From Gracilariopsis chorda (lineage: Eukaryota; Rhodophyta; Florideophyceae; Gracilariales; Gracilariaceae), in NCBI GenBank assembly GCA_003194525.1, contig NBIV01000192.1, forward strand, positions 105,324 through 169,323: 64,000 nucleotides of DNA. Direction: 5' to 3'. Position numbers and translations under genes: made by a program. The notes beneath the pieces were generated by a model. It did no database searches. It was not told where the DNA came from and saw only the letters and a list, made by a program, of their open reading frames with translations. Positions 1 through 64,000 of this stretch are shown piece by piece (the first letter of the stretch is position 1; every line of letters starts with the position of its first letter).

Positions 1-1511
1 CCGATCGGTGATTACCAAGACGTATTGGTGACCCTTGGCGAACTTCGTAAATGGGCCGAGAATGTCCATCGCGACGAATTCCAGTGGACCCGCAGCTGGG
101 AAAAGCTTCAAGAACTTATGATGTCGCTCGCGACTCCCTCGAGTGGAGACGCATGTGCGACAATCCCGTACGGTTTGGAAAACGTCGTTGGCCATCCCGG
201 GCCAATAGTAGTGCCGCCGGAGGGTGTTATGCATCTTTGTAGCACCCGGATGACTGGCGTACCTGGGGTAATGGGACAAGTACAGGAGTCTCGCTTGCAG
301 AGTCTCCGGTACGTACCATTGGAGGGCCCTATCGAGCGGTGCCTTCCTTACCAATATCCCGTTTCGGTTCAAGTCAAAGAGACTTTTCCCGTCTCCTACT
401 TTCTCCCGTGCGGACAGGCAGAGGGGGTCCTTCGCCTGCTCCTGCAGGAACTCTTCTACAGATATCAAACTGACATCCTCCATTTCGGTGTTCACCTCGA
501 GCACCGTAGGTAGCCCCAGTCCAACTAGTTCTTCCCACGGCCAATCAACCATGACGGTCTCTTCTATACCGTCATAACAAACCGTGGTCACTGTTGGCGT
601 TTCTTCCGCTTTGGGCTCGCTTCCGAGTAAAAGACACGGGACCTCGTCCTCCAGTGCTTCTGTATCCTCACCGTCCGTACGGATCCTGGAAAGGGCGTCG
701 GCTGCTTGGTGTTTTACTCCCGGGCGGTGTACGACGTCGAAGTCGTACTCCATGAGGCGGAGTCTCCACCTCGCTAACCGTCCGGACGCATCGGCTAAAT
801 TGAGGATCCACCTCAATGAGTGATGGTCCGTTCGGAGAGTGAAACGCGTGCCTTCCAGGTACGGTCGCAGATGCAAGATGGCCCAGACTACGGCAAAGCA
901 TTCCCGTTCGGTTGTTGAGTACTTCCGTTCGGTTTTGCTTAATGACCGACTCCAGTAACCGATCGGTCGCAGATCACCTTCAGGTTGCTCCTGGAGGAGA
1001 CAGCATCCGACCTGGGTGTTACAAGCGTCTGTGTCCAGGACGTACTTGTATCCGTTTTGGGGGAGGGCCAGGATTGGCGGGCGTATGAGGCGTTGGCGCA
1101 GATTGTCAAACACCTCATATTCCGCATCGGTCAGTGTCTCAAACTCGAAGGGCTGGTCTTTCTCCAGTTTCCGGTTGAGCGGGCTGGCCATGCGGGCAAA
1201 TCCCTCTACAAAGCGACGGAACACGTTGCATAGGCCAAGGAACGAGCGGAGTTCCGTCTGGTTGGTAGGGGGTTTCGCCTGCCGCAAAGCGTCGCAAGCT
1301 TTGCCAGACACTTGTAGCCTGCTTGGACGGATCACATGGCCGAGATAGTCGACCACTGATGGAAGAAGAAGCACTTTTCCAGGCGTAGAGTGGTGCCGGC
1401 CGAACGAAGGAGTTCCAGTACGGTCTGTACATGCCCAAAATGCTCTTGGACCGATCGTTAGTATATTATGACATCGTCTAGATATACTAGCGCGAATTGC
1501 CACTTGACCCG
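1..1511 (-). pseudogene. pol: E1 pol: end of RT, RNase H and integrase N-terminus
   Basis: Continues the RT of the upstream frame after a stop at 1512. In changing frames the minus strand reads VYLDD (RT catalytic box, intact), then a stop just after VIIY, then TELRSFLGLCN (RT/RNase H connection), VLDTDA and the RNase H segments YWSRSLSKTERKYS and RTDHHSLRW, then DALSRI, then an integrase zinc-finger region with YLSHYPRYASHPG and YYWPGM, and finally the integrase core start EFVAMDILGP. Several frameshifts and stops break it. The catalytic core of the integrase lies mostly outside the window. Confidence 0.85.
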
Positions 1512-3077
1512 TTAGAGGATGATTTCCAGCGCCCTCTGGAACGTAGCAGGTGCGTTTTTGAGACCGAAAGGCATTCGAACATAACGGAACAATCCCATGT
1601 GGGAGGTGAATGTCGTTTTATCCCGATCGGACTCATCTACCTCGCACTGCCAATAACCGCTATTGGCATCTAGCGTGGTAAACACCACTGCATCGCCCAG
1701 TGAGTCAATGCACTCATCCATTCTGGGTATCGGATAAGTATCCCGTGCGGTCATTGCGTTGAGGCGACGGCAGTCTACGCAAAAGCGTAGAGTGCCGTCC
1801 TTCTTTGGTGCAAATACGACGGGACTGGCCCATTCTGCGGACGACGGTTCTATCACACCCGCACGGAGTTGCTTCGTGACCTCTTCCCTTTCCAGGTCAC
1901 GTCTCTTCTGTCCCGCTCGGTAAGGCATCTGGAAGATTGGCTTAGAGTCATCTTCCAGATGGATGCGGTGTTTGGCAATTGAGATTGCTCCCAAGTGTCC
2001 ATCCCACATATCCGAGAATGGTTGCAGAAAGTCTGTGATTCGTTCCCGTTCGGACTCATACTCATCGCCGATGCGGACTTTCTGCTTCCATCCGTCCTGG
2101 TCCACCACTTCGGTCTGTAGTTCCTGTCCGTTCTGGTTGTCGTTTTGGGGTGTTGGGGCCCCCTCCTTAGATTCGTCGTCTCTGACGAATGGAGACGGTG
2201 AAATTAGGGCAACCGGTGCGGGCATGGCAAGACCGACTATGGTGTTCTTGGCCAGATGTATCGGGCTGTTCCCAAAGTTGGAAACTAGGACCCGGAAAGA
2301 CCGTTTCGGGATAAGTTCCATGACGCAGTTGGCCATGAGCATGAGGCGCTTCTTTACCGTCTTCGGGTTCAGTTGGAGGAACGAAAGTCCTCCAACGTCA
2401 GCGGTAACCTGCACCTCCGCTTGGGTCATTGGCGGTATATTAACCGCCCGGGCGACACGAATCTTATTCGATGTCGAGTTGTCCGTCGTGGGAAACGATT
2501 CCTGTACGGTCATACTTTGGGCGCGCATAGACGCGCTCAGGAGTGCGACCGGTCGGAAGTGGTGAAAAGCAACCTGTTTCCGTTGTGGATAGATAGCCGT
2601 CACGTGCTTGTCGATAAAAGTAGTACCAAGCAAGCACGGGGTGGCCAGGTTTGTTGAGACCAAGAAGTGGTCCCACACACCGAGGTTACCGATTCGGATA
2701 AAAAGGCGGATGACACTTAAAGTCCGCATACGGTTACGGGACGCATCCGTAATGTTCGGGTGGTCTCGAGTAAGCAGTTTCGATTGCCATCCGGGCGGAA
2801 GCGAATTCACATGGACCAAGTTGGGCCCGGCGCCAGTGTCAAGGACACCAGTGACGGGTATCTGGACTTGGGAATCCAGACCGACCGAGAAACGGACTTT
2901 GTAATGCGCTCGATTAAAGAGCATTACCGGGTCGGTTTGCATGTTCCCAGGGTTGAGATCTTCCTCCGTATGGGTTGCTTCCGTGGGATCGTGCGGTTCC
3001 GAATCGGGTTCTTCATAAGACCGCACGGTTTCCGTGGTGATGCTTTGTTGCCTCGGGGGTAGCTCGCCTCTATGCAC
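1512..3077 (-). pseudogene. pol: E1 pol: aspartic protease and reverse transcriptase
   Basis: Open for 521 codons. Protease motif VLDTGAG near residue 80, preceded by IPVTG. RT fingers and palm follow: a region with SPVVFAPKKDG, the segment FCVDCRRLNAMTARDTYPIP, DECIDSLGDA, TTLDANSGYWQ, then MPFGLKNAPATFQRAL near the end. The frame ends in a stop just before the VKWQ-YLDD segment, so the product lacks the RT catalytic box. The apparent start at 3077 is a GTG in a gag-pol overlap; gag ends at 3070 in another frame, so pol would need a frameshift to be expressed from the gag start. Part of a dead element. Confidence 0.88.
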
Positions 3078-4041
3078 CCTCCGGGTAGTTTTCCGGAGCG
3101 GGTGGTGAATCGGCGTCCACCAGGAGGACCGGTGGGTTTGTCTGTTCCGAGCGGTGAGGGGGGTCCGTTTGGGCTTGCGGAAAGCCCTGGTGAGGCCCTT
3201 GGTATCTCCGTCCGGGTCCGTTGTTGGGTGCAGTGCCGTGCGAGTTTCGAGGGAAATTATAGAACCCCTCCTCCTTACGGCGGTTGAAGTTCACTTCCCG
3301 TGCGGCCAGTAAAGCCGCACGAACGTCCGGCGGTAGCATCCGGCAACATTCCGGATCCCGGAACAGACAGATCCGGCACGACTTGTTCATTAACCGTGCG
3401 GATGTGGGGGCTGCTCCCCGTGGAGGAGCGGTGAACTGAACCGCTCGGGACGAGTTCGACGTGGTGGTGGTGGGTGTCGTCGGAGGGGATGGTAAGTTGT
3501 TGCCATTCCCAACGGCGAACACTTGTCCATCACCAAGTGCGGACTCGTATTCGTCCAAGTCGGTATCCAAACTCATCACCTTTGAGCGTATGCTCTTCCG
3601 ATGAGTTGGCAGAGAATCCGTGCGGGTCGCCTGCCGTCTGGCGGCACGGTGCGTGTCGCCATACGATTCCGCATATCGGGCGAGGGCATTCAGGCCGATG
3701 TGCGGGTGACTTGTCAGATGATGTCTGACCTTGGACCGTATAGCGGGCAGCAAGTTCTCCACAAAGACGGACTTCAAACGTCTGTCCGAGAACACGTTTC
3801 CGCCACGGAGGGCTTTGTCCCAGAGCTTCTGAGCGAATTCCGTTTCGGGCATGCCCGACGACTGGCGGTAGTTTGTCACATCCGCGTATGCGTCTGCGAT
3901 AACCTCGTCGGTCGCATATGTGGTCAACGGGAAGTTGACCACTTCCGAGTATGTTCGTAAGGTTTCCCGGCTTCGAACGTCCACAGCGTTCGTCTCTCCC
4001 GTGATGCGGGAGTGTACCAGCGAGTGGGCCGATCCAGTCAA
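3070..4041 (-). pseudogene. gag: E1 gag, C-terminal half
   Basis: Gives a 323-residue product: helical capsid-type region with TYATDEVIADAYADV, QKLWDKALRGGNVFSDRR and LLPAIRSKVRHHL, followed by a Ser/Thr/Pro linker and a Cys-rich site CRICLFRDPECC in place of a classical CCHC zinc knuckle. The same blocks recur in the gag relics of elements C and G, so these three are relatives. It is out of frame with the N-terminal half because of a 14-bp tandem duplication at 4084-4111. The gag stop overlaps the start of the pol frame by a few bases. Confidence 0.82.
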
Positions 4042-5312
4042 ATAGAACTGGAAGCACCAGAGAGCTGCGCCCTCTGTGATCCCGTTGTGGTCACATGGTT
4101 GTGGTCACATGCGGTCTTGAACCGCTGTAAGAAGCCCAGTACGGCGATGGGGTCCGATCCGGATAACGGGTTACGCTTAAGCTGGATGTCCAGCTTCTTG
4201 TGGTAGCGGCCAATATATTTGGCCACTTTAGAGTCGTACCGAGCGGAATTCTTCAATAGGCGGTAAAACCTGTAATCTACCGCCTTTTTGAACAGGTCAT
4301 TCAACGGCCTGAGTCGCTTGAGCGACCTCTTGCCCGAACGGTATCGCGAATCATGCGAGTCCTCACTCGCCTCTGAGTCCGACTGGTTGAACTCTTCTTC
4401 TGACTCTGTAAAGTCCGAGCGGTCTGTGTCTGAGTCCGAACGGTCTCTACGTTTCCCACGGCAGGACCTTTTCTTCCTGCCGCGTTTCTTGTGGCCCGAG
4501 TTGGGAGACTTCCCCCGACGGTCGCACTTGTCGTGAACTGAGCTCCCATCCTCGGAGCTACTGTCGTCGGGATCTGCACTCGGTCCTGGTTGACTGGGGA
4601 TGGCCGGCAGGTATACCATTCGGGGAGCATCTCGATCGATCCCGTCCGGTATTCCTGTACCGGTCTGTGGGTCTGGTGCGAAGCCCGTACGGTTTGAAAC
4701 GTACTTTGGGAGTGCCTGGGGATCTTGTGGGTCCCCGGGCAGCGGCGGTTGTGCCCGACCAGGTGGAACGCCCACGAGGTTGACGCTTGGCTTCAAGCGT
4801 GTCACAACCTCCCTGGTAACCGTGCGGACGATATCAGACTCCTGCTGCTCCATAATCTGAGGTATCCGATCAGCCAGATATTCTTCGACCGCCACGGGTA
4901 CGCGAATCTCGAGTTCCGTGGGGACGAATACAGAAATGTGTGTCCGTATACGGTCCCACAAGTCATCGGATCCATCATTTCCGATCGGTCTTGATTGCGA
5001 AGCAACGCCCGTGCCTGGTGGTTGGGCTGGTGCCTGAGGTGCTGGCTGTCCGTGCGGTACCGAGGAAGCTGACGCGCCTCGGCTGGCGCGCAGCAAGGCC
5101 TTGGGGTTTTCCGTGGCGGGTTGTAGGAGTGCTGACGCACTCCGGGTGCTCCGGTTTGTAACCGAGGCGGTGTCTGAAGCCGCTGCCGATGCGGGTTGAG
5201 ACTTCGTAGCGGGCTTGGCTGGTTTGTGGCCCTCAGAGCCCTTCTGACTGGGAGGCTTCCGTAGCCTGGATTCCATTTCGGTCCGTATTGGTTTTCTAGG
5301 TCGGGAGACCAA
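4038..5312 (-). pseudogene. gag: E1 gag, N-terminal half
   Basis: About 425 residues, low complexity at first (Pro/Ala/Ser rich), then a predicted helical stretch ending in VTREVVTRLKPSV, an Asp/Ser-rich plus Arg/Lys-rich tract (DRRGKSPNSGHKKRGRKKR), then LRPLNDLFKKAVDYRFYRL and the conserved gag signature SGSDPIAVLGFLQRFKTACDHN. Just after that signature the frame is thrown by a 14-bp duplication and reads into nonsense. The ATG at 5312 is the first in frame; the LTR-like promoter lies about 350 bp further upstream. Confidence 0.8.
4084..4111. repeat. 14-bp tandem duplication breaking E1 gag
   Basis: The unit GTTGTGGTCACATG stands twice head to tail (4084-4097, 4098-4111). Reading gag through one copy keeps the conserved frame after CDHN; two copies add 14 bp and shift it. 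The duplication is therefore a simple explanation for the gag frameshift, most likely slippage or a short template switch. Confidence 0.85.
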
Positions 5313-5639
5313 TGTGGGGATGCGTAGTGCTTAAATGAAAGGTTCCAACCGGTCGGCCGAGGCTTCAGCGGTTGGTGGGTGTAGTTTCCTAGAAAGCCCG
5401 GACGGAGGATGGGCTCAAGGATCCGAAGCGGTCGGTCAGGAGACGTCGGCCGAGGGCGGTGGAACCGGTCGGACAACTGCGCCAGGCGTGGTCAGTGTGC
5501 ACGAGTTGGGTGTTGGCGGTCGTGTACCACTAGTGGTGACCGGTCGGACTAGCTGCGCTACCTAGTGCGCCGTCTGTATCGCGAACTAGAAGTAGGTGCT
5601 CGTAGACTTGGTCAAGGAACGTCTGGCTTTACTCGAAAA

Positions 5640-5700
5640 GGGGTAGTGACCGTAGTGGTACCTATATACTAGCCCAGGCCCTGGTGGCGCACCTCGAGGA
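5640..5700 (-). promoter_or_regulatory. TATA-box region of the E1 LTR
   Basis: On the minus strand CTATATAG-like sequence (complement of 5661-5668) sits about 350 bp before the gag ATG, in the place an LTR promoter occupies. Nearby is an inverted pair of CACCTCGAGG-type segments (around 5690-5720). The second LTR is outside the window, so the LTR limits are inferred only. Confidence 0.4.
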
Positions 5701-5800
5701 CACTGTAATGGGCCTCGAGGTGCAGGCCCGTCGGCCGCACATGGGTCACTAATACTACCCTAGCTAGAAATACTAAAAATTAGTGTACCGCACGGAAAAT

Positions 5801-6789
5801 CTCGGTACGCATTCCGACCATGTGCACAAGCACGCACGTGTACAACCTGTCCGATTCCCGGTCCTTCATCCGCTCGGCCGTTCGCCCGCCACGTGTGCAC
5901 TAGGCGCTCCGCACGCTGCGCTCGCACATAACTCGCCCGCTCGGTTACCCGCATTCCCCACCTTACCCGCACGTCCGCTATTCCAAAAAAGCGATCGCAT
6001 CCGGCGCCAGAGAAAGCGTACAATTTGACGTCTCCTCCATGCAACTAGGTTTGAGGACTGCAACCTACGCTTCAACAGCCTTACACAACTCAAAGAACAC
6101 CTTCACGGTATTAAACACAAGAACAAAGTGTTGTCGATAACGTCACCGCCTGGCTGTTATAGTTGTCTTATACCGTCGTTCGACAATTGGAAGCATTACG
6201 ACGATCACTGGAAGGGTAACGAGAATCGATTGGCTAAGAAAAAAGAACAAAAAAGTCAACAGAGATACGTCAACGGCCGTTTTTAGGCGGTAAACACAAC
6301 TTTGTGAAAAAAATAAGAATTGGCCGTTCTACCCTTTAAGCTACCGTTTGTGGCTGTGTTCGAGCTCTCGCTGCGCCAAGACTACCAAGCTTTGTGAAGG
6401 GAGAAGTAGCCTTACAGGTCTTACTATTTTCCTAGTCTCTTGACCCCTGGTAACATCGATTGAAGGAACTCTACTTCAGCCATTCCGATACGCGTCCACG
6501 TTCTTACAGCGAAGGGATTCGAACCGAAGACCTCAAAGTTCCAATTTAGGGCCTGGAAACACTTGATCACATCGTAATTTTTTACTCTGGCATGGTTCCG
6601 AAAAATCTGCGTTATAATTACCAACATCCAAGTTTCTGGCCCAATAATTCGACTCATATGGCATAGATTTCCTCTTTCCTTTGATTCAGAGCAATGTAGG
6701 GCACTCTACGCAATACTGCGCCCTCTCCACAGTCCCACGCCAATCAGATCATCCAAAATCTCGGATGTGCGCTGGAATATAGACGTGGG
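5801..6789. other. No recognisable gene
   Basis: Base composition falls abruptly to AT-rich after about 6050. I see no conserved protein segment on either strand. A tRNA-like B-box motif lies near 6520 (separate entry). The stretch may include the outer part of the E1 LTR at its left and the leader of element F at its right, but no repeat end could be placed. Confidence 0.4.
6440..6600 (-). other. tRNA-like / SINE-like remnant with a pol III B box
   Basis: The complement of 6514-6525 reads GGTTCGAATCCC, matching the B-box/T-loop consensus GGTTCGANTCC. Upstream on the same strand, at roughly tRNA spacing, are an A-box-like GATCAAGTG and a segment resembling an anticodon arm. The acceptor and T stems do not pair well, so it is not a functional tRNA gene; a tRNA-derived SINE head or tRNA pseudogene is the best guess. 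Confidence 0.3.
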
Positions 6790-6884
6790 AGAATGGAAAG
6801 ACTCGAATGAGAAGCCGAAGAGAAGATCACATCGCTGGAGTATGCTCTTAACCTCCTTCTTAACTCTACAGGCAAATCATAGTC

Positions 6885-7346
6885 TGCTCCAAAGATAAAT
6901 AAGTCTCCTGTGTTTACTGGATAGCAGAATATTGATAGTTGAATCACCAACGTCCGAAACTATCTTGAAGGAACTTCAAACGAGAAGGCGCATGCTATGA
7001 CACTCAGCTATATTGGTGGAGCTGCTCACGAGTGGTATCTCTCCCAAGTGAAGAATGGAACACACTCTAATACACTCGACGAGGTCTTTGATGGTCTGGA
7101 GACTCGCTTCAGAATAATGAACAAAGAAAAACTTGCTCGAGACAAACTGAGCAAGTGGAAACAGACGAGAGACGTCCAGCAGTGCAATGAAGACTTCTTG
7201 AAGATCATACTAGATATTTCTAATATCAGTATGGCAGAAGAGGTGTACCGATAAACAAGAGGTCTGAACGGCTTCATTTGGAAAGAACTTTGTACCAAAG
7301 AATACAAATCTGTTACGGACGCCATGAAGGATGCGGAAAGAGTTTA
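6885..7346 (+). pseudogene. gag: Element F gag fragment
   Basis: Reads KINKSPVFTG, then ITNVRNYLEGTSNEKAHAM, LSYIGGAAHEWY and LDEVFDGLETRF, the usual retrotransposon gag capsid pattern (target glycine-rich start, helix, conserved GAA-W, then a helix before the next frame). It is broken by stops near 6905 and at 7252, and continues after the latter as GLNGFIWKEL. No zinc knuckle could be read with confidence downstream. Confidence 0.7.
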
Positions 7347-7706
7347 ATGAATGAATAGAAGATGGGGCTCCAGTAGCTTCAGCAGATCGACAGGCACTCA
7401 CCGGTAGAATAACGGACCCGTACCGATGGGAATTAAAAAAATTGAAGTTAGAGAAGCTTACCCACGAAACAAAAGAACACTGCCGCAAGCACGGACTTCA
7501 TTTCCGTTCCAGAGAACCAGGGCAAAGGCAAATGATTCCCGTTGCCCAAACATCTCCCAGAGGAGCTGACCGTCATGTCGTCATTTCCAATCGAAGCCAC
7601 TGCACCCATAGAAGCAACCAGGATCTCCACGACAAAAATTAAGGTCAGAGAACGCATGGAGCACCCGAATGCGATTACCTGATTAGATCACAAGAAATAT
7701 TGAATT

Positions 7707-8267
7707 TTGACGTCAAATCTCGCGTCACCTTTTGAATCCCCAGCCTCAGGAGTGTTTCTTGCACAGGTATGCGTAATCGGAAAAAGATGTAAAGCTTTGT
7801 TTGATAGCGGATCACAAATCATCTACTTTTCTAAATCTTTCGTTAAACGCGTGGGAATTCTAGCAGTCAAGATAAACTACCGAGAAGAAATGGCGAATGG
7901 ATCAACCACCGTCCTAGAAGAGACTGACAAAGAAGATATCACATTAGAAATGGGACAACTCAAAGAGGAAAGACGGTTTGCCATATGCCCACTGTACGGA
8001 TATGACATAATCCTCGGAAAGAACTGGCTTCACCAGTACAACCCTTACGTAAACCATGGAACAAACGTCATATCATTTCTCTTCGAAAATGAACAAGTTG
8101 TCATTCACGCTACATGGAAAATAAACAATAATATGAGAACAATAAACGCTATCAATGAATGTATCCAGAAGAAGTTACCAGTATTTGCCTTTCTTGTACG
8201 ACCACGAAATGAACCAGAAGAAAGAAAAGTACAAGACCCCAACCTGAAGTCGTTGTTAAGTGATTAA
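7707..8267 (+). pseudogene. pol: Element F aspartic protease
   Basis: A 186-codon open stretch. The protease site reads ALFDSGSQIIYFS around residue 33, matching the retroviral-type D-S-G pattern, with the second conserved segment DIILGKNWLHQYNP about 85 residues later, which is the normal protease spacing. The remainder is the linker to RT. The frame ends in TAA and the RT resumes about 100 bp on. Confidence 0.78.
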
Positions 8268-8289
8268 AAAGATGTGTAACCCGATAAAC

Positions 8290-9000
8290 TCCCAAAAGGA
8301 CTACCCCCGGAACGAGAAAAAGACTTTAACATCAACCTACTGCCCGATTTTACACCACTAAAGAAAGGATTACAACAAATGTCCAAAAAAAAAGTTACAG
8401 AACTGCGTAAGCAACTCTACGAACTACTTCAACAGGGTTTCATCCATCCGAGCTCAAGTCCTTGGGGTGCACCCGTACTATTTGTCGCGAAGAAAAATGG
8501 GTCATTAAGGCTATGTGTAGACTACCGAGGCTTGAACAAACTGACGGTGAAGAACAGCTATACTTCAGCCAGGATTGATGAAATATTCGATCAGTGAAGT
8601 AGAGCTAGAATATTCTCGAAAATACATCTACGTTCATATTATCATCCAATAAGGCTTCCCGAACAGTCGATCCCTAGAAGAGCCTTTCGTACAAGATATG
8701 GTCACTTTGAGTTCCTTTTACTTCCCTTCGATCTTACCAATGCGCCAGCTTCGTTCATGAGCCTGGTGAATAGCGTATTACGAGAGTACTTAGATACGTC
8801 CTTCCTAGTGTATCTAGATGACATTATTATTTATAGTACAAAGGAAGAGGAACAGCTCAAGCATCTCATATGAATACTTGGCAAACTGCGTGAGCACACG
8901 CTTTATGGGATGCTTTCAATATGCGAGTTCATGAAAAAAGAAAGTCACGTACCTAGGACACATTGTGAGTGCAGAACTTATGTCCGTCGAGAAGCAGAAA
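8290..9000 (+). pseudogene. pol: Element F reverse transcriptase
   Basis: Segments in order: [29 protein letters not shown] (fingers), [12 protein letters not shown], a stop at 8595, then FRTRYGHFEFLLLPFDLTNAPASF and FLVYLDDIIIYS. The catalytic box YLDD (8811-8822) is intact; the palm before it has lost the usual LxxGYHQ block, and stops follow at about 8872. Confidence 0.8.
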
Positions 9001-9017
9001 GCTGATCCAATCTTGAA

Positions 9018-9640
9018 TTGGAGCACACCGAAACCGAAACCGACGTCCAGGCATTTTTCGGGTTAGTAAACTACTACGGAGTATTTATTAAGAACAGTTC
9101 CACAATATCAAAACCTTTGACGAAACTATGCGGAAAATTCGAGTTTGAATGGAATCAAGAACAAATTGAGAGTTTTGAGTCTCTGACGAAAGCAATAATG
9201 AGAACCCTAGTACTCAGACACTCTGACCTAAAAGTACCCATTCTCGCTACTACCGACGCTTCTCAGTACGCCATTGGAGCTGTTCTGCAAAAGTTTGAAA
9301 ATAATGTTAAATGACCTGTAGCATTTTCATCAAGAACATTGAACGCAGCACAACAACGTTAAGTCGCCCATGAGAGAGAACTCTTGAGGTTCATAGACGC
9401 GCTAAGATTATGGAGAATGTTTCTTCATACCAAAAGTTCACAGTACGTACAGACCACTACCTTTTGAATTATCTTGAATTTCAACCGAACATATCTTAAA
9501 GACAGGTACGCTGGCTGGAAAAAATCTTGGAATTTCACTTTTCTTTCCAGCTGATCAAAGGAAAATCCAACGTTGTCGCAGATGCGCTTTCAAGATATCC
9601 AAAACATGCTGAAAATCCTCATGTGATGAACCGGTCATTA
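9018..9640 (+). pseudogene. pol: Element F RT connection and RNase H
   Basis: Begins with VQAFFGLVNYYGVFIKNSS (connection), then FEFEWNQEQIESFESLTKAI and ILATTDASQYAIGAVL, the RNase H core with its first catalytic Asp (TTDAS). After a stop at 9312 it goes on with PVAFSSRTL, a glutamate-bearing segment AHERELL, TVRTDHYLLNYLEF and VVADALSRY. Several single-base lesions interrupt it. Confidence 0.8.
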
Positions 9641-9739
9641 CTCCAGGTATCCCAGGTTGGTGAGGTATCCAAAGAAGATAGGCGCGCAATCATCAACGGA
9701 TAACAAAACGACAAAGACTTCAAAAACTTATACAAATGT

Positions 9740-10680
9740 CCACAAGGCCCATTTCACAAACGGAACGGATTATTGTACAAAGAAAGACAACTCTGCGTAC
9801 CAAAAGGCCAAGTACGACTGAACATACTATAACACCACCACGAGCAACCTGTGTCAGGACACCTAGCACTCAAAAAGACATACGAAAAGATTCGGAGGCT
9901 ATACCACTGGAAATCTTCACGCCAAACGATTAAAAAATACGTCGACTCATGCCTCAAATGTCAAGAAACGAAATCACAACCACAAAATTACATGGTCAGA
10001 TACCACCGTTACCTCCGCCGAAAAGAATGTGGGCACGAATTACAATGGACTTCATCACACCGCTTCCTAAAACGAAAAATATGAATAGTGCATTGTACGT
10101 AGTAGTACACTGCCTGTCCAAGTTCATCAGAATCTTTCCAACTACATCGGATGTTGCTGCCATTCATACTGCAAAACTATATTTTCAACACATATACAGA
10201 CATCATGGACTTTCCGAAGCTATTATCTCGGACAGGGACAAGGTTTTTATGAGCAACTTTTGGAAAGAACTATTCCGTCTCATTGGCACTAAGATAAGGC
10301 CGTCAACAGCATATAATCCACAAACATAATGTCAAAGTGAAGTAATGAAGCAGGCAACAGAAAAAATGATTAGAGCATACGTCAATCTCAAGCAATGCAA
10401 TTGGAATGAGCACCTCATACAGTTCAAAGTTGCATAAAATGCGTCAGCGAACTGAACTATTAAGTTCACGCCATTCTTCCTAACGTATGGTGACCACCCA
10501 AGGGTATTAGTGCTCGGTACTCTCATCTCAGAGAATGATGCAGCTCTCAAGTTCGTACAAAGCATGAAGCAAGTATTAAGAGAAGCAAAAACACAGATTG
10601 AAAGACAAATCGCTACTCCAAGTCATACACCGACACGAATCGATACCCTTGCACATCGAAGTTTGTGTAAAAAGTAATTC
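9740..10680 (+). pseudogene. pol: Element F integrase
   Basis: Zinc-binding region PVSGHLALKKTYEKI with CLKCQETKS (H..C-x2-C), then a frameshift into RMWARITMDFITPLPKT (first catalytic Asp), YVVVHCLSKFIRIFPT, AIISDRDKVFMSNFWKEL (second Asp) and STAYNPQT followed by a TAA where the QTDGQTE/catalytic Glu segment should stand; the next codons read CQSEV. Later parts decay gradually up to about 10.68 kb. Confidence 0.82.
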
Positions 10681-10709
10681 TGTCCTTCAACAATCTCAAT
10701 TTTGACCAC

Positions 10710-11111
10710 ATGCGGAAGAAGCTGAAGCTACGAATCCGACACTGCGGGCCATTCAAGATCATAGAAAACTTTAGCCCAGTGACATTTCGTCTAGACTTAA
10801 GCCATACACTGAAGTCAAAGACTCATCATTTGCTCCATGCGAGCGGTCTCACACTGTACCGAAAAGACAAGTCAATTCGCCCGGAGCCAGCTCATCCAAC
10901 CCCATTAGCATTGAAGGATGGGAAAGAAGGGTATGGAGTAGAATGTATTGTCAACCCCAGGAAAAAGGCCAGACGAATTGAATTTCTTGTCAAATGGCTT
11001 GTGTATCCAAGTCATGAGAACAATTTGATGAAAAACAAAGACCTCACGGACTGCAAAGCACTGCTAAAGCAGTGTGAGAAGACGAACGGAATCTTACTGG
11101 GAAGAAACTAA
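10710..11111 (+). pseudogene. pol: Element F integrase C-terminus with chromodomain
   Basis: First comes the integrase C-terminal barrel motif RHCGPFKIIENFSPVTFRL with HHLLHASGLTLYR, then a chromodomain: GVECIVNPRKKARRIEFLVKWLVYPSHENNL followed by DLTDCKALLKQCE. Tyr/Trp cage residues are partly kept (VKWLVY); the conserved W-E-P segment is lost (ENNLMKN). Chromodomains at this position define chromoviruses, where they direct integration to marked chromatin. Confidence 0.75.
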
Positions 11112-12314
11112 GCATTCAGTACCAAACAACCCTCAGGATGAATCAGAACTCCGTTATTTAAGGCGCAAGGGAATTCTACAATAATATCAAACTCGGTGGA
11201 AAATCACTATATAACTGGATGGGTTAAATCACTAGCATCAAAGCATTTACGCTATGCCTTTGCTGGGCAGCCCGTCATATATCCTTTTCATTCGCCCAAC
11301 ATGGTGCACCTTTCTACACCGACGAAAACGACATACTTCAGCACCGACTTTTCTTCAACTACGACGGCTGAATCCTGACCATTTTGGACAACACACTTTA
11401 AGTGCATCTTTTCTACTACATGGTAGCACGTTACGGACACCTCAAAGTTGAACGAACGTTTACCAGGAAATTGGTAAAATCGTAAACCGCTTGGAGAATG
11501 AAAGCAAGTCCCATTCACCTTGAAACCTGATTGTCAACGAAACCTGTTCCCAGTTCCTCCAGAATCTTGGTTTGTGCGACTCTAAAGAATTCTTTGTTAT
11601 GACTACTTACGAGTTGGGTCGACTCTACTGTTAGGGGAGATTGATGTTAGATTTAGTTACTATTTTACCTTTTTTTAAGTATAATTGGCTCCAGCATCAG
11701 TTCTAACGTGTCTACGTTTCCTATTTATGTTCTATAACATCTCCTGAAGAGATCGGTTACCTATTTGACATTTCTACCTGCCCCCAAAGCCAAGTTGATA
11801 TCTTTTGTGACATACTGTCAATATGACACGACAACATGCTTATGTCAGAAAAGCCCCAACCGACCATGTGGACAACGTTGGCTCGGAAATACACGTTGCC
11901 TACTACTTACAACGTTGACAAACACCCCACGTGGCACAGCAATGATCAAACGGTCATACTAGGTTCACGAGAGATGCGTGCCAAGTCATCATGAGCTCGG
12001 GGTTATGCCAGATCATCAAGACCCTGTCTGTGGCTGATCCTTGACCAGTCATAGAACAAGTCATTAGCTGGGGAACTCGCCAGGTCATCAAACAGTTAGA
12101 TCTGGCATCGAACCTGGTAAACCACCCACGTATGGCGGCCAACAAGAAGACCAAGCATAATGCCTTTAAACACGGACGACTTCTCGTTGACTATTGGAAC
12201 TGATAGAACTAGGCTAGACCCTCTATATAAACCCGAAGGGATGCTCTAAACTTCAACTCGGATCAATACCATCGACTTTCAACGATTTTCAACCACTGCA
12301 CCTCTGTTCCTAAC
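11112..12314. other. Non-coding, possible LTR promoter at the right
   Basis: No conserved protein segment is seen. The right part has TATATAA at 12224-12230 followed by a start-like purine/CA-rich leader up to about 12310, which looks like the U3/R end of an LTR (the 3' LTR of F or a solo LTR). I found no matching second copy and no target duplication. The left part may hold the 3' end of element F. Confidence 0.35.
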
Positions 12315-12898
12315 AATGGGCTGATACCATCAGTGGCGATCCTTGAACCCGTAAAAATTGGGGGCGCAATGCTGTCGCTGGCAACGCTTCACAATTTTGA
12401 TGAAGTGAAGAGACTTGGGGTAGCGGTGGGAGATTGCGTTCGGGTAGAACGCGTACGGTACTTATTCTCGAAGGTTTTAAACATTGAGAAGAAAGGTGAA
12501 GAAGCGGAGCCCAGTGAAGCACCTGCCCGACGAACTGCACGTCGTGTGAACCGGAACTGAAGCGCAGATGAGAGCTCAGAACCGGTGCACATCTCATTGG
12601 ATGCACAAACAATTTGAACTGCTTGTCACAAACACTGGGAAGACTGATCCACTTTTGTCGGGGAGATGCGATGGATATCCGGGGCTTTGGTAAAACGACT
12701 GGAGAGAGACTAACTGATTCGGGTGTTGAGGTTGTACCGGTTGATGTGTTCAAGCTGACGCTGGATGACATTCTTCAACAACGAGGCATTCTAACAGGAA
12801 CCTTTGCATGCGTTGCAGGACACACTACAACCAGCAGAATGCGAAGTATGGAGCGACGGCTAAGTATGGGAGCCCTCAGGATAACCACTAAACAGTGA
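12315..12898 (+). pseudogene. ligA: Fragment of NAD+-dependent DNA ligase (LigA-type)
   Basis: The first segment (12315-12500) reads SVAILEPVKIGGAMLSLATL, then HNFDEVKRL and VGDCVRVER, which is the OB-fold of LigA (consensus PVA-LEPV-GG, ATLHN-DE, GD-V-V-R). A frameshift follows. The next frame gives CPTNCTSC, a TGA at 12569-12571, then GCTNNLNCLSQ, forming the four-cysteine zinc site. After that come LIHFCRGDAMDIRGFG and DVFKLTLDDILQ, the start of the helix-hairpin-helix domain. The adenylation domain and the BRCT end are missing. LigA is the bacterial replicative ligase, also known from some large DNA viruses; its presence among eukaryotic transposons suggests an old transferred or organelle-targeted gene now broken. 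Recognition is strong; origin is inference. Confidence 0.85.
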
Positions 12899-13114
12899 AA
12901 CCAGAATTGCGGTGGAGTGAACAGATGGATGGTTTACAGGCAGAGCTAGGAAGTACGTTCATTCGATGGCGGGGCACCCCCAGGGTCGCCAGTTTTATGA
13001 TAGATATCGCTGAATGCCATATATGGTCGTATAGTGTGTGGATCAGTTGTTCATGGGGTACAACTACCTCCATTCTCAAAATGTATTAGATGTACATGGG
13101 CATAAGTTAGGCTA

Positions 13115-13925
13115 ACAGATCCTTTCCGTTAAGGAAGTTGGAGCCGCAGCCTTCAATATAAGCTGGGATGATAACCGTCCAAAATAAGAGGAGGATACTC
13201 TTTCGGCTGTAGTCGAAGTACCTTCCTTTACAGCAGAAGTAATCGGTGCAAAACACGCCCCAAAGAAGGTTTTGATTATATACGAGCAGGGGCAGAAAAA
13301 GAGAATTGGACTATTAACAGACTCGGAGAGCATGGTGTACGGCTTACGTAAATCTCCCCGAACACAACACTTTTCGCTGCAAAGCGTATCAAAAATCCTA
13401 AATGTTATCAGCAAAAGGAAAGACAGTTCCATCGATATCGTTTGGATACCCGGTCATTGCAGTCTTCCGGAAAATGAACAGTTGGATACCCTCTCAAAGC
13501 AAAGCTTAATCACTTCATTGAAAGATCAAATCAAAGTCCCGTTCTACATTGAGGACGCTCAAACACGAATCATGGCGGCTGCGAAAGCCAAGCCCATCAT
13601 CAGTGATGTCCCCGAACAACTACAGGACATCGTATCGTTTCGAAACGCAGAAGTTACGCTGTCGATAATCTACGTAGGTCACATCTCGAATGTTCGCCCG
13701 GTTGCTACCTACATATAACGAAAGCCGTCACAGTGCGATTGCAACACACACGCTCCCAATGATGTAGAAAATGTATTGCAGCACTGCACCAAGCGGACGA
13801 AATCCGAGCTCCTTGCTCCTGCAGGAAGCAGAGGTAAGACTTTAGCGGAGATAGTCCCCCAGTGTCCATCAAAGTTGTTAGCTTTGTTCAGGAGAGAGAT
13901 GTTCTTCACATGAGAAACCACAATC
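13115..13925 (+). pseudogene. RNase H domain and tail of a non-LTR retrotransposon
   Basis: Open from 13272 to 13718, with an earlier frame from about 13125. Motifs: VPSFTAEVIGAKHA (catalytic Glu), GLLTDSESMVYGL (catalytic Asp), IDIVWIPGHCSL and PENEQLDTLSK (last Asp), the order of a type I RNase H. After the stop the same frame gives CDCNTHAPNDVENVLQHC, a Cys/His cluster often found behind RNase H in LINEs of the I/ingi type. No endonuclease or RT is left upstream, so this is a 5'-truncated copy. Confidence 0.75.
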
Positions 13926-13945
13926 AGCGTGGCAGAATCTGGCAT

Positions 13946-14618
13946 ACTGAGTCCACAATACAGAAGAAGAAAGAGAAGACAATCTGAACAGGGAATGTTC
14001 CGCTTAAAAACTTACTTTGCAACTCTACGAGAACATTCAAGAAGCAGTTGCCGGCGTGGCAGAGCAGAGCTTTGTGTTCACCGGTACTTTTGTCATACTG
14101 AGTCGGCCTGAAGTTATGAAATGGATAAGGAGGTCTGGGGGATTCATAACGAGTTCAGTCACGCGCAAAACGGATTATGTTGATAATTGACTTGATCCCG
14201 GCCAAAGGCTTTTCAAAACTCAGAGAAACGAAGTTCAAACGGTTCCAGAAGAGTAGTTTTTCAGTCTGTTTGAGGTCAGCTCGCCATAACAAATAGCACA
14301 CCGTAATGTTCCAAGCACGTACCGAGCCCCAAGAACCCCATGAACCGTGCAATAGACGCCTCCATACACGACATTCAGTTCGCTCTACAATTTGTTAGCT
14401 TGAGTGGTGGCCTCCGAGTCCCTCGTTTCGTGCTCCACCGCTTCAGTGCCACGGTCCACTGTTCCAACCTCATTCCAGTTAATAGCATTGAATGGAACGC
14501 AACCATCGCCAATAAAACAACCGCGTAACACAAACTCTAAAGAGATCCCAAAAAGGGTGGTGAAGGTCATGCAGGTCCCCTAAACTACACTAAAGACGAT
14601 GTTAACAGTCATTTAGAA
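13946..14618. other. No recognisable gene
   Basis: Short open frames occur on both strands, none with a conserved motif. The stretch may include the 3' untranslated tail of the LINE relic at its left end. I see no terminal repeats. Confidence 0.3.
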
Positions 14619-15131
14619 TTGTACAGAGGATCAACTCTATTGGAAGAGACATGTGGGCGCTCCTTGCAGACGAAATCAAGAAGTAGAGCAAAGCAAATGG
14701 TCGTCTACAGAAACCATGATTCTCTAAAAAAAAGGTTGACAAAGTATGCAATACTCAAAAGTCTACTGAAGACTTTTCATGACCCGCGGATGTTCGTCGT
14801 GCAAAGGAAATTGCATGGGAAATTCAGGGAACCCACAAAGCTGTTTGAAGACCATTTTTATCCCGGTACTGACTGCAAAGGTAACACGGAAAATGGAGAA
14901 GAGAGCGATGAAAGCAGCGGGGTTGGCTCACAAAAGAAGCGTAAAACACTGGGACAGAGGGATGTGCATGCGAAGAACCTAAATACCGGAGACGCTTGGC
15001 TAAAAAGTATTAAGACTATGACCGAATTCATGGGTGTCATTGGTAATTCCCTCCCGCCTTCTAGAGATTCTTCATTAGTATCTACAGAGCAGGAAGCCAG
15101 TATATCAAATTTCGTGAAGAAATATGGGTAG
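14619..15131 (+). CDS. Unrecognised open frame, 170 residues
   Basis: Basic at the start (RSRAKQ, KKRLTKYA), with helix-prone LKSLLKTFHDPRMFV, then an acidic stretch (NGEESDESSG) and a basic cluster (KKRKTLGQ), and a hydrophilic end. The first codon in frame is TTG; the first ATG-type start would shorten it. The mix of acidic and basic patches could fit a nuclear protein, but I recognise no family. It lies 5' of the Harbinger pair, so a transposon-associated protein is possible. It may also be a chance frame. Confidence 0.25.
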   Translation: MYRGSTLLEETCGRSLQTKSRSRAKQMVVYRNHDSLKKRLTKYAILKSLLKTFHDPRMFVVQRKLHGKFREPTKLFEDHFYPGTDCKGNTENGEESDESSGVGSQKKRKTLGQRDVHAKNLNTGDAWLKSIKTMTEFMGVIGNSLPPSRDSSLVSTEQEASISNFVKKYG

Positions 15132-15359
15132 TCTTCAAAGAACAAAGTGACAAAGACCATGGTACACACCAAGGAGATGATTTCGGGCATGAATTCAGTA
15201 ATACAGACGGTCGTCGGAAAGCTGTCTAGAAGTTTACCCGCATAAAATTCACAGTAACAACCTGGCTGGAACTTTGGTATCGTTGCTGAGCTTCCACTCG
15301 CGTGGGGCTGCGCCCTGCCACTACGCAGAACGTTGAGTTCGGTACGTGCTCGTAAGCTG

Positions 15360-16628
15360 ATTTTGATCCATAGTCCTTGTTCGATAGTTCAATACACGAA
15401 CAGTGAGCCCAATTATTATCCTGGCTCTCTCAGCATCCGTGGATACTGTCGCCTTTAACCGGCTAAACGGTCTCTCAATCGCCCGAATATCTCACTCGGT
15501 ACTCTGTCGCTCGCTGGGCATAATACGTGACTCGGTACTCTGTCGCTCGCTGGGCATAATACGTGGAAGTACTATGTCGACTGCGGCTAACTCCTCAGAC
15601 GCGGGCATATCACCTGTTTTGTTCAGCTTTCGCGCCCGAAGAATTTTCCCATTCGTACATCTAGTGTTGTTGACAAATGCATAATGTCCCAATGTAGAAT
15701 GACCAGGAGGAGTCATTCTGTCGAATAACTTTGGATAGTATAGTCCTGATAAAGCTGTAAGCTTCATTTCGTGCAAACTTCCAGGAAATTTGATAGCAGC
15801 GTGTATTATTTGGCAAAAAAAGTTAAACACAAACAGATTAGTGACCTCCAGTTCCTGCTTATACCCTTCAAATTAGGCGTTTTGTAGGTTAGGATCTCCA
15901 TAGTGCTAAAATTTAAACCTTTCGCCATCCGTTATCCCTAAAACACCTTTCAAAAAAGGTCTAAACCTTCTATTCTTTCTAAGCAAAGCGGTTGAGGCTT
16001 CTTGTTCTTCTACGGAAGGCCTTCTAATTTTGAACTGATCAGCTTCACGTCTTTGTGTAGCTTCAACCAGTATGAGAAGAGCATAGTCCAACCATGCACG
16101 CAAAGTTGACGGAATGATGCCAGAGAACGGGCAGAGTTGATAAAGTTTGCACTGGATTTTAAGTTAACACAAAGCCAAGCCAAGCAAATCAATAGACCTG
16201 AAAAACTACTTTCGTCCTTTGGTAGACATTTTAAGGCGATATGGACTGCTTTGTTTGTGCTCCGCTCGGGCTTTATTAAACAGTTGAAGCATGTCGTTCA
16301 CCACTAAGGACTCTGTGAAGTTTTTGATGACAATGAAGTCTTCGTCCGTGCTTTGATGCAAAATTCGCTGCCATGGCGTTTGCTCCGAGCATAATTTTGG
16401 GTTAATTAGTCCCTTGGGTTTTTGTCCTGAGGATCGGCAGTACTTTCTACAAGGCTTGCAGATAGCGAGTGCAACACAGAAAGATGTACAATAAGTCACA
16501 ATACAAGCTGCCAGAGCGGCTTTCCTCAGGCAGGAATGCATATCGCAGACTTTAGTGCTCAGATAGAAGGTGGAGGATGGTGTTGTGACTTGAATCGGAC
16601 CTTGGAGGTATGATCCTGAATACGACAT
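15360..16628 (-). pseudogene. PIF/Harbinger-like transposase, minus-strand copy
   Basis: From 16628 leftwards: an N-terminal region with EQTPWQRILHQSTDEDF, then LDYALLILVEATQRRE and SVEEQEASTALLRKN, a gap, and the DDE_Tnp_4-type core: KFPGSLHEMKL (the usual WHD is LHE), LGHYAFVNNTRCTNGKI (second catalytic site, D replaced by H in GHYAF), and SERQSTE with the catalytic Glu kept. The codon after that Glu, normally Trp, is TGA (15492-15494). A 36-bp duplication lies at the same spot. Beyond it RAIERPFSRLKATV and YRTRTM continue the domain. It is clearly homologous to the plus-strand copy at 16.6-18.1 kb but well diverged from it. Confidence 0.8.
15494..15565. repeat. 36-bp tandem duplication inside the Harbinger relic
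   Basis: Two perfect head-to-tail units (15494-15529 and 15530-15565). In protein terms it repeats the block IMPSERQSTE, adding twelve residues without changing frame. Presumably replication slippage after inactivation. Confidence 0.9.
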
Positions 16629-18056
16629 TTGACATGGACGCCGCCAAAATTTAAGCTGCTTGGCTTTTTTCTACTCGCTCGAATTTGGATGTCTGGTTAT
16701 CTGACAATATCTGCCTGCACTCAATGCATGAATGCAAGAATTACCAGATACCCAAACGTACAAATAAGAGCCCATAATAAAATGCCGAGCACCATACAAT
16801 CTGGTGCGTGGAGTACCAGATTTGAAAATATGGAAGGAGACTCCGAAGGTCCTTGCACCCTACCAAGCCGTCTACCAGATTTTCACAGTGCTCAGATGCA
16901 TTCAAAGCAAAACGAAGCTGCCGTCGTGGTCTGTTTTGCCTGCTACTCAACAACTCCCAGTGTCTGGCTAGCTGTTTTTAAGCCTCAACGGAAGCAACGC
17001 AGAGGCAACAAAAGCGCGCAGCACAAACGCGGTGCACTAATCCACCCAACTTCCTCCACGGAACACACGCCATGGCAACGAATTCTACTACAAGGCATGG
17101 ATGAAGACGTTCTAGCGACTACAAATTCCACGAACGCCATCGTGATGCACGTTATGGTCCCTCTTTTTGACGCCACACGAGTAGAAAACATCAAAGGCAA
17201 CCCATCTTGCCTCACAACCTCACGAAAAGGATGCAAACCGTGACTTAATTAAATTGATTTGCTCGGGCTGGCATTGTGCGTTCTAGAGACACAATGTAAG
17301 GCTTACCATCTGTGCCCCGTTATTGGCATTGTACCTTCCAAACTAAGCGCATCGCTCGACTATGCACTGAACATGCTCTTGAAGGCAACAAGAAGAGAGG
17401 AGGTTGTTTTGATTAATATTAAATTGCCGTCCGTTGATGAACAAAAAACCTCTGCTGCGTTACCGGAGAACAACAAAAATTTTGGACCTCTTCTAAAGGA
17501 TTTGTACAGAATAACTGATCGGGGTAGGTTCAAGATTCAAAAATATGCAAGCTATAATATTCAAAATGGGTACTACGAGGGATGCACGGAGCAAGAAGAG
17601 GTGACAGACTTGTTGGTTTTTAACCTCTTTGGTGAGGTTATTCCTGCAGCTATAAACTTTCCAGGAAGCTGGCATGACACAAAGCTCGCTGCGCTGTGCG
17701 AACTGTATTATCCTGAACTTGGCGATGAAAAGACTCCACCCAGTCACGTGATCATCGGAGATTCAGCATTTATCAACAATACGAGGAGTACAAACGGGAA
17801 GATTATTTGCGCTCGAAGGACCAACGAAACGTCTGATATCCCTGAATCACAAGAACTGGCCGCAATTGACCTTATCCTCCAGCACATTATGCCCACCGAG
17901 CGACAAAGTGCGAAGTGGGGTATACGTGCTCTCAAAGGCCCGTTTAAACGACTGAAGGGAACGCTAACTACAGACGTGGAGAGACGTTCAATTATAATAG
18001 AGCTTTCAGTTCGTTTATTGACCTATCGCACGAGAGCAATGGGATTCATCAAATAG
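16629..18056 (+). pseudogene. PIF/Harbinger-like transposase, plus-strand copy
   Basis: Two open frames (16629-17243 and 17259-18056) separated by a stop cover one protein. The first has EHTPWQRILLQGMDEDVL, matching the minus copy. The second, 265 residues, carries LDYALNMLLKATRREE, then the DDE_Tnp_4 core: FNLFGEVIPAAINFPGSWHD (first catalytic site, HD), VIIGDSAFINNTRSTNGKI (second Asp) and ERQSAKWGIRALKGPF. In the last block the catalytic Glu before Trp is Lys (AAG at 17913-17915), so this copy is inactive despite the long frame. Harbinger transposases cut and paste short elements flanked by 3-bp target sites; I did not find the terminal inverted repeats. Confidence 0.85.
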
Positions 18057-18185
18057 CTACTAAGTACGGCAATGGAGAATCGTAAGAACGCATGGCCGCA
18101 CCCTGAGGAGCGAAGTGGGCAAATGCGAGCGGCAGCGAGCTTCACTACGCCAAACCCTTTGAAACACCCGTCAAGTCTCCGTAGG

Positions 18186-18695
18186 TCAACACTGTCTCGA
18201 CTCTTGTCTATGAGAACGCCCCCGATCTACGAAAAGATACTTCAGCGAAAGAAGCATACGTTTAAAAAGCACTTCCACTGGCCCTTCATTGCGAATGATG
18301 TTTGGAATACGCCAAAGACGTGCGTGTCGTATGCAAAGATCGGTGGGACACGAGCGCGCCATCAGGCTAAGATCAAATTGTTCCCAGCAGTTGGGCCATT
18401 GAACTCTGTTGCGATGGCATCCTTGGCCCACTTTCAAAGTCCATTCATGGGCTTCAGTTCATCTTGGTGATCACCGACAGGTTAACAAAGACGAGATCCG
18501 CAAATCCCTTGAAGACTACTACCACTACGGATGTCGCTTTTGCGTTCCTCACCCACTGGGTCTATCCTCATGGTTTACCATTGTATTTCATGATGTACAA
18601 CGGCAATCAGTTCGTGTCGAAGATCACGGCTTATTATCCGCAAACTATTGGTCAGGCTTAACAGTTTGACAGGACTCTCGGTAACCGTTTGGTAC
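18186..18695 (+). pseudogene. pol: Relic D integrase, first part
   Basis: Reads FKKHFHWPFIANDVW with a damaged C-x2-C pair, IKLFPAVGPLNSVAM (start of the core, Asp lost), LVITDRLTKTRSA, then WVYPHGLPLYFMMYNGNQFVSKI (second Asp replaced in YNGNQF) and AYYPQTIGQA followed by QFDRTLGNRL. A block between the second and third catalytic sites is deleted. Frames change at about 18.47 kb. Confidence 0.8.
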
Positions 18696-19757
18696 TGTGA
18701 GCGCCATCACAAAATGGTGACACAGAGGGGCCAAACTTAGCAACAAAGTAGGCTAAAAAGGGTGTCCTCGTAGTTGAAAGCACCGTAGAGATGAAAATGA
18801 TAAACAGAAAGAGCGAACAAATGGAAATAAAGGGACCAAAAGAACTCAACCTGCTAAGCAAATATGAAAAGAAAAGGGAGAGCAAAATTCTCAATCCCAA
18901 AAAACTTCTTCAAAACTTCTTGAAACGGCGCACGACAAAGGACTTACGTCAATGGCCACTACGAGTCAGACTCCCGGCTTCCGGTCAGACACTCCGGATT
19001 TGTAGCGATTTCTGCAGCTTATCTACTTCTGCGCTAACCAGAAGCAGACGCGTACAATCCCTGCAGGTCTTCCAAAGAAGAGCTATTAAATGCGGGGTAT
19101 GCTTCCAATCTGTACCCAATCCGGCCCTTTGCGGGAAATATTGCATTCCACCTCACCTGCGGATAGCTTCCCGTCCAGCAGTTTCGTCCGGAAATCGCCA
19201 GGTCTTTCCACCGACACCGTTATGCGAGCAAAGCTCCAATGGGGCTCACAGACGACAGAAGCACCTTTGGTACACACTGCCCGTCTCCCGTCCATGCTTG
19301 TAGCGCTTCAAGCGGTCTTAGTGACGGCAGTTCCCCGACCCAGGTATTCACCTAGCCGTAAACGCCTCACTAGATGCAGATGATGATTGAATGGTTGATT
19401 CAAAGAGTGAGAAAGGTTGGGGGTGAGGTATATGTATGAATTTGATGTTGAGCTGAGTCCAGACCAAATTCCGGGCCTAAACTTGCCCTTTTAGAGCGTC
19501 TAGAAGCACTTAAAATAACGCAGGAATGCATTACTACTTTCTACTTACTCGTGTGTGCGCCTAGGTTACTCCATTGGCTTCTAGCAGCCTCTGGAGCTGC
19601 ACACTAATCAGTGAAAATCCGTCTTCTGGCACCAGCGTCACTTAAATACAGTAGCATGGCTGGGTCAGCGAAGCAAAGAATGCTCTAGGAGCTCCTGGAA
19701 CTCTCTACACGTGTGTTCTAGCAGTGCCAGAAAATTATACACTTTTCGCGACCAAAA
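18696..19757. mobile_element. 1,062-bp insertion in relic D with 5-bp target duplication
   Basis: Flanked by GGTAC on both sides (18691-18695 and 19758-19762). Removing the insertion and one GGTAC rejoins the integrase reading frame: GNRLV before it continues with QYTAEHLV and SLAYA, as expected. The left end is TGTGAGCGCC, as in LTRs, and a TTAAATACAG box about 120 bp before the right end fits a solo LTR, but the right end (ACCAAAA) lacks the usual CA. Internal open frames are short and match nothing I recognise. A solo LTR with a decayed end is my best guess. Confidence 0.6.
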
Positions 19758-20468
19758 GGTACAATACACTGCCGAACATTTGGTATGCGATGACAACGTT
19801 AAATCACTGGCATATGCATAAAAAACTCAGTTTATAATTCCATTGGTACGAATACGTTTCATCTCGCACTGTATAGGCAGCCAATGTCATTGGCATTAGA
19901 TGCTAAGACGTCATCGTTTCCTCAGGAAATTATCGGAGGAATGATACCAACGCAGGGGAAGAGGTACATGAGCCAAAAGTTTGACAGTATCCTGCACAAG
20001 TCAAAGACAATTTTATCGCGAGCCCATCTCAGGTACAAAACAGATTCTGATAAGGCCGTTCGATCTACTGGTACCTTCAAGGCAGACCAAATGATATACC
20101 TCGATAAAGCGCCGTCGGATATACCACTGGATGAAATAGATCTCGCTTCTAGGAAGCTCCTGAAGAATTCCATTGGTGCCTTCAAGGTGCTACGCGCTTC
20201 TAGCCATACGTTTCATATTGAGCGTGATATCCTGGAAGACATGGTCGCGATCGACCGTGTCGCCAAGGGCCCATCGGACACTACTTCGAGGAAGAACGCG
20301 AGCGATAGTGTCGTCCCTACCACTTTTACTACCCTGTTCCACCTTTCGATGGTGCGCCGCACCCTACAGTTACGACGTCTGTACCAAAATAAGCATCTTC
20401 AACTTGGCTCCAGGACGTATCAGCCGATGATTAACCACACAAGTAAGTCACAGTCGATCCTACCGTAA
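19758..20468 (+). pseudogene. pol: Relic D integrase, C-terminal part
   Basis: After the insertion the frame continues into a 194-codon open segment (19884-20468): LALDAKTSSFPQE, the helical stretch AHLRYKTDSDKAVR, then the barrel-type end FKADQMIYLDKAPS, LLKNSIGAFKVLRASSHTFHIE and DMVAIDRVAKGPS. The homologous region of relic C reads KATGAFKVIRCTDKTGTIL and NIVSIDRF, so C and D are close relatives. Confidence 0.8.
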
Positions 20469-20884
20469 GCAAGTATACCTTACATGTTTCCTTTAAGGCA
20501 GTCTCTGCTGACCCCACCAGTGGCTTGTCCTCTAATGGATTTGGTCCCTTGGACGCCATAAACATTTCCAAGGAAGCGTTCTTGCCTTTTTGCGGCGCAA
20601 ATGTGGCGGATCCCCCCCTTTGCGTACCACCGAAAGCTCACCAACGGAAAATTTGGGCATTATCTCCCACCTAGGTAGGGATTTCTCCAGTGGTTCTTAG
20701 CGCCCTGTGCATGGTCCTGGGTCTTTCTTGCGCACCTTACGATCTTCCATGGTATCAGGTGTTGCCCGACGGGATAGTTCTTTCAAACTTACAGTACCTG
20801 CAGTGCATGGTTCTAGCTCTGCACCACTGCCCAGTGGATATGCTCCATTCTACACGATGGATCTATCGGGGTAGTTGTTGCCTA

Positions 20885-21040
20885 AGAAATATGTGGTTGA
20901 CCACATCGTTTCCACGTACTTGAGGATAATGGGAACGTCACCTAAAAGTTTCTTGGTACCGGTACCCGCCGGAATATGACCAGTGGGAACCGCAGCACCA
21001 CATACCGGAAACCTTCACTCAAAGGTTCTGTCTGAAGCAG
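20885..21040 (+). pseudogene. pol: Relic D chromodomain
   Basis: YVVDHIVSTYLR, then after a small frame change SWYRYPPEYDQWEPQHHIPE and TFTQRF. This matches the chromodomain pattern of a leading hydrophobic strand, an aromatic W-Y-x-Y-P cage segment, W-E-P and a C-terminal helix. About 420 bp separate it from the integrase end, a plausible linker now full of stops. Confidence 0.75.
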
Positions 21041-22693
21041 GGGTGCACAGAGCGAGCCTTTAAAGCGCGAGGCGTGCGACTGCTGACAGCGCACGCTCAC
21101 GAGCAGTACAACTACATGTATCCACTGGTCAAGTCTATTACCAAACAGTTTGGACAACATTTTGCTAACTATCTATCCAGCTTATCAGCTAACTATTCTA
21201 TGGATTCATTACAGAGTGGACGCCGATTCCCACGGTGCAAGTTCAAAAACTCTACTGGGAACGGCTGCATATTTTTGAGATCGCTTGCCACATAGGTTTT
21301 GGGCCGTAAACAAAGAATCGGCCGTATCTCGAAAACTAGGCCGAAAAGAGGCAACCCGACACCGGATTGAGACTGTAATCCAATGGTTGATTTTGACCAT
21401 ACCTGAGGCAATTGCGCGACGGTCGCACGATAGCACCTTCGGCACACCGTTGGCACGCTGATAAAATCGTGCAATTTGCAACGACACTTTACTTGATAAA
21501 CCTATGGCAAGGGCAGCGCGCGGCAGGTCGTACAGAACTGTAGTGCAACGCGTTCGTGGACATTTTGCCGTTATTATTGATCAGATTTTGGTGTTAGCCT
21601 CCGGGAGGTGGAGGCTCACTCCATGCATCCAGAGGACATTTCCGACGGTCGGAATCCGACCCATTTACTGGTAGATTGTATGGTTGACTATTTAGTTATG
21701 TTAATGCACAGCATTTCTGGCTGCCTGGACACGTGGACGGTTGTTGCACCCAATGTTGGGGTAGTTTTAATGTTTAATTAATCTGTTAGATAGTATTATT
21801 ATAACCCACTGTACATTGGCTAATCCCCGCTACTTGAGCGGGAGGGCTCGGCCGAACATTGGGGGAAGTAGACGAGCCAACTGAGTGTCCGGCTCTAGCT
21901 ACACACCCCTGGTGAGCGATATCCTCCTCGCAGAGAGTCACTGCCTTATGCAGGTTTATTTATCTGCCTCGCGGCATCTACAGCACTACATCAGCAATCT
22001 GCATGCTATTCCTGGTGTTTTCCTCCTTTTCTCTGGCCTACAGTTCTACAGGTACTACTTCCCGGTATACCGGTTTCAGCCCCGCCTGTGGCCACCCACT
22101 TACATGGCTCGTGTCCGCCCCCACGTCTCTCGCCACTCTCGTTTGCTTACCTACTGCCGTAGCGACGTCCTATACCGACTTTGCCATGCTCTCTACCGCC
22201 TCGCGCGACTTCTGTTACCTAGCCTCTCTACATCCGTTTTGAAGGGGATCCGCTCAGTTATGCCCGGCATGTGCGATCAATCTGAGAGGGGCTCTACCGT
22301 CTATGCTCCCCCAGTAGGGAGAGACGCCTCAAACATCTCTGTGTGTTCTCGCTCGTTCTCTGGTTCAGCGACAATAGCCACAAATCGCCTCTGGAATAAT
22401 CTTGATGCCGAAATGTCCGTTGGAATGGTGACCCTTCTCTATTATACTAGAGACACGCCGCGTGTAGGTGACAGCAATCCTCACAACATCTGGCAATTGA
22501 GCCACTCAAATGGCGTTCTACTGGTCACTAAACCGACATGGAGGAGAATTTGGGTGCGCTTCGCAACCAACCATTGGCGCAGACATTTGCAAAACGTCGC
22601 TGCCATTATTTGAAAAGCAATGGGACTAAGAATAACAACAAATGAATGCAATAACTCTACCCCAATTGTATCAGATAGATACTTTCAGAAAAG
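21041..22693. other. Unassigned; possible LTR-like and leader sequence
   Basis: Probably begins with the 3' end of relic D. Around 21740-21870 there is an LTR-like start TGTTGCACCCAATG with an imperfect inverted CCCAATGTTGGGG / AACATTGGGGG pair, and a splice-acceptor-like pyrimidine tract ending CCTACAG near 22050. A 242-codon open frame (21885-22613, plus) is the longest here; it is rich in Ser, Leu and Arg and matches no family I know, so I do not call it a gene. A copia-type LTR plus leader is possible but unproven. Confidence 0.3.
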
Positions 22694-22909
22694 ATGCCGC
22701 GATACGCATGCAGAGCGGCGGAAGGCGTGTCCTGCACACCAGTGGGAGGCAACACGTCACCAACGACACCAATATTTCAAACAACCTTGCGCCACTACCA
22801 TGAACAGAGGACCAATCCCTCCTGTGACGCGTATAGGGAGTTCCATTTGCAGGAAGTGGAACATCTAGTGGTAGCCTGTCGGGATTATCGAAACCCTTGG
22901 AGTCCATGA
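22694..22909 (+). pseudogene. Possible LINE tail (Cys/His cluster after RNase H)
   Basis: A 71-codon frame ends CDAYREFHLQEVEHLVVACRD, with the pattern C...H..VEHL...C that closes many LINE proteins behind RNase H. The matching cluster at 13.7 kb reads DVENVLQHC. Nothing upstream shows an RNase H core, so the assignment is tentative. Confidence 0.35.
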
Positions 22910-22998
22910 GGTGAACCAGGTTCACCTCAAACCATTAGTCTACGTCTCTGGTCACCCGCTGGGACAACAGTTGCGCATTCTCCTGTAAGAGCCCGCGC

Positions 22999-23390
22999 CA
23001 TCTTGAACAAGCTGCATTTCGCTGCGGTCAATAGAAATCTGTTCGTGGCCTTTTGAGTCGAACAGTATACCATGCAGGTGGCTGGAATTGACGAGCAAGT
23101 GCAAGTGCTGGATTTACAGCTTCTGCATCGTATGAAGTGTGGGTTTTTCTTTGCAGATATTTCCATATTTAGAAAGCAATTTTTTGTTTCTGTTATGTCT
23201 GCAAAAACTGTTCAAGAAAGACAAAAAAGGGCCTTAGATGGTATTCTTCAAGATGTGCGATCCAACTTCTTCTGCGCTAATCAGTTTCATGTGGCATTGG
23301 CGATCATCCAAAAACTTTATTATGTCTTGCTTCTGCATGATCCAGAACTTACACACAAAAACAAGTAAAAAATCATGCCTCGCCTTTCCA
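22999..23390 (+). repeat. Inverted duplication, copy 1
   Basis: About 390 bp matching the complement of 27159-27548 at roughly 90% identity by eye, with sharp ends on both sides. On the plus strand an open stretch covers residues such as YTMQVAGIDEQVQVLDLQ, FFADISIFRKQFF and MSAKTVQERQKRALDGIL, ending LLHDPELTHKNK at a GTAAAA that could be a splice donor. The family is unknown to me. The copies differ by substitutions and a few indels that alter the frame, so both are probably pseudogenic. Confidence 0.8.
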
Positions 23391-26300
23391 CACCGAACCA
23401 CTGGTAATGGCAAGAAGAGCCAACGAAACATCCATAGGAGACAGGCAAACAATGGAGAACCCGCGATTCTTTGGATAGTAGTTGGGGACTGCTTTCCAAG
23501 GAACCGAATCGCGGACAACAAGAAGTGGGAACGCGGGACAACCCTGTCCGTCGTCTAACCAGGGGGATGAAGAGCAATGGCCTGCAGTTTATCGCTTCCA
23601 TATTAATACCAGATGTAGCCAGGGGTAGCACTCCACTCCACCTGGAGCACTTACTCCAAAAGGCGATCAGTGCGCTCAACTTCGTAGGCCATCCGGCTGA
23701 CAAAGTTTTGGATCGCAAGCCCACAGACGTACACGATCATCATCCTACGGAGAAGAACCAACCTATCCACGAGACTGGGACAGTATTTCTCGAGACTTTA
23801 CACTCGATAGTCTTTGGTGCGAATGTTGCACCGGATTCTGTATCTACAGATGTCTAGAGAAGCCATGAGGGCGAAATGCTCACTCCACAGTGCAAACCTG
23901 CCAGATTAACCAGTTTTGGCACTCCGTTGGCGCGGTGATCATTTGACTAGCCTAGAATGGTACGAAACCAATGGGAGACTTGGAACAGCTAGGAGTTTGA
24001 ATGCCCTGCAGAAATTTTGCCACTGGATGTCCTGAAAGAAAGAAAGCCCAAAGTACAACACTTTGAGGTCCGCAGCATTTATTTCGTGGACCTCCCCCTG
24101 GTACCAAACGACCAAGTATAGAAAGTTTCTTTGCATCCTCTCCTTGGGCTCGGCAAACGCATTGCAAGAGGAGCGATCCTTCACTCAGTATAGCTGGTCG
24201 TAAGGAGGCAGAAACTACAACAGATCCAAGCGTTTATGACCAAAAGGAGAAAACTGAACCGCCGGATCGGAGAAGGTGTCGCGCAGATCCGGGAGCAACA
24301 GATTCATACGACACTGGTAGTTCTCCTCCTTTCAGGTTCGGAGATAAAAAATATCTGGAAACACCTCCACGACGCATACCGGCCTGATTTTCCTATCCAC
24401 TGTAGAATGCAACCACCGTTGGTACTACACCACCTGAAGATTTCCCTTGGGTTCTAGCTGCATCCCCAGAACTGTAGCAAACCGACAGGCGTCAAAGTAC
24501 TGCTTCTGGCAGTCGATGTACTTGCCTGCAGAAACGTCATCCCTTCGTAGCGTTTCCTGCCACGCTTGTGTCCAATTTTGCGATCATAGTGATTTCCAAG
24601 GCGACTGATGCCACTTCCGTACTCGATAGAAGGCATCGGTTGTTCATTCTCGACTGAAACCTTCAAAAGTGAAATTGAAGACGCGAGCGGAGACGCAGTA
24701 CGAGGAACAGAAACGCTGGTGATATCATCAGAAGAACTTTCACCACTGACAATCTTAACGAACTTGAGGCAACCGAGTGAGCAGGTAGGAGAACATGGTG
24801 GCGTCGCTACTCGGTCGCGACGCGGAGCGTCACGACCAATGGAAGCCGGTGGCAAGACAGCAGCGCCCACCCTTCATTGGTTTATCGCCGTAGATTTGAC
24901 TTCGGGACGCACGGCGCTAAGATCAAGGAACTTCTAATAGCAATCAGGAGGAGTTTGTGCACCATTAGACCAATTTACCGTTTGGGATGCTTCCTTAAAC
25001 GACCGCTTACTGCGCGAACTAATAATCCCGTGGGTCTACTCTCTTTGCCGTGGTCTTAACCTCCGCGATTAGAAAAGCGCTGCGACATCGGATATGTCGT
25101 GCCAATACTCCACCTCAGGGTACTGAAAAGGCCCACCTTAACCATTGTAAAGAAATGACCTGCAAAGCGATGGCGTCAAAACCCGGCATAGCCTCCGGAC
25201 ACCTTCGAAGGCAATGTTTTGCAAATAGCTGCCCGCCAATGATCTCTTACATTATGAAAACCACGCGACGACTTCAATGGATAAGATCGGCCCTCCACGT
25301 ACTGTCTACAAGGCTGAACGTGACACGCTGGACACGCAACACAAAAGGAAACGCGCAGCACTCAATGTTGGTTACACCCCCAAGCATGCGCATTTGCGAA
25401 GCAAGCTCACGAGCGGAAGCGGCGCGCAAGGAGCCGACATTGGGAGAAACGTTGGCTGACCTATGTGCATCAGTTGTTGCTGATCGCTATATAGCTAGAG
25501 AAGAGGGAAAACGCTTTATTCTGCAAGTTTGAGGTCAGGTTTTGAAGTCATGGACGCACTTGCGCATTGCATTTGACACTTGCAGTTGACCCAGCTCCAT
25601 AGGGAGCAGCAATTATCACTACGGCCTGCACTTCCGTTGCTTTTACTTTAACAAATCCCAGTACTTGAGGCTCAACTCGGTAGAGGCTAGTCGGGTCATT
25701 GGCGAGCGTTTTCATCATGTTTGGAGCCCCCCCAGGAGCATCATCAGTGTCAGGGCCAGCACCTGCATAAAAAGAACTGACTCTGGCACTTCTCGTTTCT
25801 TCTTATCCATGTAAAAGTACTCTTTTTTACGCTTCTTGGACGTTGATACGCATGGCAGTCTCCACGTTTGGGTTTTGCTGTTTTTGTTGCGTTTTAAAGC
25901 ATGGATCGGTATCGCTTGCGCACCACGGTTAGCTTTATCTGTATCATGTCGTACAACTTGGGACCGATGTCTCTTACGTTGATGTTTTGAATTAAGGCTT
26001 GCCGAATGACACGCCTATAGTGAGATGGACCCAACGAAGACGGACCAGTACCCCACAGAAAGCTGTAGTGCATGTTGTTCTGCTTCTGGCTTGTGAGCGT
26101 GATAGATGTGTTTCCCTAACGTCTGACCAAGAAAGGGTGGCCTCCAGTATTGTATGAAATGTCCATGAACGCGTGATTCGTCGCAAAGAGTGTAATTAAG
26201 TTAAGGAAATGAGCGTGAAACGCTCACAGGCTATTCACACTTCGAAAAAACTCATTTTTTTGCTTTCTTTCGAGCTTATCGCCCCATCAGAAACTTTTTC

Positions 26301-26617
26301 TCATTGTATCGCACAAATTTTCCAAGCAAAGAACATGCAAAATACGCGCAGCCTCTGAATTCTCAATCCCCAGTCTAGGTACGGTCAGTAAGGAGCGCTT
26401 GGGAGTGCTCACTGCACCTTGCGCATTGCTTTTGACTAGCAATGGAAAGCGTTTCCAACTCTCGAACGCTTGCACGGATCGCCGTATCATTCAGCGCCCG
26501 AGCTGCCCCGGGATCCCACACATAGTAAATGCAGTAGCGTCCTCGATCAGGAGGCCCAGCAGACTGAATTATCATCCTATCAAGCTGCTGCTGCGACTGC
26601 TGTAGCTATGGTAGCGG
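23391..26617. other. No recognisable gene
   Basis: Several open frames of 100-160 codons exist (for example 23471-23857 plus, 24454-24870 minus, 25050-25532 plus), but they overlap one another on opposite strands, lack domain motifs and have no consistent neighbours. I treat them as unsupported. No terminal repeats or target duplications were found. Confidence 0.3.
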
Positions 26618-26940
26618 TTAGGGGGCAGGAGTAGTCTCATCCTCTTCAACGTCCATGGAAATAGGCATCTGCTCTTGTTCTTGTTCAGAGTAAGGCGTTG
26701 AAGGCGGCCGTGAGTGAGGAGGAGTGATCCCATCTTCATCTGCTTTCATCGGAACGTGCATCTGGTCTTCTTCTTTTTCAGTTCGTGGAAGATTAGGCTG
26801 CAGCCGGAGCTTTATGAGAGCAGGAGTGATTTCATCCTCTTCCAACTCGATCTAAATTGGCATCTTTTCTTCACGCATCGGTGGGAGACGAGGAGGAATC
26901 GGAGGAGGAGGAATATTACTCAGAAGACCTCTGAAAAACT
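26618..26940 (-). repeat. Imperfect tandem repeat coding an acidic Pro/Glu-rich fragment
   Basis: Three imperfect units of about 95-105 bp start near 26627, 26720 and 26822. On the minus strand they encode repeats such as VEEDETTPAP, ADEDGITPPH and LEEDEITPAL, each preceded by a Gln/Glu-rich stretch and a short M-P-I/V-x-M-type piece. One unit has an in-frame stop. It could be the low-complexity part of a host or transposon protein; I recognise no family. Confidence 0.5.
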
Positions 26941-27158
26941 CTAGAATTTCATTTATTGTGCACGAAGTTGGTAGCACTGTGGCAATGGATCCACTCGCTC
27001 TGGACTACTGAAATAAGTTTCAAAAACGTCTGCTACCCATTTCTAGCTTTTTGCAATTTGATTGTATCATTCGTGGGTTCGAGAAAAGCGCATAAAATAT
27101 GATAATTGTTAAAAAGAAATGCAGAAAAGAAATGCTTAAGTCAGCATTAGTTTTAGTA

Positions 27159-27548
27159 TGGAAAGGCGAGGTATGATTTTTTACTTCTTTTGTGTGTAAG
27201 TTCTGGATCATGCAGAAGCAGGACATAATAAAGTTTTTAGATGATCTTCAATGCCCCATGAAACTGACTAACGCAGAAGAAGTTGGATGGCACATCTTCA
27301 AGAACGCCATCTAAGGCCCTTTTTTGTCATTCTTGAACAGTTTTTGCAAACAGAACAGAAATGAAAACCGCTTTTTAAATATGGAAATATCTGCAATGAG
27401 AAACTCAAACTTCATATGATGCAGACGCTGTAACTCCAGCACTTGCACTTGCTCGTCAAGTCGAGCCACCTGCATGGTATACTGTTCGAGTCGCAGGGCC
27501 ACAAACAGATTTCTATTGACCGCAGCGAAATGCAGCTCGTTCAAGATG
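27159..27548 (-). repeat. Inverted duplication, copy 2
   Basis: Minus-strand partner of 22999-23390. Here the minus strand is open further upstream (118 codons, 27667-27311) and reads LNELHFAAVNRNLFVALRLE, LDEQVQVLELQ and IADISIFKKRF. Similarity stops abruptly at the CATCTTGAAC end and just past the possible splice donor. The centre-to-centre distance between copies is about 4.2 kb. Confidence 0.8.
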
Positions 27549-29377
27549 ACTATGACTGGTACATCAATACTCAAGCCCAAGCTATGAAGGGGTGCCGTAG
27601 TAAGCATATTTTGATATAAAATTCGCGAATGATAATACTGACCATATTGGAGGCTTAGTTCCGCCATAATCAGGGTGTACAGTCGTGGCTAACGGAAACG
27701 TGTAGCGTTCATCGGGGAATAAATGCAGCACTGCCGAAATGTATTCGTATATCAACTGGTAGGTAGATGGAATGAGCACTTTAGAGAGACACACACCTCC
27801 TTTACATCGTCTTCTGAGCCACATTTACAGGAGATGGTAAGCAGTAGTTTGCATTTCGTCGGCGGATTTAAATGGTAATGGACCATTGCTGGACATGGTG
27901 GTGTGTGCAATGGAACTCATGACCGACACAAATTCCCTATCATTGGCTTGGTGTACTTGGTGGATGAGTTACGGTACTCGGACCGAGCAATATCTTCACA
28001 GATCACTCTTTCATGGTAATTAGTTCAGACATTTATTGTAAAACCGTCTCAAGTTTCTACTCCACTCAGATTTAATTTACATCTGCCACACAACTGAAAG
28101 CAGCTCTGAGTAGTTGCCATAGAGACCAATCGTCAAGGCCGCAAACAAAGGCGAATGTTCGACTCTCTTGCACCGAAGATCATTAAGCAACTCGTTCATG
28201 AGCTCGGAAAGCTATCGTAAAATGATGGACGTCTTCCCCATGACGAGAAATTGTATTTCAGGAAGTAGTTCTTCATGTTGAGATCAGGGACCGTATCTGG
28301 ACAGAGTAGCTAAACTGCTGCTTTTGCTATCCTTATACGTTAAAACCAGCCCGAGCAGCCTGTGTAGAGTGTAGACATTAACTTACAAAGATGCTACAAT
28401 GCCCACTTTATCATTCATTTCGGCAAGAGTTCCTTCTGAATCCGTGCGAACTTGAAGAAGGATGGGCATATATTTGTTTTCAGTGCCTGTGGGTCCCTGC
28501 ACGAAGTAAACCTTTCTTAGAGCGCGTGTTTGCTCTTATAGCATTTTCATTTGTTTTAATGTGGCAATAAATGTGTCAAGGACTTGTCGTTTGCGAGGTT
28601 TTAACCTCGTGTATCTTGACCGCAACGTTGACGCATTTTGCACCACGCGCGGCACTCCAGTTGTGTAATGCGGTGACATCGGAACATGTGGGCAGTGCAA
28701 CGTACACTGATCAAAATGGTTAGTGTGCCACGTGGGTTAGAGTGGCTAACTAACGACAGTACTAGTTTATTTATTATCTTTGATAGATAGTGACACTCTG
28801 CTACTGTGGCGTGGGGCCATACCAATAGAGCCGTTCCCAACATATGGCACGCAACAGAGTCCGTCTGGGATTCAGGCTCACTCAATCTTAAGGTGTGTGC
28901 AGCCCTCTCTCTCCGAGAATGGTAAAAATTAACATCTCTTGGCTATGAGTTATACTATTTCGTTTCTACAGTCAAACTTCTAGTTTAGATAAGACAATTG
29001 AGGCTCTACTACGCTGTTTACGCCACTATCAACACTACTCATTGGTTACGGTTAGGGCGCGGGGCTACAAACCTCTAATGGTTTAGTGCTCCCCATCTCA
29101 TTCGGCTATGCAACGTCCACCATTCAAGCTGAACACTCGCTGCGCTCTTACCGCAGGTTAACCAAGCGATCTATACAGGTAATACTCGAGAACCAATTGT
29201 TTGCACCACATTTTGGTCTTCCAATCTAGAATCTGGAACTATACCACTGGGCTTTGGAACGAAAAATTTTGTAGAAACTGTAATTGGGAACACTGTTCAG
29301 TTTTTGTTAGCAATAGAAAGCGATTTAGTACGAAATTGGTTTACCAATTGGATATGCCACCACCGAACAAAATATCC
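27549..29377. other. No recognisable gene
   Basis: AT-rich sequence with only short frames. The right end should contain the leader or 5' LTR of relic C, but no copy of it was found beyond the C chromodomain at 46.9 kb. Confidence 0.3.
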
Positions 29378-29974
29378 AGAAGTCAATCGAGCCGAGGGAT
29401 GGACACTGGCCCGTTTCAGGGGTTCGTCGAGGCAGCACTGGAAATATCTGAGGAAGAATTACGAATAACTACCGTACAGATCTATGCCGATGACGGGGAG
29501 CAGAAGTTAAAAAATGCCACTCCCCAGATAACAAATGTGGTAAAGACCACGAACCCAGTAGGTTCAATGAACGGTACAACATCCAACCAAATCGAAGGAA
29601 ACTAGGATGGAGACGAATCTAAAGTGGTGCTGCACAAGTTGGATTTGGGTAGCATTACCAAGATGTTTATTGAACACACTACTCACAAGCTCGCCGATCA
29701 AGTACCAGTCTTGGTTTTTCAATTCCTTGAGCAGAAATATCTAGACATTAACCGAATGGTGCACGAATACCTGCAGGAAAATCGATGGGAGGCCTTGCAG
29801 AGCCCCCCAACCGTCTCGCTAATGACAGTAATCAATCAAGGTAAGGCACAGGTTTTCTCGGTACTAATGGTTGTTAAGCCATCTCTTCCTCTACACCAAA
29901 CTGGGGAGAAGCGTCCCAACGCATTTAAAAAACGAGTAGACCTTCCGATAGACAAGAAACCGGGGTATACATAA
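29378..29974 (+). pseudogene. gag: Relic C gag, N-terminal part
   Basis: Two frames (to 29605, and 29624-29974) give an acidic start (PFQGFVEAALEISEEELRI) and then ITKMFIEHTTHKLADQVPVL, FQFLEQKYLDINRMVHEYL. This parallels the helical region of E1 gag that holds TELEIRVPVAVEEYLADRIP. It ends with a basic tail and a stop at 29972. Confidence 0.55.
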
Positions 29975-30269
29975 CTTCCAAAACCAACTGGTAGAACAAA
30001 ACAAGGCCACGACGGCGAACACCCTGGTACAGTTGGTGTGTTAAGCTTGGAAGATGAGAGGCGACAGAGAACAAAAGAAAAGAAAACACAAATAGGGAGA
30101 AGAGAGAGAGACTTGGGTAGTACTTCAATTTTTGGACTCCAGCACCGCTATGGAGTTGTCATAAGATGAAGAGCAGCGTAAAGATAGGAAGCAGAGGAAG
30201 AAATAAAACCGTTCGAACGTAAAGAATAGTGATAAATGTGAAATCAAACGGTATAACTCATGCGATGAC

Positions 30270-30896
30270 CATGATTCCGACACGTTTTCAGACCTGGACG
30301 TAATTGGGCCCTTGAACGACTTTTTCACAAAGGCTGTTGATTACAGAACCTACCAGTTATGGAAATGAGTTTCTGAGTACACCTCAAACCTAGCTCAGAA
30401 GATTTTCAAGCCGTTTAAGTGGCTGGGCTTCCAAATGGGCGATACTACCTTCAAAGGTGATGACCTCATTGCGATCATTATTATCTCTTAACGGGTAAAT
30501 ATCGCGTTACCAGTACGGTTTTTAACAAGGCACGGCCGTGTGGTGTCTTCAATGCTAGTTGAAGAAGCACGCCGCATCACCACTCCATAGTAAGATACAG
30601 TTGATGCCATGTCTTTTGATTGCAACTAAACGGAGATGCTTCGGACTTCCTCGTGGGATGTCAAATACCTTTTGGAAACCTATGCGACCGATGACGTTAT
30701 TCAAAAAGCTTATGCCCAGCTTCTTGGCAAACATCAGAGGTCAGAAAAACTTGAATTGAAACTGGCGAAATCGTTGTTCGAGATGGCTTCCCGTTCTGGT
30801 ACTGTATTCAGCACTACGGTTTTGAAGTCACTATTAGCCAATAATTTCGACAAAGCCATTGGTGCGCAGGTGCGGAATAATCTCGCAACAAACTGA
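30270..30896 (+). pseudogene. gag: Relic C gag, capsid part
   Basis: Reads VIGPLNDFFTKAVDYRTYQL (compare LRPLNDLFKKAVDYRFYRL in E1), then FKGDDLIAIII where the S-x-S-DPI signature should be, and later YLLETYATDDVIQKAYAQLL, LAKSLFEMASRSGTVFSTTV and IGAQVRNNL, the same blocks as E1 gag. Stops at several places. Confidence 0.78.
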
Positions 30897-30899
30897 AAG

Positions 30900-32189
30900 G
30901 TGGATTATAGCGGGCTCAGAAGGTAGGCGAAAGCTCTTGGAGACAATTACCAAGCTGGTAGAAAAGAGCATAGTGCAATGGGCACGCCACGCCTCGTAAG
31001 GATAAACCGAAACGGCGCATACTGGAGGTCGATTATTCGTCACTCTCCAAGGACATGGCACACAATGTCACACCAGTTGGATGCATGATCCTTTTCGTAC
31101 ACACAGGATACGCCTCTGCACCTGTTCCTGCAACATCTGGCTGGAAGTCATCAATGGCAGACTCAACCCGCAAGATATAAACGCTATCTACACAGGTGCC
31201 CGTCCCAGTCCATCTGGTACTCTTAATAATACCTATAGAACGGACCAAAACACAACGTCAGCAGTCTTCAAAACATACGGCACGCCTTCAACCCCTGCAC
31301 TGTACGTCGATGCGCGGAACCTGTATGGCATTAAGGTATCTAACAACTGGGAATCTTCTTGGTTGGATTTGTCAATCTCCTCACCACTTGGCTACGGCAT
31401 GACCCAATGTCACCCCTCAGGTTCGAGGCGCATTCCTCCAAGTTCGTCCGCAGTACCATAGAGTGGTATGCGGCCAAGCGGAGTGAAACCAATATGTTCA
31501 GAACAAGAAATCTCCTGTGAACGAACAGGTTATTCTGCTTACCCCTAGAAGAATATTTTGGAATTTGAGAAGTGCAAATGGAATGCAGTATTCAAGGATC
31601 TCACACTCCATTTGAGATCAGAAAGAACTCCTGCGTATTCCGAAGTGATAATTCTTGCACGGAAGATGATTTGTTTCATTTTCGGATGTCGGGCAGAACG
31701 CAACTGGAGTGTAGCCGCTGTCGAAGAAGTAAACTCTCAGTGTACATTGAATGAAAAGTGTATCCCCAGCACTCCAACTGCATACCATCGGCACTCCGTG
31801 TAGCTTCCATTTTGAAACCTCGTATATAGGCTAGGCATTCAGATTTTGAATCCTCCACATTCCGTCCGGTTCGCTCTCTTGTGTCATTCAAATTTACAGT
31901 CCGTCCTCCAAACCCACACAACGTTTTTCAAAACTTTCTTGTAGGGTACTGGTACGGACTTGGCAGGCAAAGCTGATGCTGCACTACCCCAAGCGTAAAG
32001 CGTCTAAAGATTGGGATGTTTGTCATCCCCAACCGGTCTCATTGAGAAGGCCATCTGGAAAGGCAATATCGGTTTCGCTTATGAATTTTCAACCTTTTGA
32101 TACCGGAATGGGAGCGCTAGAAGCTTAGTCGGTACCTATCTTCTTTCTTTAGCATGATAACCACAAGTTAATAGTCCCCCTTGGGTTTC
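30900..32189. other. Unassigned part of relic C
   Basis: In E1 this place holds the gag tail and the protease N-terminal linker, about 1 kb. Here about 1.3 kb is present but I can match only fragments. A 126-codon frame (31081-31461) has no motif. A small foreign insertion is possible; no duplicated target was seen. Confidence 0.35.
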
Positions 32190-32609
32190 TGTCAACCATT
32201 TGGTCCCGTGCACTGGGATTCTGGATACGGGAGCTAGAATGAATCTAGGTAATTTGAAGTTACTAACCGCAAAGTTCTTTGACAGGGTATAACCATGTAC
32301 CATTACAAACCCTTTGATGAATGCCAATAAGTTACCACTACCACCCAGCAGCAGCGTAGAACTAATGGTAGCCGTAGGAGCTCTCAACTTCCGGGTACGG
32401 TTTATCGTGATTAAACGGAGTGGCAACGCATTGTATCCTTGGAAATACCTTCACTGACAACTAAGTCAGAGTAAGTTTGCCACAACAAAGAACGGTTTTG
32501 TTCGAAAAGTTTATGAAAGGTGCCGTACTTGGTCGAGATCAGTCGAAACACGCACTAAAGACAAGGCATAAACCGTCTTCGGTGACAATATCCAATAATG
32601 TTTGACTTG
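32190..32609 (+). pseudogene. pol: Relic C protease, 5' part
   Basis: The protease site reads VPCTGILDTGARMNLGNLKLL at about 32207-32270, matching IPVTGVLDTGAGPNL in E1, so the catalytic D-T-G is intact. The following VAVGALNFRVRFIVI fits the second strand. Several frame changes follow, and the segment ends with ACTTG (32605-32609) at the left end of element B. Confidence 0.8.
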
Positions 32610-32750
32610 TGTTGATCGCGCATCATGCGTGAGACGCATATGCGGCTGAATTGTATGTAGCAGGCTGCGTAGGTAGCAGATTATCGTAGGTAGACCTGCA
32701 CCACGGGTTTGAGAGCTGTTACCCATAGATAGTTTCCTGTTTGAGAGCTG
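32610..32750 (+). repeat. Element B left LTR, first part
   Basis: First 141 bp of the left LTR, interrupted by A after AGCTG (32746-32750). It matches 42920-43087 of the right LTR except for single-base changes and a 27-bp stretch missing just before GTAGTTTCCTG. Confidence 0.92.
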
Positions 32751-32994
32751 TGTAACAAAGCAGTCGTAGGGTAGATGCTTCGCACGAAATACGACTAAAG
32801 AGTCGGAGACAAGGTCTAACCGCCCCCTCTAAGCTATCAGCCTGGGGCGGGATTTTATTTATAGAAGTTGTTAGATCAAGCTAGGGCTGCGTACCTGGCT
32901 TGATCCAGCATGGAGCTTCCTAGAGAAGCGGCGAGACACGAAGGATGTGGTTGTGGTATGGGGTGAAGTACTATGCTAATGTTGTGTTGTTGCA
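32751..32994 (-). repeat. Element A 3' LTR
   Basis: 244 bp, two mismatches to the copy at 37865-38108. On the minus strand it contains TATAAATAAAATC, which could serve as TATA box and AATAAA signal. The last codons and stop of pol (ending at 32976) lie inside this LTR. Confidence 0.95.
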
Positions 32995-35900
32995 CTCACC
33001 CGCTTCCTAGAGGACGTCCTCCGGGACGTCGTCAGAGACTTCTCGTTTTCGTAGACCAGATCCTGGCAGTGTTTTAGATCTGTCCGAGTATGCCAAAGCG
33101 CGGCATTTGGTGTTTCTCCCACAAACTCTACTAGAAATTGGCGACGAGTCTTGGGACCGCGATGGCGGAGAATAGCTTTGACTTCCTGTTCGATGCCTCC
33201 TTTCGCGTCCACGACCACATTGACATAGGCTGCAGTATCATCCGGGGTATAGCGGCGTATTCTGTCGACATTGAATACGTTATGCGCCTTCTTCATATCG
33301 GGAGGAAGTTCCAGACGGTACGCTACGGGGCCGATCTTCTCGAGGATCTGGAGAGGGCCGACAAATTTAGGCCTCCATTTCTGCGGCAGATCCGTGCGCC
33401 TTTCCATAGAGAGGCCAGCAAACTGTAAAAGAACTAAGTCTCCGGGCGACAAAGACACGGGGGATCTTTGGAGGTCCGCGTAGAACCTCTGGCGTTCCTG
33501 AGCGCAAAGGAGGTTGTCGCGTGTTGCGGGGCGGAACGCTTCACGCTGTGCGGCGTAGTCGGTAGCTTTCTGGGAAAGAGAGTTGTGGGATATCTCGCGT
33601 GCTGCGTGTGAGGGTGGTACGCGTCCAAGATCGATCTCGAAGGGCGAGAACTGCGTGGAGTGATGTTTGGCGGCGTTGTATTCGTACTCAAACACGCTGA
33701 GAAGTGTATCCCAGTTATGCGGAGACGATTGGATTGTGGAGCGGAGCATAGATGAGACGATGCGGATGAGGTTCTCTGTCTGGCCGTCGGTCTGAGGGTG
33801 TCCGGTCGTGGCGATGTTGAGTTTGACGTTGTAGATGCGCTGTAGTTCTTGCCAGAAGGTGGAGGTGAACTTCCCATCGCGGTCAGAGATGATAGTCTGT
33901 GGAACCCCGTGTCTCGCAAAGACCAAATCCGTGAAGACCTGAGCAACTTCCACCGCGGTGGCCGTCTTAGATGCCGGAACGAAGATGCCTCGTTTGGAGA
34001 GCTTGTCCACGATGACGATGATCATGTCCTTCCCGTTGACGGAGCGAGGTAGTTCTGATAGAAAATCGACCGCTATAACCTCCCAGCACTCTTTGGGGAT
34101 CGGGAGCGGTTGAAGGGGGGCTGCTGGGATGCGATTGGAGTGTTTGTTTGTCTGGCATTGATGACAAGCAGCCAGGAACCCTACAATGTCTCGGTACATG
34201 TTGGGCCAGTAGACGTAGCGGTGTGCGGCGGAAAACGTCTTGTCGGTACCGAGGTGGCCCAAGCCGTGAAAATGAAACGCGACATCTCGTCGCAGACGGC
34301 GAAACTTGGGGATATATAGCCGGGAGGATTGAAATCCAATCCAACGAAGCAAGGAGTTGTCGAAGGAAAACAGAGCGCGTTGGCGTTGTATCCTGGGGTG
34401 GGAGGCATCTTGTGGGTGTTGTAGGGCGGCGATCATCTCTTTGGCCCACGGATCCTGCTCATATGCACCTCGAATGCGCTTGAGGAAGGGTTGTACACTG
34501 ATCATCAATCGGGCAAGGGTTCCCGCAAGGTGGTCTGGGCGGCGGCTCAAGGCATCCGGGACCGTGTTCGAAGGGCCAGAGACGTGTTGTACTTCAAAGG
34601 AGTGTTCTTGAAGTAAATCTAGCCACCGGCATTGCCTGCCGGAGAGAGTGGCCTTGGACTGGAGATACTGCAATGGGCGGTGGTCCGTGCGGAATATGAA
34701 ACGTCTTCCCCTGAGGTAGTGGATCCAATTACGCAAGGTGATAATGAACCCGAGTAGCTCCTGATCCCCGGTGTCCCAGTGTGACTCTGCTGGAGATAGG
34801 CGATGGGATAGGTACGCAACTGGGTGTTCATCTTGTTCCAGAGTGGCGTAGACGGCGTGTTGTGATGCATCTGTGGACACAACGAACGCCTTGTCGGCGG
34901 CAGGTAGTGCGAGGACCAGAGCGGCAGTGAGGGCTTGTTTGATAGCACGGAACGCTTCGGCTTGTGCCGCTGTCCAGTTGAACGTCTCGCAGCGTAATAA
35001 GTCCGTGATTGGGCGCATGATGTCCGCGTAGGCCTTTAAGAAGCGGCGATAGTAGTTGGCTAGTCCGACGAATTGTTGGACTTCTTTGGTTGAGGTTGGG
35101 GTGGGCCAGTTCCTTACCGAATCAACTAGGCGGCTTTGGGTTTGAATACCAGCAGAGAAGACCCTGTGGCCCAAAAAGTCGACTTCGGCTACTCCGAAAT
35201 GGGACTTGGTAGGGTGAATGTACAGTTTTTCCCTACGCATGATGGTGAATAGCTCCCGCAAATGAGCTTGGTGCTCCTCCATGTTGCGGCTGTATACCAA
35301 GATGTCGTTCAAGTAAAGAATGAGGGATTGCCCATTGAGAACGCGAAGCAGGGATGCGAGGAGTCGGGAGAAGGCAGCCGGCGCGTTTGTTAAGCCAAAA
35401 CAAAGAACGGTCCATTCGAATGAACCATAACGTGCTCTTATTGCGGTTTTGTGGCAATCCTTGTCGCGGATGCGCATCTGATGGTATGCACCGACGAGGT
35501 CAATCTGCGAAAAAACGGTTGCGCCTGCGAGTTGATCGAAAGCCTCTTCGATGAGTGGCAGCGGGGTGGCATCTGGAATGGTAATGCGGTTGAGAGCCCT
35601 GTAGTCGCAGACCAGACGAAGCTCGCCGTTCTTTTTCTTGACGAAGAAAACTGGGGCGCCGTATTGTGAAGTCGAGGGGCGAAGATAGCCTCTGTCTAGG
35701 AGTTCGTGGAGGGTACGCCTTAGCTCTTGAAGCTCCTCTGCCGAAAGACGGATGACCGGTCGCACTGGTGGGGGAATATTGGACTTGAGGGGAATAGCGA
35801 AGTCCATCGCGCGTGTTGGGGGTAGTTCATGTGGAAGTTCGGATCGGAAGATATCGGCGAATTCCTCCACTAGTGGAAGGATGTTAGGATGTGTGGATCC

Positions 35901-36377
35901 TGTCAGTACTTCCGGGCGGAGCTTGATGGCGAAAAGCTCACAGCCTTTGCATTTGTGCGTGAGACAGCGAGCGGCACGCTTCCAAGAGATCAGTTTGAAG
36001 GTAAGTCCCGGTGGACGCCTGGATCGTGGTCGCTGTCGGGTGTGAATCCGCCGTTGTGTCCCTTCAGGGCCCCTTAGCAGTAAATCCCCAGTACTCCAGC
36101 AGATCTGTGGTGCGCATGCGCGCAGCCACTGGCGGCCAACGATGATGTAAGGCCGGGCGTCCATATCGTCTGGCATGTCAATTACGAAAGCCGACAAAAG
36201 GGGGTCCGAAGTGCCCAGCCGCAGAGGGGCCTGCACGGAACCTTGAACGGGGATGCGTTGTCCATGTCCCAGCTCAACATATGCGTCGGTCAATGGTGTA
36301 ACCGAGAGGCCACACGCGGCGGCAGTCACGGGCGACACAAATGCGTGTGACGCGCCCGGATCTATATTTGCCACCAC
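32976..36377 (-). CDS. pol: Element A Pol polyprotein: protease, RT, RNase H, integrase, chromodomain-like end
   Basis: A 1,133-codon frame (open from about 36424). Domains: protease NIDPGASHAFVS near residue 6 (usual D-S/T-G is D-P-G, codon 36357-36359); RT from about residue 200 with YGAPVFFVKKKNGELR, VCDYRALN, GAYHQM, LCFGLTNAPAAFSRL and the catalytic box YLNDILVYS (usual YLDD, codon 35307-35309 AAC); RNase H with VSTDASQHAVYATL and RTDHRPLQYL; integrase with HGLGHLG and CHQCQ zinc ligands, VDFLSELP, SDRDGKF and HPQTDGQTEN, so its D,D,E triad is complete; GPLQILEKIGPVAYRL; and a chromodomain-like end QFLVEFVGETPNAALWH. The frame is intact, yet the RT and protease changes should abolish activity. 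Confidence 0.95.
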   Translation of the reverse strand: MVANIDPGASHAFVSPVTAAACGLSVTPLTDAYVELGHGQRIPVQGSVQAPLRLGTSDPLLSAFVIDMPDDMDARPYIIVGRQWLRACAPQICWSTGDLLLRGPEGTQRRIHTRQRPRSRRPPGLTFKLISWKRAARCLTHKCKGCELFAIKLRPEVLTGSTHPNILPLVEEFADIFRSELPHELPPTRAMDFAIPLKSNIPPPVRPVIRLSAEELQELRRTLHELLDRGYLRPSTSQYGAPVFFVKKKNGELRLVCDYRALNRITIPDATPLPLIEEAFDQLAGATVFSQIDLVGAYHQMRIRDKDCHKTAIRARYGSFEWTVLCFGLTNAPAAFSRLLASLLRVLNGQSLILYLNDILVYSRNMEEHQAHLRELFTIMRREKLYIHPTKSHFGVAEVDFLGHRVFSAGIQTQSRLVDSVRNWPTPTSTKEVQQFVGLANYYRRFLKAYADIMRPITDLLRCETFNWTAAQAEAFRAIKQALTAALVLALPAADKAFVVSTDASQHAVYATLEQDEHPVAYLSHRLSPAESHWDTGDQELLGFIITLRNWIHYLRGRRFIFRTDHRPLQYLQSKATLSGRQCRWLDLLQEHSFEVQHVSGPSNTVPDALSRRPDHLAGTLARLMISVQPFLKRIRGAYEQDPWAKEMIAALQHPQDASHPRIQRQRALFSFDNSLLRWIGFQSSRLYIPKFRRLRRDVAFHFHGLGHLGTDKTFSAAHRYVYWPNMYRDIVGFLAACHQCQTNKHSNRIPAAPLQPLPIPKECWEVIAVDFLSELPRSVNGKDMIIVIVDKLSKRGIFVPASKTATAVEVAQVFTDLVFARHGVPQTIISDRDGKFTSTFWQELQRIYNVKLNIATTGHPQTDGQTENLIRIVSSMLRSTIQSSPHNWDTLLSVFEYEYNAAKHHSTQFSPFEIDLGRVPPSHAAREISHNSLSQKATDYAAQREAFRPATRDNLLCAQERQRFYADLQRSPVSLSPGDLVLLQFAGLSMERRTDLPQKWRPKFVGPLQILEKIGPVAYRLELPPDMKKAHNVFNVDRIRRYTPDDTAAYVNVVVDAKGGIEQEVKAILRHRGPKTRRQFLVEFVGETPNAALWHTRTDLKHCQDLVYENEKSLTTSRRTSSRKRVSATTQH

Positions 36378-36499
36378 GTTAAAATTATTGAGAAATGCAT
36401 CATAATGGAACTCCGTATCATCTTATTCGAGTCCTGTGAGGCGCAATAGAAAATGGGGATCGGTACCCGGGGGGCTCGCCGCCTTCCAAGGCGGCGGCG

Positions 36500-37773
36500 T
36501 TAGTTTTTTGGCTTTCCGGCGCTGTCCTTGGCGGTGAGGTCGCAGACATGGGTTGGTTTGCTCCAACCTTCGCCTCCGCATGCCATGCAGTGATCGCTCG
36601 ACCGGTAGCGTTGGCGTTCCAGTGCGTTAGACTTGTCGCACGGGCCCCATGAAGTGGCTGCTGGGTCATGTTGGGGAGTAGTTGTGTGAGAGTTGGTGGC
36701 GCCTGTGTGTCTGGATGATGTGCGGGGGGACCCATTGGATGATCGACGGCGTGGGGGTTGGGCGGATGGTGCCCGCCAGGACTGTGCGACTTCGAGGCTA
36801 CGCACGAAATTGTAGACGGCCTTCAGGTCCGTAGAGCCCTCGGGAAAACGCTGAGCGAGCTCTGCCTTGTACTCGTCAGGTAGGCTCATGAAGAAATAGT
36901 TGTAGGCGTCGCCAGGATGGGGTCCGCAGAGTTCAATGAGGTCACGAAACTCGGAGATGTGGCGCTCCAAGTTGGACTTGAATTGAAGACGCATGAGCTC
37001 CGAACGTGCTTGGGCGTCTTCGTTATCGGGGACATACTCCTCGATTAAGGCCTTTTCCAATGCGTCGAGGTTGGAAATTCAGTGCCTTGTGACTCTTCTC
37101 GGTTAATCCAGATACTCGCCGCTCCTTTCAGAAAGCACTTGGCGACATCCACCATCTCGTGGTGGTGCTCCACACCTGCCACACGCATCGTACGGCGTAT
37201 AGATGCGATAAATCTGCGAATACGGATCGAAGAGCGTTCATCTGCTTTTCCACTGAATGCTTCCGGTGTGGCGGTTTTAACGAGTGATGCCAACGACGGT
37301 CGCCCCTTGTTGCCCGTTGGGGGTAGGGTAGAGTTGGGTGGCAGTGGCGGCATTGAACGCACACTCAGAGCCGGGGCCGACGGAGGGGATGTGTTCGCAT
37401 GTTCGGGGAAGTCACGGGTGAGGGGTGGCGTGTGTGGGGTTCGTGTGGCAGGATGTATGTCCACGGGTTGTGGGGCGGCCTGTGAGTTCCGGAGAAGTGC
37501 CGTCAGCGTAGAAAAGTCTTCTTTGAGCTTTTCGAGGTCCTGTGCATGGGTGCCGAACGCACGTTTGATGTCGTCTGAAGTAGCCATGTGGTCCTTCATG
37601 AACGAGTTCAGAAGGGAATGGAGCGCATTTTGAGTGGTCTGCACACCATAAATCATGTCCTGGAGCTTGTTGGCCTGGAGTTGGAGGCTCTCAAGCGCGT
37701 CAGGAGTTGCGGAGGACTCTCCTTCAATGGCGTACACCGGCGGGTTCGGTATGTTCGGCGGGTTGAACGACAT
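36500..37773 (-). pseudogene. gag: Element A gag (one frameshift)
   Basis: The first frame (37773-37045) gives a Met start, coiled helices (LQLQANKLQDMIYGVQTTQN), a Pro-rich linker and the capsid start TPEAFSGKADERSSI with FLKGAASIWI. The frame is lost near 37075 by what looks like one missing base, and continues as LEKALIEEYVPDNEDAQAR, MRLQFKSNLERHISEFRDLIEL and FMSLPDEYKAEL to a stop at 36500. The nucleocapsid end CMACGGEGW..THVC is an imperfect zinc knuckle with Trp where His is usual. Confidence 0.9.
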
Positions 37774-37864
37774 GTCGAGAACGGGGATGGAGCGGGGTGC
37801 AGGGGATAGAGAGTGGAAGTATGCGTTAAACAGCGGTCAGAGAAAGACCAAAGATGCTACCAGA

Positions 37865-38108
37865 TGTAACAAAGCAGTCGTAGGGTAGATGCTTCGCACG
37901 AAATACGACTAAAGAGTCGGAGACAAGGTCTAACCGCCCCCTCTAAGCTATCAGCCTGAGGCGGGATTTTATTTATAGAAGTTGTTAGATCAAGCTAGGG
38001 CTGCGTACCTGGCTTGATCCAGCATGGAGCTTCCTAGAGAAGCGGCGAGACACGAAGGATGTGGTTGTGGTATGGGGTGAACTACTATGCTAATGTTGTG
38101 TTGTTGCA
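37865..38108 (-). repeat. Element A 5' LTR
   Basis: Partner of 32751-32994; the two differences are G/A within the CCTG-GGCGG block and G/C near the right end. The low divergence indicates a recent insertion relative to B and C. Confidence 0.95.
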
Positions 38109-38113
38109 AGCTG

Positions 38114-38277
38114 CCCGAAGGAGGCAGAATAAATACCCGGTTTCAACATGAATAAACCGAAACCGGAGGGATCCTCAGACGAATTTCTGAGGTCCTGTGC
38201 CTGTTCTCTCGCCTCGTTTTCACTCGTACGCCTCCGTCGTGCGACTGCCCGCTCCAGCTTTAATGTCCTGACCAACA
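38114..38277 (+). repeat. Element B left LTR, second part
   Basis: Continues the left LTR beyond the A insertion to ACCAACA. Contains AATAAA (in GCAGAATAAATACC), a probable polyadenylation signal shared with the right LTR. Confidence 0.92.
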
Positions 38278-38323
38278 AAGTGCTTTGCTTCAACGAAGAG
38301 TACCAGGACACGGCTGGGACAGA

Positions 38324-39403
38324 ATGTCGTCATACGGAATCGTGACCACTATCCAAGCCCTTACACTATCCAGTGCAACCCAACCGGACTTGATAAAGTT
38401 TGAGGTTAATTTCTCGGCGTACACGGAACGCATTGAGGACATCAATGCTGGCCGAGCCGCAAGCCAAAGGATTAAGGCCGCGTCTATCAGGCGTTGCATG
38501 AAGCCGAAACTACTGCACAGTCTGTGCGTGTTGGGCCGTATCGAAGGAGCCGCATCATCCGAAGACGCCACTGACGAAGCAGTTCAGGATTGGTTCAACA
38601 GTCGGCTCGCCTCGACAGTGAGAGATCTTAGTGACCGAGTGGAGGAAGCAATTTCTGGAGTCAAGCACAAGCAGATGCCGAGAGACCCTCCTGGAGCAGC
38701 CGAGCAGTTCGTGTTGGACGTCATTGCCGCGCTAGATGATTACAATGCCTCGAGCATCATCAGGGATAAAGATCAGTGTAAGGAGCTTGTAGTGAAGCTC
38801 GTGCCGAAGCTCGAACCTCCGGAACTCAGACAAATTGTCGCCGACCAAATGCTGTTCTGGAAAAAGGAGGAAAAAGGGGACTTGAAGTTCTTTGCGAACA
38901 CGATCTCCACGCTCGCTTCGCAGGTGCACGTCGTGCAATGCGCCAGTTCAAAGCTGAAGCCGAAGCACACACAGGCAATCCCTGTCGGATGACTGACAGC
39001 AAATCCTGGTGAACCCGAAAGGAAAAAACCAAGGAGAGGCACGCGTGCCCAGAAGACAGGTAGTGGAAGTCGCAGCACCACTGACCAGAACTCGAAGGAT
39101 AGGGCAAGCTCTGAGAAATGGACGAAACCCTGCTTGAACAAAGCAAAGTGTTCCGGAGTGCACCCCATCAGTCAGTGCCCCGTAACCACGAAGGAAGAGC
39201 GGCGCGAATTACTCGACCTGCACTTCGGGAGGAAGAGAAAGAACGGAAAGAACGCGAAGGCCGCTGTACTCCGCTCCGCCTCTGAACCCACCTCGAACGC
39301 AGAAAACGGCCGATACAAAATCCTTCTGAACGACATCAAAACCGTGGCCCTAGGAGACTCTGGCGCAGACTATTCAACCACACCTTCGGACTTCTTCTCG
39401 TAA
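38324..39403 (+). pseudogene. gag: Element B gag and protease start
   Basis: ATG at 38324 (MSSYGIVTTIQAL) begins 47 bp after the LTR. About 220 codons of helical gag follow to a TGA at 38990-38992; the same frame then runs on through a Lys/Arg-rich linker and CLNKAKCSGVHPISQCP, a C-x5-C-x3-H-x4-C-like knuckle, to VALGDSGADYST, the aspartic protease site. A TAA at 39401-39403 ends it. With the two stops read through, gag and pol form one frame, so the ancestor probably made a single polyprotein. Confidence 0.88.
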
Positions 39404-41152
39404 ATTTGTGCCAAGTACTCCGAGCTCACAGCCGAGCCACTCGAGAAACCCATGACACTCGATACCGCACTGAAGTCCGACAAATCGCTGCCACCAGTGA
39501 CTGCGTCCCGAAAGGTAAACCTGGATCTGACCATCGTGCTACCGCAGACAGGATCCCCTGTGCGCATCAGAGACGTACAGTTCCTGATCGCGGACACGGA
39601 AATGCTTGAGGTACTCCTAGGCAGGCCGCTACTGAAGGCGATGGGATTCGATTTCAATGAACACCTACATCGCGTGGCATCGCTCATAGATGGGAAAACA
39701 GAAGAGGAACTAGAAGGAGGACCTTGTAGACTATCTGCAGCGACATATCAGGGTCTAAGCTATACGGACATGGAAGACGACCCCATAGACCCGCCGGAGT
39801 GCCTGCAAGCCAGATTCGGCGTGGATTCCGTGGAATCGATCACCGAAGCAATCGAGAGGGCTGTCGAGGAGGCCAGCAAGAACGGTCTATCGGATGGAGG
39901 CATGAGGAAACTCCGGGGAATGTTGGAAAAACATCGAAGCTGTTTTCGGATCAAGCTAGGACCGGACCCACCAGCTGATGTACGTTCTCTTGCGATCAAG
40001 CTCGCCCCAAATGCCAAACCCTACCGTTCCCCGCATCGCCGATACTCGCCAGCGCCAAGAGTTTTTATCAAGCACACGATTCGCGAGCTCGAGAAGATCG
40101 GCGCAGTATCCAAGAACGATCAGGCACGGTGGGCATGCCCGGCCCTGGCAGTTCCAAAACCGGGTACGGACAAGCTTCGATTCACGATCGACCTGCAGGG
40201 AACCAATGCCGAGACTTTACCATTGCAGTCCGCGATGCCCCACCTGGAATCTATGCTACAGGACTGTGGAGAAAGCAAATGTTTCGCGAATATTGATTTC
40301 ACGCGCGGGTATTGGCAAATACCCTTGGACAAGCTTTCGCAAGAAGTCACGTCTATTCAAACACCAGCAGCAATATATTCACTGACGAGGACGTTGCAGG
40401 GGGGCACTGATTCTGGCAACCATTTCCAATCCGTAACCAGAGAAAAGTTCGAGGGCAAGGTACAGCGTATGCTGCAATGGTTAGACGATTTCCTCATCCA
40501 CGCCAAGGACGAAAACGAGCTGATGTCCGATATCGCCGCATTTCTCGAGGTGTGTACAGAAGTCGAGTTCAAAGTGAACCCCAAGAATTCTTGCTTCTTC
40601 ACCACCGAGGTGAAATTTTGCGAAAGGATAATTTCATCCGAAGAAGTCCAGTTCGACCCTCGAAATTTCGAGGCTGTACTGGCGATGAAACTCCCGAGGA
40701 TGGGAGACGAGTTGCAGCAGTTGCTGTGCGCAACCAACTGGATGAGAACATTCATTCCTCAGTACTCCCGACTCGTAGAAACTCTTCACCAACTGCTGGA
40801 AGAAGCATGCCAGAAGGCCGGGAAGAGGACGAAGAAAGCTCTCCAGAAGGTAAAGCTTGAATGGAACGAAACCCACTCCGCGACATGCGAGCACCTCAAA
40901 GAGCAGCTAGCAGAAGCAACGAAACTGGCGCTTCCAAAGGAAGGGTACCGCCTTTGTCTGTTCAAGGACGCTTCAGGTACCCATTGGGCAGCTTTTCTTA
41001 CGCAATCTCCCGAGAATGAGCAGAAGAAGCTGATCGAAGAACAAACTCACGAACCGCTGTGCTTTCTATCCGGAGCCTTTAAAGGTTCATCGGAGCGCTG
41101 GAGTGTCCCCAAGAAGGAGGGATTCGCGATCATCGAATCCATGTGCAGGTAG
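39404..41152 (+). pseudogene. pol: Element B pol: protease end, RT, RNase H start
   Basis: Same frame as gag, open for about 580 codons. After the protease LLGRPLLKAMGFDF block comes RT: IRELEKIGAVSKND, LAVPKPGTDKLRFTIDLQGTN, NIDFTRGYWQIPL, IYSLTRTLQGGTDSGNHFQ (usually VPQG) and the catalytic box QWLDDFLIHA, which is intact. Then KLPRMGDELQQLLCATNWMR (connection) and the RNase H start CLFKDASGTHWAAFLTQ and PLCFLSGAFKGSSERWS. It ends in TAG at 41150-41152, where the frame otherwise continues. Confidence 0.92.
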
Positions 41153-42304
41153 GATTATCTAACAGTCGGACGACTAGTCTCCATCTACACCGACCACGCA
41201 AATCTTGTCTACATTTACGATCCATGCGGTCGCAATCCCAGTATCGCCCGACATACAGCCAACAAACTTACACGCTGGGCTCTAAAGCTGAATGGGTTTC
41301 GATTCGTCATCGAACACGTACCTGGAGAACGCAACGTCTGGGCTGACATGTTGACGAGATGGGCGGTGCAACTCAGGAAGAATGTACAATCCGCCAATAT
41401 CGGACGCGTGAGTGCACTCATGTCCGCGCCGATCAATCCTGGAATAGACAATGCGTACGATTGGCCTTCGCTGCATGATATCATCCAATCGCAAGATGCA
41501 ACCGCACCACGCCCCAAAGCGAGCCCACAAGAAGGAAGGAGCCATCCGCATTCCCACAGGGCAAATGTGGATAACCGACGGTGACCACAAGTTGCAACTA
41601 AGAATCTTGATCGCGGCACATACCGGTAAAGGCGGACACCGAGCAGCTGACCCAACTTTCCAGACAGTAGCAGCCCTTTTCTGGTGGAAAGACCTCAGGC
41701 GAAGGATCCCAGACCACTCGGACACACCCTGCATGCCGACAAGCCAAACGAGCTTCTGCATTTCGATTAATGCTACATGCATAAAGGCGATAAGAGCAAG
41801 CTCTACACTCTGGTGGTCAAAGACGACCTCTCAGGCTATGTTTGGCTCAAGAGCACGGAGGAAGCCGACTCCGACACCACAGTGGACGCCCTGGTGGATT
41901 GGCTCGCATGCTTTGGAGTAGACCAGTCGTGGATATCTGATCAGGGAAGCCACTTTAAGAACCAGCTCGTCAAATCCCTGGCACAGAAGCTGAAGGCCGA
42001 CCACCATTTCACATTGCCGTACTGTCCTTGGAGCAACGGATCCGTCAAAGGCGTCTGCCTCGAACTACTCAGAGCCTGTCGGGCATTGCTGTCAGAATTT
42101 CAGCTGCCACAGTCGGCGTGGCCGAGCGTTTTGCCGCTAGTACAGTCCGCGCTGAACAGTGCACCGACAAGAAGGCTTAACGGAAAGTGCCCGTTGACCG
42201 TATTTACTGGACTCCCGCAAGACTCACCTCTCGCCACCATACTGAGAAGTCAGAAGGAAGTACCCACAGTGGAAGCATGGACAGCATGCGTGCTAGAGCC
42301 TTAG
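41153..42304 (+). pseudogene. pol: Element B pol: RNase H end and integrase
   Basis: Continues in frame with LTVGRLVSIYTDHANLVYI and GERNVWADMLTRW (RNase H end). A frameshift near 41.52 kb leads to IRIPTGQMWITD and HTGKGGHRAADPTF; another returns to the first frame at LLHFD, followed by TAA. The integrase core follows: VVKDDLSGYVWL, WISDQGSHFKNQL and CPWSNGSVKGVCLELL. In the last block the catalytic Glu (usually V-E) is Lys, codon 42047-42049. A TAG ends the frame at 42304. Confidence 0.88.
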
Positions 42305-42891
42305 TGGAAGTCGATAGGGTGCACGAGGCATTGTACAAGATGCATAGAAACTGCACAGACCAAGCAAGAAGACAGCGAAAGTCTTCGGTCGATGCCCACA
42401 ACCGGAGAACCGGGGTAAGAGCTGTTAACTTCACAGAAGGCGACTATGTGCTTAAGGCTATGCTACAGAGGAACATACGCGCAAAGACCAGTTTGAAATG
42501 GAACAGACCCTTCCGAGTCACAGCGTGTCGAGGACAATTCATTTTTGAAGTAGGAAACCTACTGGACGGAAAGAAGGAGCTCGTGCACGGTAGGGGGTTG
42601 AAATTTTTCTGCAACAAGGACTTTGAAATATCAGAAGACATCAAGGATCACCTCGCGTATCAGCAAAATGAACTCTTGGTAATCGAGTACTTTGAGGATA
42701 TTTGCCGCCGGAGTAATCAAGTAGAACTGCTCGTGAAATGGACTGGTTTTTCTCTCAAAGAATCGGACTGGGTCAACATCGATTCACTACGTACGGACGT
42801 TCCCGAACTTTTACAGGAGTACCTGGAGCAAACCAAGAAGTCAGGGACAAGAAAACAACGCAACCTCATTTCAGCCATCGGCACACACTAA
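42284..42891 (+). pseudogene. pol: Element B integrase C-terminus and chromodomain
   Basis: A shifted frame (from about 42.29 kb) reads LVEVDRVHEALYKMHRNCTD, FTEGDYVLKAML, KWNRPFRVTACRGQFIFEV, then the chromodomain VIEYFEDICRRSNQVELLVK with WTGFSLKESDW and LRTDVPELLQEYLEQ. Cage residues are well kept. The stop at 42889 lies about 30 bp before the right LTR, beyond a short purine-rich run (ATGGGGGA) that could be the polypurine tract. Confidence 0.88.
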
Positions 42892-42919
42892 CCAAACGAA
42901 GCATTTGGCTATGGGGGAC

Positions 42920-43251
42920 TGTTGATCGCGCATCATGCGTGAGACGCATATGCGGCTTAATTGTAGGTAGCAGGTTGCCTAGGTAGCAGGTTATCGTAGG
43001 TAGACCTGCACCACGGGTTTGAGAGCTGTTACCCATAGACTGTTGGTTACGTCAATTCAAACGAGGTAGTTTCCTGTTTGAGAGCTGCCCGAAGGATGCA
43101 GAATAAATACCCGGTTTCGGCATGAAGAAACTGAAACCGGAGGCATCCTCAGACGAACTTCTGAGGTCCTGTTCCTGTTCCATCGCCTCGCGTTCACTCG
43201 CACTCCTCCGTCGTGCGACTGCCCGCTCCAGCTTTCCTGTCCTGACTAACA
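42920..43251 (+). repeat. Element B right LTR
   Basis: 332 bp from TGTTGATC to ACTAACA, followed by ACTTG. Contains a 27-bp stretch (around 43040-43066) absent from the left LTR and an AATAAA at 43102-43107. Confidence 0.93.
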
Positions 43252-43256
43252 ACTTG

Positions 43257-44348
43257 CCGAGTCCATTTGGATCCCACCCATGCAGCAAGCGATGACCAAA
43301 GTAGTATGCAATCAATCTGGTCTCCTACCTATAGAAAAATACCATAAACTAGTGGAACGCCATATGACCCTGATAGCCAACGGAAGAGTAAACAACGTAC
43401 CGAATCAAACCTATCAGATATGTCTAAGAACTTTCAGTAACAAAACGGTCAAACTACCCAAAAACCAGGTTGTCGGATTAGCAGGTCCCACCCCGGGTAG
43501 GAGTTTCACCTTGAAACCAAAATAATGGTTGGGAGAACTCCACCCAAAAAGGGGGGGCCAGCCCAATCGCGTAAGAGCAGACACCAAAAACGCCGGTAAG
43601 CGCCGAAACAGCACTAACACCAGACGTAAATACCAACTAGAAAGAGGATGTAACCACAGCTATTGAGCGGCACCATTGAAAGTACCGTATCATCGACCTA
43701 TCGGATTCATTCAGTGCCATGGTGTGAAGTCACTCATGGTTGATCAATGCGACACAACACCGAATCGAATTGGCTCTTGGAGCGAAGCAGCTACATCAAT
43801 AACTACACTGGAGAGGTTGGAAACCCCGAGAGTTTGAAACCCAAGAGTTAGGAAGGAGGTTAGAGAAAGCGGTTATCGAGCCCACTTATATGTAGTCAGC
43901 CAGTCTAGTGTTATTGTTTAGAAGAAAAAAAGACGCTACAATGTGGTTTTGAATCGACTTTCGACAACTAAACGCCATCACGGCCGGGGACTCGTATCCG
44001 GTACCTATAATAGACTAATTTATTGATACTATCGGGAATACGAAAATCTTCACCACACTGGACCCCAATTGTAGTTACTAGCAAGTAGAGATACCCCGGA
44101 AGGTTTGAGACAAGACTAAGTTCACCTTCCATGCTTTTCAGTTCCACTTTTCTCGTGTGCCATTTGGCCAGCGAAATGCGCCCGCTACGTTCCAGAGGGC
44201 TCTGTATATAGTCCTTTTGAAATTAAAATGGCAGATGGCACTAGTATGTATAGATGCCGTATTTATCTATTCCAGGTTGGTTGAAGACTATTTTTGGCAC
44301 GTCCGAACAGCACTTCAGATCTTGAAGGATGACGGGGTAGCTCTTTAG
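43257..44348 (+). pseudogene. pol: Relic C protease linker and reverse transcriptase
   Basis: Directly after the B insertion: IPPMQQAMTKVVCN, LIANGRVNNVP and NKTVKLPKNQVVGLAGPTP, which parallels E1 up to VGLAMPAP. A decayed stretch follows. RT is then seen as RQLNAITAGDSYPVP, FTTLDPNCSY, VPFGQRNAPATFQRALYIVL and KWQMALVCIDAVFIYS, where the catalytic YLDD has become CIDA. It ends at 44346. Confidence 0.8.
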
Positions 44349-44559
44349 TTACGCAGATTCGTGTTGCTGGATCAAACTATGGATCATCTGGTTCATACGA
44401 TCCGCCCAGCTTTCCTGCAGGTAGCTGAATGCCATATCTCAGCGGTTCAGGTAGCCACACTCCCATAGACCCAAACGTGATAGGCTGCTTTCTTGATTTT
44501 TGTATTGTGTAACGACAGTTTATCAAAGGGTTTGCCAAGATTTCAGTTCCTCTTAACAG

Positions 44560-45110
44560 AAAATTACAGAAAGAACAACCAGATTGGTTTGGATGCCTTG
44601 AAGTGGACGATAGTCAAGTGTTCCAGAAGCTGAAAGCTGCTCAGTTCTCCCTATCAATACTGGCTAGAAGAAAGTCTGCTTATCACTATATCTTTGATAG
44701 AGATGCGTCTTTTACTCAGGTAGAAGCTTTTTTAGTTTAATATCAAGCACATTGGAGCACATTTCCAATCAATTACTGGAAGAGTGCGCTCACCAGAACG
44801 GTGCAAACTACGCTGTGACGGTGAACAAATGCCTTTTAGTTGTGTGCAGCATGCTGACGCTCCTTACTTAGCTATATGGAACAATGTTCACCCCGCGGAC
44901 AGATCATGATGCCTTAGGGGGGATGCTGGTATTCGTTGACTCTTCCAGATGGTTAGCCAGATGGAGGTTCAAACTATCGGAGTTTGAGTGTGAGGTATGA
45001 TATTGCACGGGTAGGCAGCACAACGTGGTTGATGCAATGTCACGCTTGAATACAAATCTGTTAGAAAGTACTGAAGTAGAGGATAATATCCTATGTTTCA
45101 CCATCAAACC
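44560..45110 (+). pseudogene. pol: Relic C RNase H
   Basis: DWFGCLEVDDSQVFQKLK, HYIFDRDASFTQVEAFL (catalytic Asp in RDAS) and, after frame changes, HNVVDAMSRLNTNLLE, the usual end of the domain. Stops are frequent between these blocks. Confidence 0.7.
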
Positions 45111-45359
45111 GGTTAAAGACGGACAGGAAAATGAAACCGATGTAGTTACCTTCGAGGGTGAAGAGGAAAACGTCTATCAAGTTATCGTCACATATGTTAC
45201 ACCAGATGGAGTTTTCGCAGGAAAAGGGGAAGAGTATTTACTTATCACCAAAGAGAATTTGTTGTGAGAGCAAGCAACTAATTGGTATTGGAATTCATCG
45301 CTACACCTTTTTGAAAAGAAGGAGACGCAGTTCGAGGCGAACCAGGAAGGATATTTTGT

Positions 45360-46150
45360 CATGTGTTCCAACCTGGATGACATGCTCTCAAACATTGTAC
45401 CAGAGTCGCTTTGCCAAAGGTCTCTCGCCCAGGCCCACCGTTTATGGTTGGCTGATCAGCTAGGAGATACATCATTGTATCATAACCTAAGGAGAGACTT
45501 TTTCTGTCATTTACTGGCTCACGATATTTTTATGTATGTAGCGAAATGCACCTTGCGCACCGAAACGCATGGTGATATTCGGCAACATTTTTGGTTCATG
45601 AAGCTGTTCCCGCTAGCTTGCCCAATAGCGTTTGTAGCAATTAACGTATTGGGACCACTTTCTGAAACCAACAAAGAAAAATTGTATCATGGCAGTTACC
45701 GGACAGTTCACGAAGCTCACGAGAGGAATCTCTCTCAAAAGCACCATCTTACCAGTCCTGGTGGAAGCTTTACTTCTCTACTGGTTGTATCATTATCATG
45801 CATTTCTTTATCTACTCACAGATAATGGTTCAAACCCGGTATCAAAGTTCTTTGAGCCTTTTTGTACCATTTTAAGGATGGAGCATTATTTCATCACTGC
45901 ATACCACGCCAAAACCAACGAGGAAGTGAAAAGGTAACAACATTCTAGTGCCAAGTTTGCGTCACTATGTACAGGAACACGAATCTCGTTCAGCTGGATT
46001 TGTGCAGTCCTTGACGTACCGGTATATCCTACAGGTAGATCTATCAACTGGAACCACTCCCTTTCATTTGGGGTTGTCACGAAAACCTCCCGGTATTATC
46101 TTCCAGAACGGTTCAAGTCACCGACGGCTACAGGGATGCAACCAAACGCC
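45360..46150 (+). pseudogene. pol: Relic C integrase
   Basis: Frame 45361-45825 gives PESLCQRSLAQAHRLWLADQ, LGDTSLYHNLRRDFFCHLL and PIAFVAINVLGPLSETNKEK; the first catalytic Asp is Asn (INVLGP). It continues in a shifted frame as AVTGQFTKLTRGI and YLLTDNGSNPVSKFFEPF (second Asp kept) to a stop at 45935, near where the third site should be. Later pieces are only faintly readable. Confidence 0.8.
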
Positions 46151-46174
46151 CAGGTAAAGAAATAAGGCCCTCAA

Positions 46175-46910
46175 ATGTTAAGAGAAACCGTACGCACAGC
46201 AACTTCCAGCCTAGGAAAAACCCAGAAGAGGAATAAGAATTACTATGAACAAACAGGGAGAACGATAACCATATTGGGAGAGGGAGACTACCTCTTTTTG
46301 GACGTATTCCCAAAGAATGTCCGCTCATTTCCAAAAGACAAGACGGATGAGCGCTTGTTTGACGATTACATGAGTTCAAAACTGCTCCCCAAAGCTACAG
46401 GAGCTTTTAAAGTTATCAGATGTACCGACAAGACGGGAACCATTTTGGAAAAAGAACTCGGGAATATCGTATCGATAGACAGGTTCATAAGATCCCCGGG
46501 TTCTAAACCCACATCCCAAGTGGTGCCACCCATGCAGATAACCTTCTCATCACCAATACGCTAAGACCGAAAAAGAATGCTACTGAAGTCCGCCACTGAT
46601 AGGAAACGTCCTGCCTTCAATATCACACTCCAGGTACATAACATGCAGGCAGTGACCAAAACGTAACTGTAGATTAAACTGTTCTCCCTGCTACCTTCCA
46701 GACGGGTGACAACCAACTACCTCAAAGGAATAAACTCATGGACACCGAATGAGAAATTGATTCCATTTTGTTCACGAAAATACCAGTTTTGGGATTCGTT
46801 ACCGTGTGCGTTGGTATGGGTAGACTGCCTTCTGTGACAACATCGAGCCGACTCACCAGGTACTTCATAGATTCTTCATAAGTTACTTGCGCAAACGAAG
46901 CTAAACCTCA
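46175..46910 (+). pseudogene. pol: Relic C integrase end and chromodomain
   Basis: A 129-codon frame (46175-46564) has RTITILGEGDYLFLDVFP, KATGAFKVIRCTDKTGTI and NIVSIDRFIRSPG, the barrel end. About 210 bp on, RYRVRWYG, a stop, then TAFCDNIEPTHQVLHRFF and ISYLRKRS form a recognisable chromodomain with W-x-Y-G and a damaged W-E-P (I-E-P). Same arrangement as relic D. Confidence 0.75.
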
Positions 46911-47211
46911 CCAATTGTATTAGTTAGCGCTGCTGCAATGCAGCACCGCTAGAAAAGGAGGGAAAGAGTTTCATGCAATAATAAGAGGTATCTAACTTAC
47001 CTAAGGATTTGCAACAAAACGAACTTTACAACCCTTTAAAGATAGGTAAAATGCACGATTGGTTTTTCTGTGGCAAACTGCGCCAGCACTCGAAAACGTG
47101 CTTCATGTTAATTTTCTGAATATTTCTGGTATGCCATCTCTTTGCAACAAGGAGAATCAAAGTTTTGGATAACTAAAACGTTTGCTTGTCAGGTTTGTGA
47201 GGGTACATTGC
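46911..47211. other. Non-coding junction between relics C and G
   Basis: Contains the 3' end of C and the truncated 3' end of G; no open frame, LTR end or target duplication could be identified. Confidence 0.35.
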
Positions 47212-47518
47212 CTATGGTTGGCCTCTAGCTTCGCACCTACCACTTTTTCTTGCTGGCAAGATACAGCCGTCAGAACGGCAAGAAGCAGCGCAGCATGTGC
47301 ATGTCTTTGACTCATTGTAAAAGTCATTCGCCATGAAGGGCCAGTAGAAATGCTTCCTAAGGGTCTGTTTCATGCGGATACCACCTGCACGACCTGCAAA
47401 CCTGTGGTAGTGAGCGAGGTAAAAGATCCTGGCCAAAAGGAACTTCGGAACGACTCGTTGGATTGATCCGTCTAGAGAAGACCTTCGGCAAAGCAATCCA
47501 AACCGGTCCTACAAGCAA
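47212..47518 (-). pseudogene. pol: Relic G integrase zinc-binding region
   Basis: LLCRRSSLDGSIQRVVPKFL, IFYLAHYHRFAGRAGGIRMK and TLRKHFYWPFMANDF with CTCCAAS. It parallels E1 ILVRKAPLDRALQWYVPETL and YLSHYPRYASHPG. The core with the D,D,E triad is missing. Confidence 0.82.
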
Positions 47519-47530
47519 CCTTTCGTTCCT

Positions 47531-48178
47531 CTCTCTCTCTCTCTCTCTGTTTACGAACGAGTAACATCAATTCTATGTTAGCCCGGGGGTTTGCTAAGGA
47601 CCCCTACAACCTATAACGCTTTCTTCGTACGATAGCTATTAGCTACAACCCGGAGTCGTGCTACACACACTGGGTTACTACTATACTAAGAAAGCATTAG
47701 GTGTCTAGGCGTGTTCAACCGCAGAATCGTTTCGTTTCCGAGGACTGTTGCCTTCTTCATTCCACCATTTCATTCAACCTCTAGAGGTCCTCGGGTAAGG
47801 GGCACACCACGACAAGGCGATTCGCATGTACCACGTTGGCCGCCAAGAAACCATTGACGACATCCTTTCCGCCCAATCCTCATTTCAGCGGCAAGATCGG
47901 GGGTAAGAACCGGCGCGTAACCTGCTGCGGCGTCTGATCCAAGTGTAGATCCTCCGAGAAAACCCTGGAAAAAACCCCGGTCCAGAGGCTCCTTTGGAGC
48001 TCTTCCTTCGAGGGAAAAATTCAGGGAAACAGCGGCTGGATCTTCTTCCGGTAGCGGGCCCGTGACCGACTGCGTACGTGCAGTTACGCGGGTGACTTTT
48101 CAAGACTATTCACCCAGGTCCGCGAGGGCAACTGGCAAGCTGACCAGTTGCTTGGGCGAGTTTAACGACCTCCCGGGT
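47531..48178 (-). mobile_element. 648-bp retroposon with 12-bp target duplication and GA-repeat tail
   Basis: Flanked by CCTTTCGTTCCT on both sides (47519-47530, 48179-48190). Read on the minus strand the insert ends in (GA)9 directly next to the duplication. Long, variable target duplications and a simple-repeat 3' tail are the marks of LINE/SINE-type insertion, not of LTR elements. Removing the insert and one duplication restores relic G: GELVGTKG before it and DRFGLLCRRSS after it line up with E1. It holds no motif I recognise. A SINE with an unknown head or a truncated LINE is likely. Confidence 0.75.
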
Positions 48179-48190
48179 CCTTTCGTTCCT

Positions 48191-49016
48191 ACCAGCTCTC
48201 CCTTGTTCTTGCAGTACAAATCGTCTTTCTGTCTCTGTAGGAGGTCATCCAAGGTAATGGGAAGAAGTTCATTTTCTTCAAGCACAACTACGGTACCCTC
48301 CAGGCATTCTTCTTTGATTTGGAACTCCTGCGGCCAGTAAACTTCCCAAACCTTGTTTTCATCGCTGTGGCTGTCGCTACACTCCACTCTGGCTAGTATG
48401 ACGCCATCCTCCGGATCTGTCTCATATAAATGAAGGTGCGGCGTTGCTATCTCGTTTTCGAAAGGCGTTTGGTCCGTTCCGTCGGTCAGTATGCGACTGA
48501 GAGCGTCAGATGTCTGATGGTTGACTCCAGGCCGATATCGTACATCGTACTTGAGCTCTAAGAGCCTGAGTCTCCATCTGGCTAGCCAACGGCATGTGTC
48601 AGTCATGTTCAGCCGCCAGCGGATTCAGTGATGATCTGTTGTAAGGGTGAATCTGGCTCCCTCGAGTTATGATCTCGAGCTCAGCACTGCCCAAATAATG
48701 GCAATGTATTCGTTATCGATGCTGTAGCTCCTCCCGGCACTGTTCTATTTCCTGCTTCAGTAACCGATGGGTCGATAGTCTTTCGAAGAGATTTGTTCCT
48801 GAAGGAGAGTGCATCGTCTTTTCGATCAGATGCGTTGGTGTTTAGCAGAGGGAATTCACCCGGTTTCGGTAGAGCTAAGATTGGACGATTCAGAAGTTTC
48901 TCTTTTACGGTCTCGAAGGATTCGTACTGCTTGTCTGTCAGGCTGTTAAGCTCGGATGGATTGCCCTTCTTGAGCATCTCGCTAAGCGGTGCAGCTATTT
49001 TTGAGAATCCCTCCAC
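48191..49016 (-). pseudogene. pol: Relic G RNase H and linker to integrase
   Basis: LTDKQYESFETVKEKLLNRP, LALPKPGEFPLLNTNASDRK (catalytic Asp changed: TNAS), then in another frame CRWLARWRLRLLELKYDVRY and VNHQTSDALSRI, ending in the acidic linker that holds EECLEGTVVVLEENELL. E1 has the same order. Confidence 0.8.
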
Positions 49017-49151
49017 AAGCCGACAGCGTGTATTGCAAAGCCCCAGGAAGGGGTGTAGTTCAGTGAGGGTTCTTGGAGTTTTAGCAAGTCAGATTTAATC
49101 TGTTGTACCATTCTAAACTGCCAATTTTCCAGGGTGAAGGACATGGGCGAG

Positions 49152-49851
49152 TTAGTTTCCTGAGGCTTGGAAACAGAAGCACTTTCGTAGTTTCGGTGTT
49201 ATCCCAGCCTCACGGAGAATCCGGGGCACAGTTTTTACGTGGACAAAGTGTTCGCAAATGGTCTTAGAGAAGATGATTAAGTCATACAGGTATACCAGAG
49301 CAAAGTTCCACTTGACCCGAGACAGGAAAATATTCATGTCCCGTTGAAAGGTTGCAGGTCCGTTCATCAAACCATAAGGCGTTCTTGTGAAACGAAACAG
49401 TCCAGCATGAGTAGTGAGTCTTGTTAAGGGCTTCGCGTATTCATCCAATGGAATATGCCAGTAGCCGCAATTGGCATCCAGTTTTGTGAAAACCGTTGCT
49501 TTTTCTAAGGAATCCAAACAATTATTCATTCCGTGGGATAGGACAGCTTTCTCTATTTGTCATTGCGTTCAGCTTTCGGTAGTCAATACAAAGCCTAATG
49601 TAGCCATCCTTTTTCGCGGCGAGCGTGAAGTGAATAGCCCATTGGCATTCTTGTGGAGGAGCGTTTTCGATGAAATTTGCTTTGCGCATCTCTGCCATCT
49701 GCTCCGCCACTATCTTGCGTCCCTTATGTCCTGTACGGTACAGTTGCTGATACACCGGGTTTTCGTCGTTTTTAAGGCCAATAAAATGCCTTATTGCTCG
49801 TATCTCTCCCAAGTGTACTGGCCATATGGATTTAAATCCCCGAATGACCAC
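49152..49851 (-). pseudogene. pol: Relic G reverse transcriptase
   Basis: First frame (49851-49522): YRTGHKGRKIVAEQMAEMRK, FTLAAKKDGYIRLCIDYRKL. Second frame (49529-49152): NNCLDSLEKATVFTKLDANC, GYWHIPLDEY, TPYGLMNGPATFQRDMN and LVYLYDLIIFS. The catalytic YLDD reads YLYD: the first Asp codon is TAT (49284-49286), a single-base change from GAT. The two frames overlap across a frameshift at DE(C/N). Confidence 0.87.
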
Positions 49852-49905
49852 TATGTCCTGTGGCCAATAGGTTTCAAATTCTGCTCCAAGTTTTACCTCT
49901 CTCTC

Positions 49906-50746
49906 CTAACCTTCGAGGCCCTCGTCGGATTGAGGATCCAGTTCTTTCCCGGAGGTTTCTGTGATAGCCATTGGAGCTGGAAGTACGATTCCAATGACTC
50001 TGCCCTTAGAGAGACGAACTGCGTGGTCCCTAAAGTTGCTGATGTTAATCAGAAAAGAAACCAGTATTCTGCAGTTTATTATCCTACTGGCCATCAATGA
50101 AAGATGAGGCTGGATGGTCTTTGGATGATTCTGTTTTGCAGGGAGCCTGGGTCGTGACCTGTGTCATGGGAGGGATCTTTTTCGCTCTTGACAAGCACAT
50201 ATTGCTGAATACAGTGCTCTGCGCCATTTTTGGGCGCCGTGGATTGGCCTCAGGACTAGATTTGGAACTAATAATAGCAACGGAACTGGTGCGGTGGAAA
50301 GAGACCTTCCGTAAATTGGGGTAGATCGATCTCACGTAACGACCAATATAGGCAGTTTGAAGAATGCATCCACCGCCTCAGGGTGGGCAGACAAGGAAAC
50401 AAGTGCGCACCTGAAGGCCGCCCATGTGTATAATTAGGGGGATGATTACTTTCATGTCCACTGATCTCTTTGACGCATCAGTAATCGTTGAAGTCTTCCA
50501 TACCTGCACCATACTCTCCCAACCGCTGAATATAAACTTCGCACTAACCAAATCTAGAACTGCTCCAGTGTCCAAGACGCTGGTCACGACCCGAGAGCCA
50601 GAAGCAGTCAATCCAGCGGTGTGTATCGCTTCGTAGTTCTCCTTCCTCAGGATACGAAATGGTTTCTCTGCCTCAGCGTCCATTTCATCACACCATTGGT
50701 CCAAACTGACATACTCATCAGTTCGTTTTCTCGGTTGAGTTTCCAA
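49906..50746 (-). pseudogene. pol: Relic G protease and linker
   Basis: VVTSVLDTGAVLDLVSAKFI shows the intact protease site D-T-G; TITDASKRSVDMKVIIPLII is the second half. Later frames give KKIPPMTQVTTQA and RLSKGRVIGIVLPAP, matching E1 VNIPPMTQAEVQV and VGLAMPAP. At least two frameshifts. Confidence 0.83.
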
Positions 50747-51196
50747 AGGAAGAGAGGCTTTGCGTAGGGAACCCTGCTCACCATGGGTAGTGAGGCGGGA
50801 ATCCTCTAAGTCGCGGTTCGCCTCGCACCGCTGCTCTAAAAGTTTTCCGACTGAGTTTCACCACCAGTAGTCTGTAAGTACCCAGTGACATTCACATCTT
50901 TTGGGAACGTCGGTGGTTGTCAATTCTCATTCATCGCCCACGGGGTCAAAACAACGTTAACCTGTGCAACTTTGACTGGAGTGGCCATAGGCGTAACGTA
51001 CTTCAAGGTTCCAGGGGACGATGTGTAACGAGCTTCATGACCGTTGAACATTTCTTCAGATCGTCTCGCTTGGTAGTTCTCAGCTCTCAATGCCAGTAGT
51101 TTTCTTTCATAACCTTTGGCAAGGACTTTATGCACTCAAAAGGGATGAACAGGGACAGACATATGTAGCAAGCCTGAGAAGCTCGTTGAAAGACGT

Positions 51197-52441
51197 TCAG
51201 GCGAAGGGGATTGGAGAATACTTCGGCGTTAGCTGACCAGAGGGAGTGGTCGTTCCTGTAGACGGGATTGAGGAAGCCCTAGAAGGAGCTGAACCAAAGG
51301 AACCTGCGAGGAAATTTCGTTCATCTTCGTATAAGCCTGAGATACTGCTTTCCAAGCTTTCGACAAAATTGACTCGGGAGGGTTTGCGGACGTGAGGTGC
51401 TCTTCCTCTGGCCTCATGATCACAAGTCCAGCATGATTTCCTGTACGTTTTCCCATAAACTTCGACAGAGTTCACGAACTCCCTGTAAGAGAGGTTGGGA
51501 TGGTACATATGGTGATTGCGAACGTGCGTCCTGGTGGCAGGCAGCAATAAAGCGATGAAATGCTGCTTCAGCCTGTTCTCGGAGAACATACTACCACACC
51601 TCCAGGCCTCTCTCCACAGTGTGTCAGCAGAATCCTTCTCGCTCATGTTTGAACTCTGCCTATAGAACATAACGTCCTGACGGGCATACATTATTACATC
51701 ATCCTTCGCATAGGTTCCCAATAGAGAGTGCACAAACCCTTCATAAGACCAAAGAAGCTCCCAGCCGGATGCATCGACGGGGTCCATAGTCCCAGAGATC
51801 TTAGAACGCACATGGTCTTGCGCTTGCCCATGGAGAAAAACTGACAAAAATACAGATCGACACCCTCATGAACACCGTTCTCATCACAGGCCGTACGGAA
51901 CAGACTCAGAAACCTAAGGATAGAAATGGGATTGGATCCCGAGAACTCGTCTGTGATGGTTAGCTGCATCCGTTTGGCCCATCTGGCTGACCTTGTTGGC
52001 CACCGGGGACGAATACCGTGCCGAACTGTCGGCCAAGCGGTATGTGCCATAGTTTAATACTCTCTGAAAGAGTTCATTGGCTGTTACCAACGGGTTGGGG
52101 CGTCGAACAGCTTACTCTTCCGTATCGGAGCCACTTCAATTCGACGAGTCCAAGTCAGAATCACTATTGCTTGACTTCCCCCGCCTATTCTTCTTATTCT
52201 TCACTTTTGTTCTCCTACTGTTTCTCTTCTTCCTACGATCAGCACTTTTTGAACCAATTGGCGGCTCTTCATCTTCAGCCTCAAAAGCAACAAAGTTGCG
52301 GGGGCATTGAGCCCAGTTGTACCTCACGGGTAGTACGTTCACAAAGCCTTCCTGCCAGGGAGCTTCTCTTCTGCTCCCTGGGCGTACATTCGATTGGTCT
52401 ATCTGTGGTTGAGTCCCGCAATGGGCTGAAAGCATCCGCAC
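51197..52441 (-). pseudogene. gag: Relic G gag
   Basis: Upstream frame (52441-52136) ends in the basic/Ser-Asp tract DRRKKRNSRRTKVKNKKN. The next gives DEFSGSNPISILRFLSLFRT (gag signature) and, after a frame change, GTYAKDDVIMYARQDVMFYR, DTLWREAWRCGSMFSENRLK and KSCWTCDHEARG, the Cys motif of this family. It ends in a Ser/Pro-rich tail at 51197. Confidence 0.83.
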
Positions 52442-52450
52442 TGAACTAGA

Positions 52451-53087
52451 AGAGGTTTACTGGTCAAAACATATCCCCTGAGAGTAAGTTCTCTTGGGCG
52501 TTCCGTAGGAAAGCGTGCAACTCGTTCTGGCTTGTGTAGAACTTTTCAGGCCACTGCAAATCACAATTAACCGGGAGTCTCCAACCCAGAGTCAGAGGTC
52601 TGGCCTTTAGGGCCTGCGGAGATAGCATCTCCTGCCAGTGTTCCGGCCAAGAAGGTTCGCTTGCTCGGTAGGAGAGCGGTGAGGATAGTAAAGTATGACT
52701 TTTCTCTCTCACTGCCATTCTCTCAGTGATGGATGGGGATCGAGTTACAGATGTAAGGCGGGTCCCTCACTCACAGGGGAACGCCAACTACTACGTTTCG
52801 CGATTATACGTTCGTGACTTGATGCATGCCTCTCAAACGGCCTTCTTGCTTAGCTCAGGGCGACCCATAGAGGGATAAGGTGCAGCTTAAGCACGAAAGC
52901 GCTGGGACGATGGTCGAAAATGAACCTTCGTCAACGCCTAACTGGTATGATGTTCCATGATGGTGACGACATACAGAAGCACCTACACGAAGTGGAAACC
53001 ATCTGCTTAGAGTTTTTATGCCTGCGAGATCGACTACCTTATCCCGGACGTAGCCCTTTCCTACTTTGAGCACTACTTGGCTCTTTA
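52451..53087. other. No recognisable gene
   Basis: Between the gag start of G and the copia relic. It should hold the G leader or LTR, but I could not recognise either. Short frames only. Confidence 0.3.
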
Positions 53088-53790
53088 ATGGCGATTACTC
53101 TCTTATCCGACGTCAGTAACATGGAATACGACCAAGTTTTGTCCCTTGTACGTTCTGAAACGGACAGGCAAAAGCATGGAAAACCCGCCACAACCTCTGA
53201 GGCACAAGAAACGAGTAAAGGGGGACAAAATCCATACCTCACAGCCCAGAAATCTTACATCACACCAAAAGGAACTGTATTCAAATAAACTAATGTTAGA
53301 TCTTGGAACTGAGATAAAGTATAACACATTTGCGCTGAATGCAGAGTAGAAGAACGATTGAACATGCCAACAACCAACATCTGACGCGAAAGAAATCGTT
53401 TGCCCAGGGGAAAACAAGAACAGGAAGCAAAGACCATGGGACTCAAACAGGCATGACCAAAACCCAAACCAAAACAATAGCCAACGACATAACACGGAAC
53501 AGGACCCACGCGGTTCCGTGGCAATTGCTAAGGCTTTGTCTTCCTGCCTTGATAGCAAAGTCAAAACATGGCTCGACGGTGGTGCGACACGTAGTTTTGT
53601 CAATGATAAATCACTATTCTGGGCCTATCACCAGACTACAGCCCACACAGTTAGCAAATGCGACCGCGACTCTACAATAGAAAGATACGGAACAATAATG
53701 CTCCCACTGGGAAATGGATTGGGACTTCCTGCAAAACACACATCCTCTGTGGTGCAATGCCCCAAAGGGGAAAAACACCGAAAGACGTCC
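53088..53790 (+). pseudogene. Ty1/copia fragment: gag end and protease
   Basis: NMEYDQVLSLVRSETDRQK looks like the end of a copia gag. After several stops a frame from 53518 reads AIAKALSSCLDSKVKTWLDG with GATRSFVNDKSLFWAY and YGTIMLPLGNGLG, the copia protease pattern W-x-D-x-G-A-x-x-x-x with the usual D-S-G replaced by D-G-G. The sequence is cut off at about 53.79 kb, where the composition changes sharply to GC-rich hairpin-bearing DNA of element H. Confidence 0.6.
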
Positions 53791-54608
53791 GGGATCTTCC
53801 TCTCACGAGGTGAACCCAGTTGGGCAGAGCCCTCCCAGAGGTGTCACGGCAAAGCCGGTTTGTAAGACCAGGGACACCTGTCGCGACTCGCAGGGAGGTG
53901 AAGGCGAAGAATCGGTATCCGCGTGAGCGGGGTGTGATCCTCAGTAGAGGTATGTTTCCACGTAAGTGGGGGTGTGTGAGCGGATGTGCACACGAGGGCC
54001 GCGGATAGCGGGAGGTGCTACCCTAAAAAGGGGAAAGAGGAAGGACGAAGTGGGTCGCGAGAGCGACGAGTAGATACGGCAATGCCGGTGGACAGGACTC
54101 CCTATACAGGGCGAAACACCAATATGATTGGAACAATTAGTACTCCCAATGATGGGTCTCCTTTAGATGTGCAAGGGGGTGAACTTCCGTACACTACGGT
54201 GCTTCCCTCCAAGGAGGAGTTGAGAACACGCGGAGGCGGTAAAGCTCAGAGCCAATTCCCCAGGTTGGGGTCCCTTGTTGGGGAAGGTTTACTGGTGCGA
54301 CGGCAGTGCGCCGCCGCACTAAGTACCAGCGTCCCAGAAATGGGTGTGAAAATAATAAATAAAATTAACTAAAATACTCCACATTCCGTGGCAACATCCA
54401 CTACTGTGGCCAACCGCCAATTGACCCAAAACCGTGTCCCACGTGTCCATACCCACCATTGTGGGCGTAGTTCATATACACACTACACAACCGATAATAT
54501 CGGGAAAGCGTTCAAGTACCCAGAATCCCTCCCTGAGGGCGTTGCAATTCATATCCCCCCCCTTAAGACGGGAAAACGACTGCGGACGCGGAGGATTCCC
54601 AGACGAAA
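53791..54608. other. Left terminal region of H, possibly its LTR
   Basis: GC-rich with short inverted repeats (for example CCGTA-CAC-TACGG near 54187). No long frame. AATAATAAATAAAATTAAC at about 54350-54370 holds an AATAAA. If H is a minus-strand element, its 3' LTR should lie here; the partner copy is outside the window. Confidence 0.4.
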
Positions 54609-56378
54609 ATGGGTGATAAAAGCGCGTGCTTTGTCTCCGGTTCTCCGGTAAATCCCTCTGCACCAGAGTCATCAAGCACACAAACGACAACAACAGCCAC
54701 CCTCCAAAAGGGAAAAATGAACGACGACAACAATATCAACAACCACAGCCAACCGCCGAGACTTCTCGGGCGATACACCACCGGTTTCCGGTCAGTTCCC
54801 CTGCCTCAGGGCGATCGAAATCCGGTACAACCGGGGAATATGGCTGCGGCAGCCGACCATCCCTTCGCACTACCACCTTCGGTGGTGTCCTCCGGAACCA
54901 CTCCGGTGTCCAACTGGCCAACTTACAACACCCTGGTGGGGCTCAACCCGATGAATCGGAATCACGCGTCGCGCCTGCGCCTTGCCCCGTGGTTTCACCC
55001 GGTCGCCGTCCTCAATGAGGGATTGGTCACCGCTTATGCGGATGGTTCAGACACCCTTCCGGGGGATCTGCCCAACATCGTGGGATTGGCGTCACCGGAT
55101 TGCGATTCCGCGTCACCACCTCCGAAGAAACTCGGGCGAGACCGTCACTGCGGCACAGACCGCGCTGACGCGCATGGCGTATCAACGGCAGAGCCGGGCT
55201 CCATTCGATGTACCGGTCCCACCGGAGTTTGGCTTCGACGTTAGCTACTTCCGCACTCGCGGGGAGATTGGGTACGGCGAGAACCTGTTCCGCCTCGAGA
55301 CCCTCGCTTGGAGGAATTTCCCCGCAGCGCGGCAAGAGGCCCTTTGCTGGGAGCGACCGATTATTCGGGCGGAGTTCAGGTACCTTCCCCGGCAATACCG
55401 GTCCAACTTTCTCCAAAACTTCATCCGCTACGAGCGGCGTTGGCGATCCCGATTCGGGTATTTTATCCCGTATCAGAACGTGGAGATAGAGCGGATTGCG
55501 CCGCCTAACCGACTAGGTCGGTATGTAGCACTCCCCGAGTGGTGGCGCTTCCATGAAGCCTGCCGGGGGTGCTACATAGAACTCCCGCCGGTACTTACGT
55601 ACCTCGGTTCGCTGCTCATGCAGGATCCCCGGTCGGGGTTGTGGTCCGTAGTGGTTACGGAGTGGGCGGCCCGCAGTGCGGCTTATATCCTCAACGAGGC
55701 GTACGACCAGTATCGTCTCTGGTTCCTTCAACCGCGTGTGCGGGCAGCGATCCGAAACCTGGATCTTCGCATCCCCCTTGGGGCCAGGCCAACAATGAAG
55801 AGGTCCTCCAATTACTTGGGTACATCGACAGCGTTGGCTGGAGTGAGGTCCCGCTGGAGCAAAGCAGTCGTCCGGATGGCGGTAGCGGTAACACCGGTGG
55901 TCCGGGACTCGGTAGAAACACCGCCCTTGCGGGGGATTTTATCTACTTCGACCCCTGGGAGTTCCGGGAAATTTCCTCCGAGGAGGCGCGCGAGCTTCGC
56001 GATACGCCCCGGCATGTGCCGGAAGACCACCCGGTGGGGTACGTCGATTCCGACGACTACTACCGCGCATACGGCGGGGATTACCCAATGGTCGATAACG
56101 AACCGGAAGAACCCGGGGAGATGGACGTAGAGGAAACCGGCGCTAGCGCGGAAGCTTTCCCAGAGGGGGCATCTCCGGCCGAGCCGGCTGCTGACCCTTC
56201 GGCGGCAAGTGCCGGACCTTCTATCCCCAGCGGGGTGACGGCGAATGAAAACGAAATCATCGCACGTTTCCTCCGGGGTGCCGGTCTTAGCGCTGCCGAG
56301 GTATCGGGGATGTCACCACCATGGCGGTCGCGTTGGCCTACCGCCTTGCTGGGGGTTACGCCCCGGACGATGGGGTGA
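54609..56378 (+). pseudogene. Unrecognised opposite-strand frame of element H (about 590 residues, two frameshifts)
   Basis: Three overlapping open stretches join head to tail. The first (ATG 54609) is Thr/Ser/Asn-rich, then GRYTTGFRSVPLPQGDRN and LGLNPMNRNHASRLRLAPWF-like sequence. The second (from about 55115) is rich in aromatic residues and Arg: PEFGFDVSYFRTRGEIGYGE, YRSNFLQNFIRYERRWRSRF, LPEWWRFHEACRGCYIEL. The third (from about 55790) has EEVLQLLGYIDSVGW, GDFIYFDPWEFREISSEEAR and an acidic Ala/Pro-rich end. An AATAAA follows 90 bp after the stop. I recognise no family. Position and orientation recall the antisense frames beyond pol in plant Tat-type elements such as Grande, but I see no sequence likeness. 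Frame joins are inferred from sustained composition. Confidence 0.5.
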
Positions 56379-56948
56379 GTGAAACCTCTGGTCCAGTTTC
56401 CTGGTTCTTCTTTCCCTGGCTATGCCAGTTAGTGTAGTGTAGTATTGTGGGGAGCTAGCTGCTCCCTGAATAAACTTTCCCGTTTAGAACGGTGCTTCTC
56501 GGTTGAGTTCCCCGTCTTCGACGGACTTTGCCTTGTTATCCTTTCCTTTCGCTCTCCGCTCGCGCAGCAACGTTACCCAACTTGGGCATTAACCAGCGTG
56601 GCTGGGGCTGCGGTTCCCGTTTGACGGTGGTATCGCAGGACCTGCGACCGCGGGAGGTGTTCAATTGGCTCCCACGTATCCCCACTGGGGTCGTACCCGT
56701 ACCAGCGGACGCGGTATTGTAGAATACCATCCTGGTCCCAGGTGTGTCCGACAAGTCGGTCTACTACGAACTCTCGTTCGTAGACCTGCCGGCCGTGCCG
56801 GGTGGTGGTTGTACTTCCCTGCGGGGCTGCCCGCTGTGCGGTATAATGTCCCTTAGCAGGGTGTTCGGCGATAACTCCGAAGTTGCCGTGCGCTGTCCTA
56901 GTGGCCGCTGCTCATGCGGGAAAATATCCCTCAAGAGGGTGTGTGGTG
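56379..56948. other. Spacer between opposed frames, hairpin-rich
   Basis: No long frame. Contains the AATAAA at 56469-56474 and some of the clearest hairpins, including an 8-bp stem with loop TCTC at 56764-56783. The pol tail on the minus strand ends at 56949, so this is the point where two converging reading frames meet. Confidence 0.5.
56469..56474 (+). terminator. AATAAA polyadenylation signal after the plus-strand frame
   Basis: AATAAA in CCCTGAATAAACTTTCC, about 90 bp after the stop of the plus-strand frame and preceded by a TGTAGTGTAGTATTGTGG tract. Correct placement for a transcript end, but unverified. Confidence 0.35.
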
Positions 56949-58330
56949 TCAAGGTTTTCCCCGGAAAGTCATTCCCCATTGGGGTGTCGTTGTTCCCGTC
57001 TTCACGGTAGGCCGGGCGAACCGCCAGTCGGCGGGGGACTTGGGCTCCGCCTTCACGGTTGAGCTCACGAACCGCGAGTTTGCGGGAAGATGACCGCTCC
57101 TGCGGGATCGGCATTTCCACAATCCCCTGGGGGTCCCGTGCGACACGGTGATTGGGTGGCAAACCGCCTCCCTGCCAGGCGCACGAGCGCTCTGCACCAT
57201 ACGTTCCGGCGACGCCGTGGTGTCCCCGGCTACTGACGGGTTGCCTGGGGCTAACTCCGCTACACGGGTATTTTGGTCAAAATTCCCCTTTGGGGGGTTC
57301 TGGGCAGGTGCCGATGACACCCTTTTCAGGGGAATTGCCGCTGAGCGCAGTGCACCATCTCCGTGAGGAGGAGCAGCGTCCGGTACGACCGGTTTCGAGC
57401 GTGCGATGGTGCGCGTTATTCCCGAGTTCCTCGGTTCTTCGCCGCAGCGATGCGGGGGTTGGCGCAAATTGTTCCCCGTAGCGGGGGCTTTGATTCCGTC
57501 AACGACGGGAGGCGTTTCCGGTGCTTGCGAGCCAGGGCTTAAAGCTTCGCCTGCAGCTTGGCCGCCTTTTTCCCCAAGAGGGGTGTGGGTATTCCCCTGT
57601 GAGGCCGGCGTATCTGGGCGCCCCTTCTCCGCAGGGCGCGGGTCTGATCGACCTGATTGAACCGCTTCCGCGGGGACTTCCGCCAACGGCGGCTTCGAGG
57701 CATCGGGCGATTGCCTTTCCGCTGCTGCGGTATTGGAGTGAGGCTTCTCGTTTTCCCGTGACAAACGGTGTATTTGCCGCTTTTGCGGGGCCTGCGCGTC
57801 TGGTTCCTGTTGCACAGCACTGCCCGGGAACGGGGGATTAGTGTCGCGTGACATACTCCGTGCTCCACGGTCAGTGTTCCGTATGTTTCGGTGTGTTTCC
57901 CGTTGCGACGGTGATATCGTTCCTCGAAAACGAGTGTTCTCCTCCCCCTCCTTAGACGGAGCGGCGGGATAAGGGATAACATTCCCCGCCTGGCGGGTAT
58001 AGATGCGCGCCAGTGGGGCAGAAGTGGTAGGGGCGGGCGCTGAGGGGCCCGAATTACCCGGCTGAGCCGGTGAGTCCGACAGAGTCGGTAGGTCTGAGAG
58101 TCCCCGGCTGGGGTGTGGTAGTACCGTAGGTCTAGTACTCCCGGATTGTTCCGGTGTAGCGGAGTCCGTAGAAACGGGGTTGCCTGGATCCAGGACTACC
58201 TCTGACGACGGAGGAGGGGCAAGGACAACACGATCACGGGAAATCCGTTCGTGCGTGTCCCCCATCTCTACCACGACAGTGTCGGTGTTAACAGAGATCA
58301 CCTTGAAGGGTCCATCCGCCACAGGCGAGA
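56949..58330 (-). pseudogene. pol: Element H integrase end and long Pro-rich tail
   Basis: Starts with the barrel motif ADGPFKVISVNTDTVVVEMG and HERISRDRVVLAPPPSS, the normal integrase end. Then about 420 further codons are open with high Pro, Ser, Arg and Gly, few hydrophobic residues and no chromodomain. The frame is the same as the integrase upstream, with one TGA at 58416-58418 between them. The tail is where other gypsy elements in this window carry a chromodomain. Most of its hairpins lie here. Confidence 0.75.
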
Positions 58331-60101
58331 GTTTGTGACGCTTCTCCCGTTCCGGGTTGTAGTATTCCTTCCTGATGAAGACGTAGTTATTTGCCCGAAT
58401 CGGGGACGGTTTTCCTCACACGCGAGCGTCAAAATCCCGCTTGTAAGCGGCTTGGGCCCGTGCCATAGACTTCCGCGCCGCGGGGACCAGCTTGGAAAGC
58501 CATTGCTTCCATTGCTGCCGGTAGATACCCACAGATGGGAAATTGTCCAAGGTAGCTTGGGGTTCCAGCGCCACAGGCGGGGGTGTTCTAGATAGAACTA
58601 ACTCGAATGGCGAAACTCCGGTAGTCCGGTGTACCTGCGTATTGTACGCGTAGGTTACCGCATCAGCGTAGAGATCCCAATTCGTTGGGTGGTCAGCGAC
58701 GTAGGAACGTAACGCCGCGAGTAACGTCCGGTTAAACCGTTCAACTTGCCCATTACACTAGGGGTGGTAGGTAGTCGTGAACAAGTTCTTGACATCCAGG
58801 ATGCGACAAACATCCTGGAAGAACTTGCTCACGAACTGCTTCCCGTTATCGGAGAGCACCTCCACAGGGGGACCGTAGACAAAAATCCAGTGCGTCCTCA
58901 GAGCCTGGGCCACCGTGAGAGCGGTTATCCTCCGAAGAGGGACAGTTCGTACCAGCTTAGAAAAGCGGTCGGTGATGACAAGTAGAAACTTGTTTTCACG
59001 TTTTGTGGTGAGTAGTGGTCCGAGAAGATCAATTGCGATAAACTCGAGTGGCGCCCTTGCGGGGAATAGTTTCATCTTCTTCGCATTTTTGCGGAGCTTG
59101 ACGCGATTCTTCGCGCATTCGCTACAAAACCGCACGGTTGCGTAGCAATCCACTGCCATGGCGGGCCAATAGAAATCCCTTCGCAGGGTTAGGTAGAGTT
59201 TCCTCCCACCTGGGTGACCTCCAATGGGGGCGTAGTGTGATAGATGTAACATCCGCGATTGCAGGGAATGTGGTACCACAATCTGTGGGAGGGCTTCGAC
59301 CTTTCTTACGAGGTAGCCTTTGTCGTTTACCCCGAAAGGGAGATCTTCACCACCGTTGATACGGGCACGAATTCTCGAACAGAATGGATCGCCGAATTGT
59401 TCTCGGATCATTTCTTCCGGTGATACCGGTACAAAGTTTCCCGGTAACGGGTTCTCAGATTTATCTCGCGATGCGAGTAGTTCGTCAAAATCAGCATCCT
59501 CGTCCCAGGTTTCTGGCCTAGCCTCGACGGCATATTCCGGATCATCCGGGTCTATAGCCATGAAGCATGGGACTTCATCATCCTCCGTTGGGAGTGCTTC
59601 CCCACTTGTGGGTAACCGCGATAAAGCGTCGGCCTGGGTGTTCTGCGCACCCTTTTTATAAATGACTTGAAAGTCATATTCCGCGAGGCGGAGTCTCCAG
59701 CGCATGAGGCGTCCCGACGGGTCGGAGATATTCATCAACCACCTCAATGAGGAATGATCCGTGTACACGGTGAAGTGAATTCCCATAAGGTAGGGGCGCA
59801 GAGTGGTCATCGCCCATACGACGGCGAGGCACTCTTTCTCCGATACGGAGTAGTTCCGCTAATGAACATTGAGCGAACGTGACCAATAACCAATTGGCTG
59901 TCGTTCCCACTCGGGGGTGGTTTGAAAAAGAGCACACCCGACTTGGTAGTCGCTCGAGTCAGTATCTACGGAGTATGGCAACCCAAGTTTTGGGAGATGT
60001 AGGATTGGTGCTGATGTGACAGCCTCCTTTAAGGAGTTAAAAGCTTCCGATTGCTCGGGCGTAAATGTTCCCAGTTTTGGGGGGTTCCCCTTTCGCAACA
60101 A
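58331..60101 (-). pseudogene. pol: Element H RNase H and integrase
   Basis: One frame with three stops (59859-59861, 58758-58760, 58416-58418). RNase H: YSVDTDSSDYQVGCALFQ, a segment with YSVSEKECLAVVWAM, FTVYTDHSSLRWLM and TQADALSRL. Integrase: MLHLSHYAPIGGHPGGRKLY and FCSECAKNRV (zinc ligands H,H,C,C), FIAIDLLGPLLTTK (Asp), VLSDNGKQFVSKFFQ (Asp), then TTTYHP followed by TAG and CNGQVERFNRTLLAAL (Glu). The first catalytic stop separates the first two catalytic residues from the third; a single C-to-T change from CAG explains it. Confidence 0.9.
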
Positions 60102-61437
60102 CGCGTTCAGGGCGCTGCAGTATCCGAAAATTTCGGGATAAACCGTCGATAGACGTTGACCAGCCCCAGAAAGGAGCGCAGTTCCGTTTGAGTACGGGGT
60201 TCTTTCGCCTCAACGAGGATTTGACTCGAGCTTTCTCGATCGCTAACCGTCCAGGACGGATAATGTGACCCAGATACTTCACAGTATCTGTGAAAAACTC
60301 GCATTTCCTCAACTTGAGGTTAATTCCCGCATCGCGGAGTACGGTGAGCACGTCTCGGACGTGAGTGAGATGGTCGTCCAACGAGTTGGAGAAGATGATG
60401 ATATCATCAAGGTAGACCAGACAACTCCGCCACTTAAAGCGGTTGAGTAGAATATCTACTGCACGCTGAAAGGTGGCGGGGGCGTTGGTTAACCCAAATG
60501 GCATCCGCTTGAAGCGGTACGTTCCTGCATGGCAGGTGAATGCGGTTTTTGTCGCGATCCTCCTGTCTGACAGGTACTTGCCAATATCCCCAATTGGCAT
60601 CAAGGGCCGTGAACACGGTGGCGTCTCCAAGGGAGTCAATGCACTCGTCCATACGAGGGATGGGTACGTGTCCCTAACAGTCACGGCATTGAGCCGGCGG
60701 TAGTCGACACAGAACCTCCAGGTTCCGTCGGCCTTTAAAGCCAGTACAACTGGGGATGCCCAGGGTGATTGAGCGGGCTCAATCACACCTGCGCGGAGCA
60801 TCTTGTCCACCTGGGACTGCTCCTCTTCCCGAGCTTTCGGACCTGCCCTGTAAGGGGGTTGTGCAACCGGTCGCGCACCGGGGATTAAATCGATCCGGTG
60901 TTCCGTTGCATCAATCTCGCCAAGCGAGCCATCCCACATTGTGGTGAATTCCCGTAACATAGTACGGAGTTTGTCGCGGTGCGACTCTGGCACGTGGCTG
61001 ACGTCCAGCACTTCAAGTGCTTTTTCCGCATCAATCCAGTCATTGTTCGATGGAGCATTGTCCTGTGGAACAGGTGTGGTTCGCAATTCCGAGTTACTCG
61101 GTATGTTCGGCGCTGAAGTAGCGGTTTCCTCCCCCTCCTTAGACTTGACGTCTTCGGACGGCGGGGCGAACTCCTCAGAAGAGGTGGTAACTCCGAGTAC
61201 ATCGGCGGCTGTCATCTTTGTTGGCAGCATTCCCATAGGATGGGGGGTTACACTCCCAATTACTTGGTGTTTGACCAGATACTGGGGGTGTTTGCCAAGG
61301 TTGGCAACCAATATCCGGAAAGGAACATCCGGGGAAATGGAGACAATTCCATTAGCCAGCGCCAGCTGGGATTTCTCGTACAACGAGGCGAGGGGTTGTA
61401 TAACCCGAAGACCGTGTTGACGGGAATTTACCTGCAC
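60037..61437 (-). pseudogene. pol: Element H reverse transcriptase
   Basis: Open for 466 codons on paper, but two compensating single-base shifts garble the middle: near 60657 one base is missing (TYP then SLVW instead of the usual IPRMDE) and near 60552 one A is extra (after EDRDK). The correct middle is visible in the alternative frame (DECIDSLGDATVFTALDANW). Other blocks: SPWASPVVLALKADGTWRFC, VDYRRLNAVTVRD, TAFTCHAGTYRFKRMPFG, LTNAPATFQRAVDIL and the intact catalytic box LVYLDDIIIFS. The left end runs into the connection domain. Confidence 0.9.
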
Positions 61438-61597
61438 CCAGACTTGGGACTCAGCCGGTATAGAAACCGAGGCAGCGACGCGGAGCTTGGTGGACTCGCG
61501 GGACGCGGGCGGTGGTTCCTGCGCAGCAGGGAGCGGAACTTGTTTCCGAGAGGACCGCTTTAGCGTGCGGCGAACAATCGTAACCGACGATCCGTCG

Positions 61598-61900
61598 TCA
61601 AGTTCTACACGCCTGAGCGGGGCCTGATTGCGTCGACAAATCTGTCGCAGTAATCACATCCAGTATGACTGGTGCTGCAATGAACGGCAAACGATGAAGT
61701 CCAACTTCACCACGGAGGTACCAAGTCTCACGACGAGGTCCACTGGGCCATCGTTTGTAACGGGTTGTTATTCGCATCCGAAATGTCGGGGACCGTGTCA
61801 GAGCGGATACGCGACCGCACAAGCGGGGGTAACAATGATTCCACAACAAAGTTGAGGCCTGCACCTGTATCCAGGATGGTGAGAAACCTCACCATAAACT
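61598..61900 (-). pseudogene. pol: Element H protease
   Basis: The complement of about 61865-61898 reads VRFLTILDTGAGLNFV, an intact D-T-G site matching the E1 protease. The following strands are spread over changing frames (SDTVPDISDANNNPL, then WPSGPRRETWYL). At least two frameshifts. Confidence 0.75.
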
Positions 61901-62299
61901 GGGGTCAAGGCCAAGGTCGGCATAGACCTTATAATTGCGCTTGCCAAGACCAAGACTCTACCGGAATCCGGGATTTTTACTCCGTAATCCACGGGCGACG
62001 CAACACACCAGGTGGCAGAGTCGCGTCAGCGGTGTCTTTCCTCGAGAGGACTTTCACCGGGGAGCGAGCCGAGGACGCCTCGGGCGCCAACAGCCTCGTT
62101 CTTGAGGACGCCTCTCCCAAAGGGGAGACTCCCTCAGTTAGTTTTCCGCCTTCGGCGGTTGGGTTGGTTTCCTCGACAATGAGTGCTTCATCCCGTTGAC
62201 GGTGGTTTCTATCCGCATAAGCGGGGGTTGCAACGGATGGTTGCGTGATCTCCCGAATCGGGTGTATGAAGCTTGCCGCCACGCGGGGTCTGTGGTAGG

Positions 62300-64000
62300 G
62301 CGTGGGAAAAGTCCGTTTTAGCACGGAGGTAGGAAGCCGTCGGCACGGAACGTTTCTCCTCTGGAGTGAGCGCCTCATAATTTGGCAACCACCTTGGCCA
62401 TATCCTTCAGTGAACAAATACACTGAGGAGAGGTATGGCCATGGGCATAGCACAGGTGGAAAATGAGAGCCAGCACCGCGACACGCGGATTATTATTCCG
62501 AGTATCGGAAGAAGCGAACCGCAGGGCGGTGTCAGTCCATCCAGGCCGTTGATAACGGGATTGACCGTTTGAAACGGGAGTCGTTGGGGTTGAACCCGAC
62601 TGTTAACCACCGTATAGAACGGGATCTTCTCTTCCCGTATCATGGGTCATCTCCGTCGTTGACGGTAACTCACTGGTGGGTATCGACACACCATCCCCCT
62701 GCGCTAAATGCACGGTATCAAATCCCTGTCCAGGGTTCCCATCCGCGGTGAGCGGGAGAGAGGAAGCTTCGCTTTCCAGCAACAACGCCTTGGCGGATTT
62801 AGACCGATTGTTCGGAGTTCTTGCACGAAGTGCATCCCCTTCCGCTCGAGCGTGTTGGACCAGCTCGAGGTAGGTGATCCTTCGCTTGTCTCCCGATAAC
62901 GGGTAACTAAACTCCGGATTGCCGGGTCAAGACCATCAATGAACATGGTACTGCGCTCCCCAGCGGGGTATACGTTACCACATCTGTGGAAAGCCTTGTT
63001 AAGGCGCACCGAGTAATCGGTCTCGGTCTCTCCAGCACGCTGGCGTGTATCTCGCAAAGCGAGGATAGCCTGCTGAATAGCGGTGTTTGTGGCGTAGGAG
63101 CGCAGAAGATACTGCACAGCCTCCGGCCAGCAAGTAACTCCTCCCTCGGAGGCGCGAGAAGATCCTCTGACAGAGGTGTATTGGTCCTCCGCCACTCCCC
63201 GTAAGAAATACGGTAAAGCCAAATAGGCTTGTCCCTCATTCATACCGAGGATATCGGCCTCCGCTACAAAGCGGGATAGGAAATCCAGTACTAGGACTGG
63301 GTCCTCTCCAGTAAAATACTGGTTGCGGAGCGAGAGCTGCATTCGCTTAATGCATTCTCGCACCTTTCCCGTACCACGGGGCGTACGTCCAAGTGACGAA
63401 TCTTCAAGCCGGTAGTACCGGTATGATAAAAGCTTCCGTAATCCGGGTTTGTCGGTTTCAATTCCCGGAGACCGGGGTGTCTTCTCCCCTTCTGGCGGGT
63501 TCGGACCACACCTTCAGTGGCCGATGACCGCTTCGAGCGGGAGGAGTAGCCTCGCTTCTCGTCCTCCGAGTCGGAGTCCGAGGAGCTCGAGCTAACCGAA
63601 ATGGTTTCGGGGTGAGTCCGACGATGTCGAAGAATCGGAGTCCGAATATTTTCGGTGGTGTTTCCGTCGGTGACGGCGTTTCTTCTTCCCAGCAAGCTGG
63701 TCGTTGTGCGATGCCTCGTTTACCGGATCACCCGGGGATGGTTTGTCCATGAGGAAGAACTGCTCCAGCGTCTCCAGGCGGGCACCAATCCGATCAAATC
63801 GGGCTTCAACTCCTTCGATGAAGGCGGGCGGGTTGTCCCAAACTCTCCAACACGGAGTTGACGTCAGACCGTAAAATACGGAGTTCCTCGGCGACCTCCT
63901 TTACGGGGGTTGCCAAGACCACCTCTTGGAGGGATTTTAGTTCCCCTACAAGGGTGTCATGGGCGGTCCACAGAGCGCGGACCTGGGATTCCAGGGAAGT
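62300..64000 (-). pseudogene. gag: Element H gag (5' end outside the window)
   Basis: From the right edge: a coiled-coil-like start (ESQVRALWTAHDTLVGELKS, VAEELRILRSDVNSVLE), a frame change near 63835, EARFDRIGARLETLEQFF, a basic and Ser/Asp-rich tract, then IKRMQLSLRNQYFTGEDPVL and LDFLSRFVAEADILGM (gag signature), YLLRSYATNTAIQQAILALR, YSVRLNKAFHRCGNVY and IDGLDPAIRSLVTRYRET. It follows the same plan as E1 gag but is diverged. At least three frame changes. Confidence 0.85.

Follow-up and report, generated by a model that had tools for sequence, protein, structure and literature searches.

Short perfect hairpins under selection in a Ty3/gypsy retrotransposon of Gracilariopsis chorda, possibly read by Gag

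One end of a contig from the red alga Gracilariopsis chorda is packed with tiny perfect hairpins of unrelated sequence, which raises the question of whether such an array is an accident of composition, the product of a mutational process or the trace of a function. The window analysed here is a stretch of 64,000 nucleotides of contig NBIV01000192.1, taken from a genome of 91 Mb. A degraded Ty3/gypsy LTR retrotransposon, with the minus strand as its sense strand, is represented by its 3′ part at positions 53745-64000. The preliminary description had placed the start of the element at 54180; the true LTR edge lies at 53745, and the element is cut off by the contig end at 64000, beyond which it continues. 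The LTR is found twice in the fuller copy C57 (as L012 and L013), once at each end. The Pfam domains for reverse transcriptase (RT), RNase H and integrase stand in the gypsy order, as judged from their positions, and the C-terminus of Pol looks chromodomain-like by eye. Protein matches of the element include those of Agarophyton chilense and Gracilariopsis chorda, and a homologue of the antisense ORF is also present in G. chorda.

Table 1. Parts of the retrotransposon and example hairpins, in window coordinates.
Feature	Position	Strand	Basis or remark
Ty3/gypsy LTR retrotransposon	53745..64000	-	Hairpins throughout; aligned copies, Pfam RVT_1, RT_RNaseH, Integrase_H2C2 and rve, hairpin counts
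3′ LTR, about 807 bp	53745..54551	-	Rich in CC..GG hairpins; present at both ends of fuller copies
Antisense ORF	54609..56378	+	Broken in window copy, open over 609 aa in another copy; hairpins present
Pol C-terminal part with chromodomain-like segment	56573..56911	-	Candidate chromodomain, recognised by eye in the translation
RNase H end, integrase zinc-binding and integrase core domains	58758..59810	-	Pfam
RT-containing part of Pol	60037..61653	-	Pfam RVT_1; frame interrupted; hairpins within conserved RT blocks
Gag nucleocapsid-like (zinc-knuckle) region	62375..62602	-	Degraded in window copy; CCHC form seen in other copies
Gag capsid region	62704..63513	-	Likeness to Gag of other families, by eye
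LTR hairpin CCCCA-GGT-TGGGG	54258..54270		Example
Hairpin CCTCA-ACT-TGAGG	60307..60319		Example inside RT coding
5/3 hairpin CCCGT-ACC-ACGGG	63368..63380		Example
5/3 hairpin CCGAT-CAA-ATCGG	63790..63802		Example; identical hairpin in another copy (L013 732)

Hairpins with a 5-bp stem and a 3-nt loop (5/3 hairpins) number 91 within the element, against 11.5 (sd 3.2) in 100 dinucleotide shuffles, and 58 of them start with CC, against 1.6 in the same shuffles. For the remainder of the window (1-53744) the corresponding counts are 68 against 54.7 (sd 5.7) and 2 against 3.8 in 10 shuffles, and both the flanks of the element and the remaining window are almost without the pattern. Likewise, all three inner pairs are Watson-Crick at 58 of the 179 CC-N9-GG sites in the element and at 2 of 174 in window 1-53000. 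The 3′ LTR has five CC 5/3 hairpins (0.1 in shuffles) and 11 CC hairpins of the 4/4 type (0.5 in shuffles).

The preliminary description had recognised a single shape, the 5-bp stem with a 3-nt loop. That shape is indeed enriched, but so are 4/4 and 4/3 hairpins, and the trait is really a size class with a span of 9-14 nt. In total, 140 distinct CC..GG hairpins lie within the 10.3 kb of the element, together with others of different types, and their start coordinates are spread evenly modulo 3 (50/48/42), in line with the preliminary description. The examples originally listed at 63368, 63528, 63790, 63812 and 63869 are all present, and the hairpin inside RT coding was confirmed by reading the sequence. 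The count of 13 hairpins reported for 63361-64000 is reproduced when five-bp stems with any loop from 2 to 4 nt are counted, but the loop is of 3 nt in only 10 of them, and eight of those 10 start with CC. The pattern is confirmed as real and is broader than had been claimed. What the hairpins have in common is their stem geometry and their CC/GG ends; the stems are unrelated to one another in sequence, and over 62 maximal 5/3 hairpins the loop positions are near-random, with no common loop or bulge motif of the kind found in MS2. Hairpins that look like a 6/1 class can be taken as 5/3 hairpins whose loop ends are complementary.

It is almost certain that this array does not arise artefactually from base composition, codon use or dispersed repeats. 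The G+C content of the element does exceed that of the remaining window (0.57 versus 0.49), as such an artefact would have it; however, families L032 and L033 have an equal G+C content (0.57) without a comparable excess, and the arms of the hairpins are conserved whereas the loops are not (see below). Both shuffling checks that had been proposed at the outset, dinucleotide and synonymous, fail to reproduce the hairpin density, the synonymous shuffles of Pol abolishing the excess, and composition, codon use and repeats are ruled out as the cause on these grounds.

Comparison of copies shows that purifying selection acts on the hairpin arms and not on the loops. When the CC 5/3 hairpins of the window were compared with copy L017, the proportion of changed positions was 0.006 in arms, 0.072 outside hairpins and 0.106 in loops; for hairpins of L017 compared with the window, the values were 0.033, 0.069 and 0.142, respectively. 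In the two directions of comparison, the arms changed by 0.016 and 0.039 in copy L010 (0.078 and 0.075 outside) and by 0.052 and 0.064 in copy L026 (0.149 and 0.148 outside). The arms are therefore slowed 2- to 12-fold, depending on the copy and the direction, with the 12-fold figure being the strongest of six directions and coming from hairpins called in the window itself, which favours low arm change. Base-matched CC/GG outside hairpins changed at 0.060-0.072, compared with 0.005 for arm C and G (window hairpins versus L017). Third codon positions of Pol were changed at 12 of 213 sites in arms and 263 of 1552 elsewhere (p = 4e-6), and in the LTR arm change was lower in all eight comparisons, which share one common reference. 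Among near copies, shared variants fell in arms at about a third of the rate outside (0.0056 versus 0.0184), while singletons did so at about three quarters (0.030 versus 0.040), a difference that points to selection on replicating lineages and not to a mutation process. The class of variants unique to the window was set aside, because the hairpins were called in the window and this biases that class. Selection on the hairpins is thus well supported, and selection for structure, which had been listed among the possible causes, is borne out by the conservation of arms, including third codon positions and the LTR, and by the loss of the excess on synonymous shuffling.

Two further causes had been put forward: template switching by a reverse transcriptase, which would perfect hairpins, and a host process acting on palindromes. 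A mutational process of either kind, writing and keeping hairpins without selection, would be consistent with the near-strict Watson-Crick pairing, but is very improbable. Under template switching, a mutation in one arm should be copied into the other, and this cause is not supported because such copying is almost absent: none of 48 window CC 5/3 hairpins has a compensated arm change relative to L017, and perfect hairpins with changed arms make up 1 of 186 when all 5/3 and 4/4 hairpins are compared between near copies and none of 196 when the direction is reversed, yet there are 2 of 75 relative to L026. A host process on palindromes is not supported either, since the flanks, the other DNA of the window and the sister gypsy families show little or none of the pattern. 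Moreover, of 18 listed hairpin gains and losses, all eight with at least three changes are confined to locally divergent patches, and the singleton rate in arms is three quarters of that elsewhere.

An excess of paired substitutions between aligned copies had also been anticipated. It is nearly lacking among near copies, as the single case in 186 shows, but the arms hardly change there, so that the low count says nothing for drift. Between families, doubly changed Watson-Crick pairs number 20 against 10.0 expected from the window element to L034, are near expectation in most other family pairs, and number 4 against 2.6 in a control pair; covariation between families lends weak support to pairing.

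Seven hairpin families were examined: the window element (H), L028, L029, L030, L034, L037 and L044. The preferred geometry differs among related families in the same genome, and L044, a relative whose contig is assigned to a bacterial MAG, differs again in geometry. Single-protein queries of viral and bacterial collections found no relative, alignment queries of the same collections retrieved 20 loci, the hairpin trait being present in one of them (L044), and no near match to L044 was found in a plasmid collection. Five sampled sister gypsy families of the same genome have few hairpins or none, and relative to these the trait is confined to one clade of Ty3/gypsy elements. Row L026 of the family tree was disregarded: the locus also contains parts of another, different element, and their joining had misplaced the row. 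A weak span-11 signal is seen in sister families L031, L032 and L035, and L032 has 14 5/4 hairpins against 5.9 and 39 4/4 hairpins against 25.7. One host with several families of differing hairpin geometry and a hairpin-poor sister clade constitutes a natural experiment.

Summed over seven families, G-U occurs 256 times in arms against 192.6 expected and A-C 302 times against 226.7, so that G-U is no better tolerated than A-C, contrary to what is expected of an RNA helix; the small CC..GG subset alone hints at G-U (8 against 4.4, with A-C at 5 against 5.2). The hairpins could act as DNA, either in the single-stranded cDNA while reverse transcription is under way or as cruciforms once the copy has integrated, a reading that we regard as rather unlikely. 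In its cDNA version, the hairpins would be bound by nucleocapsid or integrase, or would protect or pause the cDNA. Only Watson-Crick pairs would count because G-T is a mismatch in DNA, in keeping with the equal scarcity of G-U and A-C, and the MFE signal is the same on both strands (z of -1.04, se 0.17, 43 windows of 120 nt). The hairpin pair probability is 0.48 on the sense and 0.40 on the antisense strand (p = 0.15), and native flanks give no folding aid (0.477 versus 0.465 with shuffled flanks, p = 0.84, n = 58). Opposed to a double-strand-symmetric read, however, is the polarity of the flanking base. On the sense strand the base 3′ of the hairpin is A in 36 of the 62 maximal 5/3 hairpins, and this A was changed in none of 114 comparisons, which overlap; A downstream outnumbers T upstream in the LTR (11 versus 3), in the antisense-ORF region (11 versus 5) and in sense coding (67 versus 17). 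This polarity argues for a single-strand read, although polarity could also come from a reader of cDNA. We know of no DNA function for hairpins of such shape.

The z of -1.04 compares with +0.16 for a control stretch (window 20001-30000), and the folding energy of the element is thus below that of shuffles, as in genome-scale ordered RNA structure (GORS), which is recognised by the surplus folding energy of irregular structures. This lower energy would follow if RNA structure were favoured throughout the element because it helps to evade host defence or decay, as has been proposed for GORS in RNA viruses, with no dedicated reader. Such a cause would leave unexplained the 9-14 nt span, the CC/GG ends and the family-specific geometry, as well as how sister families in the same host manage with little or none, and we consider it distinctly improbable.

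We tentatively favour the reading that the hairpins are dispersed binding sites on the genomic nucleic acid of the element for its own Gag nucleocapsid. Coding and non-coding sequence of the element alike are under selection to bear one short perfect hairpin per 70 nt or so, and these would form multivalent sites on single-stranded genomic nucleic acid, most likely sense RNA. The Gag nucleocapsid, with a single CCHC knuckle and a conserved C-terminal extension, is the putative reader; its binding could lead to condensation and packaging of its own transcript, and co-evolution of Gag and hairpins could let the geometry drift between families. An element-specific read is indicated by the differing preferred geometry of related families. 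All seven hairpin families carry the Gag pattern C-x2-CY-x3-H-x4-C followed by [NH][YF]E-x-L. The knuckle pattern occurs in 32 of 49 Gag homologues, the other 17 having no match to it; the hairpin-poor family L031 likewise has a CCHC knuckle, and the correlation between hairpins and Gag depends on one split in the tree. In one account of Ty3, packaging of gRNA depends critically on the NC zinc finger (PMC4974528).

The narrow size and family-specific geometry suggest a shape code for recognising the element's own genome. In this extension of the Gag reading, which we hold a little less firmly, each family would write its whole genome as tiny perfect hairpins of characteristic size and terminal pair, and Gag would read shape regardless of loop sequence and so distinguish its own nucleic acid from those of the host and the other families, with lock-and-key drift between families. 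Near-strict Watson-Crick geometry, with its slowed arms, is also a second layer of information over the protein code.

Among known systems, fungal mitochondrial double-hairpin elements and palindromes also comprise many small GC-rich hairpins, but there related sequences recur as dispersed repeats in the organelle DNA; the hairpins described here have unrelated stems, are restricted to one transposon clade and are selected. Another such system is Ty3 of yeast, which belongs to the same superfamily and has a single CCHC nucleocapsid that packages gRNA, for which UTRs and POL are required (PMC11381356, PMC4974528). What is described for Ty3 is individual functional structures in place of a stereotyped hairpin array, and searches of the open-access literature found no such array in any retrotransposon. 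The packaging signals of Ty3 are called 'not precisely defined' (PMC11381356), and the choice of RNA by LTR retrotransposons is still open. In these accounts the cis-sequences of Ty3 are delimited at the ends, Ty1 in yeast tolerates deletion of as much as 5 kb of its interior with no significant effect on transposition (PMC4974528), and packaging sequences of Ty1, Ty3 and HIV-1 are placed in the structured 5′ end (PMC11381356), so that dispersed signals would set the present element apart. The GORS of persistent RNA viruses, as described in PMC3950689 and PMC3695492, similarly extends across the whole genome, whereas the element repeats one hairpin size class in different letters that differs between related families. 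A further parallel is with MS2, hepatitis B virus and picornaviruses, described as having many short stem-loops genome-wide, of varied sequence round a common recognition feature (PMC6281560). As in these dispersed packaging signals, stem-loops are under selection across the whole element; the bearer here is an LTR retrotransposon for which we infer Gag binding, and where the MS2 signals have a common loop and bulge, the hairpins have near-random loops and are alike in the geometry of the stem, to which some families add a common CC/GG end.

Element H, the minus-strand Ty3/gypsy LTR retrotransposon at the end of the window, carries 91 perfect hairpins with a 5-bp stem and a 3-nt loop (5/3 hairpins), compared with 11.5 (sd 3.2) expected from 100 dinucleotide shuffles. 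The CC type, beginning CC and ending GG, accounts for 58 of them (1.6 expected from the same shuffles), and all three inner pairs are complementary at 58 of the 179 CC-N9-GG sites in the element, against 2/174 in window positions 1-53000. The preliminary description had placed such CC..GG hairpins in 54180-64000, and every example checked was found at its position. Its count of 13 in 63361-64000 is correct when loops of 2-4 nt are allowed on a 5-bp stem; the loop is 3 nt in 10 of the 13, and 8 of those are of CC type. When five shapes are counted and starts less than 10 nt apart are merged, element H holds 140 distinct CC..GG hairpins at a mean spacing of 73 nt.

The array is limited to element H and includes the LTR, which is as dense as the remainder (CC..GG hairpins per kb, overlapping forms counted: LTR 22.3, antisense-ORF region 13.0, sense coding 16.8). 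The remaining 53.7 kb of the window contains 68 5/3 hairpins vs 54.7 (sd 5.7) and two of the CC..GG type vs 3.8 (10 shuffles), and positions 53000-53744, which adjoin the LTR, contain no CC..GG hairpin of four shapes. In copies from ten other contigs, nine of them with flanks, CC..GG 5/3 counts per 500 bp drop to zero beyond the element edges, except for one isolated hairpin each in copies L015 and L027. The window also contains two other Ty3/gypsy-like ORFs, encoding RT, RNase H, integrase and one chromodomain; binned hairpin counts show no array in either.

Features of element H and other Ty3/gypsy-like ORFs in the window
Feature	Position	Strand	Remarks
Ty3/gypsy retrotransposon, 3' part (element H)	53745-64000	-	Pfam: RT, RNase H, integrase zinc-binding and core domains
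3' LTR	53745-54551	-	Same LTR at both ends of a fuller copy
Antisense ORF between Pol and 3' LTR	54609-56378	+	609 aa in another copy, L019:1130-2956
Ty3/gypsy-like ORF	32976-36377	-	
Ty3/gypsy-like ORF	39452-42891	+	

Element H is an ordinary kind of retrotransposon, but the hairpin trait is not ordinary. Its Pol has a chromodomain-like C-terminus, recognised by eye, and its closest RT match, at 55% identity, belongs to the red alga Agarophyton chilense. The contig ends with the window, cutting the element at 64000. The window copy is degraded and open-frame copies are present at other loci; a 2-kb query of the genome (91.3 Mb, 1081 contigs) matched the window itself and at least 39 others at 96-98% identity, among the best 40 of 1426 candidates. 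Copies L010, L017 and L025 with L026 are mosaic, the LTR or one part being ∼97-98% identical to the window and other internal parts 85-95%, a pattern that suggests recombination between subfamilies. The 609-aa antisense ORF, which has no Pfam match, is an unexplained accessory gene of the retrotransposon; three homologues were found, one being 'hypothetical protein BWQ96_03215' of Gracilariopsis chorda (51% identity).

Codon use as a cause of the hairpins is ruled out by two kinds of synonymous shuffle. In another copy, the Pol frame (5,625 nt) contains 45 5/3 hairpins, 29 of CC type, whereas 150 synonymous shuffles gave 7.4 (maximum 14) and 1.8 (maximum 6), and a stricter shuffle that also preserves codon-junction dinucleotides gave 10.1 (maximum 17) and 3.8 (maximum 11). 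Three related gypsy loci of the same genome, L034 and L030 (5/3) and L028 (4/4), were likewise above every shuffle of both kinds; the control families were not above all shuffles (L033, 9 vs 4.4, maximum 9; L035, 3 vs 4.0).

Comparison of copies shows that the paired arms change slowly. When 48 window CC 5/3 hairpins were compared with L017 (91% identical to the window), 37 were identical, 9 differed in the loop only, 1 was broken and 1 had an indel; change rates were 0.006 in arms, 0.106 in loops and 0.072 at other sites. In the reverse direction, the 55 L017 hairpins comprised 37 identical, 9 with loop differences, 8 broken and 1 with an indel; here the rates were 0.033 in arms, 0.142 in loops and 0.069 at other sites. 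The two directions gave arm rates of 0.016 and 0.039 for L010 (other sites 0.078 and 0.075) and of 0.052 and 0.064 for L026, which is 85% identical (other sites 0.149 and 0.148). Over these comparisons arm change is slowed by a factor of 2 to 12. C and G in window arms change at 0.005, and base-matched CC or GG sites outside hairpins at 0.060-0.072. At Pol third codon positions, 12/213 arm sites and 263/1552 outside sites differ from L017 (p 4e-6), and 54/134 and 578/1097 differ from L030 (p 0.008). In the LTR, arm change was below that of other sites in 8/8 comparisons, all with one reference. Loops in the L019 Pol frame, compared with L017, change rapidly at the first two codon positions as well (0.146-0.167 vs 0.045-0.064 outside).

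Where near copies are aligned, at a depth of about 7 per site, the frequency of variants present in at least two copies is 0.0056 within arms, 0.0184 outside them and 0.0215 within loops; for singletons, which we infer to be mostly post-insertion, it is 0.030, 0.040 and 0.053. Because shared variants avoid arms more than singletons do, purifying selection acted on the arms during element replication and is weaker or absent after insertion. A DNA-level mutational cause is disfavoured, because it would affect both classes.

Template switching was also considered as the origin. Copying one arm onto the other should make compensated changes common. None was found among the 48 window CC 5/3 hairpins compared with L017, and when 5/3 and 4/4 hairpins of any letters were taken together, those with arm changes that were nonetheless perfect in each copy numbered 1/186 and 0/196 against L017 and 2/75 and 1/79 against L026 (two directions each). 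Of 18 hairpins examined that were perfect in one copy but imperfect in another, 8 have at least three changes inside the hairpin; all 8 also have seven or more across roughly 60 positions of flank, so nothing indicates that hairpins are written in a single step. Template switching was rejected.

The trait extends to related families, with differing geometry, as seen in 6-kb samples of ten more gypsy loci from this genome (L028-L037). The 4/4 shape is in excess in L028 (121 vs 22.6 expected) and L029 (95 vs 24.4), CC 5/3 in L030 (15 vs 0.6), both CC 5/3 (16 vs 0.4) and CC 4/4 (32 vs 2.0) in L034 and, more weakly, 4/4 (48 vs 24.6) and CC 4/4 (12 vs 1.9) in L037. CC-N9-GG sites have all inner pairs in 15/62 cases in L030, 16/75 in L034, 2/47 in L037, 0/55 in L028 and 3/39 in L029; in L028 a G-C pair adjoins the loop in 47/77. 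The CC rule is common to H and L034, and therefore not every family has its own geometry. The other five (L031, L032, L033, L035, L036) have little or no trait, with one fully paired site each among 22 to 44, although L032 has mild excesses (4/4, 39 vs 25.7; 5/4, 14 vs 5.9). Single-shape signals occur in L032 (5/5) and L033 (6/6). A weak span-11 excess of three-pair stacks in L031 (z 5.0), L032 (z 4.4) and L035 (z 3.5) could represent the trait in a fainter or more ancient state.

Agarophyton proteins P0001 and P0011 cluster with the hairpin families in an RT tree, and P0050 with the five hairpin-poor families. Seven hairpin families show a strong excess of three-pair stacks at spans of 9-14 nt, with z ≤2.6 elsewhere to span 31; in the 1-50 kb control z reaches 3.4, at span 9. 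The seventh, L044, is a gypsy Gag-Pol contig (JALZUP010000409.1) assigned to a Robiginitomaculum MAG; it shares 47% identity with P0001 and is probably eukaryotic contamination. It has a hairpin geometry of its own, and its excess has z 6.1 (5/3, 14 vs 2.5 expected, only 1/14 CC-ended). Of the 20 related loci drawn from collections of bacterial and viral sequence, the other 19 gave z between -1.9 and 2.3. From H to L030, 19 of 95 hairpins are kept, 5 are kept with changed arms and 71 are lost; from H to L034 the figures are 11, 7 and 55 of 73, and in two control pairs 2 of 41 are kept, none with changed arms. Hairpins turn over between families, and density and shape seem weightier than position.

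The base directly 3' of maximal 5/3 hairpins on the sense strand is A in 36/62, and it changed in 0/114 (overlapping) comparisons. A downstream A is commoner than an upstream T in all three regions: the LTR (11 v 3), the antisense-ORF region (11 v 5) and sense coding (67 v 17). Because this flanking signal is polar, a single strand is probably read. L028 has the same downstream A (42/77); the preference is absent in L029 and L034. Summed over seven families, G-U is tolerated no better than A-C, both being 1.3 times expectation against 2.5 to 8.5 for Watson-Crick pairs, although the CC subset alone hints at G-U tolerance (8 vs 4.4 expected). Folding in local context shows no optimisation, and the sense and antisense strands of element H have equally lowered folding energy. 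The molecule concerned may be either RNA with a reader demanding Watson-Crick geometry or single-stranded cDNA.

These properties are consistent with a large set of interchangeable sites for binding by a protein that the element itself encodes, for which Gag is the natural candidate; we infer this link. A CCHC knuckle (C-x2-CY-x3-H-x4-C) followed by a conserved extension occurs in Gag of all seven hairpin families and in 32/49 homologues found. In the sister families the knuckle is altered in L032, L035 and L036, the pattern gave no match in L033, and a CCHC knuckle is present in L031; hairpin-rich and hairpin-poor families are separated by one event in the tree. At the Gag C-terminus (P0121-P0169) the knuckle is followed by a conserved NYExL..VP..SYxxAK-like extension, and L034 Gag had no solved-structure match at E 0.1.

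The zinc finger of yeast Ty3 is described as critical for gRNA packaging (PMC4974528), and Ty3 cis-signals as not precisely defined, with UTRs and POL required (PMC11381356). The same papers report that Ty1 tolerates large internal deletions (PMC4974528) and put packaging sequences at the 5' end (PMC11381356), which argues against a simple parallel with element H. A search of open-access papers returned no report of such a hairpin array in a retrotransposon. GORS structure is irregular. The dispersed packaging signals of MS2 have a motif of loop and bulge in common (PMC6281560), and on this description neither system is a single hairpin size class with free letters that shifts between related families.
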